Below, piece by piece: positions 1-64,000 of a DNA stretch of 64,000 nucleotides. The DNA is from Petrosia ficiformis. Lineage: Eukaryota; Porifera; Demospongiae; Haplosclerida; Petrosiidae. The position numbers and the translations under genes were made by a program. The stretch spans positions 2,878,501 to 2,942,500 of the forward strand of contig OX345643.1 of the NCBI GenBank assembly GCA_947044365.1, in the 5' to 3' direction. The notes below the pieces were generated by a model. It did no database searches. It was not told where the DNA came from and saw only the letters and a list, made by a program, of their open reading frames with translations. Position 1 is the stretch's first letter, and each line of letters opens with the position of its first letter.

Positions 1-1048
1 TATTTGTCTCAACTTTAGGTTCAAGACTTTCATTAGGAACCTGCTGACAAACGACTGCACCTCCTTTATCTGTATAAACCAAACTGTTATTGTCATCCTC
101 TAAATTGTCTGACTTATGTTTTTTTTTAGTAACAGAAAGACATTCATCATTCTCCAATTGCCTCTTTGCACCATGAATTGCTTTCTCCTGATCTGAAATA
201 GTAGGTACATAAGAAACAGCAGAATGAGTAGATGGTGGATGAGACGTAACACATGATTGAGAGGTAAGTGGTACGTTAAAATCCTCTGGTAATTCAATAG
301 TTTCATTTACACTGGCTTTGTGATCATGATTCTGGTCATGTGAAGAAAATTGAGGAGTGTTATCAACACTCTGCGACATTTGGTACTGCTGGCTGCCATG
401 AGGACACATTGATGGCAAATGCTCAGGAATTGGTATGAGCTGTCTGTTTTGGGCAGGTATTCGTTGGTCTGAGACCACCATGGAACGCTGGTCACCAGGA
501 GGTACATGGGTTTGTAAGAACGATTGACCTCCAGGAGTTTGTTCCATAACTGTCTTTGACGGTAAAACAGAAGGATAAACAGGAGGCAATTGAGAAGACT
601 CCCCTGCCACCTGGGTGTTAGAAGGCTCGGCTTTGATTAACAGTTTTATAGGTGTTGGCATAGGCTGATGTGACTTGCACTTGTGGCATAATGTTGAACT
701 ATACATCAAAACCGCTCCACAAACCTGGTAATTAACACAGTACTTCAAATGAACAGACGGCATTACTTGTGGGTCTTGAGGAGCAGAGCAAAAAACACAA
801 AGCTGTGAAATGGAGGGTATGAAAGCTCCACAAAGTAAACATGGTGTTCTTGTTAATGGTTGTGTCTGATCTTGTCTACAATGATAGCAATATCTGTTAG
901 ACCTTGGAATCTCCCTTCTGCACTGAATACAGTTTTTCATTTCCTGTTGGGGTGTACCACACATGCCACAGAAAGGAGCATCTGGAGCTGGAAGAGGGAC
1001 ATGGCATTGTGAGCAAGAAGGGACACTCCCACTTGAAGTCTCTGACAT
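1..1048 (-). CDS. Gene A: N-terminal exon of an RNF213-like paralogue (partial, runs off left edge)
   Basis: An open frame runs leftwards from the ATG at 1048 to the window edge without a stop (about 349 codons). Residues 12-124 hold four tandem Cys4 zinc ribbons, with Cys at 12/15/27/30, 40/43/54/57, 70/73/84/87 and 104/110/121/124. The first thirteen positions coincide exactly with those of gene B (38048 start), and the phrases CGxCGxPQQE and CSAPQD are shared. The rest is a diverged Ser/Pro/Gln-rich tail with a lysine-rich patch (TKKKHK). It is therefore the first coding exon of a third array member whose body lies to the left. An AG acceptor (CATAG) lies four bases before the ATG, so a 5' UTR intron is possible. 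Family assignment rests on the match to gene B; the rest of gene A is not visible. Confidence 0.85.
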   Translation of the reverse strand, partial: MSETSSGSVPSCSQCHVPLPAPDAPFCGMCGTPQQEMKNCIQCRREIPRSNRYCYHCRQDQTQPLTRTPCLLCGAFIPSISQLCVFCSAPQDPQVMPSVHLKYCVNYQVCGAVLMYSSTLCHKCKSHQPMPTPIKLLIKAEPSNTQVAGESSQLPPVYPSVLPSKTVMEQTPGGQSFLQTHVPPGDQRSMVVSDQRIPAQNRQLIPIPEHLPSMCPHGSQQYQMSQSVDNTPQFSSHDQNHDHKASVNETIELPEDFNVPLTSQSCVTSHPPSTHSAVSYVPTISDQEKAIHGAKRQLENDECLSVTKKKHKSDNLEDDNNSLVYTDKGGAVVCQQVPNESLEPKVETN

Positions 1049-1159
1049 TATTCTATGAATAAAGAATTGCAAATATTTTTCATTACCAAAAAAACATAAC
1101 ATTACTTATGTTATATATATTTATATATCTATATCTATATTATATATAATGATGGGTAT

Positions 1160-1165
1160 GTTTGA

Positions 1166-1208
<43 letters not shown>

Positions 1209-1300
1209 GTAATATATATACCATGGCTTCGAGGTGTATATGGCGAAGGTTGTATATCAATATACACCGAAAAGCCATGGTATATATAATATATTCTATA
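1160..1300. repeat. TA microsatellite and AT-rich hairpin upstream of gene A
   Basis: A TA run (about 1170-1202) leads into an inverted repeat. The left arm (about 1211-1229) contains TATACCATGGCTT and the right arm (about 1272-1290) contains AAGCCATGGTATA. A second nested pair, GAGGTGTATAT and ATATACACC, lies inside. No gene is seen between 1049 and 1690. Since gene A starts at 1048 on the minus strand, this stretch should contain its promoter or 5' UTR, but no promoter motif could be recognised. Confidence 0.7.
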
Positions 1301-1554
1301 GCTTGATGGATGGATATGTGTCCAGAAGTAACGATTGAGGACTTACGTGTCTATGACGAGTACTCTAAGTTTTTTCTTCAACTTGTCAATCTCCAAATGT
1401 GACTCAAACGAAAACCTAGTTGTTTGGCTGCGCTGTTCTTTCTGTTGTTTACTTTTTTTCAATTAAAGGCGGTATTTACCGTCTCCTCGTGTTCTCTTCA
1501 TGACCTTTCAGTATCTGATGTGCGCATGTGCAATATGTGTATGAATATTATTAT

Positions 1555-2289
1555 AGATATACTTTACCTAGTGAATATCCTTATAGCTGTTTAATATACA
1601 CCTGCGGTTGTATATACACCTGTGGTTAGGTGTATATAGTGTATATACAACCTGTCGGTACTTTGATGCTTCCCACAACTATAGTATATATATGTATAGG
1701 TTATAACACCCTACGAGTGCTATATCAGATTTATAATCACCGAGCACGAGGGCTGTAGGCCCGAGGGCGAGGTGATTATAATTCTGATATAGCACGAGTA
1801 GGTGTGTTATAATTAATATATTTCCTGAAAGACAAAACCTTTGTTGATGTCTGTACCGTTTTGTCAGCACTTTGGAGAAGGTAAGCGTTGTTTTCTTGTA
1901 GTCTGTTTCAACGGCAGGTTTCATATCTGACCACATGGTGCTATATCTGACCACAGGGTGCTTATCTCATATATAAACCAGTGGTTTACTTTGATGTTCG
2001 TCGTATCGGGATATATGTATACGTTATAACACGCTACGAGTGCTATAATCACCGAGGGCGAGGTGATTATAAATCTGATATAGCACGAGTAGGTGTGTTA
2101 TAATTAATATATTTCACGAAAGACTAAACCTTTGTTGATGTCTGATGCTTCTCCTACCTTTTGTCGGCACTTTGGAGAAGGTAAGCGTTGTTTTCTTGTA
2201 GTCTGTTTCGACGGCAGGTTTTATATCTGACCACAAGATTCTATATCTGATTTATAAACCTGTGGTTTACTTTGATGTTTCGCCGTATC

Positions 2290-2300
<11 letters not shown>
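1555..2300. repeat. Tandemly repeated palindromic units (about 300 bp each)
   Basis: Two well-matched units lie at about 1690-1985 and 2016-2300, with a more degenerate one before them. Each carries a hairpin whose arms read TATAACAC..CTACGAGTGCTAT and its complement, around a CGAG-rich centre (CCGAG..CGAGGGCGAGG). Each continues with the same non-hairpin segment (CCTTTGTTGATGTCTG, then GGAGAAGGTAAGCGTTG). The short open frames inside are not gene-like. This looks like a local amplification of a non-autonomous palindromic element. Confidence 0.75.
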
Positions 2301-2323
<23 letters not shown>

Positions 2324-2324
2324 A

Positions 2325-2550
2325 TATATATAGTACACTTACAGGTCTTATATACAAAAATATAGACCCGAGGTTTAGTGTCCAAGGATGTGATATAGCC
2401 CGAGCCTGCGAGGGCTATATCACATCCGAGGACACTAAACCAAGGTTTTATATTGTTTTATATAAGAACTGTAAGTGTACTATATACAATATATTGTATG
2501 CTGATAGATTAAAGATTCACAGGTCTATATACAAAAATATAAGACCTAAC
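2325..2550. repeat. Near-perfect nested hairpin element
   Basis: Outer arms at 2325-2343 and 2469-2486 read TATAGTACACTTACAG and its complement. Inner arms at 2372-2401 and 2412-2441 (GGTTTAGTGTCC, then GATGTGATATAGCCC) pair around a short GAGCCTGCGA loop. A segment (CAGGTCTATATACAAAAATA) recurs near 2343 and 2520. It shares the CGAG..CGAGGG centre of the neighbouring palindromes. There is no coding potential. A MITE-like element is most likely. Confidence 0.75.
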
Positions 2551-2640
2551 CACATCAAACGGTTGCCATGGTAGCATGCTATATATATATATATATATAT
2601 ATGTATATCTATACTTGTCGTAAGCTAATAAAATTATATT

Positions 2641-5021
2641 ATTATATCACTTACAACTTGAACCTCAGAAGTCAAAGAACAGTCAATGAAAGGTGATTCA
2701 GAGAGACAGAGATTTCCAATTACTTCGTAAAGACGTCTACACACCTATTTAGTTATTATTTAATAAACTGAGTGGGTTTTCCCGACTGCGTAGCGTCCAG
2801 GTGGAAGACCTGAGGGACAGATTCTTGGTAGCATGTGAGTTACAATGAATGTTGGAAAATGTATTACATAATCGTTATCAGTTACCAGTAAAGTGATGTC
2901 ACTAGTGTGATGTTTCATTGATGCATTTTGATGTTCTTTATATAAACAATTCAAATGAATCGAGAGCTACTGAGAATTAGCTGTAGGTCTAATGAATATT
3001 ATTTATTGTTGCAGTTTATTGTTCGTGTATTCTCTGATGTATTTCCTTGTAATTAATTACAATATCTTGTATTTACTGTTGAAATGTTGTAAAAGCCTTG
3101 TAACCTTTTACAGTTCCTTCTGCACTCTACTAATCTATCATACATTACCTAATGTCTTTGCTACAGATTGACATACAAAGTCTTATCACTTCAACATGTC
3201 TAATAAAAAGAAAACTAGACTGAAATTCAGTAAAAATATTTCTTATTGACTTTGGTAGCCTAATGCTGTAAAGCAACGTGATCATGAAGGACTGAAATTC
3301 ATTCTCGCACAGAAGGAGGTATGAAAATGATTTTTTTATTATGCATTATGAGCTATTTAATAAAATTTGTTATTCTTTGGAGAATTTCTTTGATATTCCT
3401 CATGGAACTATGTACCTGCATTATTATAACCTTTTCATAAAACAGTATCTCTCTTCAATGTATAATAACATATATGTACAGAGTGTATATATCATAAGCG
3501 TCAGCTGTGAATATCAGTTATCACTGAAGTCTTGTGCCCTTATTTGTTTTAACACATCACTATGTAGCACCTCTAATTTATGTGACAGTGTTCTGTTGTG
3601 ATTTATAATTTATCTATTATTATTTACACAATTTTACCTTTCATTTTCCTTTTATAGCTGATTAGTTCATCAATCATTGTGATTGTAGTGGATTGGTAAG
3701 TCAATATTATATATACACAATAATATGCAAGTATGTATGTATGTATGTAAATATAAATATTTACTATGTATACGTGAGTGTGTGTGTGTGTATATATATA
3801 TATAAAACTATGTATGTAACTATGTGTATGTGTATATAATGTCTATGTTTGTTTATTTATGATGAAAAGAACATTAACTTTCTAATTTCTATTTATATGT
3901 TAGACATTATGAGAATAGTTTATATTGCTATGATAACATTGTAAACTATGGTAATATTGTAATAAGCTAGTACTGTTTGTACCTACAGTTCTAATGACCA
4001 CTTCTGTGTAGTCCAGTGATTATTAGAAATACTGACTAACATAATCTCTATACTAACAGTCATGTGAACTAATAACCATTCACCTGAATCTAAGAATTAC
4101 TAGGAATATTTATAAACATGTTTTCTTTTATAAACAAAAGAATTTATAAGATATTACTAAAGGTCATTCACCTTCACCACGACCTCAAACAAATGTTCAT
4201 AATTTTAGTTTGGAATGGCCAAAAATCTTTTTACCAAAACCATTTTCATATAATTATCCTTCCCATTCTTTTTCATATCAAATTTCAATTCATTGTTTCA
4301 TTATATAATCATGTATTAATCTTATGATTTTAAACTATATACACTATATTACATATAAAATCATCACATCATAATTGGTCATTGTGCATATGTAGTGTAG
4401 TTGCAGGTACATCTAAAAATAATAGGTATTTGTTTGTATAAATAAACTTTCAATGTTTCCATCAAAAGGTAACTAGAACAATAATTATTGTAATTACTAT
4501 ACTACTAAAGTACAGAGTCTACCTAATGTATGTTTCATAGTATAGTACTATTAGAATGAGGTTTATCAGAAGTGTGGAGGTGTCTCAAGTGAATTAATTA
4601 TTTTATCAATAGTAAATTCATTGAGTTGTAAAATTGTATGTCACAAGTTATTAATTTACAAAATAGGGCCAGTATAGTTACATTAAAACTATCCTCTTAA
4701 CATGCATATATTATAGATATATGTCATGATGAAGCCACCCTTCAAAGCTGTGCGATAAGTGCACCATGATTTGATATGTTCACTGTGCAATTTGTGGCTT
4801 TATTAAGCTGTATAAACATGACTTTAGTTATGTCAAGCCTGCTTGTGCAATATCAGGCTTATAATCACCTTGCCCTTGGCATGACATTAATAAATAAATA
4901 TATAATTTAAAATAATTAATAGATTATGTGCACATACTTACAGATGTACACAATCATTTTTTTACAAGTGAATAGAAGAATGATTTGGAATTTGTTATTA
5001 ATCAATACTTCTCCCTCCTCC

Positions 5022-5028
<7 letters not shown>
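2641..5028. other. A-B spacer without recognised genes; paralogous to 39.4-45.1 kb
   Basis: I see no supported gene here; the short open frames lack domain features and conservation. By eye, 2750-3320 matches about 39460-40030, 3341-3490 matches about 40570-40710, and 3840-4910 matches about 44270-45130, all in the same order and at roughly 85-90 percent identity. It is thus the same spacer as the one between genes B and C, before later insertions. A GTAT/TG/TA microsatellite lies at about 3731-3802. Confidence 0.7.

Positions 5029-5092
<64 letters not shown>
5019..5092. repeat. Poly-C / (CT)n microsatellite
   Basis: A C run followed by about 60 bp of CT dinucleotides. The same repeat with the same right flank (AACACCATACCCCAATGATC) is present at 48501-48600, so it predates the tandem duplication. 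The apparent open frames on both strands are low-complexity artefacts. Confidence 0.95.
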
Positions 5093-6038
5093 CTCTACCT
5101 CCCTCTTTCTTTCCTTCCCCACCACCCCCCACCCCCACCTTTTCTCTAATGTAGCTCATGCTAACAACACAGTTCAAAGATTGTTGGAGAAATATAAAGT
5201 AACACCATACCCCAATGATCTGAAAACAGGAGACATTGCTTTTACATAGTTTACAGCCAGACTTCAACCCTCATTCCATTTTAACCATACTTCCCTAGTC
5301 TCTCAGTTCTTTCTCTGGATCATAATAATCTTGAATATGTCCCTGAAGGTAACACAACTTAGTTCACTCTCGCTCTCTCATAACACTTCCATTTCACGAT
5401 TATGGTACCCCATGAAATGGGTCTTATGAATCCTTAGTTACTATTGATTATAACTCTGGAAGGTGTAAATACAAAGAATATAAATCAAAACCTTCTCAAC
5501 AGACCAGGTGCTAGAGGTATATTAACTTACCTCAAATCTCTTTACCAAAAGTGAGTATTTTCATCTGTGTATAGAATTGTTTTTTTTCTTTTCTTATTTA
5601 CAATGAGCAGAGCCTTTTGTATTTCTCCTGGTAATCTTTTCAGCTGACATGATAAATTCACTATAATAGTACTAGTTGTTGCACCTATATGCCTATATGC
5701 CTATATTTCATAATCCATATTGCCTATATGCAGATCCGATCCGATATTGTCCATGTGAAATATATAGTTGTATTTATCTAGTTTACAACTGTTCACACAT
5801 GGTACAGTGTTAATTATTCTGTTGTTCATGTGCTATACATTCAGCCCAAAGTACATTGTACATGTAGTTACAGGCATATTCAGCCTTGGTCTTCAGATTG
5901 TACTTGTGCAGTTTGACAATAACGTAACCCACAAAGCCTGAAAAATATTGTGTAAGCTGTATAGGCAATGTATAGGCAATGCAGTTGCCTATACCGATAC
6001 TCTGCCTATATAGGCACCTATTCAGATTCCTATACTAG

Positions 6039-6618
6039 TATAGGTGCTAGTCTCGCGGGCCACGACCTAATCCGAACGAGGAAACGGTCTGGTGACTCTC
6101 GTTGAAAGGTCGCTGGCTACAACCGATTTTGGTCGTGACCAATCAGATTTAGTGATTGCTATTTACCGCATTCCACGCTTCGGTGTTAGGTTTCACACTT
6201 TTGTATGGAAAATGTCGTCAAAGAAGTTTGGTATAAAGAAATCTATTGAAATAGCAGTAAGGAAGCTAGGTTATAGTGAAGTTCGCCCTATCCAGGTGAC
6301 CGTGATACAGAGGTTCATGGAAGGCCGTAATATTTTTGTAAGTCTGCCGACAGGGAGTGGAAAGTCTCTTTGTTACTGGTCTCTGCCAGGAGCCTTCGAT
6401 TATATCGCTCGGTTCTCCACACTCACTGAGCAACACAAACAAATATCTCCATCCATATTTTCACAGCTACAATAATAATTATTAACCACTAATAATTGAA
6501 AGTGTTAAACTAACTGCGGATGTAATTATCATTCCATTGTGTAACGACCTTTCAACGAGAGTCACCAGACCGTTTCCTCGTTCGGATTAGGTCGTGGCCC
6601 GCGAGACTATATAGGTGC
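6039..6618. mobile_element. Inner TIR element carrying a gene fragment (Pack-MULE-like)
   Basis: Terminal inverted repeats of 65 bp, perfect by eye, lie at 6048-6112 and 6545-6609, with outer ends reading TAGTCTCGCGGGCC. They are flanked by the 9-bp direct repeat TATAGGTGC (6039-6047 and 6610-6618). Long TIRs plus a 9-bp duplication are the hallmark of Mutator-like elements. The 562-bp body has no transposase, but holds a RecQ-helicase-like fragment. The element sits within the right end of the older outer element. Assignment to the Mutator superfamily is inference. Confidence 0.8.
6212..6475 (+). pseudogene. RecQ-type helicase N-terminal fragment inside the TIR element
   Basis: From the ATG at 6212 the frame encodes 87 residues and ends at a TAA (6473-6475). 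It resembles the start of a RecQ-family DNA helicase core: a motif-0-like region (LGYSEVRPIQ) followed by the P-loop motif I (LPTGSGKSLCYWSLP). The frame is also open upstream to 6092, through part of the left TIR. Motifs Ia to VI, the DEAH box and the RecQ-C-terminal domain are all missing, so it cannot be a working helicase. It lies wholly between the TIRs and is best read as captured exon sequence, or as a remnant of a helicase-bearing transposon. Family recognition is strong; origin is inference. Confidence 0.8.
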
Positions 6619-6639
6619 AACCCTAAATAGTACTATTTG

Positions 6640-7010
6640 TTATTTACAAGCATATATTACATTACATGTAGATTAGTGAGTATCAGTACTACTTGTTATC
6701 AGATCAGTAACTACATGTAGTAATAAATTAATGGAAAACTAGTCTTAAGTTATATATAATTATATATATATATATCAGTACTACTTGTAATGTGAATATA
6801 TCAGTACTACATGTAATGAGACTAGCTAATAATAGTTATATATATAGATCAGTACTACTTTTAATGAGACTAGATCAGTACTACATGTACTGAGACTGGC
6901 TATTAATAGTGATCAGTACTACTTGTAATGGACTAGCTATTAATAGTTGTATATAGGTCAGTACCACTTGTAGTGCGACTAGTTATGAATAGATCAGCAC
7001 TTGTGTGCAT
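6640..7010. repeat. Degenerate short form of the AGATCAGTACTACTTGTAAT minisatellite
   Basis: Roughly eight imperfect units containing GATCAGTACTAC and TAATGAGACTAG are spaced irregularly. This is the paralogous position of the large array at 49190-51060, which has about 40 regular units. The flanking sequence on both sides matches the other spacer. Confidence 0.85.
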
Positions 7011-7951
7011 AATAAACACATCCAAATATAAACAGTACATTTGATATTAAAATAACTCAGAATGTGCCTCTTTAAAAATTTATTATTTTCTCTAACTGTC
7101 ACAGATCCTTACCTTATTCATCGAATAAATATTGGAAGCAAGACAAGCCTTCTCAATCTCACTTGTAAAGGGAAAGTCACTTACTTTAAAGAAGTCGAAA
7201 GAGGAGTGAATAAACAGCATCTCTTGACAGTTGGTGTTAATTTTGGTGATTGGGAATATCAAAACGTAAGATGACTCAAAGTGACCTTTGATGTGGATTT
7301 TGGTGGACAAGACAAATAGTGTTTCCTGACTCAAAGCTTTAATGTGAAATGTTGAAATGGGAGAGAAAGGATTGGAAAGATTGCGGCTGGAAAATATTAT
7401 AGTATGTATGAATACAAGATCATATGTGACTGTGGATTGGAATATGGTCATTTAGTAAATAATACGTTTAGAGTGTAAGGGGGACTGGCTACATGAGACT
7501 ACTAAAAACCCATGTCATTTGTAAATTTCACCTCAAAAAAAATACAACCAACCTTCAGAACACCCACTGATGGTGAAAGTCAAATAGCCGAAGGAGTTTG
7601 AAGTGATCCAAGAAATTAAAGAGACTAACTTCAGAAGAAGCAATATGAATGAATGTTCAAGCGTGTATATAGTAATTGTTATGGGCATACCATAGACATT
7701 CATAAGGCAGTGAGGCAAAACAGATTTAATTTACTTTGACTAGAATCAATCCCAGAGAACAAGTTGTAAAGTGAGGAAGAACTATTGAATTGAGAATTAT
7801 ATTTAGAACTTCAACATTAGAAAAAACAAGGGAATGTTTTAAAGCCAGAACAAGTCACTAAAATAAAGATTTTTTGTAGATTATTAAAAAAAATTACAAA
7901 TCACTACCATTATTAATTTAAATTATTACGTTTCACAAAATTTAATCGAAT
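7011..7951. other. 3' flank of gene B, no gene recognised
   Basis: This matches 51110-51992 (3' flank of gene C) with many substitutions and indels. It holds open frames on both strands but none is kept intact between the two copies, so I call no gene. It presumably includes the 3' UTR of gene B; no clear polyadenylation signal was singled out. Confidence 0.6.
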
Positions 7952-10900
7952 CTAAAAATATATCTCGCGTTCGTAATGTTGTTGATAGGAGACAATAGCT
8001 TTCCATGTTGCCACAGCTTGACTGACAGTTATAGACTTTGGAAATCTTTTGCCTATATCAGGAAGCAAAGGATCTAGACCATACTGATCAAGATGTGCCT
8101 CCAGTGTATCAAGAAGTCTACAAAACAAAATCAGATGGAGGGTGTGGTTTAAACACACTGTCCAATGTATACAACATCATGCTTCCATGGCATATGGTAT
8201 TACTATTTATACATGTATATATTATTGATAATTATTCATACTCATAGTAAGACCTATTTCATATATGTAATAGTATTTGAACTGTGATATAGTCACTTAC
8301 GGCCAATCCTTATTCTGACAGTCTAAATGTCTGACACTAGTCTCAATGAACTCATAAAGAAGATTTAAGAATGGTGATAGATCGATACCACGAAGAAACC
8401 TGTTCAGTTCTCCTATCTGATCTTCACCTCCTTCATCTTTGGTTTGCAGTGGTTGAAGAAAGATTTCATGAAGTGAGTCAAATGGCTCCTGTTGAGAATT
8501 AATCGTTAAATAATTTGCCATATTCTTTTGTGTTGGATGATTGTATATAGATATGATGAACTCTCACCTGCTGAGCTAATGTCAAGTTCTTTGACATTTG
8601 CACAGACAAAGTTTCCCAAAGAGATAAAATATGTCCAAGATGACAATACTCCAAAGCCTGTGTGCATTTATTATAATTAAAAAATATATAACATTCTAAA
8701 TCATCCACACAAAGATTAAGATAGCAATTTACCTTCTTGCTTTTAAACCTGTCTTCTATTTTCAGAGCTCTCTTGACATACTTTCTCAACTCAATATTTG
8801 CATCTCCTCCACCAGAGGACAAGAAACCAATAATGATCTCAACATCATCTAGACAATCTCTGATATTCTGTGTAGTACGCAACTCATTGATGATATCCTT
8901 CTGTTCTCGATTGCCTAATTTTACCTGTAATACAATTATAAGTATTAGTTATATCCTGAGTACAAGGTTTATATTCAGTTTAAAGCATGAGGCATGAGGC
9001 TCAAGGGCACGTAGCGCACGAGGGCCAAATGCTTTAAAATGGATATTATTCCGAGCATGAGGGATGATAAATAGTTTGTGTCATTTGATTACTGTTTGGG
9101 GGTCATAACCATAACAACTGTATGACATCAAGGGCATTAATTAGCTACACTATCTAAACTTAAAATTCATTAACTAAAACCGAAGTATTATCTTGCCATG
9201 CTTTATCTGATTTCTAGCACTAGCAGTTTCTTTGATGTGCGTCATCATAATGACACAGTTGTAGTAGAATCACATTGAGTTGAAACTGAGCTGATCATAA
9301 ATTCATAGTTTTAAATGCACAGGTATGCTACTATGGGTTCAATCAACATTATACGACATGTTTTCCTGTATTACACATGTGTACAATAAGCCTTATTTGC
9401 ATTTCAATAGCAATTTTTAATAATTTTCTTAATGAGCTTAGTTTTAACTCAGCATAATACTACTCTAGAATGTGATCTCTTCCACTCTTCCATTCATCAT
9501 ATACTTTTTATCTTTTCTTATGTCAGTACTTATCCTCACTGTCTGTCTATTCATTACAACTCACCTGTGGTTTAACTTTCTTTCTGATGTTAGCAAAAGT
9601 CATAGCAGAATACACATCTTTCCTGTATACAACTTGAGGGATCTCTAACTGAATTAAAGGTTTCCCATGAATGAACCTATCTACTAGGTGCTTCTCTAAT
9701 GCAGGATAGTCATAGGTCACATCTTGACCTTTGCCATGACGTAGAGAGTAATGACAGTGAGAGAGAACAATGGATAAAAGATGATGTTCATAATCTAAGA
9801 GGTGACATTGTAGAATATGACTAACAGGAATCTTGTATTTACGGCACCTAAAAATGGAGTATTGAAAGTAACACAGAGAATAAACATTACACAAAGATGA
9901 CAACAATGAAAATTAAAACTTATTATCAAGTTGTCAAGATTGAAAATAATTACAATGCCATCATATAACACATTACTGATATTCAACAACAACAAACTGC
10001 AAATTGGCATCAAACGACATGGTTCAAAATAGAGACAGCAAATAGAAAATATCCTTACTCGGTCTTCTGTTTCTTTTTTAATTCTGAGTGACATTTTTCC
10101 ATAAAATCATTATGAGCTCCAACCAGTAAATCTACAAGAGCCACTGTACATACCCCTGGACCAGTGAGAGTTGGAATAAGATATGATAGAGGGAGAGAGT
10201 CATCCCAGGTTGTTTTCTGAAGATATTTGGGAGGTACATGAACACGAGCTAAGGTGGGAAGGAAAGAAATTAATTCACTTTTACTATTATCAAACATCAT
10301 GTGACTATATAGTCACTATGGTATGAATCACGAGCAACTAGTGCATTATACACACATCATCAATACAAGTGTTGAACTAAACATAAAATATAGAGCAATT
10401 GAATGTTGAATGACCCTCCCCAGTTGCTATAATTATAATTCAGAAGTTCAAAGACTCATCACCTGTCATATAAAAGAACATAATATAATATATAATTTGT
10501 AGCTATGTAGTGAATATATATACTATTATATAACCAAAACGTTTACAATACTAATTATAACTGTTTGGGTGGTGTACATTAACATTTTAGTTGTGAACAT
10601 TATATAATTATTTGTTACTTCATTTATAAGATATCTGGTTTTTTTTGGAGGAAAAGATTCAAGTTTAATTTACGCTATTATAATTTATTGGTATTAATTA
10701 TTTTGCAACAATTGTACGAAATAATGATAATGTTTTGCAACAATTGTTTCTATGAAATAGTGATTATATTGTGATGCATAACTCTTGCTTTGTTAGATGC
10801 AGGAAGAGTCTGGAAGACTGCATGAAAGAAGCCACACCTAGCGGCTTTCTTGCCCTTTGTCAGCTTCATAACTTTCAAAGTATACATGTTCAAAGCTTCT

Positions 10901-13900
10901 AACTTGCTTTGCTGGAAAGAGGAGTCGTTAAGACAGCCAGTGATGTAAAACTCTTGCTTCGTTAGATGCGGGAAGAGTCTGGAAGACTGCAAGAAGCCAC
11001 ATCTAGAGGCTTTCTCGCCCTTTTCTTGACCTTTTTGATAGCTTCTAGTATAGTGGAGACTGGAGAAAATATTAGTGAGTGCTTGTTCTTGCCACATCAG
11101 AGGTGTATAATACTGTATATACATGCCAAGTGTGGAAGTCCATGAGCGTCCAGATTTTGCGGTAGAGCGGAGTAGGACACACAAACAGAAATTTTTCCAA
11201 ACCGCAACCCTCCCGAGGGGGAGGGTCAACTATAATAATCATACCACATCAAGTATATAGTCAAGCAGTGAAATAACTGCTTGCTGTAGAATTTCATGTA
11301 TTGTGAAATATTACTAACCATATTCGGGCAGTTTATCTTTCACTAAAGTCCATGCAGTTTTAACACAATTCATTTTTTTACAGAACAGTCTCTTCTTGTG
11401 TTCTGTATGTGTGATAGAAAATCAGTCAGCCTAACTTTAAGACGACACACATATATTAACATACCTATCTTGAGTCCTCTCACAAAATCCCCTACAGTGA
11501 TCTGAGCAGCCTCTGTTTTGTCTAATCTCCTATGATATAGATCATAAAATTGTTGCTGGAGTTGTACAATACCAGGAATATATTGTGTGGCACGTAATAT
11601 AGGCTCCTGATAAAGAGATATATAAAATTATTTTTGAAAATTGAAAATGAAATAATTGTAATTTGAGTCTATACTTCTCACAAGGAAAAAAATTACTGTT
11701 TGCTGACATTTCAATTTGTTTTAAGACTTTTATGTATAATTTATATATATAATAATATATATATACTTTATACCTCTTTCAGGAATTCATTCAGAATAGG
11801 ATATTCCCATGTCCTCAGTGTTTGGGAGAGATGTTCTAATGTAATTCTTGATCTGTAGCTCCAAAGATGAGGTAGGATTGTATTTGGACTGACAGATACT
11901 CTCTCATATACCATGTAGAAAAGACGATCTCGATCTGAGTTAATATATGTGTGAATAATATCCTGATAAAAATGTCATATTAACCTTCTTTCTTGTCATT
12001 CAAAAGAAGCTGTGTTGCTTCATGTAATGATGTGTCCAATTGCTAGATGTTAGAGAAAACAAACATTCATTATAAAGTGTGTAAATCCTTTGATTTCTTC
12101 TTACCTTGAGTGTTGGTTGTATGTATGCATCATTAAAACATTTTTCCCACTTCTCTCTTGCTTCTTTTGCGAGAAGTGTTGAATATGTACCCATTCCACT
12201 TGCTAAGAAAATAAAACACAACACATAGTGTTTAGATATAATTATGAAGAAAAAATATCCCTATGATTGCTTCGCAGTATCCAAAATTCAGTATTCATGG
12301 CTGACTTTCTCATGTCTGAAGTGTTATAGTTATTGTTTTGATTATCTACTCTTCTTTACTTTTTAAAGAGCTTTGGTTATGTGCTACACCTATTAATTGA
12401 CCAAACTCCACGAACGACACAACTTCCCACATAACCCTTTGAGTTTTATAAGGTTGCAATTTTACAACTTCCTGGTCAGAAAGGAAGTACAACCTACTTA
12501 ATAGAATAGTGGATCCTGTACCACACCCCAAATTACTGTAGGGTATACCCATGTTGTGGCGGCATGTTGGCATTCTATTGTTCAAAAATCCCACACTTTG
12601 TTGGATGTGGTCAGACAGCACTAATCAAGTGTCCATCCTTTGATGTAACTTTGAAGTTAGTTTAGGGCACTTTAAAAAAAAAAGTAAAAGGTGTTAGAAT
12701 AGCATGTTGATGTATGTGTGATGTATACACTTGCTTTCTAGCTTGTAATAATTTCAAATAAGTCTGTGGTACAAAAGTGGAAGGGTTAACTATGTATACA
12801 ATGCATACTCACGCAAGTGACACAAGAATATATATATACATACATGTATGTATAAACATACATCAAACCCGTGGTAAGGTAATCATAGGGATGGCCCTAC
12901 CGGCCATAAAAATGCCATATTTATTTATCTTTTTTATTCACATTGAGCTGGATTCTTCAATACCACATCTCTGAGTACTAAGTGTAAGAGGAGGCATGCT
13001 TCATCCTTGCTTTTCCCTGTGGCACAACTCAAAAGATTTATATCATGTTCCAGATGTTGCCAGAAAAACATCGGCATTTCTCTTGGCCGAACCTGCGAGT
13101 TGATTAGGTCCAGTAGACCTTCAGTTGCAGTCTGGAACAAAACATTATTCATATAATTGTGAGCAAGCACATGCCTGTGCTGAATTAATGAATGGATGGA
13201 TGGATGGATGGATGGATGGATGGATAGATGGATGGATGGATGGATGAGTGGATGGATGGAAGGATGGATGGATTAATTGATAGAAGATAGAAACATAGAT
13301 CGATGAATGTTTGGATGAATATAACAAATAATTAACAACAGTACACGGTTTTGTCTTGATAGTTATACCCTGTACCTCATTATTACAAGAGGCCCAAATA
13401 AGTGAACAGTGCATTAAAGCTCTCAGTATAGCACAAGCTGCAGGAGAGAGAGTCCTTTCAGGTGTGGGGAGTGCCTCACGTTGGCCAGGTCCTCCTAAAC
13501 AATAACCTGTCTGAGTAGCATCATTCCTAAAAGATAGCAAAAAGACATACAAAGAATATTTCAGTTAACAAAGGATTCATTAAACAATACACTTCTATCT
13601 ACATTATATCACACCATTAGTTATATATTACTAAGCACTAATCCCATAATATATTATATCAACTCACGTTCTAGCTACACGGTTACTTGGATTTAATATA
13701 TGGTCCTTTCCTCCAATTGTTGAACCACACTGAGGACAGCTATACTCTTGCATCGGCTGTCCACACTATTGACATTAAAGAATTAGACAAAAGCTAACAT
13801 GAATGATATAACTCACTTCAGATACAAAGTATGGATGACCACGAGGACATTCTGTAAACAATGATGGGAAAAGAGCATAGTTATTAATCATATTATATAT

Positions 13901-16900
13901 GTTTAAACTACCATAAAATTGTCCTCCAGCTTGTCTAACTTCAGGCAGTGAGTCATCTGGCATAGTGGGTAAGTATGCTCTCTGAAATAAAGTATAATTA
14001 CTCCTGTTGTATAATACATTAACAATATATAGTAACTACCTTCAGATCACCTGGAGTGTTCAGTATTTTAACAAACGGTTGTAGAATTTGCAGAGCACTC
14101 TTACTATTGAAAACAATTGTAGCATGTACAATAACATCAGCCAGGATCCTGTTCTGAGGATTTTGTCTTGGGGTTGGCAACATGGGTTCCAGATTTTCAC
14201 AGTGTGTGTTTTGAATTAGAGACTGGGCAGCCCACATTAGCTGCATAAATAAGAATGGCAATAATAGGTTTTGTAATAAAACTTAATGTATGCTTGCCTG
14301 TCTGTTTAGAAACCCATGTTTCTTTGTGAATTTATCAATCTCAGCCTTAGCTTCATCCTAATGTAAACAAAATTAATTTATATGTATATGATCTAACAGT
14401 GTTTCATTCCTAAATATATCATTTTTCGTTAGCATAATTAATAGCATTCAATATATTCCTAATTCAACAATGAATTACTTCTTTTGACTTATAGTCGTTA
14501 GCTTACTTTCACCATCTTAACTTCATCTACATGAACATGACTCAGTGTGACGACTTGATACAATGCTAGCATGTAAGGGACTGCTTCTTTAGTAGTTAAT
14601 TTCTGTGTTGGAAATAAATGATTCTAACTTACTTCAGTATTATGATTATCATAACATACTCCTAATGTATTTTCTACTTCCATTCCATAAACAGCATCAG
14701 TTAGTTGTGTTCGAATATTTCCATATATAGGATTATAAATAACAAATGGATCACTGGTCTCTTGTTGTTCCTGAAAGACAAGATTAATAATTTATAATGT
14801 ATTTTGTGAATGCCCATAACAAACACATGCAGACACTCGACAGTAATTTTTTGTTTGAATATTTTGTATTTACTTTGAAAGTTTACCTCTTTAGATCTTC
14901 TCAAGTGAACAGGAACAACCCATTCCATAGAATGATCAGAGATCAAATTCATCAAAAAGGTCATCCCATATTGTCTTACTATATGTTTCACTAGAAATAT
15001 ACCTGGTCCTGCATCTTCAACATTGACAATCTCGTCTTCACAACAACCCTTTGCTGCTTGTAGAAACAGCTGTGCCTCATGAGTATAATATCCCTTCCTT
15101 TTACCCTCAAACTGACAGTGAAGAAGCTCTGCAACAACAAATTTAGCAAAACGCAACTTAGCTACTCCTTCTAGATATGCAAGATTAATATTCTCTGAGG
15201 GGTTAGGATGTATTCTAAGAGCTTCAACTCCTTCATTTAGTAAACGCTGAGCATGTGGAATCCTTTCTTGAAGGGAGGAACAACTGTATTGTTTATAAAT
15301 GGCATCCTGAAGTAATAAAATTAATCATAGAAATAAATAGAATTATATAAATATTAATTGTCTTTACCTCTAGACACTGTATACAAAGGAGACAAAGCTC
15401 CTGATCATCATCTATTATGTGTCTTGATTTTGAGATGTAATCATCTAAGTATCTCTTAACATCATCAGTACTAGCAGAAAAATGTAGTATACTAGTATAA
15501 TATATGGAATACTAACTACAATCATTGATAAGGATATCATTGTAGTTATAACTATATGCATGGGTTAATTGTATAAATGAGCTAAAGCAATCTTACTTGT
15601 GTTCCAATAGTAACTGTAGTAAGAATGATCTGATAACTGGTACCCTATCAGTCTTGATCTTATCAGAGTAACTGAACTCTTTGGTTTCATCTTTTTCAGT
15701 AAATACCAAAGTAAGTAATTCACATATGAGAGCTGGCTCAGGAGGTTTAGGCTGTCCAAAACAGAGAGAAGATACCACTTCCATAAAGAAAGATTTACAA
15801 TATTCACGAATCTTCTGCATCACTGGTCTGTATATATAGTATGAATAGAAACAGGAGTAGAAATATAATACACAGATACCTGTACTCCTTTTTCTTCTCT
15901 AGTTCTGCATCCATTACTCTTAATGTCTTTTGGACATAAATTATCGTGCTAGCTTTGGTGAAATCAGAACGCTTCTTCATGTACTGATATATGTAAGCAT
16001 GTCAACATAGCTGTATCATCTGTTACTCAACTTACCAGACTTAGTCTTCTTGCATACATTGCTAAATCTTCATATTTCATTACTAAATGTTCAACAAATA
16101 ACTCAATGACTCTTAAAGAATGCCATGTACATCTGAAATCAAAAGAAACAGTAAAATAACAAACACAAAATGCTAAACTAGAACTATAGAAAATTATAAC
16201 TCAGCCAAATATAACCCTCACCTGATTTCTTCAGCCATTTTATTACCCTGACTCAATGTTAGTATGGAGTCAATCGCATTCTGACATAACTGTATTTTAA
16301 TGAGTCTTGATGGTATGTGTTTCCTAACATCTTTATCAAGAGGCAAGGTGAGATGTTCTAATGCAACTTTAACAGCATAAAGTTGAAGTTCCATATGTTC
16401 ATTACTATATTGTTCTGTGTTTAAACAAAAACATAATAGGTCACTAGAGAACATAATAATTGGCAATCATTACTAAAACATAGTTTCCTATAATTTGAAT
16501 TATATATAATATCAACCATACTACTGCTACAATACAATACTTAAAGCGTTTCATACTCCATACCTATACCAGTTCCTAATTGAGTTAGGATTCCAGGTAA
16601 GTGAGAGGTAATTTGTCCAAACCCCATGATCTCTTTCTTGGAGTGTTGATAAGCAACATGGACAGCTACTAGTTGTGAGAGGAGAGATGGTCTTGTGCTA
16701 GTTAGATCTGGACCTGTTACAATGGTATGGAGGGCTCTTCCTATGATCTGCAATATAAAACATTTATTATTTCCATGTAGTTTTTATCTTTCTATCAACT
16801 ATAATTCATCTATCTTTCAATATAATTATAAAAATAATGTCTCTATCTAGTCATACCTCATATTCTTCTTTTATCATGTGATGAGGAACACGATGGACAC

Positions 16901-19900
16901 TCCTTAAGAAGTCTTGCAAGTATAACTGATATAACTCCTCCCAGTGACTAATATCAACTTCACGTAACACAACAGCTACAGGATCATCTTCCAGTAGTTC
17001 ACATAGTTGTTTGTGTACTTGTTGTTCGTGACCACCTTCATGAGAAGAAAAGAAAATTATTTCATGATCAGAATCATGTGTTAAAAGTTATACCTGTTAC
17101 AGGTTTTGCATTGTCCCAATTAGAATCAATAGCTTCCTTGATTAACCAGAAGAAAGGAAATTGGCAATGATAATTTTCTCTGTACTGTTGTCCCCCAGGA
17201 TGAATATCTTCACTCCTGCCCATTGCAATAGCATCATAACTGAACTGACAGAGCTTCTCATTAGTGAAAATCTGAAGCCACAAATGTTGTAGTGGAGTAC
17301 ACTCCCCTCTGAGAGAACACAAGAGAGATTGGATTACACATTACATTGTTCAGTAATTACAAATTGAAATACCTATTTCTGAGTAAATCCAAGTTTGAGT
17401 ACCGATCAACAAAGGACAGAATAGCAGAAAATATAGGTATTATAACTTCATCAAGTCTTCGTGATAATACATTCTGGAATGTTCCACCACTTTGAAGATT
17501 CCTGCCATTCAGAGCTTCATTCAACACCCATTGTCTGTCATTTATAACATCATCCCTTTCTTTTAATAAAATAGCTATCTGTTTCACTAAAGCTCCATAG
17601 AAAGTCCGATCATCTAGAAAATAGATCATATTGTAAACATTACAAAATGTCTGTAGTAATAGAAAAAAACATTACTAACCTAGAGGGAACTGAGGGTTTT
17701 GTGGTATGAGATCTAAGAGGACTCGTATACGATGTGCTGCCCATTCTTTCTTAGTGTTATCTTTCTCTGCAATTTTGGCTACTGCTGCTTGTATACAATG
17801 GTAGAGTCTATAACATTGATTGTGTTGTTTCACTGTTGGGTGTTGTGGTTCCACTTCCATTGGACTTATTCCATACAACTATAGTATTATGAGAAAATGA
17901 AAATTCAGCCAGCCTGACAAACAGGATTGATAGAAATCATCCTTACATACCTCTCTTTCATCTCTACTCCTCTCAAAATCTTCCTCCATTTTTTCATCAG
18001 GCATATCTTCAATCTGTTCACTCTCCATGAACTCCAGACCTATAACCTCCCCAGGTGGAAGGTCAGATTCAATGTGTTGCAAAGCTTCCTCTTCAATTCC
18101 TTTGTATTCATATTCATTTTCATCTAATTCTACATTTATTTCAATATCTTCAACCTCCAAACCACTGAATTCATTTCTCTGCTCCTCTACTTCTAATTCA
18201 TTTCCTGTTCTTGAAACAGGTTCCAATACTCTTCTTTTTGAAGTGAAGGGCATATTATAAAATAGTTCACTAATAGGTGCACTAAGAGCTTCATCAAGAG
18301 TGAGGGCTGCCTTTGCAGGAGCACGAATATCATCAATATGAGCTGATATCCAGGCACCACCTTGAAATCCAACAAATGAGGAGCTTTCTTTGTCTTTATC
18401 AACTCCTCTACGAGGGAGATGTATGATGAAGAGTACATGGGTTGTTCCTTGTCCTGGTCTTCTTTGTAAGTTTGCTTTTTCTCTTTCATCATCAACGCGA
18501 TAACGAGCACATGCTATCAGATCACCATAGAGGTGTCCAGAATCACATTGAATGATTAAAAGTTTATCTCTAGCTTCATGAGAAAAAGCTGGGCTGCAGA
18601 ATAGAATATATAATAATAATAATTATACTTATAGTCATATACGTGATCATTCCTACATGACAATCACATGATCTTCACCTGACTTTGTTGCTAAAGTCTA
18701 ATTCTGTATCAAATTCCTGTAACAGAAAACAGGACACTAAGTTTTCTTCAATTTCAATGCATTGATATAACTGTGTGAGCTCAACATTTGACAGGAGATG
18801 ACTATGTGTGGTTACCTAAACAATGGAAAGTGTAATAGATATATACACTGCAATACATAATATTCAACAGATAACCTTTATATACCTGTATCAGAAGACC
18901 ATCTGAAATTTCAGTATGAGTCTGTAAATGATGCTGTAGAAATTGGACAATTGATCCATGACACTGTTCAGAGAAATATATTTCTGACAATTTCTTTGCT
19001 TCTTCAGTTAAATTAGTACGCTGTAATCGAATCAAGGCATCTGGAGATGCCATCTGTAGCAAAATTTCACAACTACAATTAAATACAGCTGCTTTCCATT
19101 CCTCTGTTTCAATGAACAGTCGTTGTCTCTTCAGCTGTTTTGTTGCTTGGAAGATAACAGAAGCTGGTGTGTCATTCTGAAAACCTACAAAAGCATCTTG
19201 AGTTTTGAAGCTGTGAAACAGAAGAAAGTAATGCTGTAATTATATAGCTCTCTAGTCCTACAGTTATCTTTCTTAAATGTTTTTTATTATCCTTTAAAAT
19301 CCTACAGTTAATTGTCTTACCTTGCATTTGTATCTGTTACATTGCTAAACTGTTTGATCCATTCTTCAAGTCTTATCAGCACCTCTTTCTGCCAGTCCAG
19401 AAGGACAGTCTCTGTCAAAACAAAATGTTTTTCAAGCCGATTGATAAGAGGAGTTGGAAACTTCTCATAAACTGTTCCTTTTTCAGCTATCAGGATTAGC
19501 CTAACAGAATAATGAATTAATATAATAATCAGTGACAGATATTAAACCTCAGCCATATTGATAATATATGGAAAATATGTACATACTTGAAGTCATTATG
19601 AACACGACATTTTACTCTGTGTGTTTGTAGACCCAAGTCAACATAGCGAGTACCTCCTGAGACAATATAATATTGGTTTAACAGGTCATACAAACTCTCA
19701 TACAGGTTTTCTAAGTTAAGTAGGATAACAGTACGACCAGTTTCCATGCAGATCTTAATCTGGTTAATATTCCGGCAAACTTGTGTGTATTCACGATCTT
19801 TAGGGAATGAGCTACCAAACAAAATAAAAGGCTCCATTCTTCGTCTGCTGACAATCTCTCCTCCCATATCCTCTTCTAAAACATCAGATATTGGAACATT

Positions 19901-22900
19901 GGATGAGAGACCTACAACCTCATGAAGATAGTGTTTAAGGACCTGTAATGCTGCATAGTTCTCAGTTAAGAACAGGAGATAACGATTCTCTCTGCAAAAA
20001 AATGTAGAGTCCTCAAATAGCAAATTGTTATGTAATAATAAAGTATATAACATGATTGATCAAATCATAATGGTCTAATAACTAATAATTGATCACAAGT
20101 ACTTACCCATGCCATGTTATTTCTTTTGTACTTAAACTGGTTTTAATGAGTCCCAAAGGAGTACAGTCAGGAGTTAAGATTTCTCGTTCCTGCAAATGTA
20201 AAAGGTGATACATACATAAGCAGCACCATAAGCTATTTATATTTTCTTACCTCTGTTGATGCATTACTCAGGTCTGGTTGTGTATCAAGTTTACCCAAAT
20301 GAATCTTAAAAATTTCATAAGTGTTCAAACTGTCCAGTCCACCAAAGTTCCTTTTTATTGCATGTTCAAGCTGTGGTCCAGTTGGGGGACGGTTTGACTT
20401 CTCACACATCCAGTAAAGCATTTTAATGAGACTATAGTAATAAATGATAAACAAATTTGATTACATTGTTTCTCATCATCAATAACATCATGTAAGGTAA
20501 TTACTGATTTGGCGATGATAGCTTTACTGTGTTTCTATTTCACCTGTAAAAATCTCTCAAACCAAAAAATGCTCTGTCTTGCTCGTCACAAATGTTTTTA
20601 TAAGCAGCTGCTAGTGGTTTGAAATATGATTTCAATCTATCCTTCACAGGGTCATCTACACGATTAGAACATATTCCCCTGAAAAGAGCACAAAGAGAGA
20701 CTCTAGAATGGTAACAAGTTTTATAAAGTAATTGATATACCTAGCAGAGAGTTTTAGTTCATCCTCATCAGGATCCCCTCGTGTTACCATGACACCACGA
20801 TTCATCTTGGCTGGATCCAAAGCCCAGTTTGAAATACCAATGAAAGCAACACGTTGTTGCCGATCAATAACCTGTTATTGTAAAATTATACAGTACATAC
20901 ATGTGTATATTGCTAATAAATACAATGGACAATATATACCTGTTGTGAGTCATCACCTCCTTCTGTTCCATCTTCAAGAAGCGGATGAAGAGCTTTTAGA
21001 GGTAAATTAGGAGAGTCTTCTGCCAGTCCTACTTCATCAAGAACAACAACTGACACATAATTAGCTGTGTCCTGTTTCTTTTGGAAACTCTTGGCAGTGT
21101 TGAAGATTTCTATAACACTTTCTGGAGTTGAAAGCTGACTGCACTGGTATGAGAACATGTGGATCTGAAAGAGAGTACATGCATATCCATCAAGTGTCAT
21201 TGCTATTAATTATATTATGTGCATCAAAGATTGAGGTGAATCGAAATATTTTTAGCACCTCTTTAAACTCTTTCAGTAGTGGTTTTTCTGAAAATCTTCC
21301 CAACATAGAATCGCCAACAATAGATTTTGCAAGGGACTTTGAACTACCAGGTTTTCCAACAAGGAATAGTGGAATCCTGAGCTCAATACAAACAGCCATC
21401 ATGAATACATTCTCTCTCAGAGCTGCATTCCTTGCAATGTTAGGTCCAAGTTTCATATTTTCAAGAAGAACATCTTGACACCTGAAATATAAAACTTAAT
21501 GCATGGATTCAGAGAAAGAGAATCACTTAAAAGAATGTAGTATATAAAATCCTGAAAAGAGTGACAGACTAAGTATACATACCATCTCATTTCATCACAA
21601 AACTCTTCCCTTCCTTGAGGAAGTGCTAGTGGAGCTCTGAACTGGTACACAACAGCATCTTCATATTCTTCTCTGTCTTGTAGTCTGGCATGATAACATA
21701 CACTGAGTGAGAGGATTAATGCTCTAGTAATTGCATCAGTAGCTTGTTTCCCCTGATGAAAGAAACAAAACAGGGGAGATTGAATCCCATCCTAAAAATC
21801 TTAATTGTTAAACATACCTCTCCTTGTGCTTTTTCAGCAACTAGATCTTCAAACGTACCTGCTTTCTCACAGAAGTATCGAAAGACAATCATGGCTCTCT
21901 CTACATCTCTCAAACTCACAAAACTGCATTCATCCTACAAAAGAAAACACTGGTATATGCAATGTAGCAATAGTATATTCAGTAACTGACTTTTCTATTC
22001 CTCATGTAGCTTTGATTCCAAGCTAAGACATGAGTAACAGCTTCTATGACATTTGTTCTTCCAGTAACATCAGCTATAGCACTGCACCTTCCTTTAACAA
22101 TCTGTCTTGTATAATCCCTCTCTGTAGCATTATTCAACTGCCCAAAATCATACACTAGAGGTCTCATACTTGGAGGTAAATCAAGTACCCTGTATACTAG
22201 CTGGCGAAGAGGTATTTTACCTATTATAAGAGAGAGACATAAATATAATTATTAAGTAATAAAGTTGATTATGAATGTAGTAGTATTATCATAGTTAGTA
22301 CAGAATACATTCCAATCTGAAAGCTACCTAATTTTTGTTGTGTTTCAGTTGCTTTTACATAGAAACCCAGACCAGCTGATTCCAGTTTCTCAATCATTTC
22401 TTCTGTGTGTCTATAGTGTACATATACAAGTATATAGATCATTCCATATACATATAATACAAACAGTAGCTTACTTCTTGTATGGATTGCATGCTGCAAT
22501 GAATTTAACATTTTTAGCAACTGGACGACCATTGACACGACGATCACACATGACCTCTTTAATAAGACCAATAGATTCTGTAGTATTAGCTTCATCAAAA
22601 AACAGAACAGTGTCTATATTATGTGTGTTCCTATTTTCAACTGAGATGTTTTCAGCATCCTTCACTTTTTTAATAATGTCTTCTTCTGTGGTACCTCCAT
22701 GGACCTGATAAACACAGCATCTCTTATAATTATAAACAAAAACATAAATTGTTTTTATGGAGCATTAAACAGTTTGATATTGCACTCAAGCAATGAAGGT
22801 CTACATTAGATTAATGTACTCGCTTCACTCATGTATTATCCAACCTTGACCTTTATTGATAGTACATGAAAATGATAGGGGCTCAATGTTGTCACGTGAT

Positions 22901-25900
22901 ACATACTATGATATCATATATTAATTTTATATAAGAATAGTTAACCTTCATAATCAGCATGTTCCTAACATGTGCTCCTCCCTGTCTACATCCTTCAGCC
23001 GCTAAGTCACACATGAACCTAATCAGACGGGTTTTACCACAACCAGTTTCACCCATAATCACCACTGGAATATTACATCTGAATCTCATATGTATTGCCA
23101 ATATCTTTATAACATTATCCATAGTCAGGACATAGGATGGATCAGGATCTGTCATCCATTCCAAACCCATTACCATGCCAATCTTTTGAATCATTATACC
23201 CTTATCCCAAGTCTGATAGTTCTCTGAGAGATTCACCTGGTTTTGTAAAAGCCCTACACAAAATGTAAACATTACAAAATCCCATAATCCAGTTTAATTT
23301 TATATACCAGCATAAAGTTGTTGGGTCATGGCTGCTCTCTGAATGATCTGGTTTCCCACTGGATCCAAAAGATCCCCATTTCTGTTGGCACTGAACCCAA
23401 CAAATGTAATACTCATTCCGTCTTCATTAAAGAAGAGATATGGATGATAGCTAAGGAAAGATAAATACATAGGGTGCTACATGAGGTATTAAAACATGGT
23501 CATGTGATTTAGTGCCTGAGATACAAAGAAAATATCGTGGCAATGATGGCACATATATGCAGGCAATTGTGCATGTGAATTTAATAATATCGTTGTATAT
23601 AATTATTAATAACTTTGGCACCAGACTTGTATTGTTTATGATAATGGCTTGTGCCTAAATGTCTGATTGAACAAATTTGTAGTATTCATGACAATGACTT
23701 GTTTAAATGTGGTCTGAACGTCTGATGGAACTAATCAATAACTACACTGTAAAAACTGATTTGTTATTTTGACCAGGTTATATGAGTTTCATTTTTACAA
23801 TTATAAACATCAAAGATAAATAATCTTTATGAAGCCAAGCACAAGCTGCAAAACTAGATGTCATTCATACAGCTTGATAGTAAGTGTCATTGTCGAAGCA
23901 GCTAAATTATTTATGTCCAACATTGCCATCAAAATCTCATGAATATCATTATGTGGTTCATTTAGGGTACGGTTAGGGTTCCCTTGTGGTTAGGGTTCAA
24001 TCAGTATCAAAGTGATCTTAGTCTTTGATCAATCTTGGACATCACTCAGCTAAATAACTCTATATGTACAGTAAAACAAGACATCATTAATCCTCGGTGC
24101 GCATGCGCAGCGAAGGATTACGGTAGTTAGTTGTGTCTGTCCGTCTGTCTGTCTGTCTGTCTGTCTGTTACTACGAAATAAGCAAAGTCGTTCGTCTAGA
24201 GATCGAAATTAGAGTATCAACATGACGTAAATTTCACACTCTTTCTAACTGATGTGTGAAATTTTATGAAAATTCTTGGTTCAAAAGATATGGCGTTATT
24301 TATACTTAGGCTAACCTGGAGGGTCTTTTTCAGTTCAAAAAGGTGTTGTTATACAGGAGTACACATACAGAAAGTTACTGGTAGGTGTACTACTTTGCAC
24401 AAGCTGTATAACAAGAATTCTGGATATATAAAATTGCAGAGTCAGCCAAATAATATTAATAATTATATGTGGTGGGCAGAGGTTCCTGCCTTTGGGCCAC
24501 GTGGTAGGTGAAAAGGATTGTACTGCCAGTCATAGTCTTGACGGTTTAATTAACAGTGAGCTTTTTCTGTAATTGTTTTTGTTTTAATAGTTGTACCTCT
24601 TTTTTAAATCATGGCTCCATATAAAAAGTGTCCACAGTGTCATACTAAGTTGCACATTAGGTTATGGGCCTGTAGTTGTGGGTATAGCTACTTTTGCAAT
24701 AAAACGTAATAAGCCTGTTTCACTGCAAAAATTAAATAACAAAACAGAGATAAGGTTTATTAGAAAAAATGATAGAGAAGTTGTGTCGGAGTTATGTAAC
24801 ACCACCGAGGATTCAGCACTTTTGTGCTTTCATTCATACTGCTTGACAGTAACAGTGTCACTGTCAAAGCAGCTAGTTATAGTCACATGATATAACATAA
24901 CTCTGTGCTATAGAGGGCACACATTATTCATACATTTTTTAGTGTTGTAATTGTGCTAACAAATAAATTAGTTATTTTAACAACTTTGTTTTTGCAGTGT
25001 ATAACTAACTATCAACTGAACTGAACTAAAATTCTTATAGCTTATATAGTTATAAAAACTGAAAGAGCATACATAATCACAATTGTTCCATCAGGTATTC
25101 AGGCCACATTTAAACAAGCCATTGTCATAAATAATACAAGTTTTTTGAAAACTTCATAAAACAAGGTTTATGGTATATATATATATAAACTTAGCATGCA
25201 TGATGTTTATTGCAGCCATCCAATTAGGTAGTCATGTATGTGTGTAGTCAGTCTAATTAGGTAGTCATGTTACCCAAGACCAAAAGGCACAGTTTAAAGG
25301 CTAGGTAGGTGCTATGGTGTTGATTAGTCTGGTGCATTAGAATGACTTCAAACAGGAGTGGCCATTCTCATGTGAAGCTTAGGTGCACATAGTTCAGGAG
25401 GAAGCTCTTGCAACTGCAATGTCACTTTGTACTGAATTGCTGTAAGCTGTGTTCAATCATTGAATTACCCACCCTTATCGCACCACTTATTTTATCATTA
25501 TTATGTTCCATTAGTAATCATTTCGAGGTGGGCAATACCCCTGCAACAGGCTTGCAGGCAAAGACGAGCACCTTTTGCCAGGTACTGGGGATCTCCAGGG
25601 GCTAATTGTCTGCCCCCAAATGTCTGGCAAAAGTAGTGTTTAAACTAATAATAATAACTGGCAAAATCGTCAAATAAAAGCATATAAGCTGCAAGATGTC
25701 TAAGAGACCTCTGCCACTTTTGGTGCTAAAGTTAGGTTGCATTAAGAGTTATCTAGTTTATTTATTGCGATTGCTTACTTTTGTTCCCAATGTTTTCTTT
25801 CATCAATCTCATATTCCTGGAGATCTTCCATTTCTTCCACAATGCTTTCCTCGTTCTCAGCAGCAACTTCTCCTTTCAGTGAAGACGTAGCAAAATCCTA

Positions 25901-28900
25901 TTGTGATATGAATGAATACTTTAATATCACTTTACAAGAACTGAAAATATATTTCACTGACTGCTAGAAAGCAATCAAATTGACAAACGGGATCAGATGA
26001 ACAAAGTCCGCACCTTTGACATTCTGACCATAAAGTTCACTACAAATGTCTTGAGACCAGACATTACATCACCAACAATATCCTCATCACAGTAGATAGA
26101 CTTCTCACAAGATCTCAGTTGAGTGTCAAGGAAACAAACAAAATGTTTTATCTCACCCCACGAAGGATCTTTAACTCCACATTGTCTGCCAGAGGAAATA
26201 AAGAGTAAGTTTGGCTGATATTTGATTACATTGTCAAAACATTCATGTGTGTACTGTACAGAATATTTACAGCAGCAGGATCGGCTAAATATGATATGCT
26301 TCACTTTGTGACAAATTTAGCTGAAAGCCTCTAAAAATTGCACCCAAATGCACGTCTTAGAACACATTTAAATTAACTACTACCAAGCTAAAACATGTCC
26401 CAAAGCAGCCAGGTAGCTTGATATGTCCTTGTTCAAAGAATGAGGGGATAGTACTCACCCTAGCAACACTTCCAAACACTCGATTGGTCTACCTTCAACA
26501 GAATTGTTTGGATAAGTAAATCTGTCTAGTCGTACATGACCAATGTGTCTTCGAAGGTATTGAAAGACACGTTGAAACATGGAACTCTTGAATTCTTTGT
26601 TATCCATTGACATAACATAAGGATCTACATATGGAAAACAAACAAAAATATGCAATTTATAATAGAGATTTATTATCTTTGTAAACCTTCTTCACTATTC
26701 CTCATCATCGTTAATATTGTATTCGGTGAAACACACTCTATTGATGGAAGAATATTAAGCAGTGCAATAGTTCGTTTAGCAGGAATCTGTTCACTCTAAT
26801 AACAAGGAAGGAACTATAAAACTAAATATAATCAATAGTGTAATTACAGAGTACCTTAGGAATGGTTACTTCAATGGTATACAAATGAGCAGGATGACAT
26901 CTCCATATTCTACCCTGACTATCACAAACAGCTTGAAGTATTAGCAAAGAAAACAAGATCGAATCCACTTGCCATAGGACCTATAGAAATATACTCATTA
27001 ATCTTCAAACAATAGCAGAAAGAAAACAGAAAACAGAAAACAACACAGCATGGATGTCATTTCTTACACTTGGAGAAATATCCAGATGAAAGATAGTAGC
27101 TCTTGTGTTAGAAAACTCTCCCTTCAGTGCTTCTACAATAGTATCAGTCGTCACTTTGGGACCATGAATTGGAATAATTATCTCATGAAGACCGACATTC
27201 ATCTTGGATGCTAAGAGTTCCTTCATACGACAAATACATAAAGATTTACCCATTCCAGCTCTTTCTGAAGTTACTACTCTGACATTGGACCTAAAAGAGT
27301 ACGATAACATAGCTTAAGTAGAGGATATATACATCATTTCTATAGAAAATATAGGTACATGTAGCTTGTCCACATTTCATGAAAAATATGTCAAAATATA
27401 ACTGGAATAATGCTTGCGTATAATTGATATCATTCACATAACAAACAGTACTAACTTATCAGGATCTACTTCCGAGGCCAGAGTCGTATGTCCTACAGCT
27501 CTTGATTGAGCTCTTTGAGAAGATGTAGTAAAGTGGTTCTTCAAATATATTACAAACTCTCGGTCTGAGTAGACAGTGATAAGAGGACGACGATATAACT
27601 GTAGTTTTGAGACCATGTGTGATTTATCTTCATCTTCATTACTACAAATGATCACCAGTCTGTAGTCTATAGAAAACATTCCAAATCAACAACAATAAGC
27701 TCACTCCTGAATTTATTCTTTAAGTCAATGATATTACATGTATATACTTCAGTATCTCTCACCTTTCTTTCCCTGAGATAATTCTTGTAAATTTCTAAGA
27801 GCTTTATCACATGTTTGATAAGACAGTTTCTCAGCATGAACCAGACAAAATATCCTAAAGTGGTTTGGATCCCCAAGAGCTCTCTTCCATAGTAAAGTCA
27901 CCTCCTCATCAGTTGTCTGTTCACTACATAACAAAACTTCTTCATAAGTAGGCATTGGAAGAGTAGTATCCTTGTTGTACAAAGAGAGAGTACTTTTGAG
28001 AACATTCTCTGAAAAAAAAATGCAAAATTTTAAACTTGATTTCAAAGTAATAAGATACAAAAGGGAAGAGTCTCCCAAAGTATATGCATGTTACTAACCT
28101 GGTGGTACTACAAGTAGATTATATTCACCAACTTTGAGTCCTTCAGGAAAAGTCCTTTTCTGTGATACTGGATCTGCAAAAAAATAAGGGCATTTCTTCA
28201 ATAAAGACGATATGATGTGCTGTGTTTTTTTTTTTATTATAGCATACATTTGCAAGCTTTACTGAGTTGCTGCAGCACCATTCCGAGTTCTAGGAGAGGT
28301 AGATAGCTTTTGGTTGAAGTGTCACTTTTAATGATTTCAATCTGTTCACTGAAAGAGTAAAAAAAACATTATTTAAACCATTAATTAAAACAGTTTTGGA
28401 CCCTTCCTCATTTCCATGATGTCAATTGTCTAAAAGACTTCTTTCGCATACCTTGTTGGAGATATGTCTGATCCTCTACTGTCTTGCCTCTCATATCCTG
28501 CTTCTTCGACTGTTGATTCTTCAAGACCCATTCCACTGTCCCTCATTACAACCTCACGTGATAGATCAATAATTTCATGAGAGAAGAGAATAGAGGATAG
28601 AGAAGCTTCAAAGAGTTTTCCTTGATCGCTCCTCTCATTTAGGTAGTCTAATGCAAGACTAATATCATCAGGATATTGCATAATTGCTTCTATACAAAGG
28701 TCAAGGTCGAATCCTGTATTATGAAGCTCAACAACATCTGGGTGATTATCATCTACTGGAATGCGTTCAGTAATTAGCACCTTCACAGATTTTTGTTGTA
28801 CTCCTGGCTCAATTTCCATTGGAGGTGGTTCAATAAGAGTGTTTTCATCCATTTTAACAGCTTCCTCCTCCTCTTCCTGTTTTTCCTCTTCTGATGCTTT

Positions 28901-31900
28901 GTCATCATCGTCACTATGAACAAAATATGGTTGTGTCGTAGCATCACTATCGGCTTCACTATCAGGATAAACGAAATCCTCTGTGTGTTCCAGACACCAT
29001 TCTTCTACTACTTCCTGTACATCTGGTTTAGCACATCTGTCAAAAGCTAGCATTATCAGTTTTCTCTGGAATCCATTCTCCTCTTTCAAATTTTCTATTA
29101 TAGCTTTCTGTTTGTCAGTCAGCTCTTCATATATCAGTTGTGGTGCAGGTGCATTCAATGCTACTTCAGTTTTCATAATGTCTTCAAACACTTTGGACTT
29201 CATACCAGGCATTCTTTTGTTATCGTTATATACCTCTGATCTTTGGTGATGTATATCATATTCCACAGCTTGTGTAGTGAGATTAGTATATGCATTGGAT
29301 TGAGGGGGTAATGGAATGGAATGTGATAGTTTAGGTTTGTTATAACTACCAAACTGTTGTGCCTCTGCCAATGACTGCTCTTGAAGAATAGCACATACAA
29401 TTTGTATTTGTTCCTTCACATCACTTGCTGTCACCCCTCTTGAAATACTTTGAAGAAGTGACATAACCTCTGGATTAATCGGTTTGTGTTGATCATCTAC
29501 ACACTTAAACTGTCCTAGCTCTTCACACAATGATAGCAATTGAGGAGTTGTGAAATAATTCAACTCGTAAAATTGATTTCGCTTATCCTCAACTTCTTTC
29601 ATCCAGTTTTCTAAATCGTTCTCCATTTCACTGGCTTGAGCATTGAGATGTACAACAACATTCAGGAGTGAGCATTGGAAGATATAACTCCACCCCATGT
29701 ATTCACTATTACCATGTTGTTGAAGTGATATCAGGTTATCAGCAATTCGACAAACACTATGAAATGTCTAAATATATAGAAGATTGATAATCTTTGAAAG
29801 TAATCAATACTCATTAAAACTCACATCCAGGAACACATCTACTTCTTTTCTTTCTTTTGATTCCCTTCCAGTTATTAGCACCAGCTTACTTTCCAAATCC
29901 CTCAGCTCATTAAGGGTATATTGAAGTTTAGCAATTTTCTTCCGTCTTGATTGCCTCAGCTTCAAATGAATTGCTTCAGATCTGCTGAAAAGAATTCCTT
30001 TCCCCTTCGAACCAATCTCATAGCAACCATACTGGTTTATGTTTCTCATTTGACCAAATGATGTTTTCTCCACTGACCCCTGTGTCTCTTTAACTGATTG
30101 ATACCAATCAATTTCCTGCTCACAACTTCTCTGCATTAACAAAACAAAATTGTGGTTACTATTAATGAAATCATCTTTTCTGAATGTATATACACTAACT
30201 TACCATCATCTCTGGAAGATCAGGAGACAGTTTAAGTGTGTCCCAAAGTGTTTTACAATTTTCTTGTAATTTCTTGTACCCAGCAGTTTTGGGAAGTTTG
30301 TAAATGAGTGGACCAAAACCACTTCCAACTGTTTTCAGGTTGGATAGCTTGTCATTAGTAAGATCACCCTCACCACCGGCACCAGTTGCAAGAGCAATAT
30401 TTACAAAGTTATGAAGGTCGTTTACATCTGAGAGATAAATTGATTTTAATAACTGTCAAATGACAATGCAGTAGGAGAAAATTACATGAATATTATAATG
30501 CAGCTATAGTGAAATAACATATCAATACCAGATAAATATTCAAACCTTGAGTTGCCTTTCTAATCCATTCCACAATCTTCTGGCAATCAGCAAATGCTTC
30601 TAAACACTGTTTCTTCTTCACATCAGTTACATATGCTTTCAAGAACTTGCTTGCTTCAACCACAGAATCATCAATTGACCTCAACGTCTGTTCACCCAGA
30701 GAAACAAAAGCCTATGGTATAAAGAGATTTTTTAAAATCACTGTATAATTTACAAACACATTACCTGTTTAGCCACTCTTTCAACCAGACCAAAGTCTCC
30801 AGTAAGACCCAAAGCATCTCTAATATTGATAAAAGCTAGTGCAGCTTCGTGATAGTTACACAACTCCCAGTATTGCCAAATACGATCAATAACACCCTTG
30901 ATCCATTTGAAATCATTCACTTTCTTTTTCTGGCACTCACTCACAGCACAATAAAGATTTTTTAAGTCTTTTGACAATAACTTCTGCTCACAGTATCTGT
31001 TCTGAAACAGCCTGTCAACCTCAAACAATTTAATCTTCCATGATCGAAGATCAACTAGCAGCCTTTCACATGTGCCAAGTACAGGTGTCCAAACAAAATC
31101 AATAACTTGCTGGAAAGTCAGGGAAACTCTTGTTTGGCCTATTTCTGATAGTTTGTCTTGCCAGAACTTGTTGAATAGATCACTCGGGTAAGTGACAGAA
31201 AATCTGTTGAATTGTTCCAGGTATGGTTCCAATGGTTTGGCAGAGCTGAAACACGAAACGTTACATGAACCATCGGGTGAAATCTTACATAGTCTATTGA
31301 TGTTCTCTTTCTTCAAGATTTTTTGTAGTTCATCAGAAAGCTCACTGTGACCTAAAAAGAAAGAAAGTGAGCATGTTTTGTATTTTATTACATCACTTAC
31401 CTTCAATACGTATAGTATTCATTTGTGTCATGAAATGGTTAAGTTTGTCACGATATGAAGAAAACTGATCAAACTCTTGAAGACGCATTTCCAAATTTCT
31501 CTGAAGTACAAGAAATGATTCAGAAGTATTTGTTTCAGCAGTAGCAGCCTCACAGAGTTTCTTCATTTGTGTAAACTTCGATTTAATCAGCTCAAGCTCC
31601 ATAACAGTAATATTTCCTGAACTGATTTTTTCACACATGCCTTCAAATTGACTTAAAGCACACATGCAAATAAGCTGCCAATCTTCATTATCACCTTTCT
31701 TTTTAACTTCAGACTGCGTGGCTATATGAATTGATTTAATTAATTACATTGGTATCAATGAACCTATATACATGTACATACCATATATCCTGATGAATCC
31801 AGGCCATAACTCCCACTCTAACAGATCACTAAAAGGTATCTCTGAAGTTTCCTGAAAATCAGGATATTTTTTCTGTAGAATATTTCCCATAAGTCCAGCA

Positions 31901-34900
31901 ATCACTTGAGATTTTGTTTCAATGATATTTCCCAACCTTCGTAAGTGATGCTGATTCTAAATAATGATGTTATAGTATGACTAGTGTATCATAAAAATTC
32001 AGTTATAGTGAATAATATTAGACTTCCTTGCAAGAATAAAATTGTTAAAATAACAAATGTATTGGTTAGTACAGTTGCAAGGATGCAAACTATAATTTAA
32101 TTGGTCATTATGTTATTATTACTACAATTATTACTGTCATTTGCATCAATCTTGCAACAAAAAATGTCAAAGCGGGAATGGGTGTGGTATAATATTTAGC
32201 CAATCAATTTACTCTCATCATGTGGTGTTTGCTGTAATGTTTACTATTGTAAGTATAATTACGTCATCTCCGGTTTGAGAGCGCCGTTGCAAGATTACTG
32301 GAAACGACAGTATAATCAATAATTATTATCATAAACCTATAAACATTTAATTAAAATATTTATTCTCATTCTTTGTACATCTATTAGACAGTATAAGGAA
32401 ATTAAATTTGTAATTATTGGATTATAAATACTACAAGTACATGTATATCACCATGCAGTGATGCAGTCATAACAACCTACATGACCAATTAAATTACAAT
32501 TTCCACTATTTCTTGCAAATGTACTAAAACATAAACTAGACATATGTGCAGGCCCTGCCTCGCTCTACTTTGTATTATGTAAGTATCCCAAGATTAAAAT
32601 TGGGTGCGTTTTTGTACATAACCAAAATTAATTACCGAAGAATATGTGTCGGTGGTTTACTTGTTATTAGCTTTATAACTCTTACATTTTATAAGACTAA
32701 AAATTCAAACTTCCTTTGCTGGAAAGAAGAGTTGTTGACCAAGCTACAAATGTAAAATTTGTGGTTCGCTATCAGCAGGAAGACAGTAACGCGAACGCTT
32801 TAGTACCAAAGGCAACACCCACATCTTTACTCGCCTGTATAACTTCCACATTTTCAAAAAGGACAAACTTTAAATCACTTAGTTTGAGAGAAGACTTTCT
32901 AAGAAAGCTGTAGATACCAAAAGCATGCTTCATTAGTTGCAGGAAAGCAGCAGGGCGAGCGTTTGATAGTGCAGTGACAAGGTCCACACTTAGTGTCTTT
33001 ACAACTTTGATCACTGTAAACTGGCTAGCTGTTAACTAAAATTAAAGTCACAATACCTTACTGAAAGAGGTTTAAGTTATTGTTATAGTTAACTAAAACA
33101 GAATAACTAATTAAATCAACCTATGATATTGGGCTTACTTCTTTCTTGAAGACAAGTTCATCAAGTGCTTCAGTAGCTTGTATCAAGAATATATTTCGTA
33201 ACACATCGAGACTTTTCTTGTGTGACTCAAAATTGATAAAAAGATCAATCTTCATTTCTAATGGAGAAACTTTAGAAACTCTGTCCTTTACAACTGATGA
33301 AACAATGACTTCCCATGTCATCTGCATGGAATGATCTACAAACGTCATTGTAAGCAATGATTCCCACAGCTATAAATAATACAAACACTGAATTACTTGT
33401 AAAACAAAGATAGTAATTATACCTTCATTTCTTGGTCTGATTTTCTTAAACAGTCTGGTACTGATCCATTGTACTTAACAGATCCACCAAAAAATGAGCC
33501 ACCGATCACCTCTCCTCTCACTATCCATTCTGACAATAGTTGATGTAAGCTATGAGTAATAGTGTTTGCTAATCTAGTAATGTCTTCTGGATTAACATCA
33601 GAGTTTTGAAATGATTCCACTTTTGAAAGAACATGAAGTGCTAGATAGACAGTAGATTTGATGGCTGTCATTGCAACTTTGGAATTATTAAGCAATTTAG
33701 AGCCTAGGTATTCAACAAGAGTACAAGCGGCCTCGACACAAGACTGAAGTGACTGGTATCTGTGGGGACATTAATATAATGGATTGATATGGACTGTATA
33801 CTAATAGTCAAATTGCTATAAACATAGTATACATTCATATTGAGCTCACTGTTCCATTCCACCCTCTGATACTCTCTTTTGAATACATGCTAGAGGCTTT
33901 ACAAATAAGTCTTGTAGCTAAAAGTTAGCAAAATGAAAATGAACAGTGAAATATACTCTCACCCAAGACCAATATCAACTACCTTTCTGTCAGATGTTGA
34001 AGATAAACGAGGATATGGTTGAGTTAGTTGCATTTTCTCAATTATACAAGCAATAGCAACTTGCAATGGCAGAAATTCACAAAGAACACATAGATCTTTA
34101 GGAGGACAGATGTAAGGCACTACTTCACACAACATGTTATCAAATTCCATAATCATTTTTAGTTCATCTAAGTGTTCTTCGATAAAACTATAAAACAAAC
34201 AACAACATACTATACATCACACAAGCAGCACACATAAGCATACCCTGACTTTCTTTCCATTGTATTGCGGAGTGTAGTTATACCTAATGAAGGTTCTCCC
34301 CATTTAATATGTCTTGTAGAAATATTAAGAATTCCATATGGTCTACTGTCACCTTGCAAAAAGTGAAGAAGAGGTAAAGCTCGAAGAATAAGAATTGTAA
34401 TTTCAGGTTTCCTCATCTCAATAACAAGTCGTAGTAGATATGATAATGAATTTGTCACATAAGATCTACAAATGTAAAAAGTTAGAGTAAAATTTTAAAA
34501 ATATGAATTATACATGTATATTTCGAAAGGATGGATGTTTCAACTTTTTTTTTTCTGTAAAATTAATATGTAAGTTTGTAACAAAAGAATATATATATAT
34601 ATATCAATATTAAAACAGGCATGATTGTAGTAAGAGTAGTATGTAACCATGTGAGTCTCACATTGAATCAGAGTTTCGCATTAAACTTTGCAAATAGTCT
34701 ACTTCCTTTCCTTCATTTTGAGGTAGTATATACATCAGACGAATTAAATTGACACATAGATCAGCTGGTGGATTTCCTAAAAACTTCAAGGAGTAATATA
34801 AACAACACAACAACAAGACTCCAGAAATCATGCGTTTATGTTGTTCTAAGGACTCAGATGTTAATAACTCCAAAGCAACACCTTCACACCATTCATTAAT

Positions 34901-37900
34901 TTTCTAAATCAATTAATCAATTAAAAGTAACCAAGAAGAGAAAGAAAAGAATATAGATAATATAAGCAGATATTACATCTCAATACTCACATCAATGCTC
35001 TCTTTGATAACCCATTCTCGTTCTCCTCCATTGTAATCACAGTACTGCACATAGCCACAGTGAAAAAGACCCACACAACCATCAACAGCAAATTCAAACT
35101 TTTCTATGTATTCACCAGTGACTAGGATATTTCTTGTAGGGCTCAGATGTATTTCCATGCATGTTGTTCGCATCTTTGAAGGTGCTGGTACTTTAAACTC
35201 TGAAGATCCTGAAAAGAATTCAAAAACTCTGCCAATGATGTTTCGTCTATCTTTCACTTCCGGGAACACCATTGTGTCAAACTGCCTGATATTTGCTATA
35301 GTATCAAAACAAAATAAAGTTAATTTCACCACAAAAGTTTACAATACCTCCTTGCTCCAAACTTGCTTCTGAAATTTTCAATAACCTATTAGTTTTGCCA
35401 CTGTCATATGCAGGAGCGCCATAGAGGTATTCATATGGATTACCACTTGTATCTGCTCTTGGAGAATACACAAGATATTTGTATGGAATACCACCTCTAT
35501 ACTTTAAGATTCTCTTAAGACTTTGAAAGTCTACTCTAAACAAAACATTGAATACATGAAGTCCGCTACCACAGTCCCTAAATATAGACATACAATTATG
35601 ACAAGTAATTATACATATATACATATGTTTGCATGTATGTACGTACATAGGCTACATACATACATACATACATACATACATACATACATACATACATACA
35701 TACATACATACATACATACAAGAACACTGTATAATATATAAACATGTAGCATCTACCTGACAGATTTTCCGGGTCCCAAATCAAACTTCCAATCACCAAA
35801 TTCACTGTGTCCAAATCTCATGAATATCTTTGATTGTCCTTCCTCCCATTCCCATACACTCAAAGGAACAATAACATTAAATTGTAAAGTCATTGCTGCC
35901 TCAGGAGGAGGATTTAAAAGTTTCAAATGATTTCCTTCAACTGGCCTATTGAAAGTAAAAGTATATACACACAATACAAGAGTTTTAAACTTACTTCATT
36001 TCTTTCTTTTGACTGAAAACACCTCTTTTCTCTTTACCTTTGTCAACAGTGCTTGCATTACCTTGATCATCTTTCACTTTTGTAGGTTGCACAGCGGAAT
36101 TTTGTTTTTCTTTCTTTTGCTCATCACCAGTCTTCGTTTTTATTTCTTCGGTCTTCTTCTCATCATTGTGCTTTTCTACTTCAGAAATTTGACTTGCTGT
36201 AGTATTAGGTCCCGAATGAAGTTCATTTGTATCATTCACTTCCTGCACAGGAGTCTTCAAGTCCTGTTTGTTTGGAGATGGCATTGGACTGCTATCAGAA
36301 TCAGATGCCTGAGCAATAAATGTAGAACTGTTGGGATCATTTGGATCAACATTATCTTCAGGTGATTGGGTTACTTGGTGATAGGTTTGTGGATCTATTT
36401 CAGGAGTAGACAAAGGATCAGGTACTTCTTCCTTTTGACCTGAAAAATTAGGATCAGGAGGAGGTGAAGGGTCTGAGGGTGGAGGATCTGATGGAGGGGT
36501 ATTTTGAGGATCTGATGAAGGGGTATTTTGAGGATCAGATGGATGGCTATCTGGAGGATGAGATAGAGGGTTATTTGGAAGGTTATCTGGAGGATCTGGA
36601 GTATATGAATTAACTGATTCAGAATTCTTGATATTTTTAAATGAAGGAATCAAATCACATTCTGTTTCTTCTTGTTTCCGCTTTCTCTCTAAATTTAGAT
36701 CCTGCGTTTCTGTTCTTTCATCATCAGTCATTATTCCATGTTCCTCACTTGTAACATAACTCTCAGAGATTTTTTCTTTAATAAACTTCCTTTGTGCTTC
36801 AGCTTTCTCCCTGCTCAAGACATCTGTATGAGCATGTGCTTGGTTGTTTTCTTGACTTGAAGAAACTGATGATGTATCCTTCTCTTGTTCTACAGACTGA
36901 CGAATAGGAGCTTGGTTGTTATTAGGATGTGATACTGTATTAATAAAATCAGGAGTTGAAAGATTTGGATTTGAAATGATTTGTTCATTGCATTTAGGCA
37001 TTTCATGGTCCTCAGTAACATCATCTGATGGGATTTGTGATCTTTCATTGTTTGATTCATGTCCACATATTCTACTTGTGGGATCTTTCAAAGGTTCAGG
37101 ACCACTAGAATCATTTGTTTGATTATTAGCATCTGAAAGCTTCTGATGAACAACTTCTCCTTTTTCTTTAAAAACATTTGTTTCTTCGCAAGTACCTACA
37201 GATGTATTTTTGTCAGTTTTTTTCTTCTTACCTTCAGGTGCATAGTCATTACTATCAGATGAACGCTTTCTTGGAGAACTAAGTAGGGCTTTTTGTGGAG
37301 TTACAGGTTCAGAAGTCATGTGTAAGGTAATGGGTAGGGTGTCCTGTTTTTTTGAGAGGTCTTCTTCTGCAACCATCAGAGAAAGAGAATAGTGTGGTGA
37401 ATTAGTCGTTGTATGACTAAATGTAGTACTATATTGCTTATTTTTGTTGTTAGTTAAACCAGCACTAGAAGACAACTGAAGTGCCAATTGCTGAAGAGGT
37501 GGGTTCATTGGTGGAGTCACAGAAGGTAGAGGAGTGGCTGTTTGAATTAAAATTTCAGGAGATTGAGTCTGTTGTATTCCAAGAAATGTACCTACTCCTG
37601 ATTGAGGAAATAGAGGCACAGGCTCACCACTTTGTTGACTTTGGTTATGTACTACCAGCATCACTTGCTGTGGTGCTCTACACTTATAGCAAATTTGCAG
37701 TTCAGGCATCATAAGTACCGAACATTGCTGATTATTACATCTTTTAAGATTCAACATCCTGAGGATTCCAAAGTCTTGAGGAGCAGAACAAAAGATGCAA
37801 TGCTGTGCATTAATGGGAAGCACAGTTTGGCATAGCATACATGGCTTTCTTTGCAACTGTTCAGACTGGTTCTGTCCACATTCAAAACAGAATGCTGCTT

Positions 37901-38048
37901 TTGCTGGTAACAGAAAGTTACATCTAATACAACTTTTAATTTCTTGTTGCGGTTTTCCACAGTTTCCACAAAATGAAGCGATGGTTGTTGGAAGCATTGC
38001 ACCACAATGCTTGCAAACACTGGAAGTTCCTCCTGAATTCTCAGACAT
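7952..38048 (-). CDS. RNF213: Gene B: complete RNF213 (mysterin)-like giant AAA+ / RZ-finger ubiquitin ligase
   Basis: This is a multi-exon gene with several dozen exons. It starts at the ATG at 38048 and ends at the TAG at 7952-7954, after the C-terminal motif [12 protein letters not shown]. Exons are colinear with vertebrate RNF213 from the N-arm to the last residues. Strong matches include the AAA3 P-loop [11 protein letters not shown], Walker [10 protein letters not shown], the AAA4 P-loop [12 protein letters not shown], Walker [12 protein letters not shown], and [32 protein letters not shown] and FVGFQGGAW. The protein should be of the usual RNF213 size class (vertebrate about 5,200 residues; mine is an estimate, not a count). 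Differences from vertebrates are four N-terminal zinc ribbons rather than one, a UBA-like insert, and no RING finger. No broken exon was noticed. A 5' UTR intron is possible, since CTATTTAG lies just before the start. The expected role is a cytosolic ATP-driven ubiquitin ligase in antimicrobial defence and lipid-droplet biology. Confidence 0.93.
8975..9075. repeat. CGAG-type hairpin in gene B intron
   Basis: TTTAAAGCAT and ATGCTTTAAA form outer arms around GAGGCTCAAGGGC, GTAGCGCACGAGGGCC. The centre resembles those of the palindromes at 1690-2440. The same hairpin is present in gene C at about 53035-53110. Confidence 0.65.
10301..11310. repeat. Intron with internally duplicated dispersed repeat
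   Basis: Inside this intron about 10788-10830 and 10951-10990 are direct repeats (CTCTTGCTTCGTTAGATGC, GGAAGAGTCTGGAAGACTGC) about 163 bp apart. Related sequence occurs at 32690-33010 and inverted at 38350-38500. A 159-codon minus-strand frame (10750-11229) spans it, with two copies of an (A/S)RCGF motif caused by the duplication. It has no recognised domain. The intron is nearly identical in gene C (54431-55440). Confidence 0.6.
12240..12930. other. Intron of gene B, no exon recognised
   Basis: The stretch holds a 91-codon minus-strand open frame (12346-12621), conserved in the copy at 56472-56747 simply because the whole intron is almost identical. Exons on both sides ([23 protein letters not shown]) join colinearly with human without it, so it is not called coding. 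Confidence 0.55.
13188..13275. repeat. (GGAT)n microsatellite in gene B intron
   Basis: ATGG/GGAT repeats lie between exons following the RZ finger. The orthologous intron of gene C has a longer, more interrupted version at about 57312-57460. Confidence 0.95.
13676..13920 (-). other. RNF213: Gene B: RZ-type zinc finger
   Basis: Two exons joined at GAA|GTGAGT (13814) encode [11 protein letters not shown] and then [22 protein letters not shown]. The ligand pattern C-x3-H, then C, then C-x2-C followed by IGG.H, is that of the RZ finger of RNF213 and ZNFX1 (human CPNGHPCSVGECGRPM). All ligands are present. In human RNF213 this finger has been reported to be required for ubiquitin transfer to bacterial lipid A. 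Confidence 0.92.
15820..16135 (-). other. RNF213: Gene B: junction where the vertebrate RING finger is missing
   Basis: Two exons (about 16036-16135 and 15881-15985) encode [20 protein letters not shown], then [11 protein letters not shown] to LEKKKEYR, and join directly to [18 protein letters not shown] in the next exon. Human RNF213 has LFVEHV on one side and FRQMCNSFFVDLV on the other, with about 125 residues between, including the Cys3HisCys4 RING. Here the same interval is only about 60 residues. It has no CxxC pair and no cysteine at all between the Cys just before WHSL and the Cys of EYCKSFF. Splice borders (CTG|GTAAGT, CAG|TACATG, CAG|GTATCT) are clean. Confidence 0.85.
18500..20060 (-). 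other. RNF213: Gene B: post-AAA4 region (AAA5/AAA6)
   Basis: The exon at about 19590-19992 has [35 protein letters not shown] and [14 protein letters not shown], among the best conserved segments of the family. The next exons carry [13 protein letters not shown] (about 19440) and [14 protein letters not shown] (about 19040). These correspond to the closing units of the six-AAA ring, which lack a canonical P-loop. Confidence 0.88.
20233..21480 (-). other. RNF213: Gene B: AAA4 ATPase unit
   Basis: Walker [20 protein letters not shown] lies at about 21310-21366, after the helix [19 protein letters not shown]. Walker [15 protein letters not shown] lies at about 21010-21055, followed by LHPLLEDG. 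The exon at about 20745-20877 has [14 protein letters not shown], with the RG at its end in the sensor / arginine-finger region. The order and spacing are those of RNF213 AAA4, and catalytic residues are intact. Confidence 0.93.
21680..23451 (-). other. RNF213: Gene B: AAA3 ATPase unit
   Basis: The exon at about 22946-23253 carries Walker [14 protein letters not shown] (about 23020-23053). The exon at about 22480-22710 carries Walker [15 protein letters not shown] (about 22575-22620) and the sensor segment [10 protein letters not shown]. Later exons give [25 protein letters not shown] and [16 protein letters not shown]. All match human AAA3 nearly residue for residue. The acidic Walker B residues and P-loop lysine are present, so this unit should hydrolyse ATP. 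Confidence 0.93.
23452..25777. other. 2.3-kb intron of gene B containing an inserted repeat element
   Basis: The intron is bounded by AAAA|GTAAGC (donor at 25778) and CTTAG (acceptor at 23452). About 23681-23719 and 25096-25140 form an inverted repeat (CATGACAATGACTTGTTTAA against its complement, a few mismatches). A second pair, in direct orientation, lies at about 23870-23910 and 24831-24875. Between them lie a GTCT microsatellite (about 24140-24168), a GC-rich palindrome (GGTGCGCATGCGCAGC, about 24097) and a 33-codon frame starting at 24611 with a CPQCH..CSCG zinc-ribbon-like pattern. This is probably a non-autonomous or decayed transposon. Confidence 0.6.
25778..26660 (-). other. RNF213: Gene B: AAA2-AAA3 connecting exons
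   Basis: Exons at about 26455-26625 ([23 protein letters not shown]), 26000-26190 ([26 protein letters not shown]) and 25778-25900 (DFATSSL) match human YQYLRRF, SVEGTPEECL, NPSWSELRNFARFL and DFATPSL. They precede the longest intron of the gene. Confidence 0.8.
26800..28170 (-). other. RNF213: Gene B: AAA1-AAA2 region, with AAA2 P-loop
   Basis: Exons at about 27760-28020 ([17 protein letters not shown]; human LPTYDEVLLCTPATT), 27434-27670 and 27060-27300 encode the first AAA units. The AAA2 P-loop reads [12 protein letters not shown] (about 27245-27280), equivalent to human SERAGVGKSLYV. In vertebrate RNF213, AAA2 holds ATP structurally while AAA3 and AAA4 are the active units. Confidence 0.85.
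28430..29700 (-). other. RNF213: Gene B: large exon with two UBA-like segments and an acidic stretch
   Basis: One exon of about 420 codons. A proximal part ([18 protein letters not shown]) matches the end of the human N-arm (FYTAEQLVYLSTELRK). It is followed by roughly 250-300 residues not present in human. These contain a helical segment resembling a UBA domain (about 28985-29122, ending [10 protein letters not shown]), an Asp/Glu-rich run (about 28860-28915), and a second, clearer UBA-like segment (about 28634-28744: [18 protein letters not shown], then [11 protein letters not shown]). UBA folds bind ubiquitin. The family call is by pattern only. Confidence 0.65.
29710..34910 (-). other. 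RNF213: Gene B: helical N-arm / linker exons
   Basis: A series of exons encodes helix-rich sequence. Recognisable matches to vertebrate RNF213 include [10 protein letters not shown] against the human [21 protein letters not shown] against LLNKLMLMSGK, and [13 protein letters not shown] against SLGLNGDFSVLN. The exons at 30750-31406 and 29804-30142 are the longest. The 31958-33136 interval is an intron of about 1.2 kb containing a dispersed repeat. No catalytic motif is expected in this part. Confidence 0.75.
31958..33136. other. Long intron of gene B with dispersed repeat copy (about 32690-33010)
   Basis: No exon is recognised. The segment from CTTTGCTGGAAAGAAGAG to GCATGCTTCATTAGTTGCAG resembles, in the same orientation, the intron repeat at 10750-11230, and in inverted orientation 38350-38500. 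The two short open frames inside (one per strand) are not supported as genes. Confidence 0.6.
34990..35945 (-). other. RNF213: Gene B: CBM20-like N-arm domain
   Basis: Exons at about 35760-35945, 35345-35580 and 34990-35300 encode a beta-rich segment. It contains [22 protein letters not shown] and PYEYLYG, aligning with the human segment containing FGESKWD, IPYKYVIYN and FEYEFIYK. In RNF213 this is a starch-binding-like (CBM20) fold in the N-arm. The ligand is unknown. An ACAT microsatellite sits in the intron between the first two exons. Confidence 0.75.
35653..35720. repeat. (ACAT)n microsatellite in gene B intron
   Basis: Uninterrupted TACA/ACAT repeats within a short intron of the N-arm region. 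Overlapping open frames reading Tyr-Ile-His-Thr or Met-Tyr-Val-Cys repeats are artefacts. Confidence 0.95.
35995..38048 (-). other. RNF213: Gene B exon 1: four zinc ribbons plus low-complexity region
   Basis: A single exon of about 685 codons, ending at an ATGAA|GTAAGT donor. Residues 12-123 form four Cys4 ribbons (Cys 12/15/27/30, 40/43/54/57, 70/73/84/87, 104/109/120/123) of the double-zinc-ribbon type. Residues 130-685 are low complexity, rich in Ser, Pro, Gln and Asn. They include a basic patch (GKKKKTDK) that could act as a nuclear signal and an imperfect Pro/Asp/Ser repeat ([16 protein letters not shown] type) encoded at about 36440-36600. Human RNF213 starts with one ribbon followed by a low-complexity, lysine-rich region, so the layout is conserved but the ribbons are multiplied. 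Confidence 0.9.
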
Positions 38049-40857
38049 ATTACTAAATAGAAAATAGATACTATATATGTGGAAATATTGATGGTTTGCT
38101 GTTCACAGAGTATTGACAAATTAAATTTTGACGATTAATTAACCCTTTACAACCAGTTGACGCCTACAAACATCAAAATCAATTAACATATAACTCCTAC
38201 AAAAGACGTCATGTATATCAACGGTTGCATTTTTGAAGTGCTTTGAATTCCATTGGTAACGCTTAATGTGCTCTAAAAGAATAAAAGATTCAGCGTCTAT
38301 ATGTACAGGGGTCAATACCAACACCCACACTTAGCCTTTTGTCAATTTGATCACTTATACTTGCCTTGCTGGTTTACTCCAACTAACGAAGCATAATTTT
38401 GGTACCTATGGCTTTTTTAGAAGGTTCTCTGTCTAAGTAAGTTAAAAGTCTGTGTTTTGTAAAATGTGGAAGCTATGAAGGAAAGTAAAAGTATGGGCGT
38501 TGCACTAAACTTTCAAGGAAAACGTTTACATCATACATGTGCATTCGTGAACTAATTGGTAATTTTAATTTCACAGTTTGAACCCAAAACTGCTCAACAG
38601 CTAATTAAAAACACTGTCAATATTTCCACGCATACAGTATATGACAATAACACACACTAATCTAATCTTGAGAAATTATATTAGAAATTATGATGTCCAG
38701 GATATATATGTATTATCTAAAATGTGGTTAATTCATTTGAATGGTGGTTATTCATAACCAATGACGACCAGTGTGGGTAGAACACTGTACATTATATGTA
38801 ATTTGTAGAGATGTAAATGTAAAACTATATATTAGAAACAAACATCCCGAGGTACATACAGTTGTAACTTCACATTCTTCTCAAATTATACTAATAGAAG
38901 TGAAATATCATTCTATGCTTTTCGTATTGTAAATTGATGTCAGCAATTTGAAAGAATTCAAATTTGTCATAAAGTACAGTAAAATTCAGTAGAATAACAT
39001 GAAAATATGTTGGTGCTTCTAATGGTAATCACAATTAACTTCCTTGATTGTACTGTTCTTCTATATATATGGGAGGACCACACTCCCTTCAAAAAGGGGC
39101 TGGAATTGGGACTAACAATATAGGAACACTCCCAGTTGATTTCTCATATCTACCGACAAAAATTGATTTCTTCTCCCCATAATTTTAAAACATTAGTATT
39201 TGTGTTTATGCATCTATCCACGGGTAATTTTATATTATCATAACTAATCATTCACATCACACATATTAGTTTCAATCCATAATAATAATTAGAGGATTTA
39301 CAAGAAACCACTCACTTGCAGAACACGAACTTCAAGCACAGTTGAAGACTACAAAGACACTAATCCACAGAGTTGCAAACGTCTTCTTAGTCTCGTAAAC
39401 CAGACCAGTAAACCTTCTTAGGTCTACGCACTTTCTTTGACACAAATTCAAGTTAATCGTAGTTAATAAACTAAGTGGGTTTTCCCTAGCTAAAGCTGGG
39501 TGGACCTGGTAGGCATAGGATGGTGAGTAAAGGAGTGGTCTCGATTTTTCAAGGAAAGTTTTGGCGAGTCACAAGGAAACAGTGAATGTTGAAAAAGTGT
39601 ATTAATATTTACCAGTAAAGTGATGTCACTAGTGTGATGTTTCATAGATGCATTTTGATGTTCTTTGCTTAAATGAATTGAGAAATAAACTTGGTAGCTG
39701 GAGGTCTAATCTATTATTGTTGCAGTTTTAGTATAATTAAAATCATGTATCCTCTGATGTATTTCCTTGTAAATAATTACAATATCTTGTATTTATTGTT
39801 CAAATGTTGTAAACCGCCTTGCAACTTGCTACAGTTCCTTCCGCACTCTACTAATCTATCATTGATTTCCTAATGTCTTTACTACAGATTGACATACAAA
39901 CCTGTTGTCACTTCAAAATAAAAAGAAAACTAGACAGTAAAAATAACTCTCCTGTTGACTTTGGTAGTCTTATATTTGAAGCTGCAAAGCAATGTGATCA
40001 TGAAGGACTGGAACTCATTTTTCCACAAGAGGTATGGGAATGAAATATCACAGTTTTTATGGCCATCCCTATAATTGCTTTCCACGGGGTCTAATGTATT
40101 ATAATTATAATTATATTGTGTCACTTGCGCGACTATGCGTTGTATACGTAGTTAAGGAAGTTGCGTCATTCCCGGGGGGGCTCGGTCAATTAATGGGCGT
40201 GGCGCGTAAAAGAACGCGCGTTTGAGCTACAGACCTTCAGAAAGGATGTAAAACTGCTAATAACTGTTGTATATAGCAGAGAAACAGTATAGATATTATG
40301 CAAGAATCTTTAACAAGTAAGTATGATAAGTTGTTGAGTTTCAGACACGAGGAAGTCATCATTTAGAACCTTGAAGGAGTACCTCAGTCAGTTCATCAGA
40401 CATCTGTGTATTTAGACTGCAATTAGGCTTACACTTACTTCTTCAGGCCCCAGCTTTCGAGTACACAGAAAGGTAGAGACACTAGTGCCATCAGCAATGC
40501 TTAATACATAGTCATCACAAAGCAAATATAGGGATGTTTTTTTCTCTATATACACTTGTTATTATAAGTCATGAGCTATTTAATAAAATATGTTATTCTT
40601 TGGAGGATTTCTTTGATATTCCTCATGGACTACCTGTATTAGTATAACCTTTTCATAAAACAATATCACTCTTCGCTGTATAATAACATACATGTACAGA
40701 ATATACATATCATATGTTATATTTAAGATACTGGGATCGTTTATTGAACTCAACTGAACTGACACAATAATTGAATATATATATACAACTTAAATTCTAG
40801 AATATTCCTAAGATACATGTGATCAACATACTAGAATATTCCTGCAGTAAAACCTGT
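38049..40857. other. B-C spacer, proximal part; no gene recognised
   Basis: This should hold the gene B promoter and 5' UTR; no motif could be assigned. About 38350-38500 is an inverted copy of the dispersed repeat at 32690-33010. From about 39430 the sequence matches the A-B spacer (2750 onward), up to the retrotransposon insertion near 40.7-40.86 kb. The region 38049-39430 has no visible counterpart upstream of gene A. Confidence 0.6.
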
Positions 40858-41961
40858 TTAAACAAATGCTTCAATGTCCAAATTGTCATTTCTGTCTTGT
40901 ATTTCTACTTCCGATCTCAACATTTGGTCAATATGTCTTTTCCAAATGTACTCTCCCACTTTGACTTTGTAGGTGGTGGGTCCTAGTCTTTCTAAAATTA
41001 TTCCAGTTAACCATTTGGGATCTTTTCCTGGATTTTCAACTAGAACAGTCTGATCTATCTCAAATTCTCGTTGTTTACTTTTCCTATCATGATAATATTT
41101 CTGCCTGGTCTGTTTGTCTGTGACATTAGAGAATAGATTTGGAGATAAAATATCAAGTCTAGTCCGAATTCGGCGGTGAAATAACAGTTCTGTTGGTGAA
41201 ACATTTGTTGTCGAATTAGGTGTACTTCTATAAGTCAACATAAATCTTGCCAGTTTTGTTTCTAGAGATCCGTCATCAGATGCAGAGGTTTTCAAGGCGT
41301 GTTTAAAAGTTTGTACAAACCGTTCTGCTTCTCCGTTTGTTGCGGGATGGTAAGGGGCTGATCTGATATGTTTAATTCCATTGGACTTCAGGAATCTTTC
41401 AAACTCTTCTGATGTAAATTGAGCACCATTGTCTGAGACTAATTGCTCAGGCAATCCATGTATGGAAAATATTTTTCGTAGTTCTGTGATGGTTTTTTCA
41501 GTAGTAGTTGAATTCATGGGTACTACTACTTCAGGCCATTTGGAATGAGCGTCCACCAAAATCAGGAAATATCTTCCTAAAAATGGACCTGCGTAATCTA
41601 TGTGTACTCGATGCCATGGTCTAACTGGCCAAGTCCATGGGTGCAGTATAGTTGGTGGAGGTCTGTTCCTAAACTGTTGACATGATGGGCAATTTTTCAC
41701 TAGTTCTTCAATGTTCTGATTTATTCCTGGCCACCACACATGAATTCTGGCTAAGGATTTCATCTTTACTATACCTGGGTGTCCAGTATGCAATTCTTTT
41801 ATTACCCATCTCTGTAATTTCACAGGAACTATCACTTTTATTCCCCACATTAAACATCCAGCTTCCACTGTGATCTCATTTCTGCGGATGAAATATGGTT
41901 GTATGTTGGCTTCTACTCTTGTTGGCCATCCGTTCAGTGTATACCTTAATACCTTAGACAA
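40858..41961 (-). pseudogene. Retrotransposon integrase
   Basis: A 367-codon open stretch with an HHCC zinc-binding segment (HTGHPG to CPSCQQ) and the DDE catalytic core (HIDYAGPF, VSDNGAQF, TNGEAERF). The C-terminal part resembles a gypsy integrase tail. This is the best preserved part of the element, but it is cut off from the upstream frame by a stop. Confidence 0.9.
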
Positions 41962-41985
41962 TATGTGGTCACGAGCTGTTTCTAG

Positions 41986-42997
41986 TCATAACTGTTCTGG
42001 ATGTACTGGCAATGTCCCAATCTGATGAATGTTAAACGACGAGGCTGTAGGGGATTCCTCAAAAGCATTTGTGGTCTCTAATGGAAGGCGTGACAATCCA
42101 TCTGCATTCGAGTGCTCTTGAGTCGAACGGAATTCAATTTCATAACAGTAAGCTGAAAGGATGATCGCCCATCGTTGTATTCTAGCTGCAGCTAAGGCTG
42201 GTAGACTGGCTTTTGGGCTAAGTATAGTGGTGAGAGGTTTATGGTCCGTAATTAGTGTGAACTTCCGGCCATAAATATATCGATGAAATTTCTTTATTCC
42301 AAATATAATAGCAAGGGCTTCCTTTTCAATGTGGGCATAGTTCTTTTCAGATTTTGAGAGTGTTCTCGAAGCATAAGCAACTGGTTTCTCTGAACCATCA
42401 GGCATGACATCACAGCACCAACACCATATGATGAGGCGTCACAAGCCATTCTGAGTGGAACTTTTGAGTCATAATGTACCAACACTAATTTAGAGGACAA
42501 TTGCTCCTTCAGCTTCTTAAATGGTTCTGCACATTTTTCAGTCCATTCACACTTGATATTTTTGTGTAGGAGACAGTTCAATGGATAGGTTGTAGTGGAT
42601 AGTTCACTAGTCCAAGGAATGCTCTTAGTTGTTGCTGATTTGCAGGTCTTGGAGCTTCGACAATTGCTGACACTTTCTCTGGTGAAGTGTGTATTCCTTT
42701 AGCATCTACCAGATATCCTAGGTATTGAACAGAGGGCTTCATGAAAGAGCACTTGCTTTTCTTTAATCGTAGTCCTCGCTCTTCCAAATTAGTGATATGT
42801 TCCCGGTCACTGCTTCCTGTAACTAGTACATCATCAAGATAGCATACTACTTTTGGCAAGCCTTGTGAAATCTTCTCCATAGCTTGTTGAAAAATAGCTG
42901 GGGCTGACGCGATACCAAATGGTAACATTGTATACTGATAAAGGCCTTGATGTGTGTTTATGGTAGTAAACTTCCGATGTTCTGGCTCCAGTATCAT
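41986..42997 (-). pseudogene. Retrotransposon reverse transcriptase and RNase H
   Basis: RT motifs MLPFGIASAPAIFQQ and VVCYLDDVLVTG (YLDD active site) are followed by FLGLVNY. RNase H follows, with ACDASSYGVGA and ITDHKPL. It is split across three overlapping frames, which shows frameshifts near 42590 and 42400. Confidence 0.88.
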
Positions 42998-43087
42998 CTG
43001 TTGGTATGCTTGGCTGAGATCTAATTTGGAAAACTTCTGCCCTCCGGTTAAGGCAGTTAAAAGGTCTTCTGGTCGAGGAATTGGATA

Positions 43088-44017
43088 TTAGTCCACCTGT
43101 AATACTGGATTCACTGTGACTTTAAAGTCGCCACACAGTCTCACAGAACCATCTGGTTTTGGTACTGGAACAACTGGCGTAGCCCAGTCACTGTAGCTAA
43201 CCTTCTCGATTACTCCCAGTTGTTGCATTCGGAACAGGTCTTTTTCGATGGCCTCCCGTATTGCGTATGGTACTGGTCGAGCACGACAGAATTTAGGTAT
43301 TGCATCTTGTTTCACTGACAGCTTAGCATTAACACCTCTCATTGTACCGAGTTCCTCTTTGAATAATTCGCCGTATTTGTATAATAATGATTCTAGTTCT
43401 GTAGGGATGTACTTTATGCTTCTCCAGTCTAACTGTATTACTTTGAGCCAATTGCGACCCAACAACGAGGGTCCTCTCCCTTTTACTACTACTAACGGTA
43501 GTTTGGCTTCCTGATTATTATATTTAACAGAGACTTCTGTTTCTCTCAGTACCTTCATGGGTTCACCAGTATAGGTCTTCAATATAATTTTGGATTGCTC
43601 CAGCTTCACTTTTGGTAACCTTGTTCTCCAAGTTTCCTCTGAGATGATGCTAATCGATGCTCCTGTGTCAAGTTCCATTATTATTCTGCTCCCATTTAGG
43701 TATAGCTCCAGTTCAATTTCTGGCTCTTGTCTGTCCTGTACTGTCTTGATAGCAAAGACTTCCCATGTTTCATTCTCCTCTATGTCTTCTGGAAGTTCTT
43801 CCTGTTTTACATATTTGTTTGTCCGCTTCCTCTCTGGTATCTTTGTCTCTTGATAGCCTTGCTTCTTTTCACGTTTTTGTGCTTTACACACCTTCGCTAT
43901 GTGGCCTTGTTTACCACAGTTATGACAGTTTGCAGTTTTGTAGAAACACTTTTCCTGTGTGTGACGTGTGCTTAGAAGACTTCTGGTCGCAAATGGGTAC
44001 ATAGAAACATAACTCAT
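43088..44017 (-). pseudogene. Retrotransposon gag zinc knuckle, protease and RT start
   Basis: The frame contains CHNCGKQGHIAKVC (C-x2-C-x4-H-x4-C knuckle), the protease motif ELDTGASISIIS and the RT entry segment ending PVPKPDGSVRLCGDFK. It stops at an in-frame TAA just after the last segment. The upstream gag is missing or unrecognisable. Confidence 0.88.
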
Positions 44018-44189
44018 CTTGTTTGAAGGCTATCACTGTCGAATCACAGGTTGAAATCAAGTAAAGTTGAAGTAGTGGCTTCTACAACATCGAGCTGGCT
44101 CTAAGCTTTCTACCATGACTGTCAATTTCTAGCTCCACCTATCATTTCATGCATGCCACAAAACTAGGATTTTAACCACTGCGCTTCTT

Positions 44190-44258
44190 ATACAGTATAG
44201 CGAGATATTTTTGTGGGGTCTAATTTAGACACAAGGAAAATATCCCGCTATACGGTAT
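44190..44258. repeat. 69-bp hairpin (MITE-like) next to the retrotransposon
   Basis: ATACAGTATAGCGAGATATT and the complementary AAATATCCCGCTATACGGTAT form arms of about 22 bp with two mismatches around a short AT-rich loop. It is absent from the matching site of the A-B spacer (about 3845). Confidence 0.7.
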
Positions 44259-44259
44259 G

Positions 44260-45135
44260 TTTATTTATGAGTAAATGTAATGGAAAGAACATTAACTTTC
44301 TAATTTCTATTTCTACATTATGGGAATAGCTATGATAACATTGTGAACTATGGATAAGCTAGTACATAAAAGCCATACAGTCTAATGACCATTTCTGTGT
44401 AGTCCAGTGATTATTAGAAATACTGACTAACATAATTGCTATACCAACAGTCATGTGAACTAGTAACCATTCACCTGAATCTAAGAATTACTAGGAATAT
44501 TTATAAACATGTTTCCTTTTATAAACAAAATAATTTATAAGATATTACTAAAGGTCATTCACATTCACCATGACCTCAGAAAAATGTTAATAATTTTAGT
44601 TTGGAATGACCAACAATCTTTTTACCAAAGCCATTTTCATATACGGTAATTATTCTTCCTTTATGTATAATTTCAATCCATTGTTTCATTATTGAGTTAC
44701 AGTATAATCATGTATTAATCTTATGATATTAAACTATACACTATATTACATATAAAATCATCACATCGTAATTGATCATTGTGAATATAAACAGACTAAA
44801 TAGTGTTAATAGGTATTTGTTTGTATAAATAAACTTTCAATGTTTCCATCAAAAGGTAACTAGAACAATTGTAATTACTATACTACTAAAGTACAGAGTC
44901 TACCTAATGTATGTTTCATAGTATAGTACTATTAGAATGAGGTTTATCAGAAGTATGGAGGTGTCTTGTTTCACTCTCAAGTGAATTGATTATTTTATCA
45001 ATTGTAAATTCATAAAATTGTATGTCACAAGTTATTAATTTACAAAATGGGGCCAGTATATTTACATTAAAACTATCCTCTTAACATGCATATATTACAG
45101 ATATAATGAATAAATACATATAAATAGATAATTAT
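44260..45135. other. B-C spacer segment matching 3840-4910
   Basis: The sequence follows the A-B spacer closely (for example GGTAACTAGAACAAT, CATAGTATAGTACTATTAGA), with scattered substitutions and small indels. No gene is seen. Confidence 0.75.
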
Positions 45136-45164
45136 ACACCACCTGGTTTATAGATTATGTGTAT

Positions 45165-45372
45165 ATACATTCGTACATACATGTACATACATACACAACA
45201 TACATACATACATACATACATACATACATACATACATACATACACATACATACATACATACATACATACACATACATACATACAAACACACACACACATA
45301 CATACATACATACATACATACATACATACGCACATACATACATACACATACATACAAACATACATACATTGA
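45165..45372. repeat. (ACAT)n microsatellite
   Basis: About 200 bp of TACA repeats with CACA interruptions. Five overlapping open frames here are pure repeat translations. It lies at the 3' end of the LINE, where simple repeats often mark an insertion tail. Confidence 0.95.
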
Positions 45373-45976
45373 TTTGATTCCTCATCTGGTAGACAATGGG
45401 CGTCAAATAGATCAACTTTACATGCATGTCTCATAAAACCACTTTTACTAAGAATCTCTGACATCTGTCACATTTCTTTAGTGTAGTATCTTTCCAGGCC
45501 ACATGACTATGCATCATTGTTATATGTCTCTTTAGGGAAGAGGCATGATTACGACCCTCAAAAACCCTGCCACAACCACAGTGAGAACACTTAGATACTG
45601 TAATTTCAGTAGCAAATGGCTGTGAGCCCGCTTAATCACTGGAGATCTTGCTTTTACGATTCCTTCTCTTGCTTTCCTCATTTCGTGTGTTGATTTCCTC
45701 AAAGTACATCAAACCCTCTGATATCAATTATCGCCAAAATTGCCTATCTAAACTATCCACATACCATGTACTCTCATTTACTTCAAACTGCTTCATATCC
45801 TCTCTGACACAATCCTTTCATCTCTTTTTTGGCTTCTTTTGTGGTCTTTTACCCCCAGTGAGTTCCCCAAAGAGAATTTGCTTTGCTATCCTAATGTCTG
45901 GCATTTGTGAGGGGTGTCACAGCCATTTTAGACGATTTGCAGATAATAATCCCCTAATACTATTACTATTAGTGAT

Positions 45977-46324
45977 TTAGGGTGTTGGGTATACCTTCTG
46001 CCATTGAATTCCTGCTATATGCCTAAGACACCTGAGGTGAAAAACATCAAGTTTACTTGTATGCCTTTGATATGTGACCCAAGATTGGCTACCATACAGC
46101 AAGGTAGGTAGTACTACTGCTCTATACACTGCCAGTTTGGTGTTTAATCCAATATCCTTGTCCTTCCAAACTCGGTCATTCAAAGCGCCAAAGGACTTTG
46201 CAGCCTTATGCAAACGTACATTAATTTCCCTGTCAAGTGAAGCATACCTAGACATGGTAAATGGTGCTGTGTTAGAAATCACACTGCCTGTATGTCTGAT
46301 GGTTAATGGGCAACCAAGGCACAA
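45977..46324 (-). pseudogene. LINE C-terminal fragment
   Basis: Contains LGCPLTIRHTGSVIS, KLAVYRAVVLPTLLYGSQSW and HLRCLRHIAGI, a segment typical of the part after the RT in many invertebrate LINEs (YGSE.W, LR.I.GI). It is separated from the YADD segment by a deletion or frame change near 46322. Confidence 0.85.
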
Positions 46325-47484
46325 TCATCAGCATATACTAAAGATTGAATCAAATTGTAAAGAGCATTTCTTCCCCTCAGACGTCTCACATCAAACAGCT
46401 TTCCATCTAATTTGCAATCCCATTACTTAAGCCTTGTAAGGCTTCCAATAAGGTGACAATAAAATAAACATTTAAAAGACTTGGGGCTAGGACGCATCCC
46501 TGCCTCAAACCATTTTTTATGTCAAATTCCTCTGACAACTTGCCAAACATGGTTACTCTAGCTTTCATGCCTTCATGTAAAGATTGAATCAGGGCTACTA
46601 TTTTGTCGGGGAAACCAAACTTCGTCAGTACTAACCATAATGCCTCCCTATCTACAGAATCATATGCTTTCATGAGATCAATGAAAATACACACTAGATC
46701 CATCCTTTGTTCCGTACATTTCTCTTGAATCTGACGTAAGGAAAATATCATGTCGATTGTACAAATAATACTATTATAGTGAGTTTACCATGTCAGCTGA
46801 AAAGATTAGCAGGAGAAATACAAAAACCGCACTGGGACTCAGTAAGAATTCTGTCCAAGTGCTGGACTATACGATTCAATAAATCCTTCCAAAAATCTTC
46901 CCTGCCACAGCCAGTAGCGAGATGCCTCGATAACTATTGCAGTCGTTGCGAACTTTATTTTTATATATTGAAACAATAGCTGCATCCCTCCAATCTTGTG
47001 GCACAAACCCACAGTCCCATACTTTCAGTATTATCTTATTTAGCCAGATCAGAAGTTGTGAGCCTTCATATTTAAAAACTTCACCTGGGATGTTATCTAA
47101 ACCAGGAGACCTACCATCTTTCAACTGATTGAATTCAATTTCGACTTCCTTGAAATCTATATCTGCCTCCACAATAGGAAGTTTCTTCTGTTGTGGGGTG
47201 AGATTTTGTATCAAAATCTTATCTGCAGATCGTTCTCTATTTAATAGAAGGCTATAGTACTCACTCCATCTCTTCAGTATATCTTCATTCTGTGATAAGA
47301 GCAGTTTACCATTGGAATCCAAAATATGAATTTGATCTGAAGTGATGGGACCATAAACTGATCTAATAGCATTGTAGAGGTTTCTAGAATCTTCACTATT
47401 CCCATAGCCCTGAATTTCCATTGCTCTATCCTTCCACCATTTGTTCTTCAACTGTCGTGTAACCGTCTGCACTCTGTTTCTCAA
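46324..47484 (-). pseudogene. LINE reverse transcriptase fragment
   Basis: The frame shows LKDGRSPGLDNIPGEVFK, WRDAAIVSIYKNK, NSYRGISLLAVAGKI, then after a frame change DLMKAYDSVDREALW, KNGLRQGCVLAPSLLN, and the active-site motif YADD at about 46324-46335. A stop follows two codons after YADDCALVAH. These are standard LINE RT motifs in the right order. Confidence 0.9.
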
Positions 47485-47829
47485 ATTTTGATAATGCTGT
47501 TTAGCTTCAGGTGACTTATTTTAAAGCATTGTTGTAGAAGCTAACCATTTCTGATTTAACAACTCATTAATTTCTTCATTACGCTCGTCAAACCAATCCC
47601 TGTGTTTCCTTTGCTTAGTTCCCAAAACTTCTTTTGAGGTATGTAACACTACTTCCTTGAAAACATTCCACTCCTCCTCTAATAATGTGCTATCTTTATG
47701 ACCAAGATGTTTTTTATAGCAGCATCTAATTGTTTGTTTAGTGCCCTGAAATTTTCAGAATCCCCGAGAAGCTCTACATTTATATTCTGTCTAGCAACTT
47801 TTTTGTGATGGTTCTTAAGACCAGATGGA

Positions 47830-48171
47830 GTGATATTCTTACACAAGCTTAAAACCGTCATACCTCTTGAGCTTACAGTCCCTATCGAAGTCCGCATTAT
47901 TACGGCAAAATATATAAAATCCAAAAGATACGATAGTCTTATACGAGAGTGCCAATCCAATGGATCGAAAGCTATTCTTTTAACGTTAGAAATAGGCTGT
48001 AGAGGCTATATAAATAATAATGTTTTACGTGTACTTGAGCAGTTCGGTTTGTCTAAGGCAGAGTGTCGTTCTACTCTTAAGAGCTGCAGCCAAGTGGCAT
48101 TGCGCTGCAGCTATGTGATTTACAAAGCCGTATGGCATACCATGTCTTATATATTAATTGGATCACTATAA
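47830..48171 (+). pseudogene. Possible C-terminal tail of a second retroelement, opposite strand
   Basis: A 113-codon plus-strand frame contains LEIGCRGYINNNVLRVLEQF and then KAECRSTLKSCSQVALRCSYVI. The pattern E-x-G-x-RG followed by a helical basic tail resembles the end of some LINE polyproteins. The family call is weak. It abuts the minus-strand LINE and is followed by AT-rich sequence. Confidence 0.4.
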
Positions 48172-48495
48172 TTATTTTTGTAAGCTATATATTTTTTTAT
48201 TTTTTTATTATTTGTTACTTTTAAATTTAATTCCCATGCCAGGTTTGCAGGTGACTTCGCCTACTGCCTAGCATTTTAAATTATCCAGGTCAGAGGTCGA
48301 AACAATTTTCTATGTAATGATGGCATTAGGTAATTGCTAATGACTGGCCAGTTAATCTTTGTGCGTATGTATGAGTGTTTGTGTAATGTACAATATATGT
48401 TTTGTTTGTTTTTGAGCTAATAACTATTAAACTGCACATGGCCATGGGCCGTCGCAGGGTTATTAGCTCTTTTTCAGCAAGTCTTGCTGATTATC

Positions 48496-48500
<5 letters not shown>

Positions 48501-48541
<41 letters not shown>

Positions 48542-48600
48542 CGCTCGCTCACTCGCTCCCTCCCTTTTTCTTTCCCTGCCCCCACCCCCCCTCTCTCTCT
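48501..48600. repeat. (CT)n / CTCG microsatellite
   Basis: CT repeats followed by GCTCGCTC and C-rich sequence, then the same right flank as the repeat at 5019-5092. It marks the resumption of the duplicated spacer after the LINE. Confidence 0.92.
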
Positions 48601-49189
48601 AGTGCAGCTTGTGCCAACAACACACTGGTAGTTCAAAGGAAATATCAAGTAACACCATACCCCAATGATCTGAAAACAGGAGACACCGCTTTCACATAGT
48701 TTGCAGCCAGAATTCAACCTGAGACAATTTCATTTCAACCATACTTCCCTAGTCTCTCAATTCTTTCTCTGGATCATAATATTCTCAAATATGTCCCTGA
48801 AGGAGTACATCATTTAACACAACTTAGTTCACTCTTGCTCTCTCATAACACTTCCATTTCATGATTATGGTACCCCCTGAAATGGGTCCTCAGTTACTCT
48901 TGATTATAACACTGGAAGGTGTAAATCTAAAGAATATATATCAATACTTTCTTGACAGACCAGGTGCTAGAGGTATATTAACTTACCTCAAATCCCTTTA
49001 CCAAAAGTGAGTATTTTCATGTGTGTATAGAATTGTTTTATTATTTTATTTTTCTTTTTTGAGCCGAGCCTTTTGTATTTCTCCTGCTAATCTTTTCAGC
49101 TGACATGATAAACTCACTATAATAGTACTATTTGTTATTTTATTAGCATATATTACATTACATGTAATTATTAGATTAGTGAGTATTAG

Positions 49190-51060
49190 TACTACTTGTT
49201 ATCAAATCAGTAACTACATGTAGTAGTAAATGAATGGAAGACTAGTCTTAAGCTTTATGTATATAGATCATTACTACTTGTAATGTGACTAGCTGTTAAT
49301 AGTTGTATATAGATCAGTACTACTTGTAATTTGACTAGCTATTAATAGTTGTATATAGATCAGTACTACTTGTAATGTGACTAGCTATGAATAGTGTAGA
49401 TCAGTACTACATGTAATGAGACTAGCTATTAATAGTTGTATATAGATCAGTACTACTTGTAATTTGACTAGCTATTAATAGTTGTATATAGATCAGTACT
49501 ACTTGTAATGTGACTAGCTATGAATAGTACAGATCAGTACTACATGTAATGAGACTAGCTATTAATAGTTGTATATAGATCAGTACTACTTGTAATTTGA
49601 CTAGCTATTAATAGTTGTATATAGATCAGTACTACATGTAATGTGACTAGCTATTAATAGTTGTATATAGATCAGTACTACATGTAATGAGACTAGCTAT
49701 TAATAGTTGTATATAGATCAGTACTACTTGTAATTTGACTAGCTATTAATAGTTGTATATAGATCAGTACTACTTGTAATGAGACTAGCTATTAATAGTT
49801 GTATAATATTATAGATCAGTACTACATGTAATGAGACTAGCTATTAATAGTTGTATATAGATCAGTACTACTTGTAATTTGACTAGCTATTAATAGTTGT
49901 ATATAGATCAGTACTACATGTAATGTGACTAGCTATTAATAGTTGTATATAGATCAGTACTACATGTAATGTGACTAGCTATTAATAGTTGTATATAGAT
50001 CAGTACTACTTGTAATGTGACTAGCTATGAATAGTATAGATCAGTACTACATGTAATGAGACTAGCTATTAATAGTTGTATATAGATCAGTACTACTTGT
50101 AATTTGACTAGCTATTAATAGTTGTATATAGATCAGTACTACTTGTAATGTGACTAGCTATGAATAGTATAGATCAGTACTACATGTAATGAGACTAGCT
50201 ATTAATAGTTGTATATAGATCAGTACTACTTGTAATTTGACTAGCTATTAATAGTTGTATATAGATCAGTACTACATGTAATGAGACTAGCTATTAATAG
50301 TTGTATATAGATCAGTACTACTTGTAATTTGACTAGCTATTAATAGTTGTATATAGATCAGTACTACTTGTAATGAGACTAGCTATTAATAGTTGTATAA
50401 TATTATAGATCAGTACTACATGTAATGAGACTAGCTATTAATAGTTGTATATAGATCAGTACTACTTGTAATTTGACTAGCTATTAATAGTTGTATATAG
50501 ATCAGTACTACATGTAATGTGACTAGCTATTAATAGTTGTATATAGATCAGTACTACATGTAATGTGACTAGCTATTAATAGTTGTATAATATTATAGAT
50601 CAGTACTACATGTAATGAGACTAGCTATTAATAGTTGTATATAGATCAGTACTACTTGTAATTTGACTAGCTATTAATAGTTGTATATAGATCAGTACTA
50701 CATGTAATGTGACTAGCTATTAATAGTTGATATAGCTCAGTACTACATGTAATGAGACTAGCTATTAATAGTTGTATATAGATCAGTACTACTTGTACTT
50801 TGACTAGCTATTAATAGTTGTATATAGATCAGTACTACTTGTAATTTGACTAGCTATTAATAGTTGTATATAGATCAGTACTACTTGTAATGAGACTAGC
50901 TATTAATAGTTGTATATAGATCAGTACTACATGTAATGTGACTAGCTATTAATAGTTGTATAATATTATAGATCAGTACTACATGTAATGAGACTAGCTA
51001 TTAATAGTTGCATATAGATCAGTACTACTTGTAATGAGACTAGCTGTGAATAGATCAGTA
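49190..51060. repeat. 46-bp minisatellite array, about 40 units
   Basis: Units have the core AGATCAGTACTACTTGTAAT followed by a variable TTTG, GAGA or GTGA, then CTAGCTATTAATAGTTGTAT. Unit variants (ACTT or ACAT; TTTG, GAGA or GTGA; a TATAATATTATAG linker at about 49800, 50395, 50586 and 50958; a shortened GAATAGTATAG junction at about 49390, 49525, 50030 and 50160) recur in similar order. This indicates block duplications. The paralogous place at 6640-7010 has only about eight degenerate units. It lies about 1 kb beyond the 3' end of gene C. Confidence 0.95.
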
Positions 51061-51992
51061 CTGTTTGTCAAGAGATTAATAATTATCATTATATAGATCA
51101 GCACTTATGTGCATAATAATCACACCATTTATAAACAGCTCAGTGTTTTACTTTAGATACTATATAAAATAACTCAGAATGTATTTATCGTGTCTCTTTA
51201 ATAATTTATTAACACAGATCCTTACATTATTCACTGAATAAAGCTAATGTTTATTGGTAATATCAATCTCACTTGTAAAGGGAAAGTCACTCACTTTAAA
51301 GAAGTCGAAAGAGGAGTGAATAAACAGCCTATCTCGACTATCAAAAAATAAACAGCCTATTTTGAACATCAAAACCCAAGATGACTCTAAGTGACCTTTA
51401 TGATGTTGATTTTGGTGGACAAGAGGAATAGTGTTTCCTGACTCAAAGGTCACTGCATGTTTAGTGTGGAATGTTGGAAAATGGTCATTTAGTAAATAAT
51501 ATGTTTAGAGTGTAAGGGGGACTGGCTACACAAGACTACTAATTACCCACGTCATTCGTAAATTTCACCTAAAAAAAAATACAACCAACCTTCAGAACAA
51601 CCAATGATGGTGAAAGTCAAATAGCCGAAGAGAGTTTGAAGTGATCCAAGAAAGATACTAACTTCAGAAGAAGCAATATGAATGAATGTTCAAAAGTGTA
51701 TATAGTAATTGTTATGGGCATCTCATAGACTTTCATAAGGCAGTGAGGCAAAACAGATATAATTAACTTTGACTAGAATCAATCCCAGAGAACAAGTTGT
51801 AAAGTGAGGAAGAGCTATTGAATTGAGAATGTATAAATTAGTTTTAGAACTTCAACATTAGAAAAAACAAGGGAATGTTTTAAAGCCAGAACAAGTCACT
51901 CGAATAAAGATTTTTTGTAGATTATTAAAAAAAATTACAAATCACTACCATTATTAATTTAAATTGTTGCGTTTCACAAAATTTAATCGAAT
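51061..51992. other. 3' flank of gene C, no gene recognised
   Basis: Counterpart of 7011-7951 with numerous differences. It has no conserved open frame and presumably contains the gene C 3' UTR. Confidence 0.6.
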
Positions 51993-54900
51993 CTAAAAGT
52001 ATATCTCGCGTTCGTAATGTTGTTGATAGGAGACAATAGCTTTCCATGTTGCCACAGCTTGACTGACAGTTATCGATTTTGGAAATCTTTTGCCTATATC
52101 AGGAAGCAAAGGATCTAGACCATACTGATCAAGATGTGCCTCCAGTGTATCAAGAAGTCTACAAAAAAAAACAAGTCAGATGGAGGGTGTGGTTTAAACA
52201 CACTGTCCAATGTGTACAACATTATGCATATAAAACCTCCATGGTATATGGTGTCACTATTTATACATGTATATATTATTGATAATTATTCATAGTAAGA
52301 CCTATTTCATATATGTAATAGTACTTGAATTGTGATATAGTCACTTACGGCCAATCCTTATTCTGAGAGTCTAAATGTCTGACACTAGTCTCAATGAACT
52401 CATAAAGAAGATTTAAGAATGGAGATAGATCAATACCACGAAGAAACCTGTTCAGTTCTCCTATCTGATCTTCACCTCCTTCATCTTTGGTTTGGAGTGG
52501 TTGAAGAAAGATTTCATGAAGTGAGTCAAATGGCTCCTGTTGAGAATTAATCGTTAAATAATTTGCCATATTCTTTTGTGTTGGTTGATTGTATGTAGAT
52601 ATGATGAACTCTCACCTGCTGAGCTAATGTCAAGTTCTTTGACATTTGCACAGACAAAGTTTCCCAAAGAGATAAAATATGTCCAAGATGACAATACTCC
52701 AAAGCCTATGTGCATTTATTATAATAAAAACATTTCTAACGTTCTAAATCATCCACACAAATACACACACAAAGATTAAGATAGCAACTGACCTTCTTGC
52801 TTTTAAACCTGTCTTCTATTTTCAGAGCTCTCTTGACATACTTTCTCAAATCAATATTTGCATCTCCTCCACCAGAGGACAAGAAACCAATAATGATCTC
52901 AACATCATCTAGACAATCTCTGATATTCTGTGTAGTACGTAACTCATTGATGATATCCTTCTGTTCTCGATTGCCTAATTTTACCTGTAATACAATTATA
53001 AGTATTAGTTATATCCTGAGTACAAGTTTATATTCAGTTTAAAGCATGAGGCATGAGGCCCAAGGGCACGTAGCGCACGAGGGCCAAATGCTTTAAAATG
53101 GATATTATCCCGAGCATGAGCAATATAAATAGTTTGTGTCATTTGATTACTGTTTGGGGGTCATAACCATAACAACTGTATGATATCAAGGGCATTAATT
53201 AGCTACACTATCTAAACTTAAATTAAAGAAACCACAGGGAATATAACTAAAACCAAAGTATTATCTTGCCATGCTTTATCTGATTTGTAGCACTAGCAGT
53301 TTCTTTGATGTGCGTCATCATAATGACACAGTTGTAGTAAACACAGAAAAGACATATAATACAATTGAAGATATATTTCAAGCTATATATATATATATAG
53401 AGTAGAATCACATTGAGTTGAAACTGAGCTGATCATAAATTCATAGTTTTAAATGCACAGGTATGCTACTATAGGTTCAATCAACATAATTATACATTAT
53501 ACAACATGTTTTACACATGTGCACAATAAGCCTGATTTGCATTTCAATAGCAGTTTTTAATAAATTTCTTAATGAGCTTAGTTTCAACTCGGCATGATAC
53601 TACTCTAGAATGTGATCTCTCCCACTCTTCCATTCATCATATACTTGTTATCTTTTTTTCTGTTAGTATTTATCCTCAGTGTCTGTCTATTCATTACAAC
53701 TTACTTGTGGTTTAACTTTCTTTCTGATGTTAGCAAAAGTCATAGCAGAATAAACATCTTTCCTGTATACAACTTGAGGGATCTCTAACTGAATTAAAGG
53801 TTTCCCATGAATGAACCTATCTACTAGGTGCTTCTCTAATGCAGGATAGTCATAGGTCACATCTTGACCTTTGCCATGATGTAGAGAGTAATGACAATGA
53901 GAGAGAACAATGGATAAAAGATGATGTTCATAATCTAAGAGGTGACATTGTTGAATATGACTAACAGGAATCTTGTGTTTACGCCACCTAAAAATGGAGT
54001 AATGAAAGTAACACAGAGAATAAACATTACACAAAGATGACAACAATGAAATGAAAACTTATTATCAAGTTGTCAATCATTACAATGCCATCATATAACA
54101 CATTACTGATGGAAATATTCAACAAACTGCAAATTGGCATCAAACGACATGATTCAAAATAGAGACAGCAAATAGAAAACATCCTTACTCGGTCTTCTGT
54201 TTCTTTTTTAATTCTGAGTGACATTTTTCCATAAAATCATTATGAGCTCCAACCAGTAAATCTACAAGAGCCACTGTACATACCCCTGGACCAGTGAGAG
54301 TTGGAATAAGATATGATAGAGGGAGAGAGTCATCCCAGGTTGTTTTCTGAAGATATTTGGGAGGTACATGAACACGAGCTAAGGTGGGAAGGAAAGAAAT
54401 TAATTCACTTTTACTATTATCAAACATCATGTGACTATATAGTCACTATGGTATGAATCACGAGCAACTAGTGCATTATACACACATCATCAATACAAGT
54501 GTTGAACTAAACATAAAATATAGAGCAATTGAATGTTGAATGACCCTCCCCAGTTGCTATAATTATAATTCAGAAGTTCAAAGACTCATCACCTGTCATA
54601 TAAAAGAACATAATATAATATATAATTTGTAGCTATGTAGTGAATATATATACTATTATATAACCAAAACGTTTACAATACTAATTATAACTGTTTGGGT
54701 GGTGTACATTAACATTTTAGTTGTGAACATTATATAATTATTTGTTACTTCATTTATAAGATATCTGGTTTTTTTTGGAGGAAAAGATTCAAGTTTAATT
54801 TACGCTATTATAATTTATTGGTATTAATTATTTTGCAACAATTGTACGAAATAATGATAATGTTTTGCAACAATTGTTTCTATGAAATAGTGATTATATT

Positions 54901-57900
54901 GTGATGCATAACTCTTGCTTTGTTAGATGCAGGAAGAGTCTGGAAGACTGCATGAAAGAAGCCACACCTAGCGGCTTTCTTGCCCTTTGTCAGCTTCATA
55001 ACTTTCAAAGTATACATGTTCAAAGCTTCTAACTTGCTTTGCTGGAAAGAGGAGTCGTTAAGACAGCCAGTGATGTAAAACTCTTGCTTCGTTAGATGCG
55101 GGAAGAGTCTGAAAGACTGCAAGAAGCCACATCTAGAGGCTTTCTCGCCCTTTTCTTGACCTTTTTGATAGCTTCTAGTATAGTGGAGACTGGAGAAAAT
55201 ATTAGTGAGTGCTTGTTCTTGCCACTTCAGAGGTGTATAATACTGTATATACATGCCAAGTGTGGAAGTCCATGAGCGTCCAGATTTTGCGGTAGAGCGG
55301 AGTAGGACACGCAGACAGAAATTTTTCCAAACCGCAACCCTCCCGAGGGGGAGGGTCAACTATAATAATCATACCACATCAAGTATATAGTCAAGCAGTG
55401 AAATAACTGCTTGCTGTAGAATTTCATGTATTGTGAAATATTACTAACCATATTCGGGCAGTTTATCTTTCACTAAAGTCCATGCAGTTTTAACACAATT
55501 CATTTTTTTACAGAACAGTCTCTTCTTGTGTTCTGTATGTGTGATAGAAAATCAGTCAGCCTAACTTTAAGACGACACACATATACATACCTATCTTGAG
55601 TCCTCTCACAAAATCCCCTACAGTGATCTGAGCAGCCTCTGTTTTGTCTAATCTCCTATGATATAGATCATAAAATTGTTGCTGGAGTTGTACAATACCA
55701 GGAATATATTGTGTGGCACGTAATATAGGCTCCTGATAAAGAGATATATAAAATTATTTTTGAAAATTGAAAATGAAATAATTGTAATTTGAGTCTATAC
55801 TTCTCACAAGGAAAAAAATTACTGTTTGCTGACATTTCAATTTGTTTTAAGACTTTTATGTATAATTTATATATATAATAATATATATATACTTTATACC
55901 TCTTTCAGGAATTCATTCAGAATAGGATATTCCCATGTCTTCAGTGTTTGGGAGAGATGTTCTAATGTAATTCTTGATCTGTAGCTCCAAAGATGAGGTA
56001 GGATTGTATTTGGACTGACAGATACTCTCTCATATACCATGTAGAAAAGACGATCTCGATCTGAGTTAATATATGTGTGAATAATATCCTGATAAAAATG
56101 TCATATTAACCTTCTTTCTTGTCATTCAAAAGAAGCTGTGTTGCTTCGTGTAATGATGTGTCCAATTGCTGGATGTTAGAGAAAACAAACATTCACTATA
56201 AAGTGTGTAAATCCTTTGATTTCTTCTTACCCTGAGTGTTGGTTGTATGTATGCATCATTAAAACATTTTTCCCACTTCTCTCTTGCTTCTTTTGCGAGA
56301 AGTGTTGAATATGTACCCATTCCACTTGCTAAGAAAATAAAACACAACACATAGTATTTAGATATAATTATGGAGAAAAAATATCCCTATGATTGCTTCG
56401 CAGTATCCAAAATTCAGTATTCATGGCTGACTTTCTCATGTCTGAAGTGTTATAGTTATTATTTTGATTATCTACTCTTCTTTACTTTTTAAAGAACTTT
56501 GGTTATGTGCTACACCTATTAATTGACCAAACTCCACGAATGACACAACTTCCCACATAACCCTTTGAGTTTTATAAGGTTGCAATTTTACAACTTCCTG
56601 GTCAGAAAGGAAGTACAACCTACTTAATAGAATAGTGGATCCTGTACCACACCCCAAATTACTGTAGGGTATACCCATGTTGTGGCGGCATGTTGGCATT
56701 CTATTGTTCAAAAATCCCACACTTTGTTGGATGTGGTCAGACAGCACTAATCAAGTGTCCATCCTTTGATGTAACTTTGAAGTTAGTTTAGGGCACTTTA
56801 AAAAAAAAAGTAAAAGGTGTTAGAATAGCATGTTGATGTATGTGTGATGTATACACTTGCTTTCTAGCTTGTAATAATTTCAAATAAGTCTGTGGTACAA
56901 AAGTGGAAGGGTTAACTATGTATACAATGCATACTCACGCAAGTGACACAAGAATATATATATACATACATGTATGTATAAACATACATTGAACCCGTGG
57001 GAAAGTAATCATAGGGATAGCCCTACAGCCCATAAAAATGCCATATTTATTTATCTTTTTTATTCACATTGTGCTGGATTCTTCAGTACCACATCTCTGA
57101 GTACTAAGTGTAATAGGAGGCATGCTTCATCCTTGCTTTTCCCTGTGGCACAACTCAAAAGATTTATATCATGTTCCAGATGTTGCCAGAAAAACATTGG
57201 CATTTCTCTTGGCCGAACCTGCGAGTTGATTAGGTCCAGTAGACCTTCAGTTGCAGTCTGGAACAAAACATTATTCATATAATTGTGAGCAAGCACATGC
57301 CTGTGCTGAATTAATGAATGGATGGATGGACGAATGGATGGATGGATGGACGAATGGATGGATGGATGGATGAGTGGATGAGTGGGAGGATGGATGGATG
57401 GATGGATGGATAGATGGATGGATGGATGGATGAGTGGATGGATGGAAGGATGGATGAATTAATTGATAGAAGATAGAAACATAGATCGATGAATGTTTGG
57501 ATGAATATAACAAATAATTAACAACAGTACACGGTTTTGTCTTGATAGTTATACCCTGTACCTCATTATTACAAGAGGCCCAAATAAGTGAACAGTGCAT
57601 TAAAGCTCTCAGTATAGCACAAGCTGCAGGAGAGAGAGTCCTTTCAGGTGTGGGGAGTGCCTCACGTTGGCCAGGTCCTCCTAAACAATAACCTGTCTGA
57701 GTAGCATCATTCCTAAAAGATAGCAAAAAGACATACAAAGAATATTTCAGTTAACAAAGGATTCATTAAACAATACACTTCTATCTACATTATATCACAC
57801 CATTAGTTATATATTACTAAGCACTAATCCCATAATATCAACTCACGTTCTTGCTACATGGTTACTTGGATTTAATATATGGTCCTTTCCTCCAATTGTT

Positions 57901-60900
57901 GAACCACACTGAGGACAGCTATACTCTTGCATTGGCTGTCCACACTATTGACATTAAAGAATTAGACAAAAGCTAACATGAATGATATAACTCACTTCAG
58001 ATACAAAGTATGGATGACCACGAGGACATTCTGTAAACAATGATGGGAAAAGAGCATAGTTATTAATCATATTATATATGTTTAAACTACCATAAAATTG
58101 TCCTCCAGCTTGTCTAACTTCGGGCAGTGAGTCATCTGGCATAGTGGGTAAGTATGCTCTCTGAAATAAAGTATAATTACTCCTGTTGTATAATACATTA
58201 ACAATATATAGTAACTACCTTCAGATCACCTGGAGTGTTCAGTATTTTAACAAAAGGTTGTAGAATCTGCAGAGCACTCTTACTATTGAAAACAATTGTA
58301 GCATGTACAATAACATCAGCCAGGATCCTGTTCTGAGGATTTTGTCTTGGGGTTGGCAACATGGGTTCCAGATTTTCACAGTGTGTGTTTTGAATTAGAG
58401 ACTGGGCAGCCCACATTAGCTGCATAAATAAGAATGGCAATAATAGGTTTTGTAATAAAACTTAATGTATGCTTGCCTGTCTGTTTAGAAACCCACGTTT
58501 CTTTGTGAATTTATCAATCTCAGCCTTAGCTTCATCCTAATGTAAACAAAATTAATTTATATGTATATGATCTAACAGTGTTTCATTCCTAAATATATCA
58601 TTTTTCGTTAGCATAATTAATAGCATTCAATATATTCCTAATTCAACAATGAATTACTTCTTTTGACTTATAGTCGTTAGCTTACTTTCACCATCTTAAC
58701 TTCATCTACATGAACATGACTCAATGTGACGACTTGATACAATGCTAGCATATAAGGGACTGCTTCTTTAGTAGTTAATTTCTGTGTTGGAAATAAATGA
58801 TTCTAACTTACTTCAGTATTATAATTATCATAACATACTCCTAATGTATTTTCTACTTCCATTCCATAAACAGCATCAGTTAGTTGTGTTCGAATATTTC
58901 CATATATAGGATTATAAATAACAAATGGATCACTGGTCTCTTGTTGTTCCTGAAAGACAAGATTAATAATTTATAATGTATTTTGTGAATGCCCATAACA
59001 AACACATGCAGACACTCGACAGTAATTTTTTGTTTGAATATTTTGTATTTACTTTGAAAGTTTACCTCTTTAGATCTTCTCAAGTGAACAGGAACAACCC
59101 ATTCCATAGAATGATCAGAGATCAAATTCATCAAAAAGGTCATCCCATATTGTCTTACTATATGTTTCACTAGAAATATACCTGGTCCTGCATCTTCAAC
59201 ATTGACAATCTCGTCTTCACAACAACCCTTCGCTGCTTGTAGAAACAGCTGTGCCTCATGAGTATAATATCCCTTCCTCTTACCCTCAAACTGACAGTGA
59301 AGAAGCTCTGCAACAACAAATTTAGCAAAACGCAACTTAGCTACTCCTTCTAGATATGCAAGATTAATATTCTCTGAGGGGTTAGGATGTATTCTAAGAG
59401 CTTCAACTCCTTCATTTAGTAAACGCTGAGCATGTGGAATCCTTTCTTGAAGGGAGGAACAACTGTATTGTTTATAAATGGCATCCTGAAGTAATAAAAT
59501 TAATCATAGAAATAAATAGAATTATATAAATTTTAATTGTCTTTACCTCTAGACACTGTATACAAAGGAGACAAAGCTCCTGATCATCATCTATTATGTG
59601 TCTTGATTTTGAGATGTAATCATCTAAGTATCTCTTAACATCATCAGTACTAGCAGAAAAATGTAGTATAATAGTATCATATATGGAACACTAGCTAGAA
59701 TCATTGATAAGGATATCATTGTAGTTATAACTATATGTTATATAGAACACCTGGAGTCACTTAACCCAAATGGGTTAATTGTATAAGTGAGCTAAAGCAA
59801 TCTTACTTGTGTTCCAATAGTAACTGTAGTAAGAATGATCTGATAACTGGTACCCTATCAGTCTTGATCTTATCAGAGTAACTGAACTCTTTGGTTTCAT
59901 CTTTTTCAGTAAATACCAAAGTAAGTAATTCACATATGAGAGCTGGCTCAGGAGGTTTAGGCTGTCCAAAACAGAGAGAAGATACCACTTCCATAAAGAA
60001 AGATTTACAATATTCACGAATCTTCTGCATCACTGGTCTGTATATATAGTATGAATAGAAACAGGAGTAGAAATATAATACACAGATACCTGTACTCCTT
60101 TTTCTTCTCTAGTTCTGCATCCATTACTCTTAATGTCTTTTGGACATAAATTATCGTGCTAGCTTTGGTGAAATCAGAACGCTTCTTCATGTACTGATAT
60201 ATGTAAGCATGTCAACATAGCTGTATCATCTGTTACTCAACTTACCAGACTTAGTCTTCTTGCATACATTGCTAAATCTTCATATTTCATTACTAAATGT
60301 TCAACAAATAACTCAATGACTCTTAAAGAATGCCATGTACATCTGAAATCAAAAGAAACAGTAAAATAACAAACACAAAATGCTAAACTAGAACTATAGA
60401 AAATTATAACTCAGCCAAATATAACCCTCACCTGATTTCTTCAGCCATTTTATTACCCTGACTCAATGTTAGTATGGAGTCAATCGCATTCTGACATAAC
60501 TGTATTTTAATGAGTTTTGATGGTATGTGTTTCCTAACATCTTTATCAAGAGGCAAGGTGAGATGTTCTAATGCAACTTTAACAGCATGAAGTTGAAGTT
60601 CCATATGTTCATTACTATATTGTTCTGTGTTTAAACAAAAACATAATAGGTCACTAGAGAACATAATAATTGGCAATCATTACTAAAACATAGTTTCCTA
60701 TAATTTGAATTATATATAATATCAACCATACTACTGCTACAATACAATACTTAAAGTGTTTCACACTCCATACCTATACCAGTTCCTAATTGAGTTAGGA
60801 TTCCAGGTAAGTGAGAGGTAATTTGTCCAAACCCCATGATCTCTTTCTTGGAGTGTTGATAAGCAACATGGACAGCTACTAGTTGTGAGAGGAGAGATGG

Positions 60901-63900
60901 TCTTGTGCTAGTTAGATCTGGACCTGTTACAATGGTATGGAGGGCTCTTCCTATGATCTGCAATATAAAACATTTATTATTTCCATGTAGTTTTTATCTT
61001 TCTATCAACTATAATTCATCTATCTTTCAATATAATTATAAAAATAATGTCTCTATCTAGTCATACCTCATATTCTTCTTTTATCATGTGATGAGGAACA
61101 CGATGGACACTCCTTAAGAAGTCTTGCAAGTATAACTGATATAACTCCTCCCAGTGACTAATATCAACTTCACGTAACACAACAGCTACAGGATCATCTT
61201 CCAGTAGTTCACATAGTTGTTTGTGTACTTGTTGTTCATGACCACCTTCATGAGAAGAAAAGAAAATTATTTCCTGATCAGAATCATGTGTTAAAAGTTA
61301 TACCTGTTACAGGTTTTGCATTGTCCCAATTAGAATCAATAGCTTCCTTGATTAACCAGAAGAAAGGAAATTGGCAATGATAATTTTCTCTGTACTGTTG
61401 TCCCCCAGGATGAATATCTTCACTCCTGCCCATTGCAATAGCATCATAACTGAACTGACAGAGCTTCTCATTAGTGAAAATCTGAAGCCACAAATGTTGT
61501 AGTGGAGTACACTCCCCTCTGAGAGAACACAAGAGGGATTGGATTACACATTACATTGTTCAGTAATTACAAATTGAAATACCTATTTCTGAGTAAATCT
61601 AAGTTTGAGTACCGATCAACAAAGGACAGAATAGCAGAAAATATAGGTATTATAACTTCATCAAGTCTTCGTGATAATACATTCTGGAATGTTCCACCAC
61701 TTTGAAGATTCCTGCCATTCAGAGCTTCATTTAACACCCATTGTCTGTCATTTATAACATCATCCCTTTCTTTTAATAAAATAGCTATCTGTTTCACTAA
61801 AGCTCCATAGAAAGTCTGATCATCTAGAAAATAGATCATATTGTAAACATTACAAAATGTCTGTAGTAATAGAAAAAAACATTACTAACCTAGAGGGAAC
61901 TGAGGGTTTTGTGGTATGAGATCTAAGAGGACTCGTATACGATGTGCTGCCCATTCTTTCTTAGTGTTATCTTTCTCTGCAATTTTGGCTACTGCTGCTT
62001 GTATACAATGGTAGAGTCTATAACATTGATTGTGTTGTTTCACTGTTGGGTGTTGTGGTTCCACTTCCATTGGACTTATTCCATACAACTATAGTATTAT
62101 GAGAAAATGAAAATTCAGCCAGCCTGACAAACAGGATTGATAGAAATCATCCTTACATACCTCTCTTTCATCTCTACTCCTCTCAAAATCTTCCTCCATT
62201 TTTTCATCAGGCATATCTTCAATCTGTTCACTCTCCATGAACTCCAGACCTATAACCTCCCCAGGTGGAAGGTCAGATTCAATATGTTGCAAAGCTTCCT
62301 CTTCAATTCCTTTGTATTCATATTCATTTTCATCTAATTCTACATTCATTTCAATATCTTCAACCTCCAAACCACTGAATTCATTTCTCTGCTCCTCTAC
62401 TTCTAATTCATTTCCTGTTCTTGAAACAGGTTCCAATACTCTTCTTTTTGAAGTGAAGGGCATATTATAAAATAGTTCACTAATAGGTGCACTAAGAGCT
62501 TCATCAAGAGTGAGGGCTGCCTTTGCAGGAGCACGAATATCATCAATATGAGCTGATATCCAAGCACCACCTTGAAATCCAACAAATGAGGAGCTTTCTT
62601 TGTCTTTATCAACTCCTCTACGAGGGAGATGTATGATGAAGAGTACATGGGTTGTTCCTTGTTCTGGTCTTCTTTGTAAGTTTGCTTTTTCTCTTTCATC
62701 ATCAACGCGATAACGAGCACATGCTATCAGATCACCATAGAGGTGTCCAGAATCACATTGAATGATTAAAAGTTTATCTCTAGCTTCATGAGAAAAAGCT
62801 GGGCTGCAGAATAGAATATATAATAATAATAATTATACTTATAGTCATATACGTGATCATTCCTACATGACAATCACATGATCCTCACCTGACTTTGTTG
62901 CTAAAGTCTAATTCTGTATCAAATTCCTGTAACAGAAAACAGGACACTAAGTTTTCTTCAATCTCAATGCATTGATATAACTGTGTGAGCTCAACATTTG
63001 ACAGGAGATGACTGTGTGTGGTTACCTAAACAATGGAAAGTGTAATAGATATATACACTGCAATACATAATATTCAACAGATAACCTTTATATACCTGTA
63101 TCAGAAGACCATCTGAAATTTCAGTATGAGTCTGTAAATGATGCTGTAGAAATTGGACAATTGATCCATGACACTGTTCAGAGAAATATATTTCTGACAA
63201 TTTCTTTGCTTCTTCAGTTAAATTAGTACGTTGTAATCGAATCAAGGCATCTGGAGATGCCATCTGTAGCAAAATTTCACAACTACAATTAAATACAGCT
63301 GCTTTCCATTCCTCTGTTTCTTCATACTCTGTTTCAATGAACAGTCGTTGTCTCTTCAGCTGTTTTGTTGCTTGGAAGATAACAGAAGCTGGTGTGTCAT
63401 TCTGAAAACCTACAAAAGCATCTTGAGTTTTGAAGCTGTGAAACAGAAGAAAGTAATGCTGTAATTATATAGCTCTCTAGTCCTACAGTTTTTTTTTTAT
63501 TTTATTTTATTTTATTTATTTTTTATTTTTTTATATATCATAAATACTCAATAGCCAAGGGCTAATATGAAGAGTAAGTTTACATAAAAGAAATCTTAAG
63601 TTATCTTTCTTAAATGTTTTTTATTATCCTTTAAAATCCTACAGTTAATTGTCTTCCTTTGCTAACCTTGCATTTGTATCTGTTACATTGCTAAACTGTT
63701 TGATCCATTCTTCAAGTCTTATCAGCACCTCTTTCTGCCAGTCCAGAAGGACAGTCTCTGTCAAAACAAAATGTTTTTCAAGCCGATTGATAAGAGGAGT
63801 TGGAAACTTCTCATAAACTGTTCCTTTTTCAGCTATCAGGATTAGCCTAAGAGAATAATGAATTAATAGAATAATCAGTGACAGATATTAAACCTCAGCC

Positions 63901-64000
63901 ATATTGATAATATATGGAAAATATGTACATACTTGAAGTCATTATGAACACGACATTTTACTCTGTGTGTTTGTAGACCCAAGTCAACATAGCGAGTACC
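51993..64000 (-). CDS. RNF213: Gene C: C-terminal part of a second RNF213-like gene (runs off right edge)
   Basis: Exons correspond one by one to gene B 7952-19660, offset 44,040 to 44,210 bp. They run from the stop at 51993-51995 to the segment with [13 protein letters not shown] sequence at the right edge. All exons stay open, including both RZ-finger exons (about 57845-58085) and the RING-less junction (about 60030-60345). Identity is very high from about 54180 rightwards, and lower in the last four exons and the 3' flank. One donor differs (CCACAA|GTAAGT against CCACAG|GTGAGT) but remains canonical. Gene C has five extra codons near 63321, an in-frame 15-bp difference. The gene looks functional as far as it is visible. 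AAA3, AAA4 and the N-terminus lie beyond the window. Confidence 0.92.
57312..57462. repeat. (GGAT)n microsatellite in gene C intron, expanded
   Basis: About 150 bp of GGAT repeats with ACGA and GAGT interruptions, against about 85 bp in gene B. This is one of the largest length differences between the two copies in the high-identity zone. Confidence 0.95.
57845..58095 (-). other. RNF213: Gene C: RZ-type zinc finger
   Basis: Same two exons and ligands as in gene B (CPRGHPYF, then [14 protein letters not shown] and the IGGKDH end), with only silent or intronic differences noticed. Confidence 0.9.
63488..63602. mobile_element. Copy-specific insertion with poly-T head in gene C intron
   Basis: Compared with gene B at about 19262, gene C has roughly 115 extra bp. 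It begins with a T run and TTTTA repeats (about 63488-63535), followed by unique sequence (CTCAATAGCCAAGGGCTAA). On the minus strand this reads as a short insert ending in poly-A, as expected of a SINE or truncated LINE. Target duplications are not clear. Confidence 0.6.

What the first reader, a model, noticed from the sequence alone, without database searches (positions are those of the whole stretch)
15820..16440. RNF213 orthologue without a RING finger but with an intact RZ finger
Seen: LFVEHL (about 16110) and [16 protein letters not shown] (about 15790) flank a 60-residue interval with no Cys/His cluster, across clean splice junctions. Known: in human RNF213 the equivalents LFVEHV and QMCNSFFVDLVSTICF are separated by about 125 residues that include the RING. 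All other E3-module segments are colinear and the RZ ligands are complete. Human RNF213 has been reported to retain ligase activity without its RING and to need the RZ finger for lipid A ubiquitylation. A natural RZ-only member would be an independent test of that model. Inference: the RING was lost here, or was gained later in other lineages.
Basis: partly seen in the sequence, partly recalled or inferred. Interest (0 to 1): 0.9.

Follow-up and report, generated by a model that had tools for sequence, protein, structure and literature searches.

The report
Sponge RNF213 gene lacking its RING
A sponge gene for the giant immune enzyme RNF213 lacks the RING part that gave the protein its name but keeps the RZ zinc finger thought to do the chemistry, so nature has made a version much like a mutant built in the laboratory.

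Summary
On the minus strand (about 38048 to 7952) lies an RNF213-family gene. Between LFVEHL and EYCKSFF it has 58 residues with no Cys or His, crossed by two 52-base introns too short to hide a RING exon. The RZ finger keeps its zinc ligands, catalytic Cys and proposed general-base His.

It is not unique. The same genome holds at least 19 RNF213-like loci: 15 without a detectable RING, 4 with one. In the C2 paralog the RING is one 195-base exon between phase-2 introns; the window has a single phase-2 intron at that place. This fits clean in-frame loss of one cassette exon.

Trees built without the RING columns join RING-less demosponge genes and this genome's RING-bearing paralogs in one clade. 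A tree in which the RING-less demosponges split off before all other animal rows is rejected (AU p = 0.0007). Seven of 7 named non-animal relatives with an RZ show no RING.

Best reading: RZ is old, the RING was added in animals, then lost in demosponges and probably again in corals. This agrees with published delta-RING mutants that stay active. No transcript or enzyme data were available.

The parts
7952..38048 (-). RNF213-family gene, copy 1: model of 84 exons, 5671 residues
   Evidence: Home-made Viterbi gene finder. A few exons are doubtful (for example 24722-24692, 23515-23496, 12896-12869) and one short intron was retained near the RZ.
35995..38048 (-). first coding exon with N-terminal double zinc ribbons
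   Evidence: Pfam DZR 9.5e-10; exon
22970..23253 (-). exon with AAA3 Walker A motif (GETGCGKT)
   Evidence: AAA numbering by analogy with mouse RNF213
21259..21481 (-). exon with AAA4 Walker A motif (GKPGSSKS)
16036..16132 (-). exon D, LFVEHL, helix before the RING site
15880..15983 (-). exon E, last exon before the RING site, ends in phase 2
15828..15879 (-). 52-base phase-2 intron at the place where paralog L020 has intron, RING exon, intron
15597..15827 (-). exon F, EYCKSFF, first exon after the RING site
13817..13851 (-). RZ finger, first part ([11 protein letters not shown]: zinc ligands C and H)
   Evidence: exon bounds; one search merged it with 13981-13912 by keeping a short intron
13668..13765 (-). 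RZ finger, second part (catalytic Cys, CPQC ligands, GGKDH histidine)
59807..60037 (-). exon F of the second tandem copy, also without a RING before it
51474..64000 (-). second tandem RNF213-family copy, cut by the window end
   Evidence: 93-99% identical in pieces to 7437-19654; model

Best explanation
A RING-less, RZ-bearing member of the RNF213 family (giant AAA core + E3 scaffold + RZ). SHOWN in sequence: the RING is absent from the DNA at its site; a paralog in the same genome carries the RING on one phase 2-2 exon at exactly this intron; the RZ finger is complete. INFERRED: the ancestral animal gene had the RING exon, and a demosponge lineage lost it in frame, which joins the two last helices of the E3-back directly, much as in the engineered mouse delta-RING protein. 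The protein most likely works as an ATP-gated transthiolating E3: ATP in AAA3/AAA4 activates the E3 module, an E2~ubiquitin docks on the RING-free scaffold, ubiquitin passes to the RZ cysteine and then to the substrate with help of the GGxxH histidine. The substrate is probably microbial surface or pathogen-vacuole material, by analogy with mammalian RNF213 only.
For: RING absence at DNA level. Intact RZ residues. Colinear E3 module with mouse RNF213. Exon order D-E-F against D-E-RING(195 bases, phase 2 at both ends)-F in L020, and matching phase-2 splice signals around the RING in L021-L023. Tree: 11 demosponge rows, 9 RING-less and 2 RING-bearing, form one clade (SH-aLRT 100, 99, 99); RING-less demosponges as outgroup to all other animal rows rejected (p-AU 0.0007) and RING-less demosponges as one clade not rejected (p-AU 0.47). 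dN/dS 0.29 over 1482 codons against L011. Mouse delta-RING keeps wild-type-like activity (PMC7311170 section 8); RZ Cys and His essential (PMC12075652 and PMC11549300, passages).
Against: No transcript or enzyme data. Trees are quick ones; the groups tested were chosen after the first tree was seen; only 6 of the 19 loci of this genome and 50 of 196 proteins are in the tree. The C2/C14 branch is long and its place inside the demosponge clade unresolved, so two independent RING gains cost no more steps than one gain and one loss. Several RING-less paralogs have a damaged RZ: L009 Phe for the catalytic Cys, L019 Tyr for the His, L012-L014 without GGxxH, so not every RING-less copy can be an RZ ligase. 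Halichondria P0005 has Tyr for the Cys. Against L010 the 118 RZ codons give dN/dS about 1.0, and the two window copies 0.44 overall. The RING of L021 scores below Pfam's cut-offs, that of L020 just above one.
Confidence: 0.78

Rival explanations
1. Primary absence: the RING-less demosponge genes descend from a stage before animals acquired the RING, and the RING-bearing C2/C14 paralogs belong with other animals or gained a RING on their own.
For: Non-animal relatives with an RZ give no RING hit (7 of 7 named). C2/C14 is on a long branch and unresolved inside the demosponge clade. Two gains cost as many steps as one gain and one loss.
Against: All animal rows except RING-less demosponges as one clade is rejected (p-AU 0.0007). 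A second gain would have to hit the same site with the same phase-2 boundaries. Homoscleromorph sponges carry the RING (P0044, P0045, P0046).
Confidence: 0.14
2. The RING exon exists but was missed: an unannotated exon, a misassembly, or a RING elsewhere in the protein.
For: No RNA was available; the gene model has small flaws.
Against: The interval is contiguous DNA with 52-base introns, the same in the second copy. RING profile over 19 locus stretches and genome-wide RING search hit only the four C2/C14 loci. The N-terminal Cys clusters match double zinc ribbons, not RINGs; my RING profile finds none in the whole model protein. Amphimedon models lack it too.
Confidence: 0.03
3. The gene is decaying or is no longer an E3: the RING-less copies act as AAA scaffolds or are on the way to pseudogenes.
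For: Several paralogs have damaged RZ residues (L009, L012-L014, L019). Recent near-identical tandem copies are common in this family.
Against: The window gene keeps an open model of 84 exons and all six RZ residues. dN/dS is 0.29 against L011, 0.39 against L010. Amphimedon P0001, RING-less, keeps the RZ as well.
Confidence: 0.12

Closest known systems
Mammalian RNF213 (PDB 6tax, 7oik, 8s24)
   Same: AAA core, E3-back, shell and core, RZ with the same six key residues; E = 8.9e-56 over the E3 module
   Different: Has a RING between the two last E3-back helices (PMC7311170); the window gene does not
Engineered mouse RNF213 delta-RING (residues 3941-3999 replaced by a short linker, PMC7311170)
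   Same: RING removed at the same junction, E3 scaffold and RZ kept; the mouse mutant stays active in autoubiquitylation
   Different: The sponge gene is natural; its activity is untested
RING-bearing paralogs L020-L023 in the same genome
   Same: Same exon order around the site, RZ present
   Different: Carry the RING exon; L022 has Ser for the RZ catalytic Cys
RING-less RNF213-like proteins of Amphimedon (P0001, P0002), Geodia (P0004) and Halichondria (P0005)
   Same: Same shortened interval of 73-82 residues; one clade with the window gene
   Different: P0005 has Tyr for the RZ Cys; the Geodia model ends before the RZ
RZ-bearing AAA giants of plants, fungi, a ciliate and Naegleria (P0143, P0160, P0163, P0152, P0183, P0148, P0117)
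   Same: AAA core plus RZ, no RING hit
   Different: E3 region before the RZ hardly alignable; some have CxCG in place of CxxGH at the start of the RZ
ZNFX1
   Same: RZ finger (PMC11549300 passages)
   Different: A helicase protein, not an AAA giant (recalled). Two loci on C7 with RZ hits in long open frames may be ZNFX1-like (identity not tested)

Membership tests
RNF213 family (AAA core + E3 scaffold + RZ) | AAA3 and AAA4 Walker A motifs in one giant chain | tested here: met
   GETGCGK and GKPGSSK in order in the model protein
RNF213 family (AAA core + E3 scaffold + RZ) | E3-back, shell and core colinear with mouse RNF213 | tested here: met
   Two phmmer stretches, query 6-206 and 257-775
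RNF213 family (AAA core + E3 scaffold + RZ) | RZ finger with zinc ligands, catalytic Cys, general-base His | tested here: met
   Pfam ZnF_RZ-type 9.5e-19; residues read
RNF213 family (AAA core + E3 scaffold + RZ) | RING between the two last E3-back helices (present in vertebrate RNF213; 15 of 104 named animal proteins listed have an RZ and no RING hit) | tested here: not met
   counts. It is therefore filed as a RING-less variant, not as a RING-bearing RNF213.
RNF213 family (AAA core + E3 scaffold + RZ) | CBM20 carbohydrate-binding domain | not tested
   Exons after 35945 look CBM20-like by eye only; the domain in human RNF213 is reported in PMC11549300
RNF213 family (AAA core + E3 scaffold + RZ) | ATP-dependent transthiolating E3 activity | not testable with these tools
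   Needs protein
RING-type E3 ligases | RING finger | tested here: not met

The most novel reading that the evidence does not exclude
RNF213's name-giving RING is a late animal add-on to an old eukaryotic RZ-only machine. It sits on one frame-neutral exon that has been discarded several times (demosponges, corals, perhaps amphioxus and scallop) and may also be skipped by splicing in living animals, giving RZ-only and RING+RZ forms. Because a bacterial antagonist is reported to bind the RNF213 RING (PMC12662631 passage), losing a dispensable RING could also be a host's way out of an arms race. This sponge genome, with both forms side by side, would be a natural experiment on what the RING is for.
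Probability: 0.4. Interest if true: 0.75.

Novelty: new variant of a known kind. Interest (0 to 1): 0.58.

Why it matters
RNF213 is the moyamoya disease protein and a broad anti-pathogen ubiquitin ligase, and no bona fide substrate of its RING is known (PMC11549300 passage). Natural RING-less, RZ-intact genes kept by selection are independent support for the view that the RZ on the RNF213 scaffold is enough. Paralogs with and without the RING in one animal give a comparison in which the RING's role could be sought. The result also suggests that the RING is younger than the RZ.

Tried and rejected
Hidden RING exon in the 52-base introns or elsewhere in the gene: rejected. The first gene-finder run skipped exons D and E and part of F, the second over-split; the third was used. 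In L021-L023 the gene finder skipped or cut the RING exon although it is open with splice signals, and in L018 it invented exons between E and F; these places were read by eye. P0042 was first taken for a choanoflagellate from its id style; its sequence groups with the homoscleromorph Oscarella. 'All RING-bearing rows one clade' was rejected (p-AU 3e-11), and so was 'all RING-less animal rows one clade' (p-AU 1.8e-6).

Rows dropped: for I listed seven ids (P0166, P0176, P0078, P0006, P0012, P0071, P0032) as ambiguous or possibly exon-skipped models; P0032 was not in the alignment, so 56 rows became 50. The mixture-model tree dropped eight more (42 rows). Public RING-less models P0006, P0012, P0032, P0074 and P0075 could be annotation exon skips and are not counted as proven losses. 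Pfam gave no domain for the long exon 29767-28454. Structure prediction was not run: the spliced protein does not stand letter for letter in the window, and the returned homologues are over 1200 residues.

Literature: ten searches listed no paper whose title or abstract start is about RNF213 genes lacking the RING; three of them found no paper at all. Passages only were seen of PMC12075652, PMC11549300, PMC12234341, PMC9993606 and PMC12662631; of PMC7311170 passages and section 8. PMC12234341 (six salmon RNF213 genes) has no occurrence of 'RING domain'; PMC9993606 reports RNF213 expansion in symbiotic bivalves. The 2021 Nature lipid A paper was not looked up. Most subscription papers are not in that library, so this is weak evidence of novelty.

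Full report
What is there. The window is G000:C8:2878501-2942500 of an unnamed 191 Mb genome in 29 contigs. The nearest named relatives of the gene are Amphimedon proteins (65% identity to P0001), so I take the animal to be a demosponge (inference). A home-made gene finder gives an 84-exon, 5671-residue minus-strand gene from 38048 to 7952. It begins with double zinc ribbons (Pfam DZR), carries AAA3 and AAA4 Walker A motifs, and its E3 module matches mouse RNF213 6tax (E = 8.9e-56) in two stretches, query 6-206 and 257-775, that stop and restart on either side of the RING position.

The gap. Between LFVEHL and EYCKSFF lie 58 residues with no Cys and no His, in exons 16132-16036, 15983-15880 and 15827-15597, with two 52-base introns. 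From LFVEHL to SFF there are 71 residues; RING-bearing relatives with a complete interval have 135-144. Pfam sees only the RZ in the E3 module, and a profile of RNF213 RINGs finds none in the whole model protein.

The same genome has both states. A search of the genome with the SFF exon gave 17 loci; a search with an AAA segment added two on C4. These are lower bounds. A RING was found only in four: C2 (L020) and C14 (L021-L023). The other 15 are on C8 (9, two of them in the window), C13 (4) and C4 (2). In L020 the exon order is D, E, RING (195 bases, phase 2 at both ends), F. In the window it is D, E, F, with a phase-2 join between E and F. L021-L023 show an acceptor and a donor at the same phase around the RING. 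This is what precise loss of a frame-neutral exon would leave. Exon bounds are from models and splice signals, not RNA. The L020 RING passes one Pfam cut-off narrowly and the L021 RING passes none, though both show the full ligand pattern.

RZ. The window gene has CPRGH, the catalytic Cys (first codon of exon 13765-13668), CPQC and GGKDH. In mouse and human RNF213 the corresponding Cys accepts ubiquitin and the His is the proposed general base (PMC12075652 and PMC11549300, passages). Of the 15 RING-less loci, six (the two window copies, L010, L011, L017, L018) keep all six residues; L009 has Phe for the Cys, L019 Tyr for the His, L012-L014 keep the Cys but lose the GGxxH end, and L015, L016, L024 and L025 were not resolved. 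Of the four RING-bearing loci L022 has Ser for the Cys; L020, L021 and L023 keep it, with altered spacings.

Relatives. Three protein searches listed 196 proteins (the last listed 120 of 136 matches). I classified them with RING and RZ profiles built here, E < 0.05 (counted; the named groups were set by hand from the listed names). Of 104 named animal proteins: 70 RING+RZ+, 15 RING-RZ+, 5 RING+RZ- and 14 with neither. Of 13 named non-animals: 7 RING-RZ+ and 6 with neither. Of 79 unnamed: 24 RING-RZ+, 2 RING+RZ+ (P0042, P0078), 1 RING+RZ- (P0155) and 52 with neither. P0042 groups with Oscarella; P0078 and P0155 are of unknown origin and could be RING-bearing non-animals, which would weaken the statement that the RING is confined to animals. 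The counts are biased: two searches were seeded with RZ-bearing E3 modules, the first with this RING-less protein. Two of the 15 RING-RZ+ animal rows (Brachionus P0166, Hydra P0176) have Cys-containing remnants at the site and are ambiguous. By motif, 14 of the 15 keep the catalytic Cys; Halichondria P0005 has Tyr. Four coral rows (P0008-P0011) have a changed C..GH start of the RZ.

Repeated loss. Coral P0006 and its near twin P0007, amphioxus P0012 and P0017, amphioxus P0032 and P0029, and ground-squirrel P0074/P0075 against P0061 differ by removal of about the same block, with the rest running on. Some may be annotation skips and I do not count them as losses. They do suggest that the RING is bounded by compatible phases in several animal groups.

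Trees. With the RING interval removed, demosponge RING-less rows and this genome's RING-bearing rows form one clade (SH-aLRT 100, 56 rows and 1966 columns; 99, 50 rows; 99, 42 rows, mixture model). The trees use 50 of the 196 proteins and 6 of the 19 loci of this genome. In some searches the 12 outgroup rows, six of them unnamed or known by id only, are set apart with support 100. AU tests, on groups chosen after the first tree was seen: all RING-bearing rows one clade, rejected, p 3e-11; all RING-less animal rows one clade, rejected, p 1.8e-6; all animal rows except RING-less demosponges one clade, rejected, p 0.0007; RING-less demosponges one clade, not rejected, p 0.47. The simplest history is one gain before the sampled animals split, one loss in demosponges and at least one more loss in corals; the coral part rests on public gene models. 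Inside demosponges, two independent gains cost the same number of steps but would need the same site and phases twice. The C2/C14 branch is long and its exact place unresolved.

Selection. By the Nei-Gojobori method the window gene against L011 gives dS 0.27 and dN/dS 0.29 over 1482 codons, 0.27 in the E3-back part. Against L010 it gives 0.39, 0.28 in the E3-back part, but about 1.0 in 118 RZ codons with few changes. The two window copies differ little (dS 0.03) and give 0.44, which says little. Gene-model errors add noise.

Function. Ahel et al. [quoted passage not shown] replacing residues 3941-3999 by a short linker left wild-type-like autoubiquitylation, while an earlier larger deletion presumably disrupted the fold. 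The sponge gene has made much the same neat cut. Later work puts the catalytic Cys in the RZ, and finds RING inactivation without effect on ubiquitylation of Salmonella and Listeria but a partial defect on the Toxoplasma vacuole. So the most likely function here is RZ-dependent, ATP-gated ubiquitin transfer without a RING; for this protein that is inference. What the RING is for stays open. One clue is that a Shigella effector is reported to bind the RNF213 RING (PMC12662631 passage), so a lineage that can do without the RING might gain by losing it; this is a guess, untested here.

Verdict. It is a new variant of a known kind, of value as natural support for the RZ-centred model and as a paired system, with and without the RING, in one animal.

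Noticed in passing
window 7437-19654 and 51474-64000: Recent tandem duplication of the RNF213-family gene, 93-99% identical in pieces. An assembly duplication of two haplotypes is not excluded.
   Followed up: partly
L009 (C8), L019 (C13), L012-L014 (C8), L022 (C14): Paralogs whose RZ has lost a catalytic or base residue or the GGxxH end: possible pseudo-ligases.
   Followed up: partly
P0082-P0109 and other unnamed metagenome rows: Many AAA giants of about 3700-4700 residues related to RNF213 in AAA3-AAA4, with neither RING nor RZ hit: 52 of 79 unnamed rows. A little-known sister group, perhaps prokaryotic or protist.
   Followed up: no
P0080, P0155, P0078: Unnamed giants with odd make-up: P0080 (6818 residues, RZ and NHL repeats), P0155 (RING, no RZ), P0078 (RING and RZ, unknown organism).
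   Followed up: no
G000:C7:651320-651454 and 666664-666798: Two RZ hits in open frames of 1897 and 1879 residues, possibly ZNFX1-like.
   Followed up: no
window 40858-44029 (-) and 45977-47520 (-): Retroelement-like frames (Ty3/gypsy-like protease, reverse transcriptase and integrase; a separate reverse transcriptase), by eye from the ORF list.
   Followed up: no
window 6071-6475 (+): RecQ-like helicase start, by eye from the ORF list.
   Followed up: no
window about 13190-13290 and the matching place in copy 2 (about 57.2-57.5 kb): TCCA-type simple repeat inside an intron, longer in copy 2 than in copy 1.
   Followed up: no
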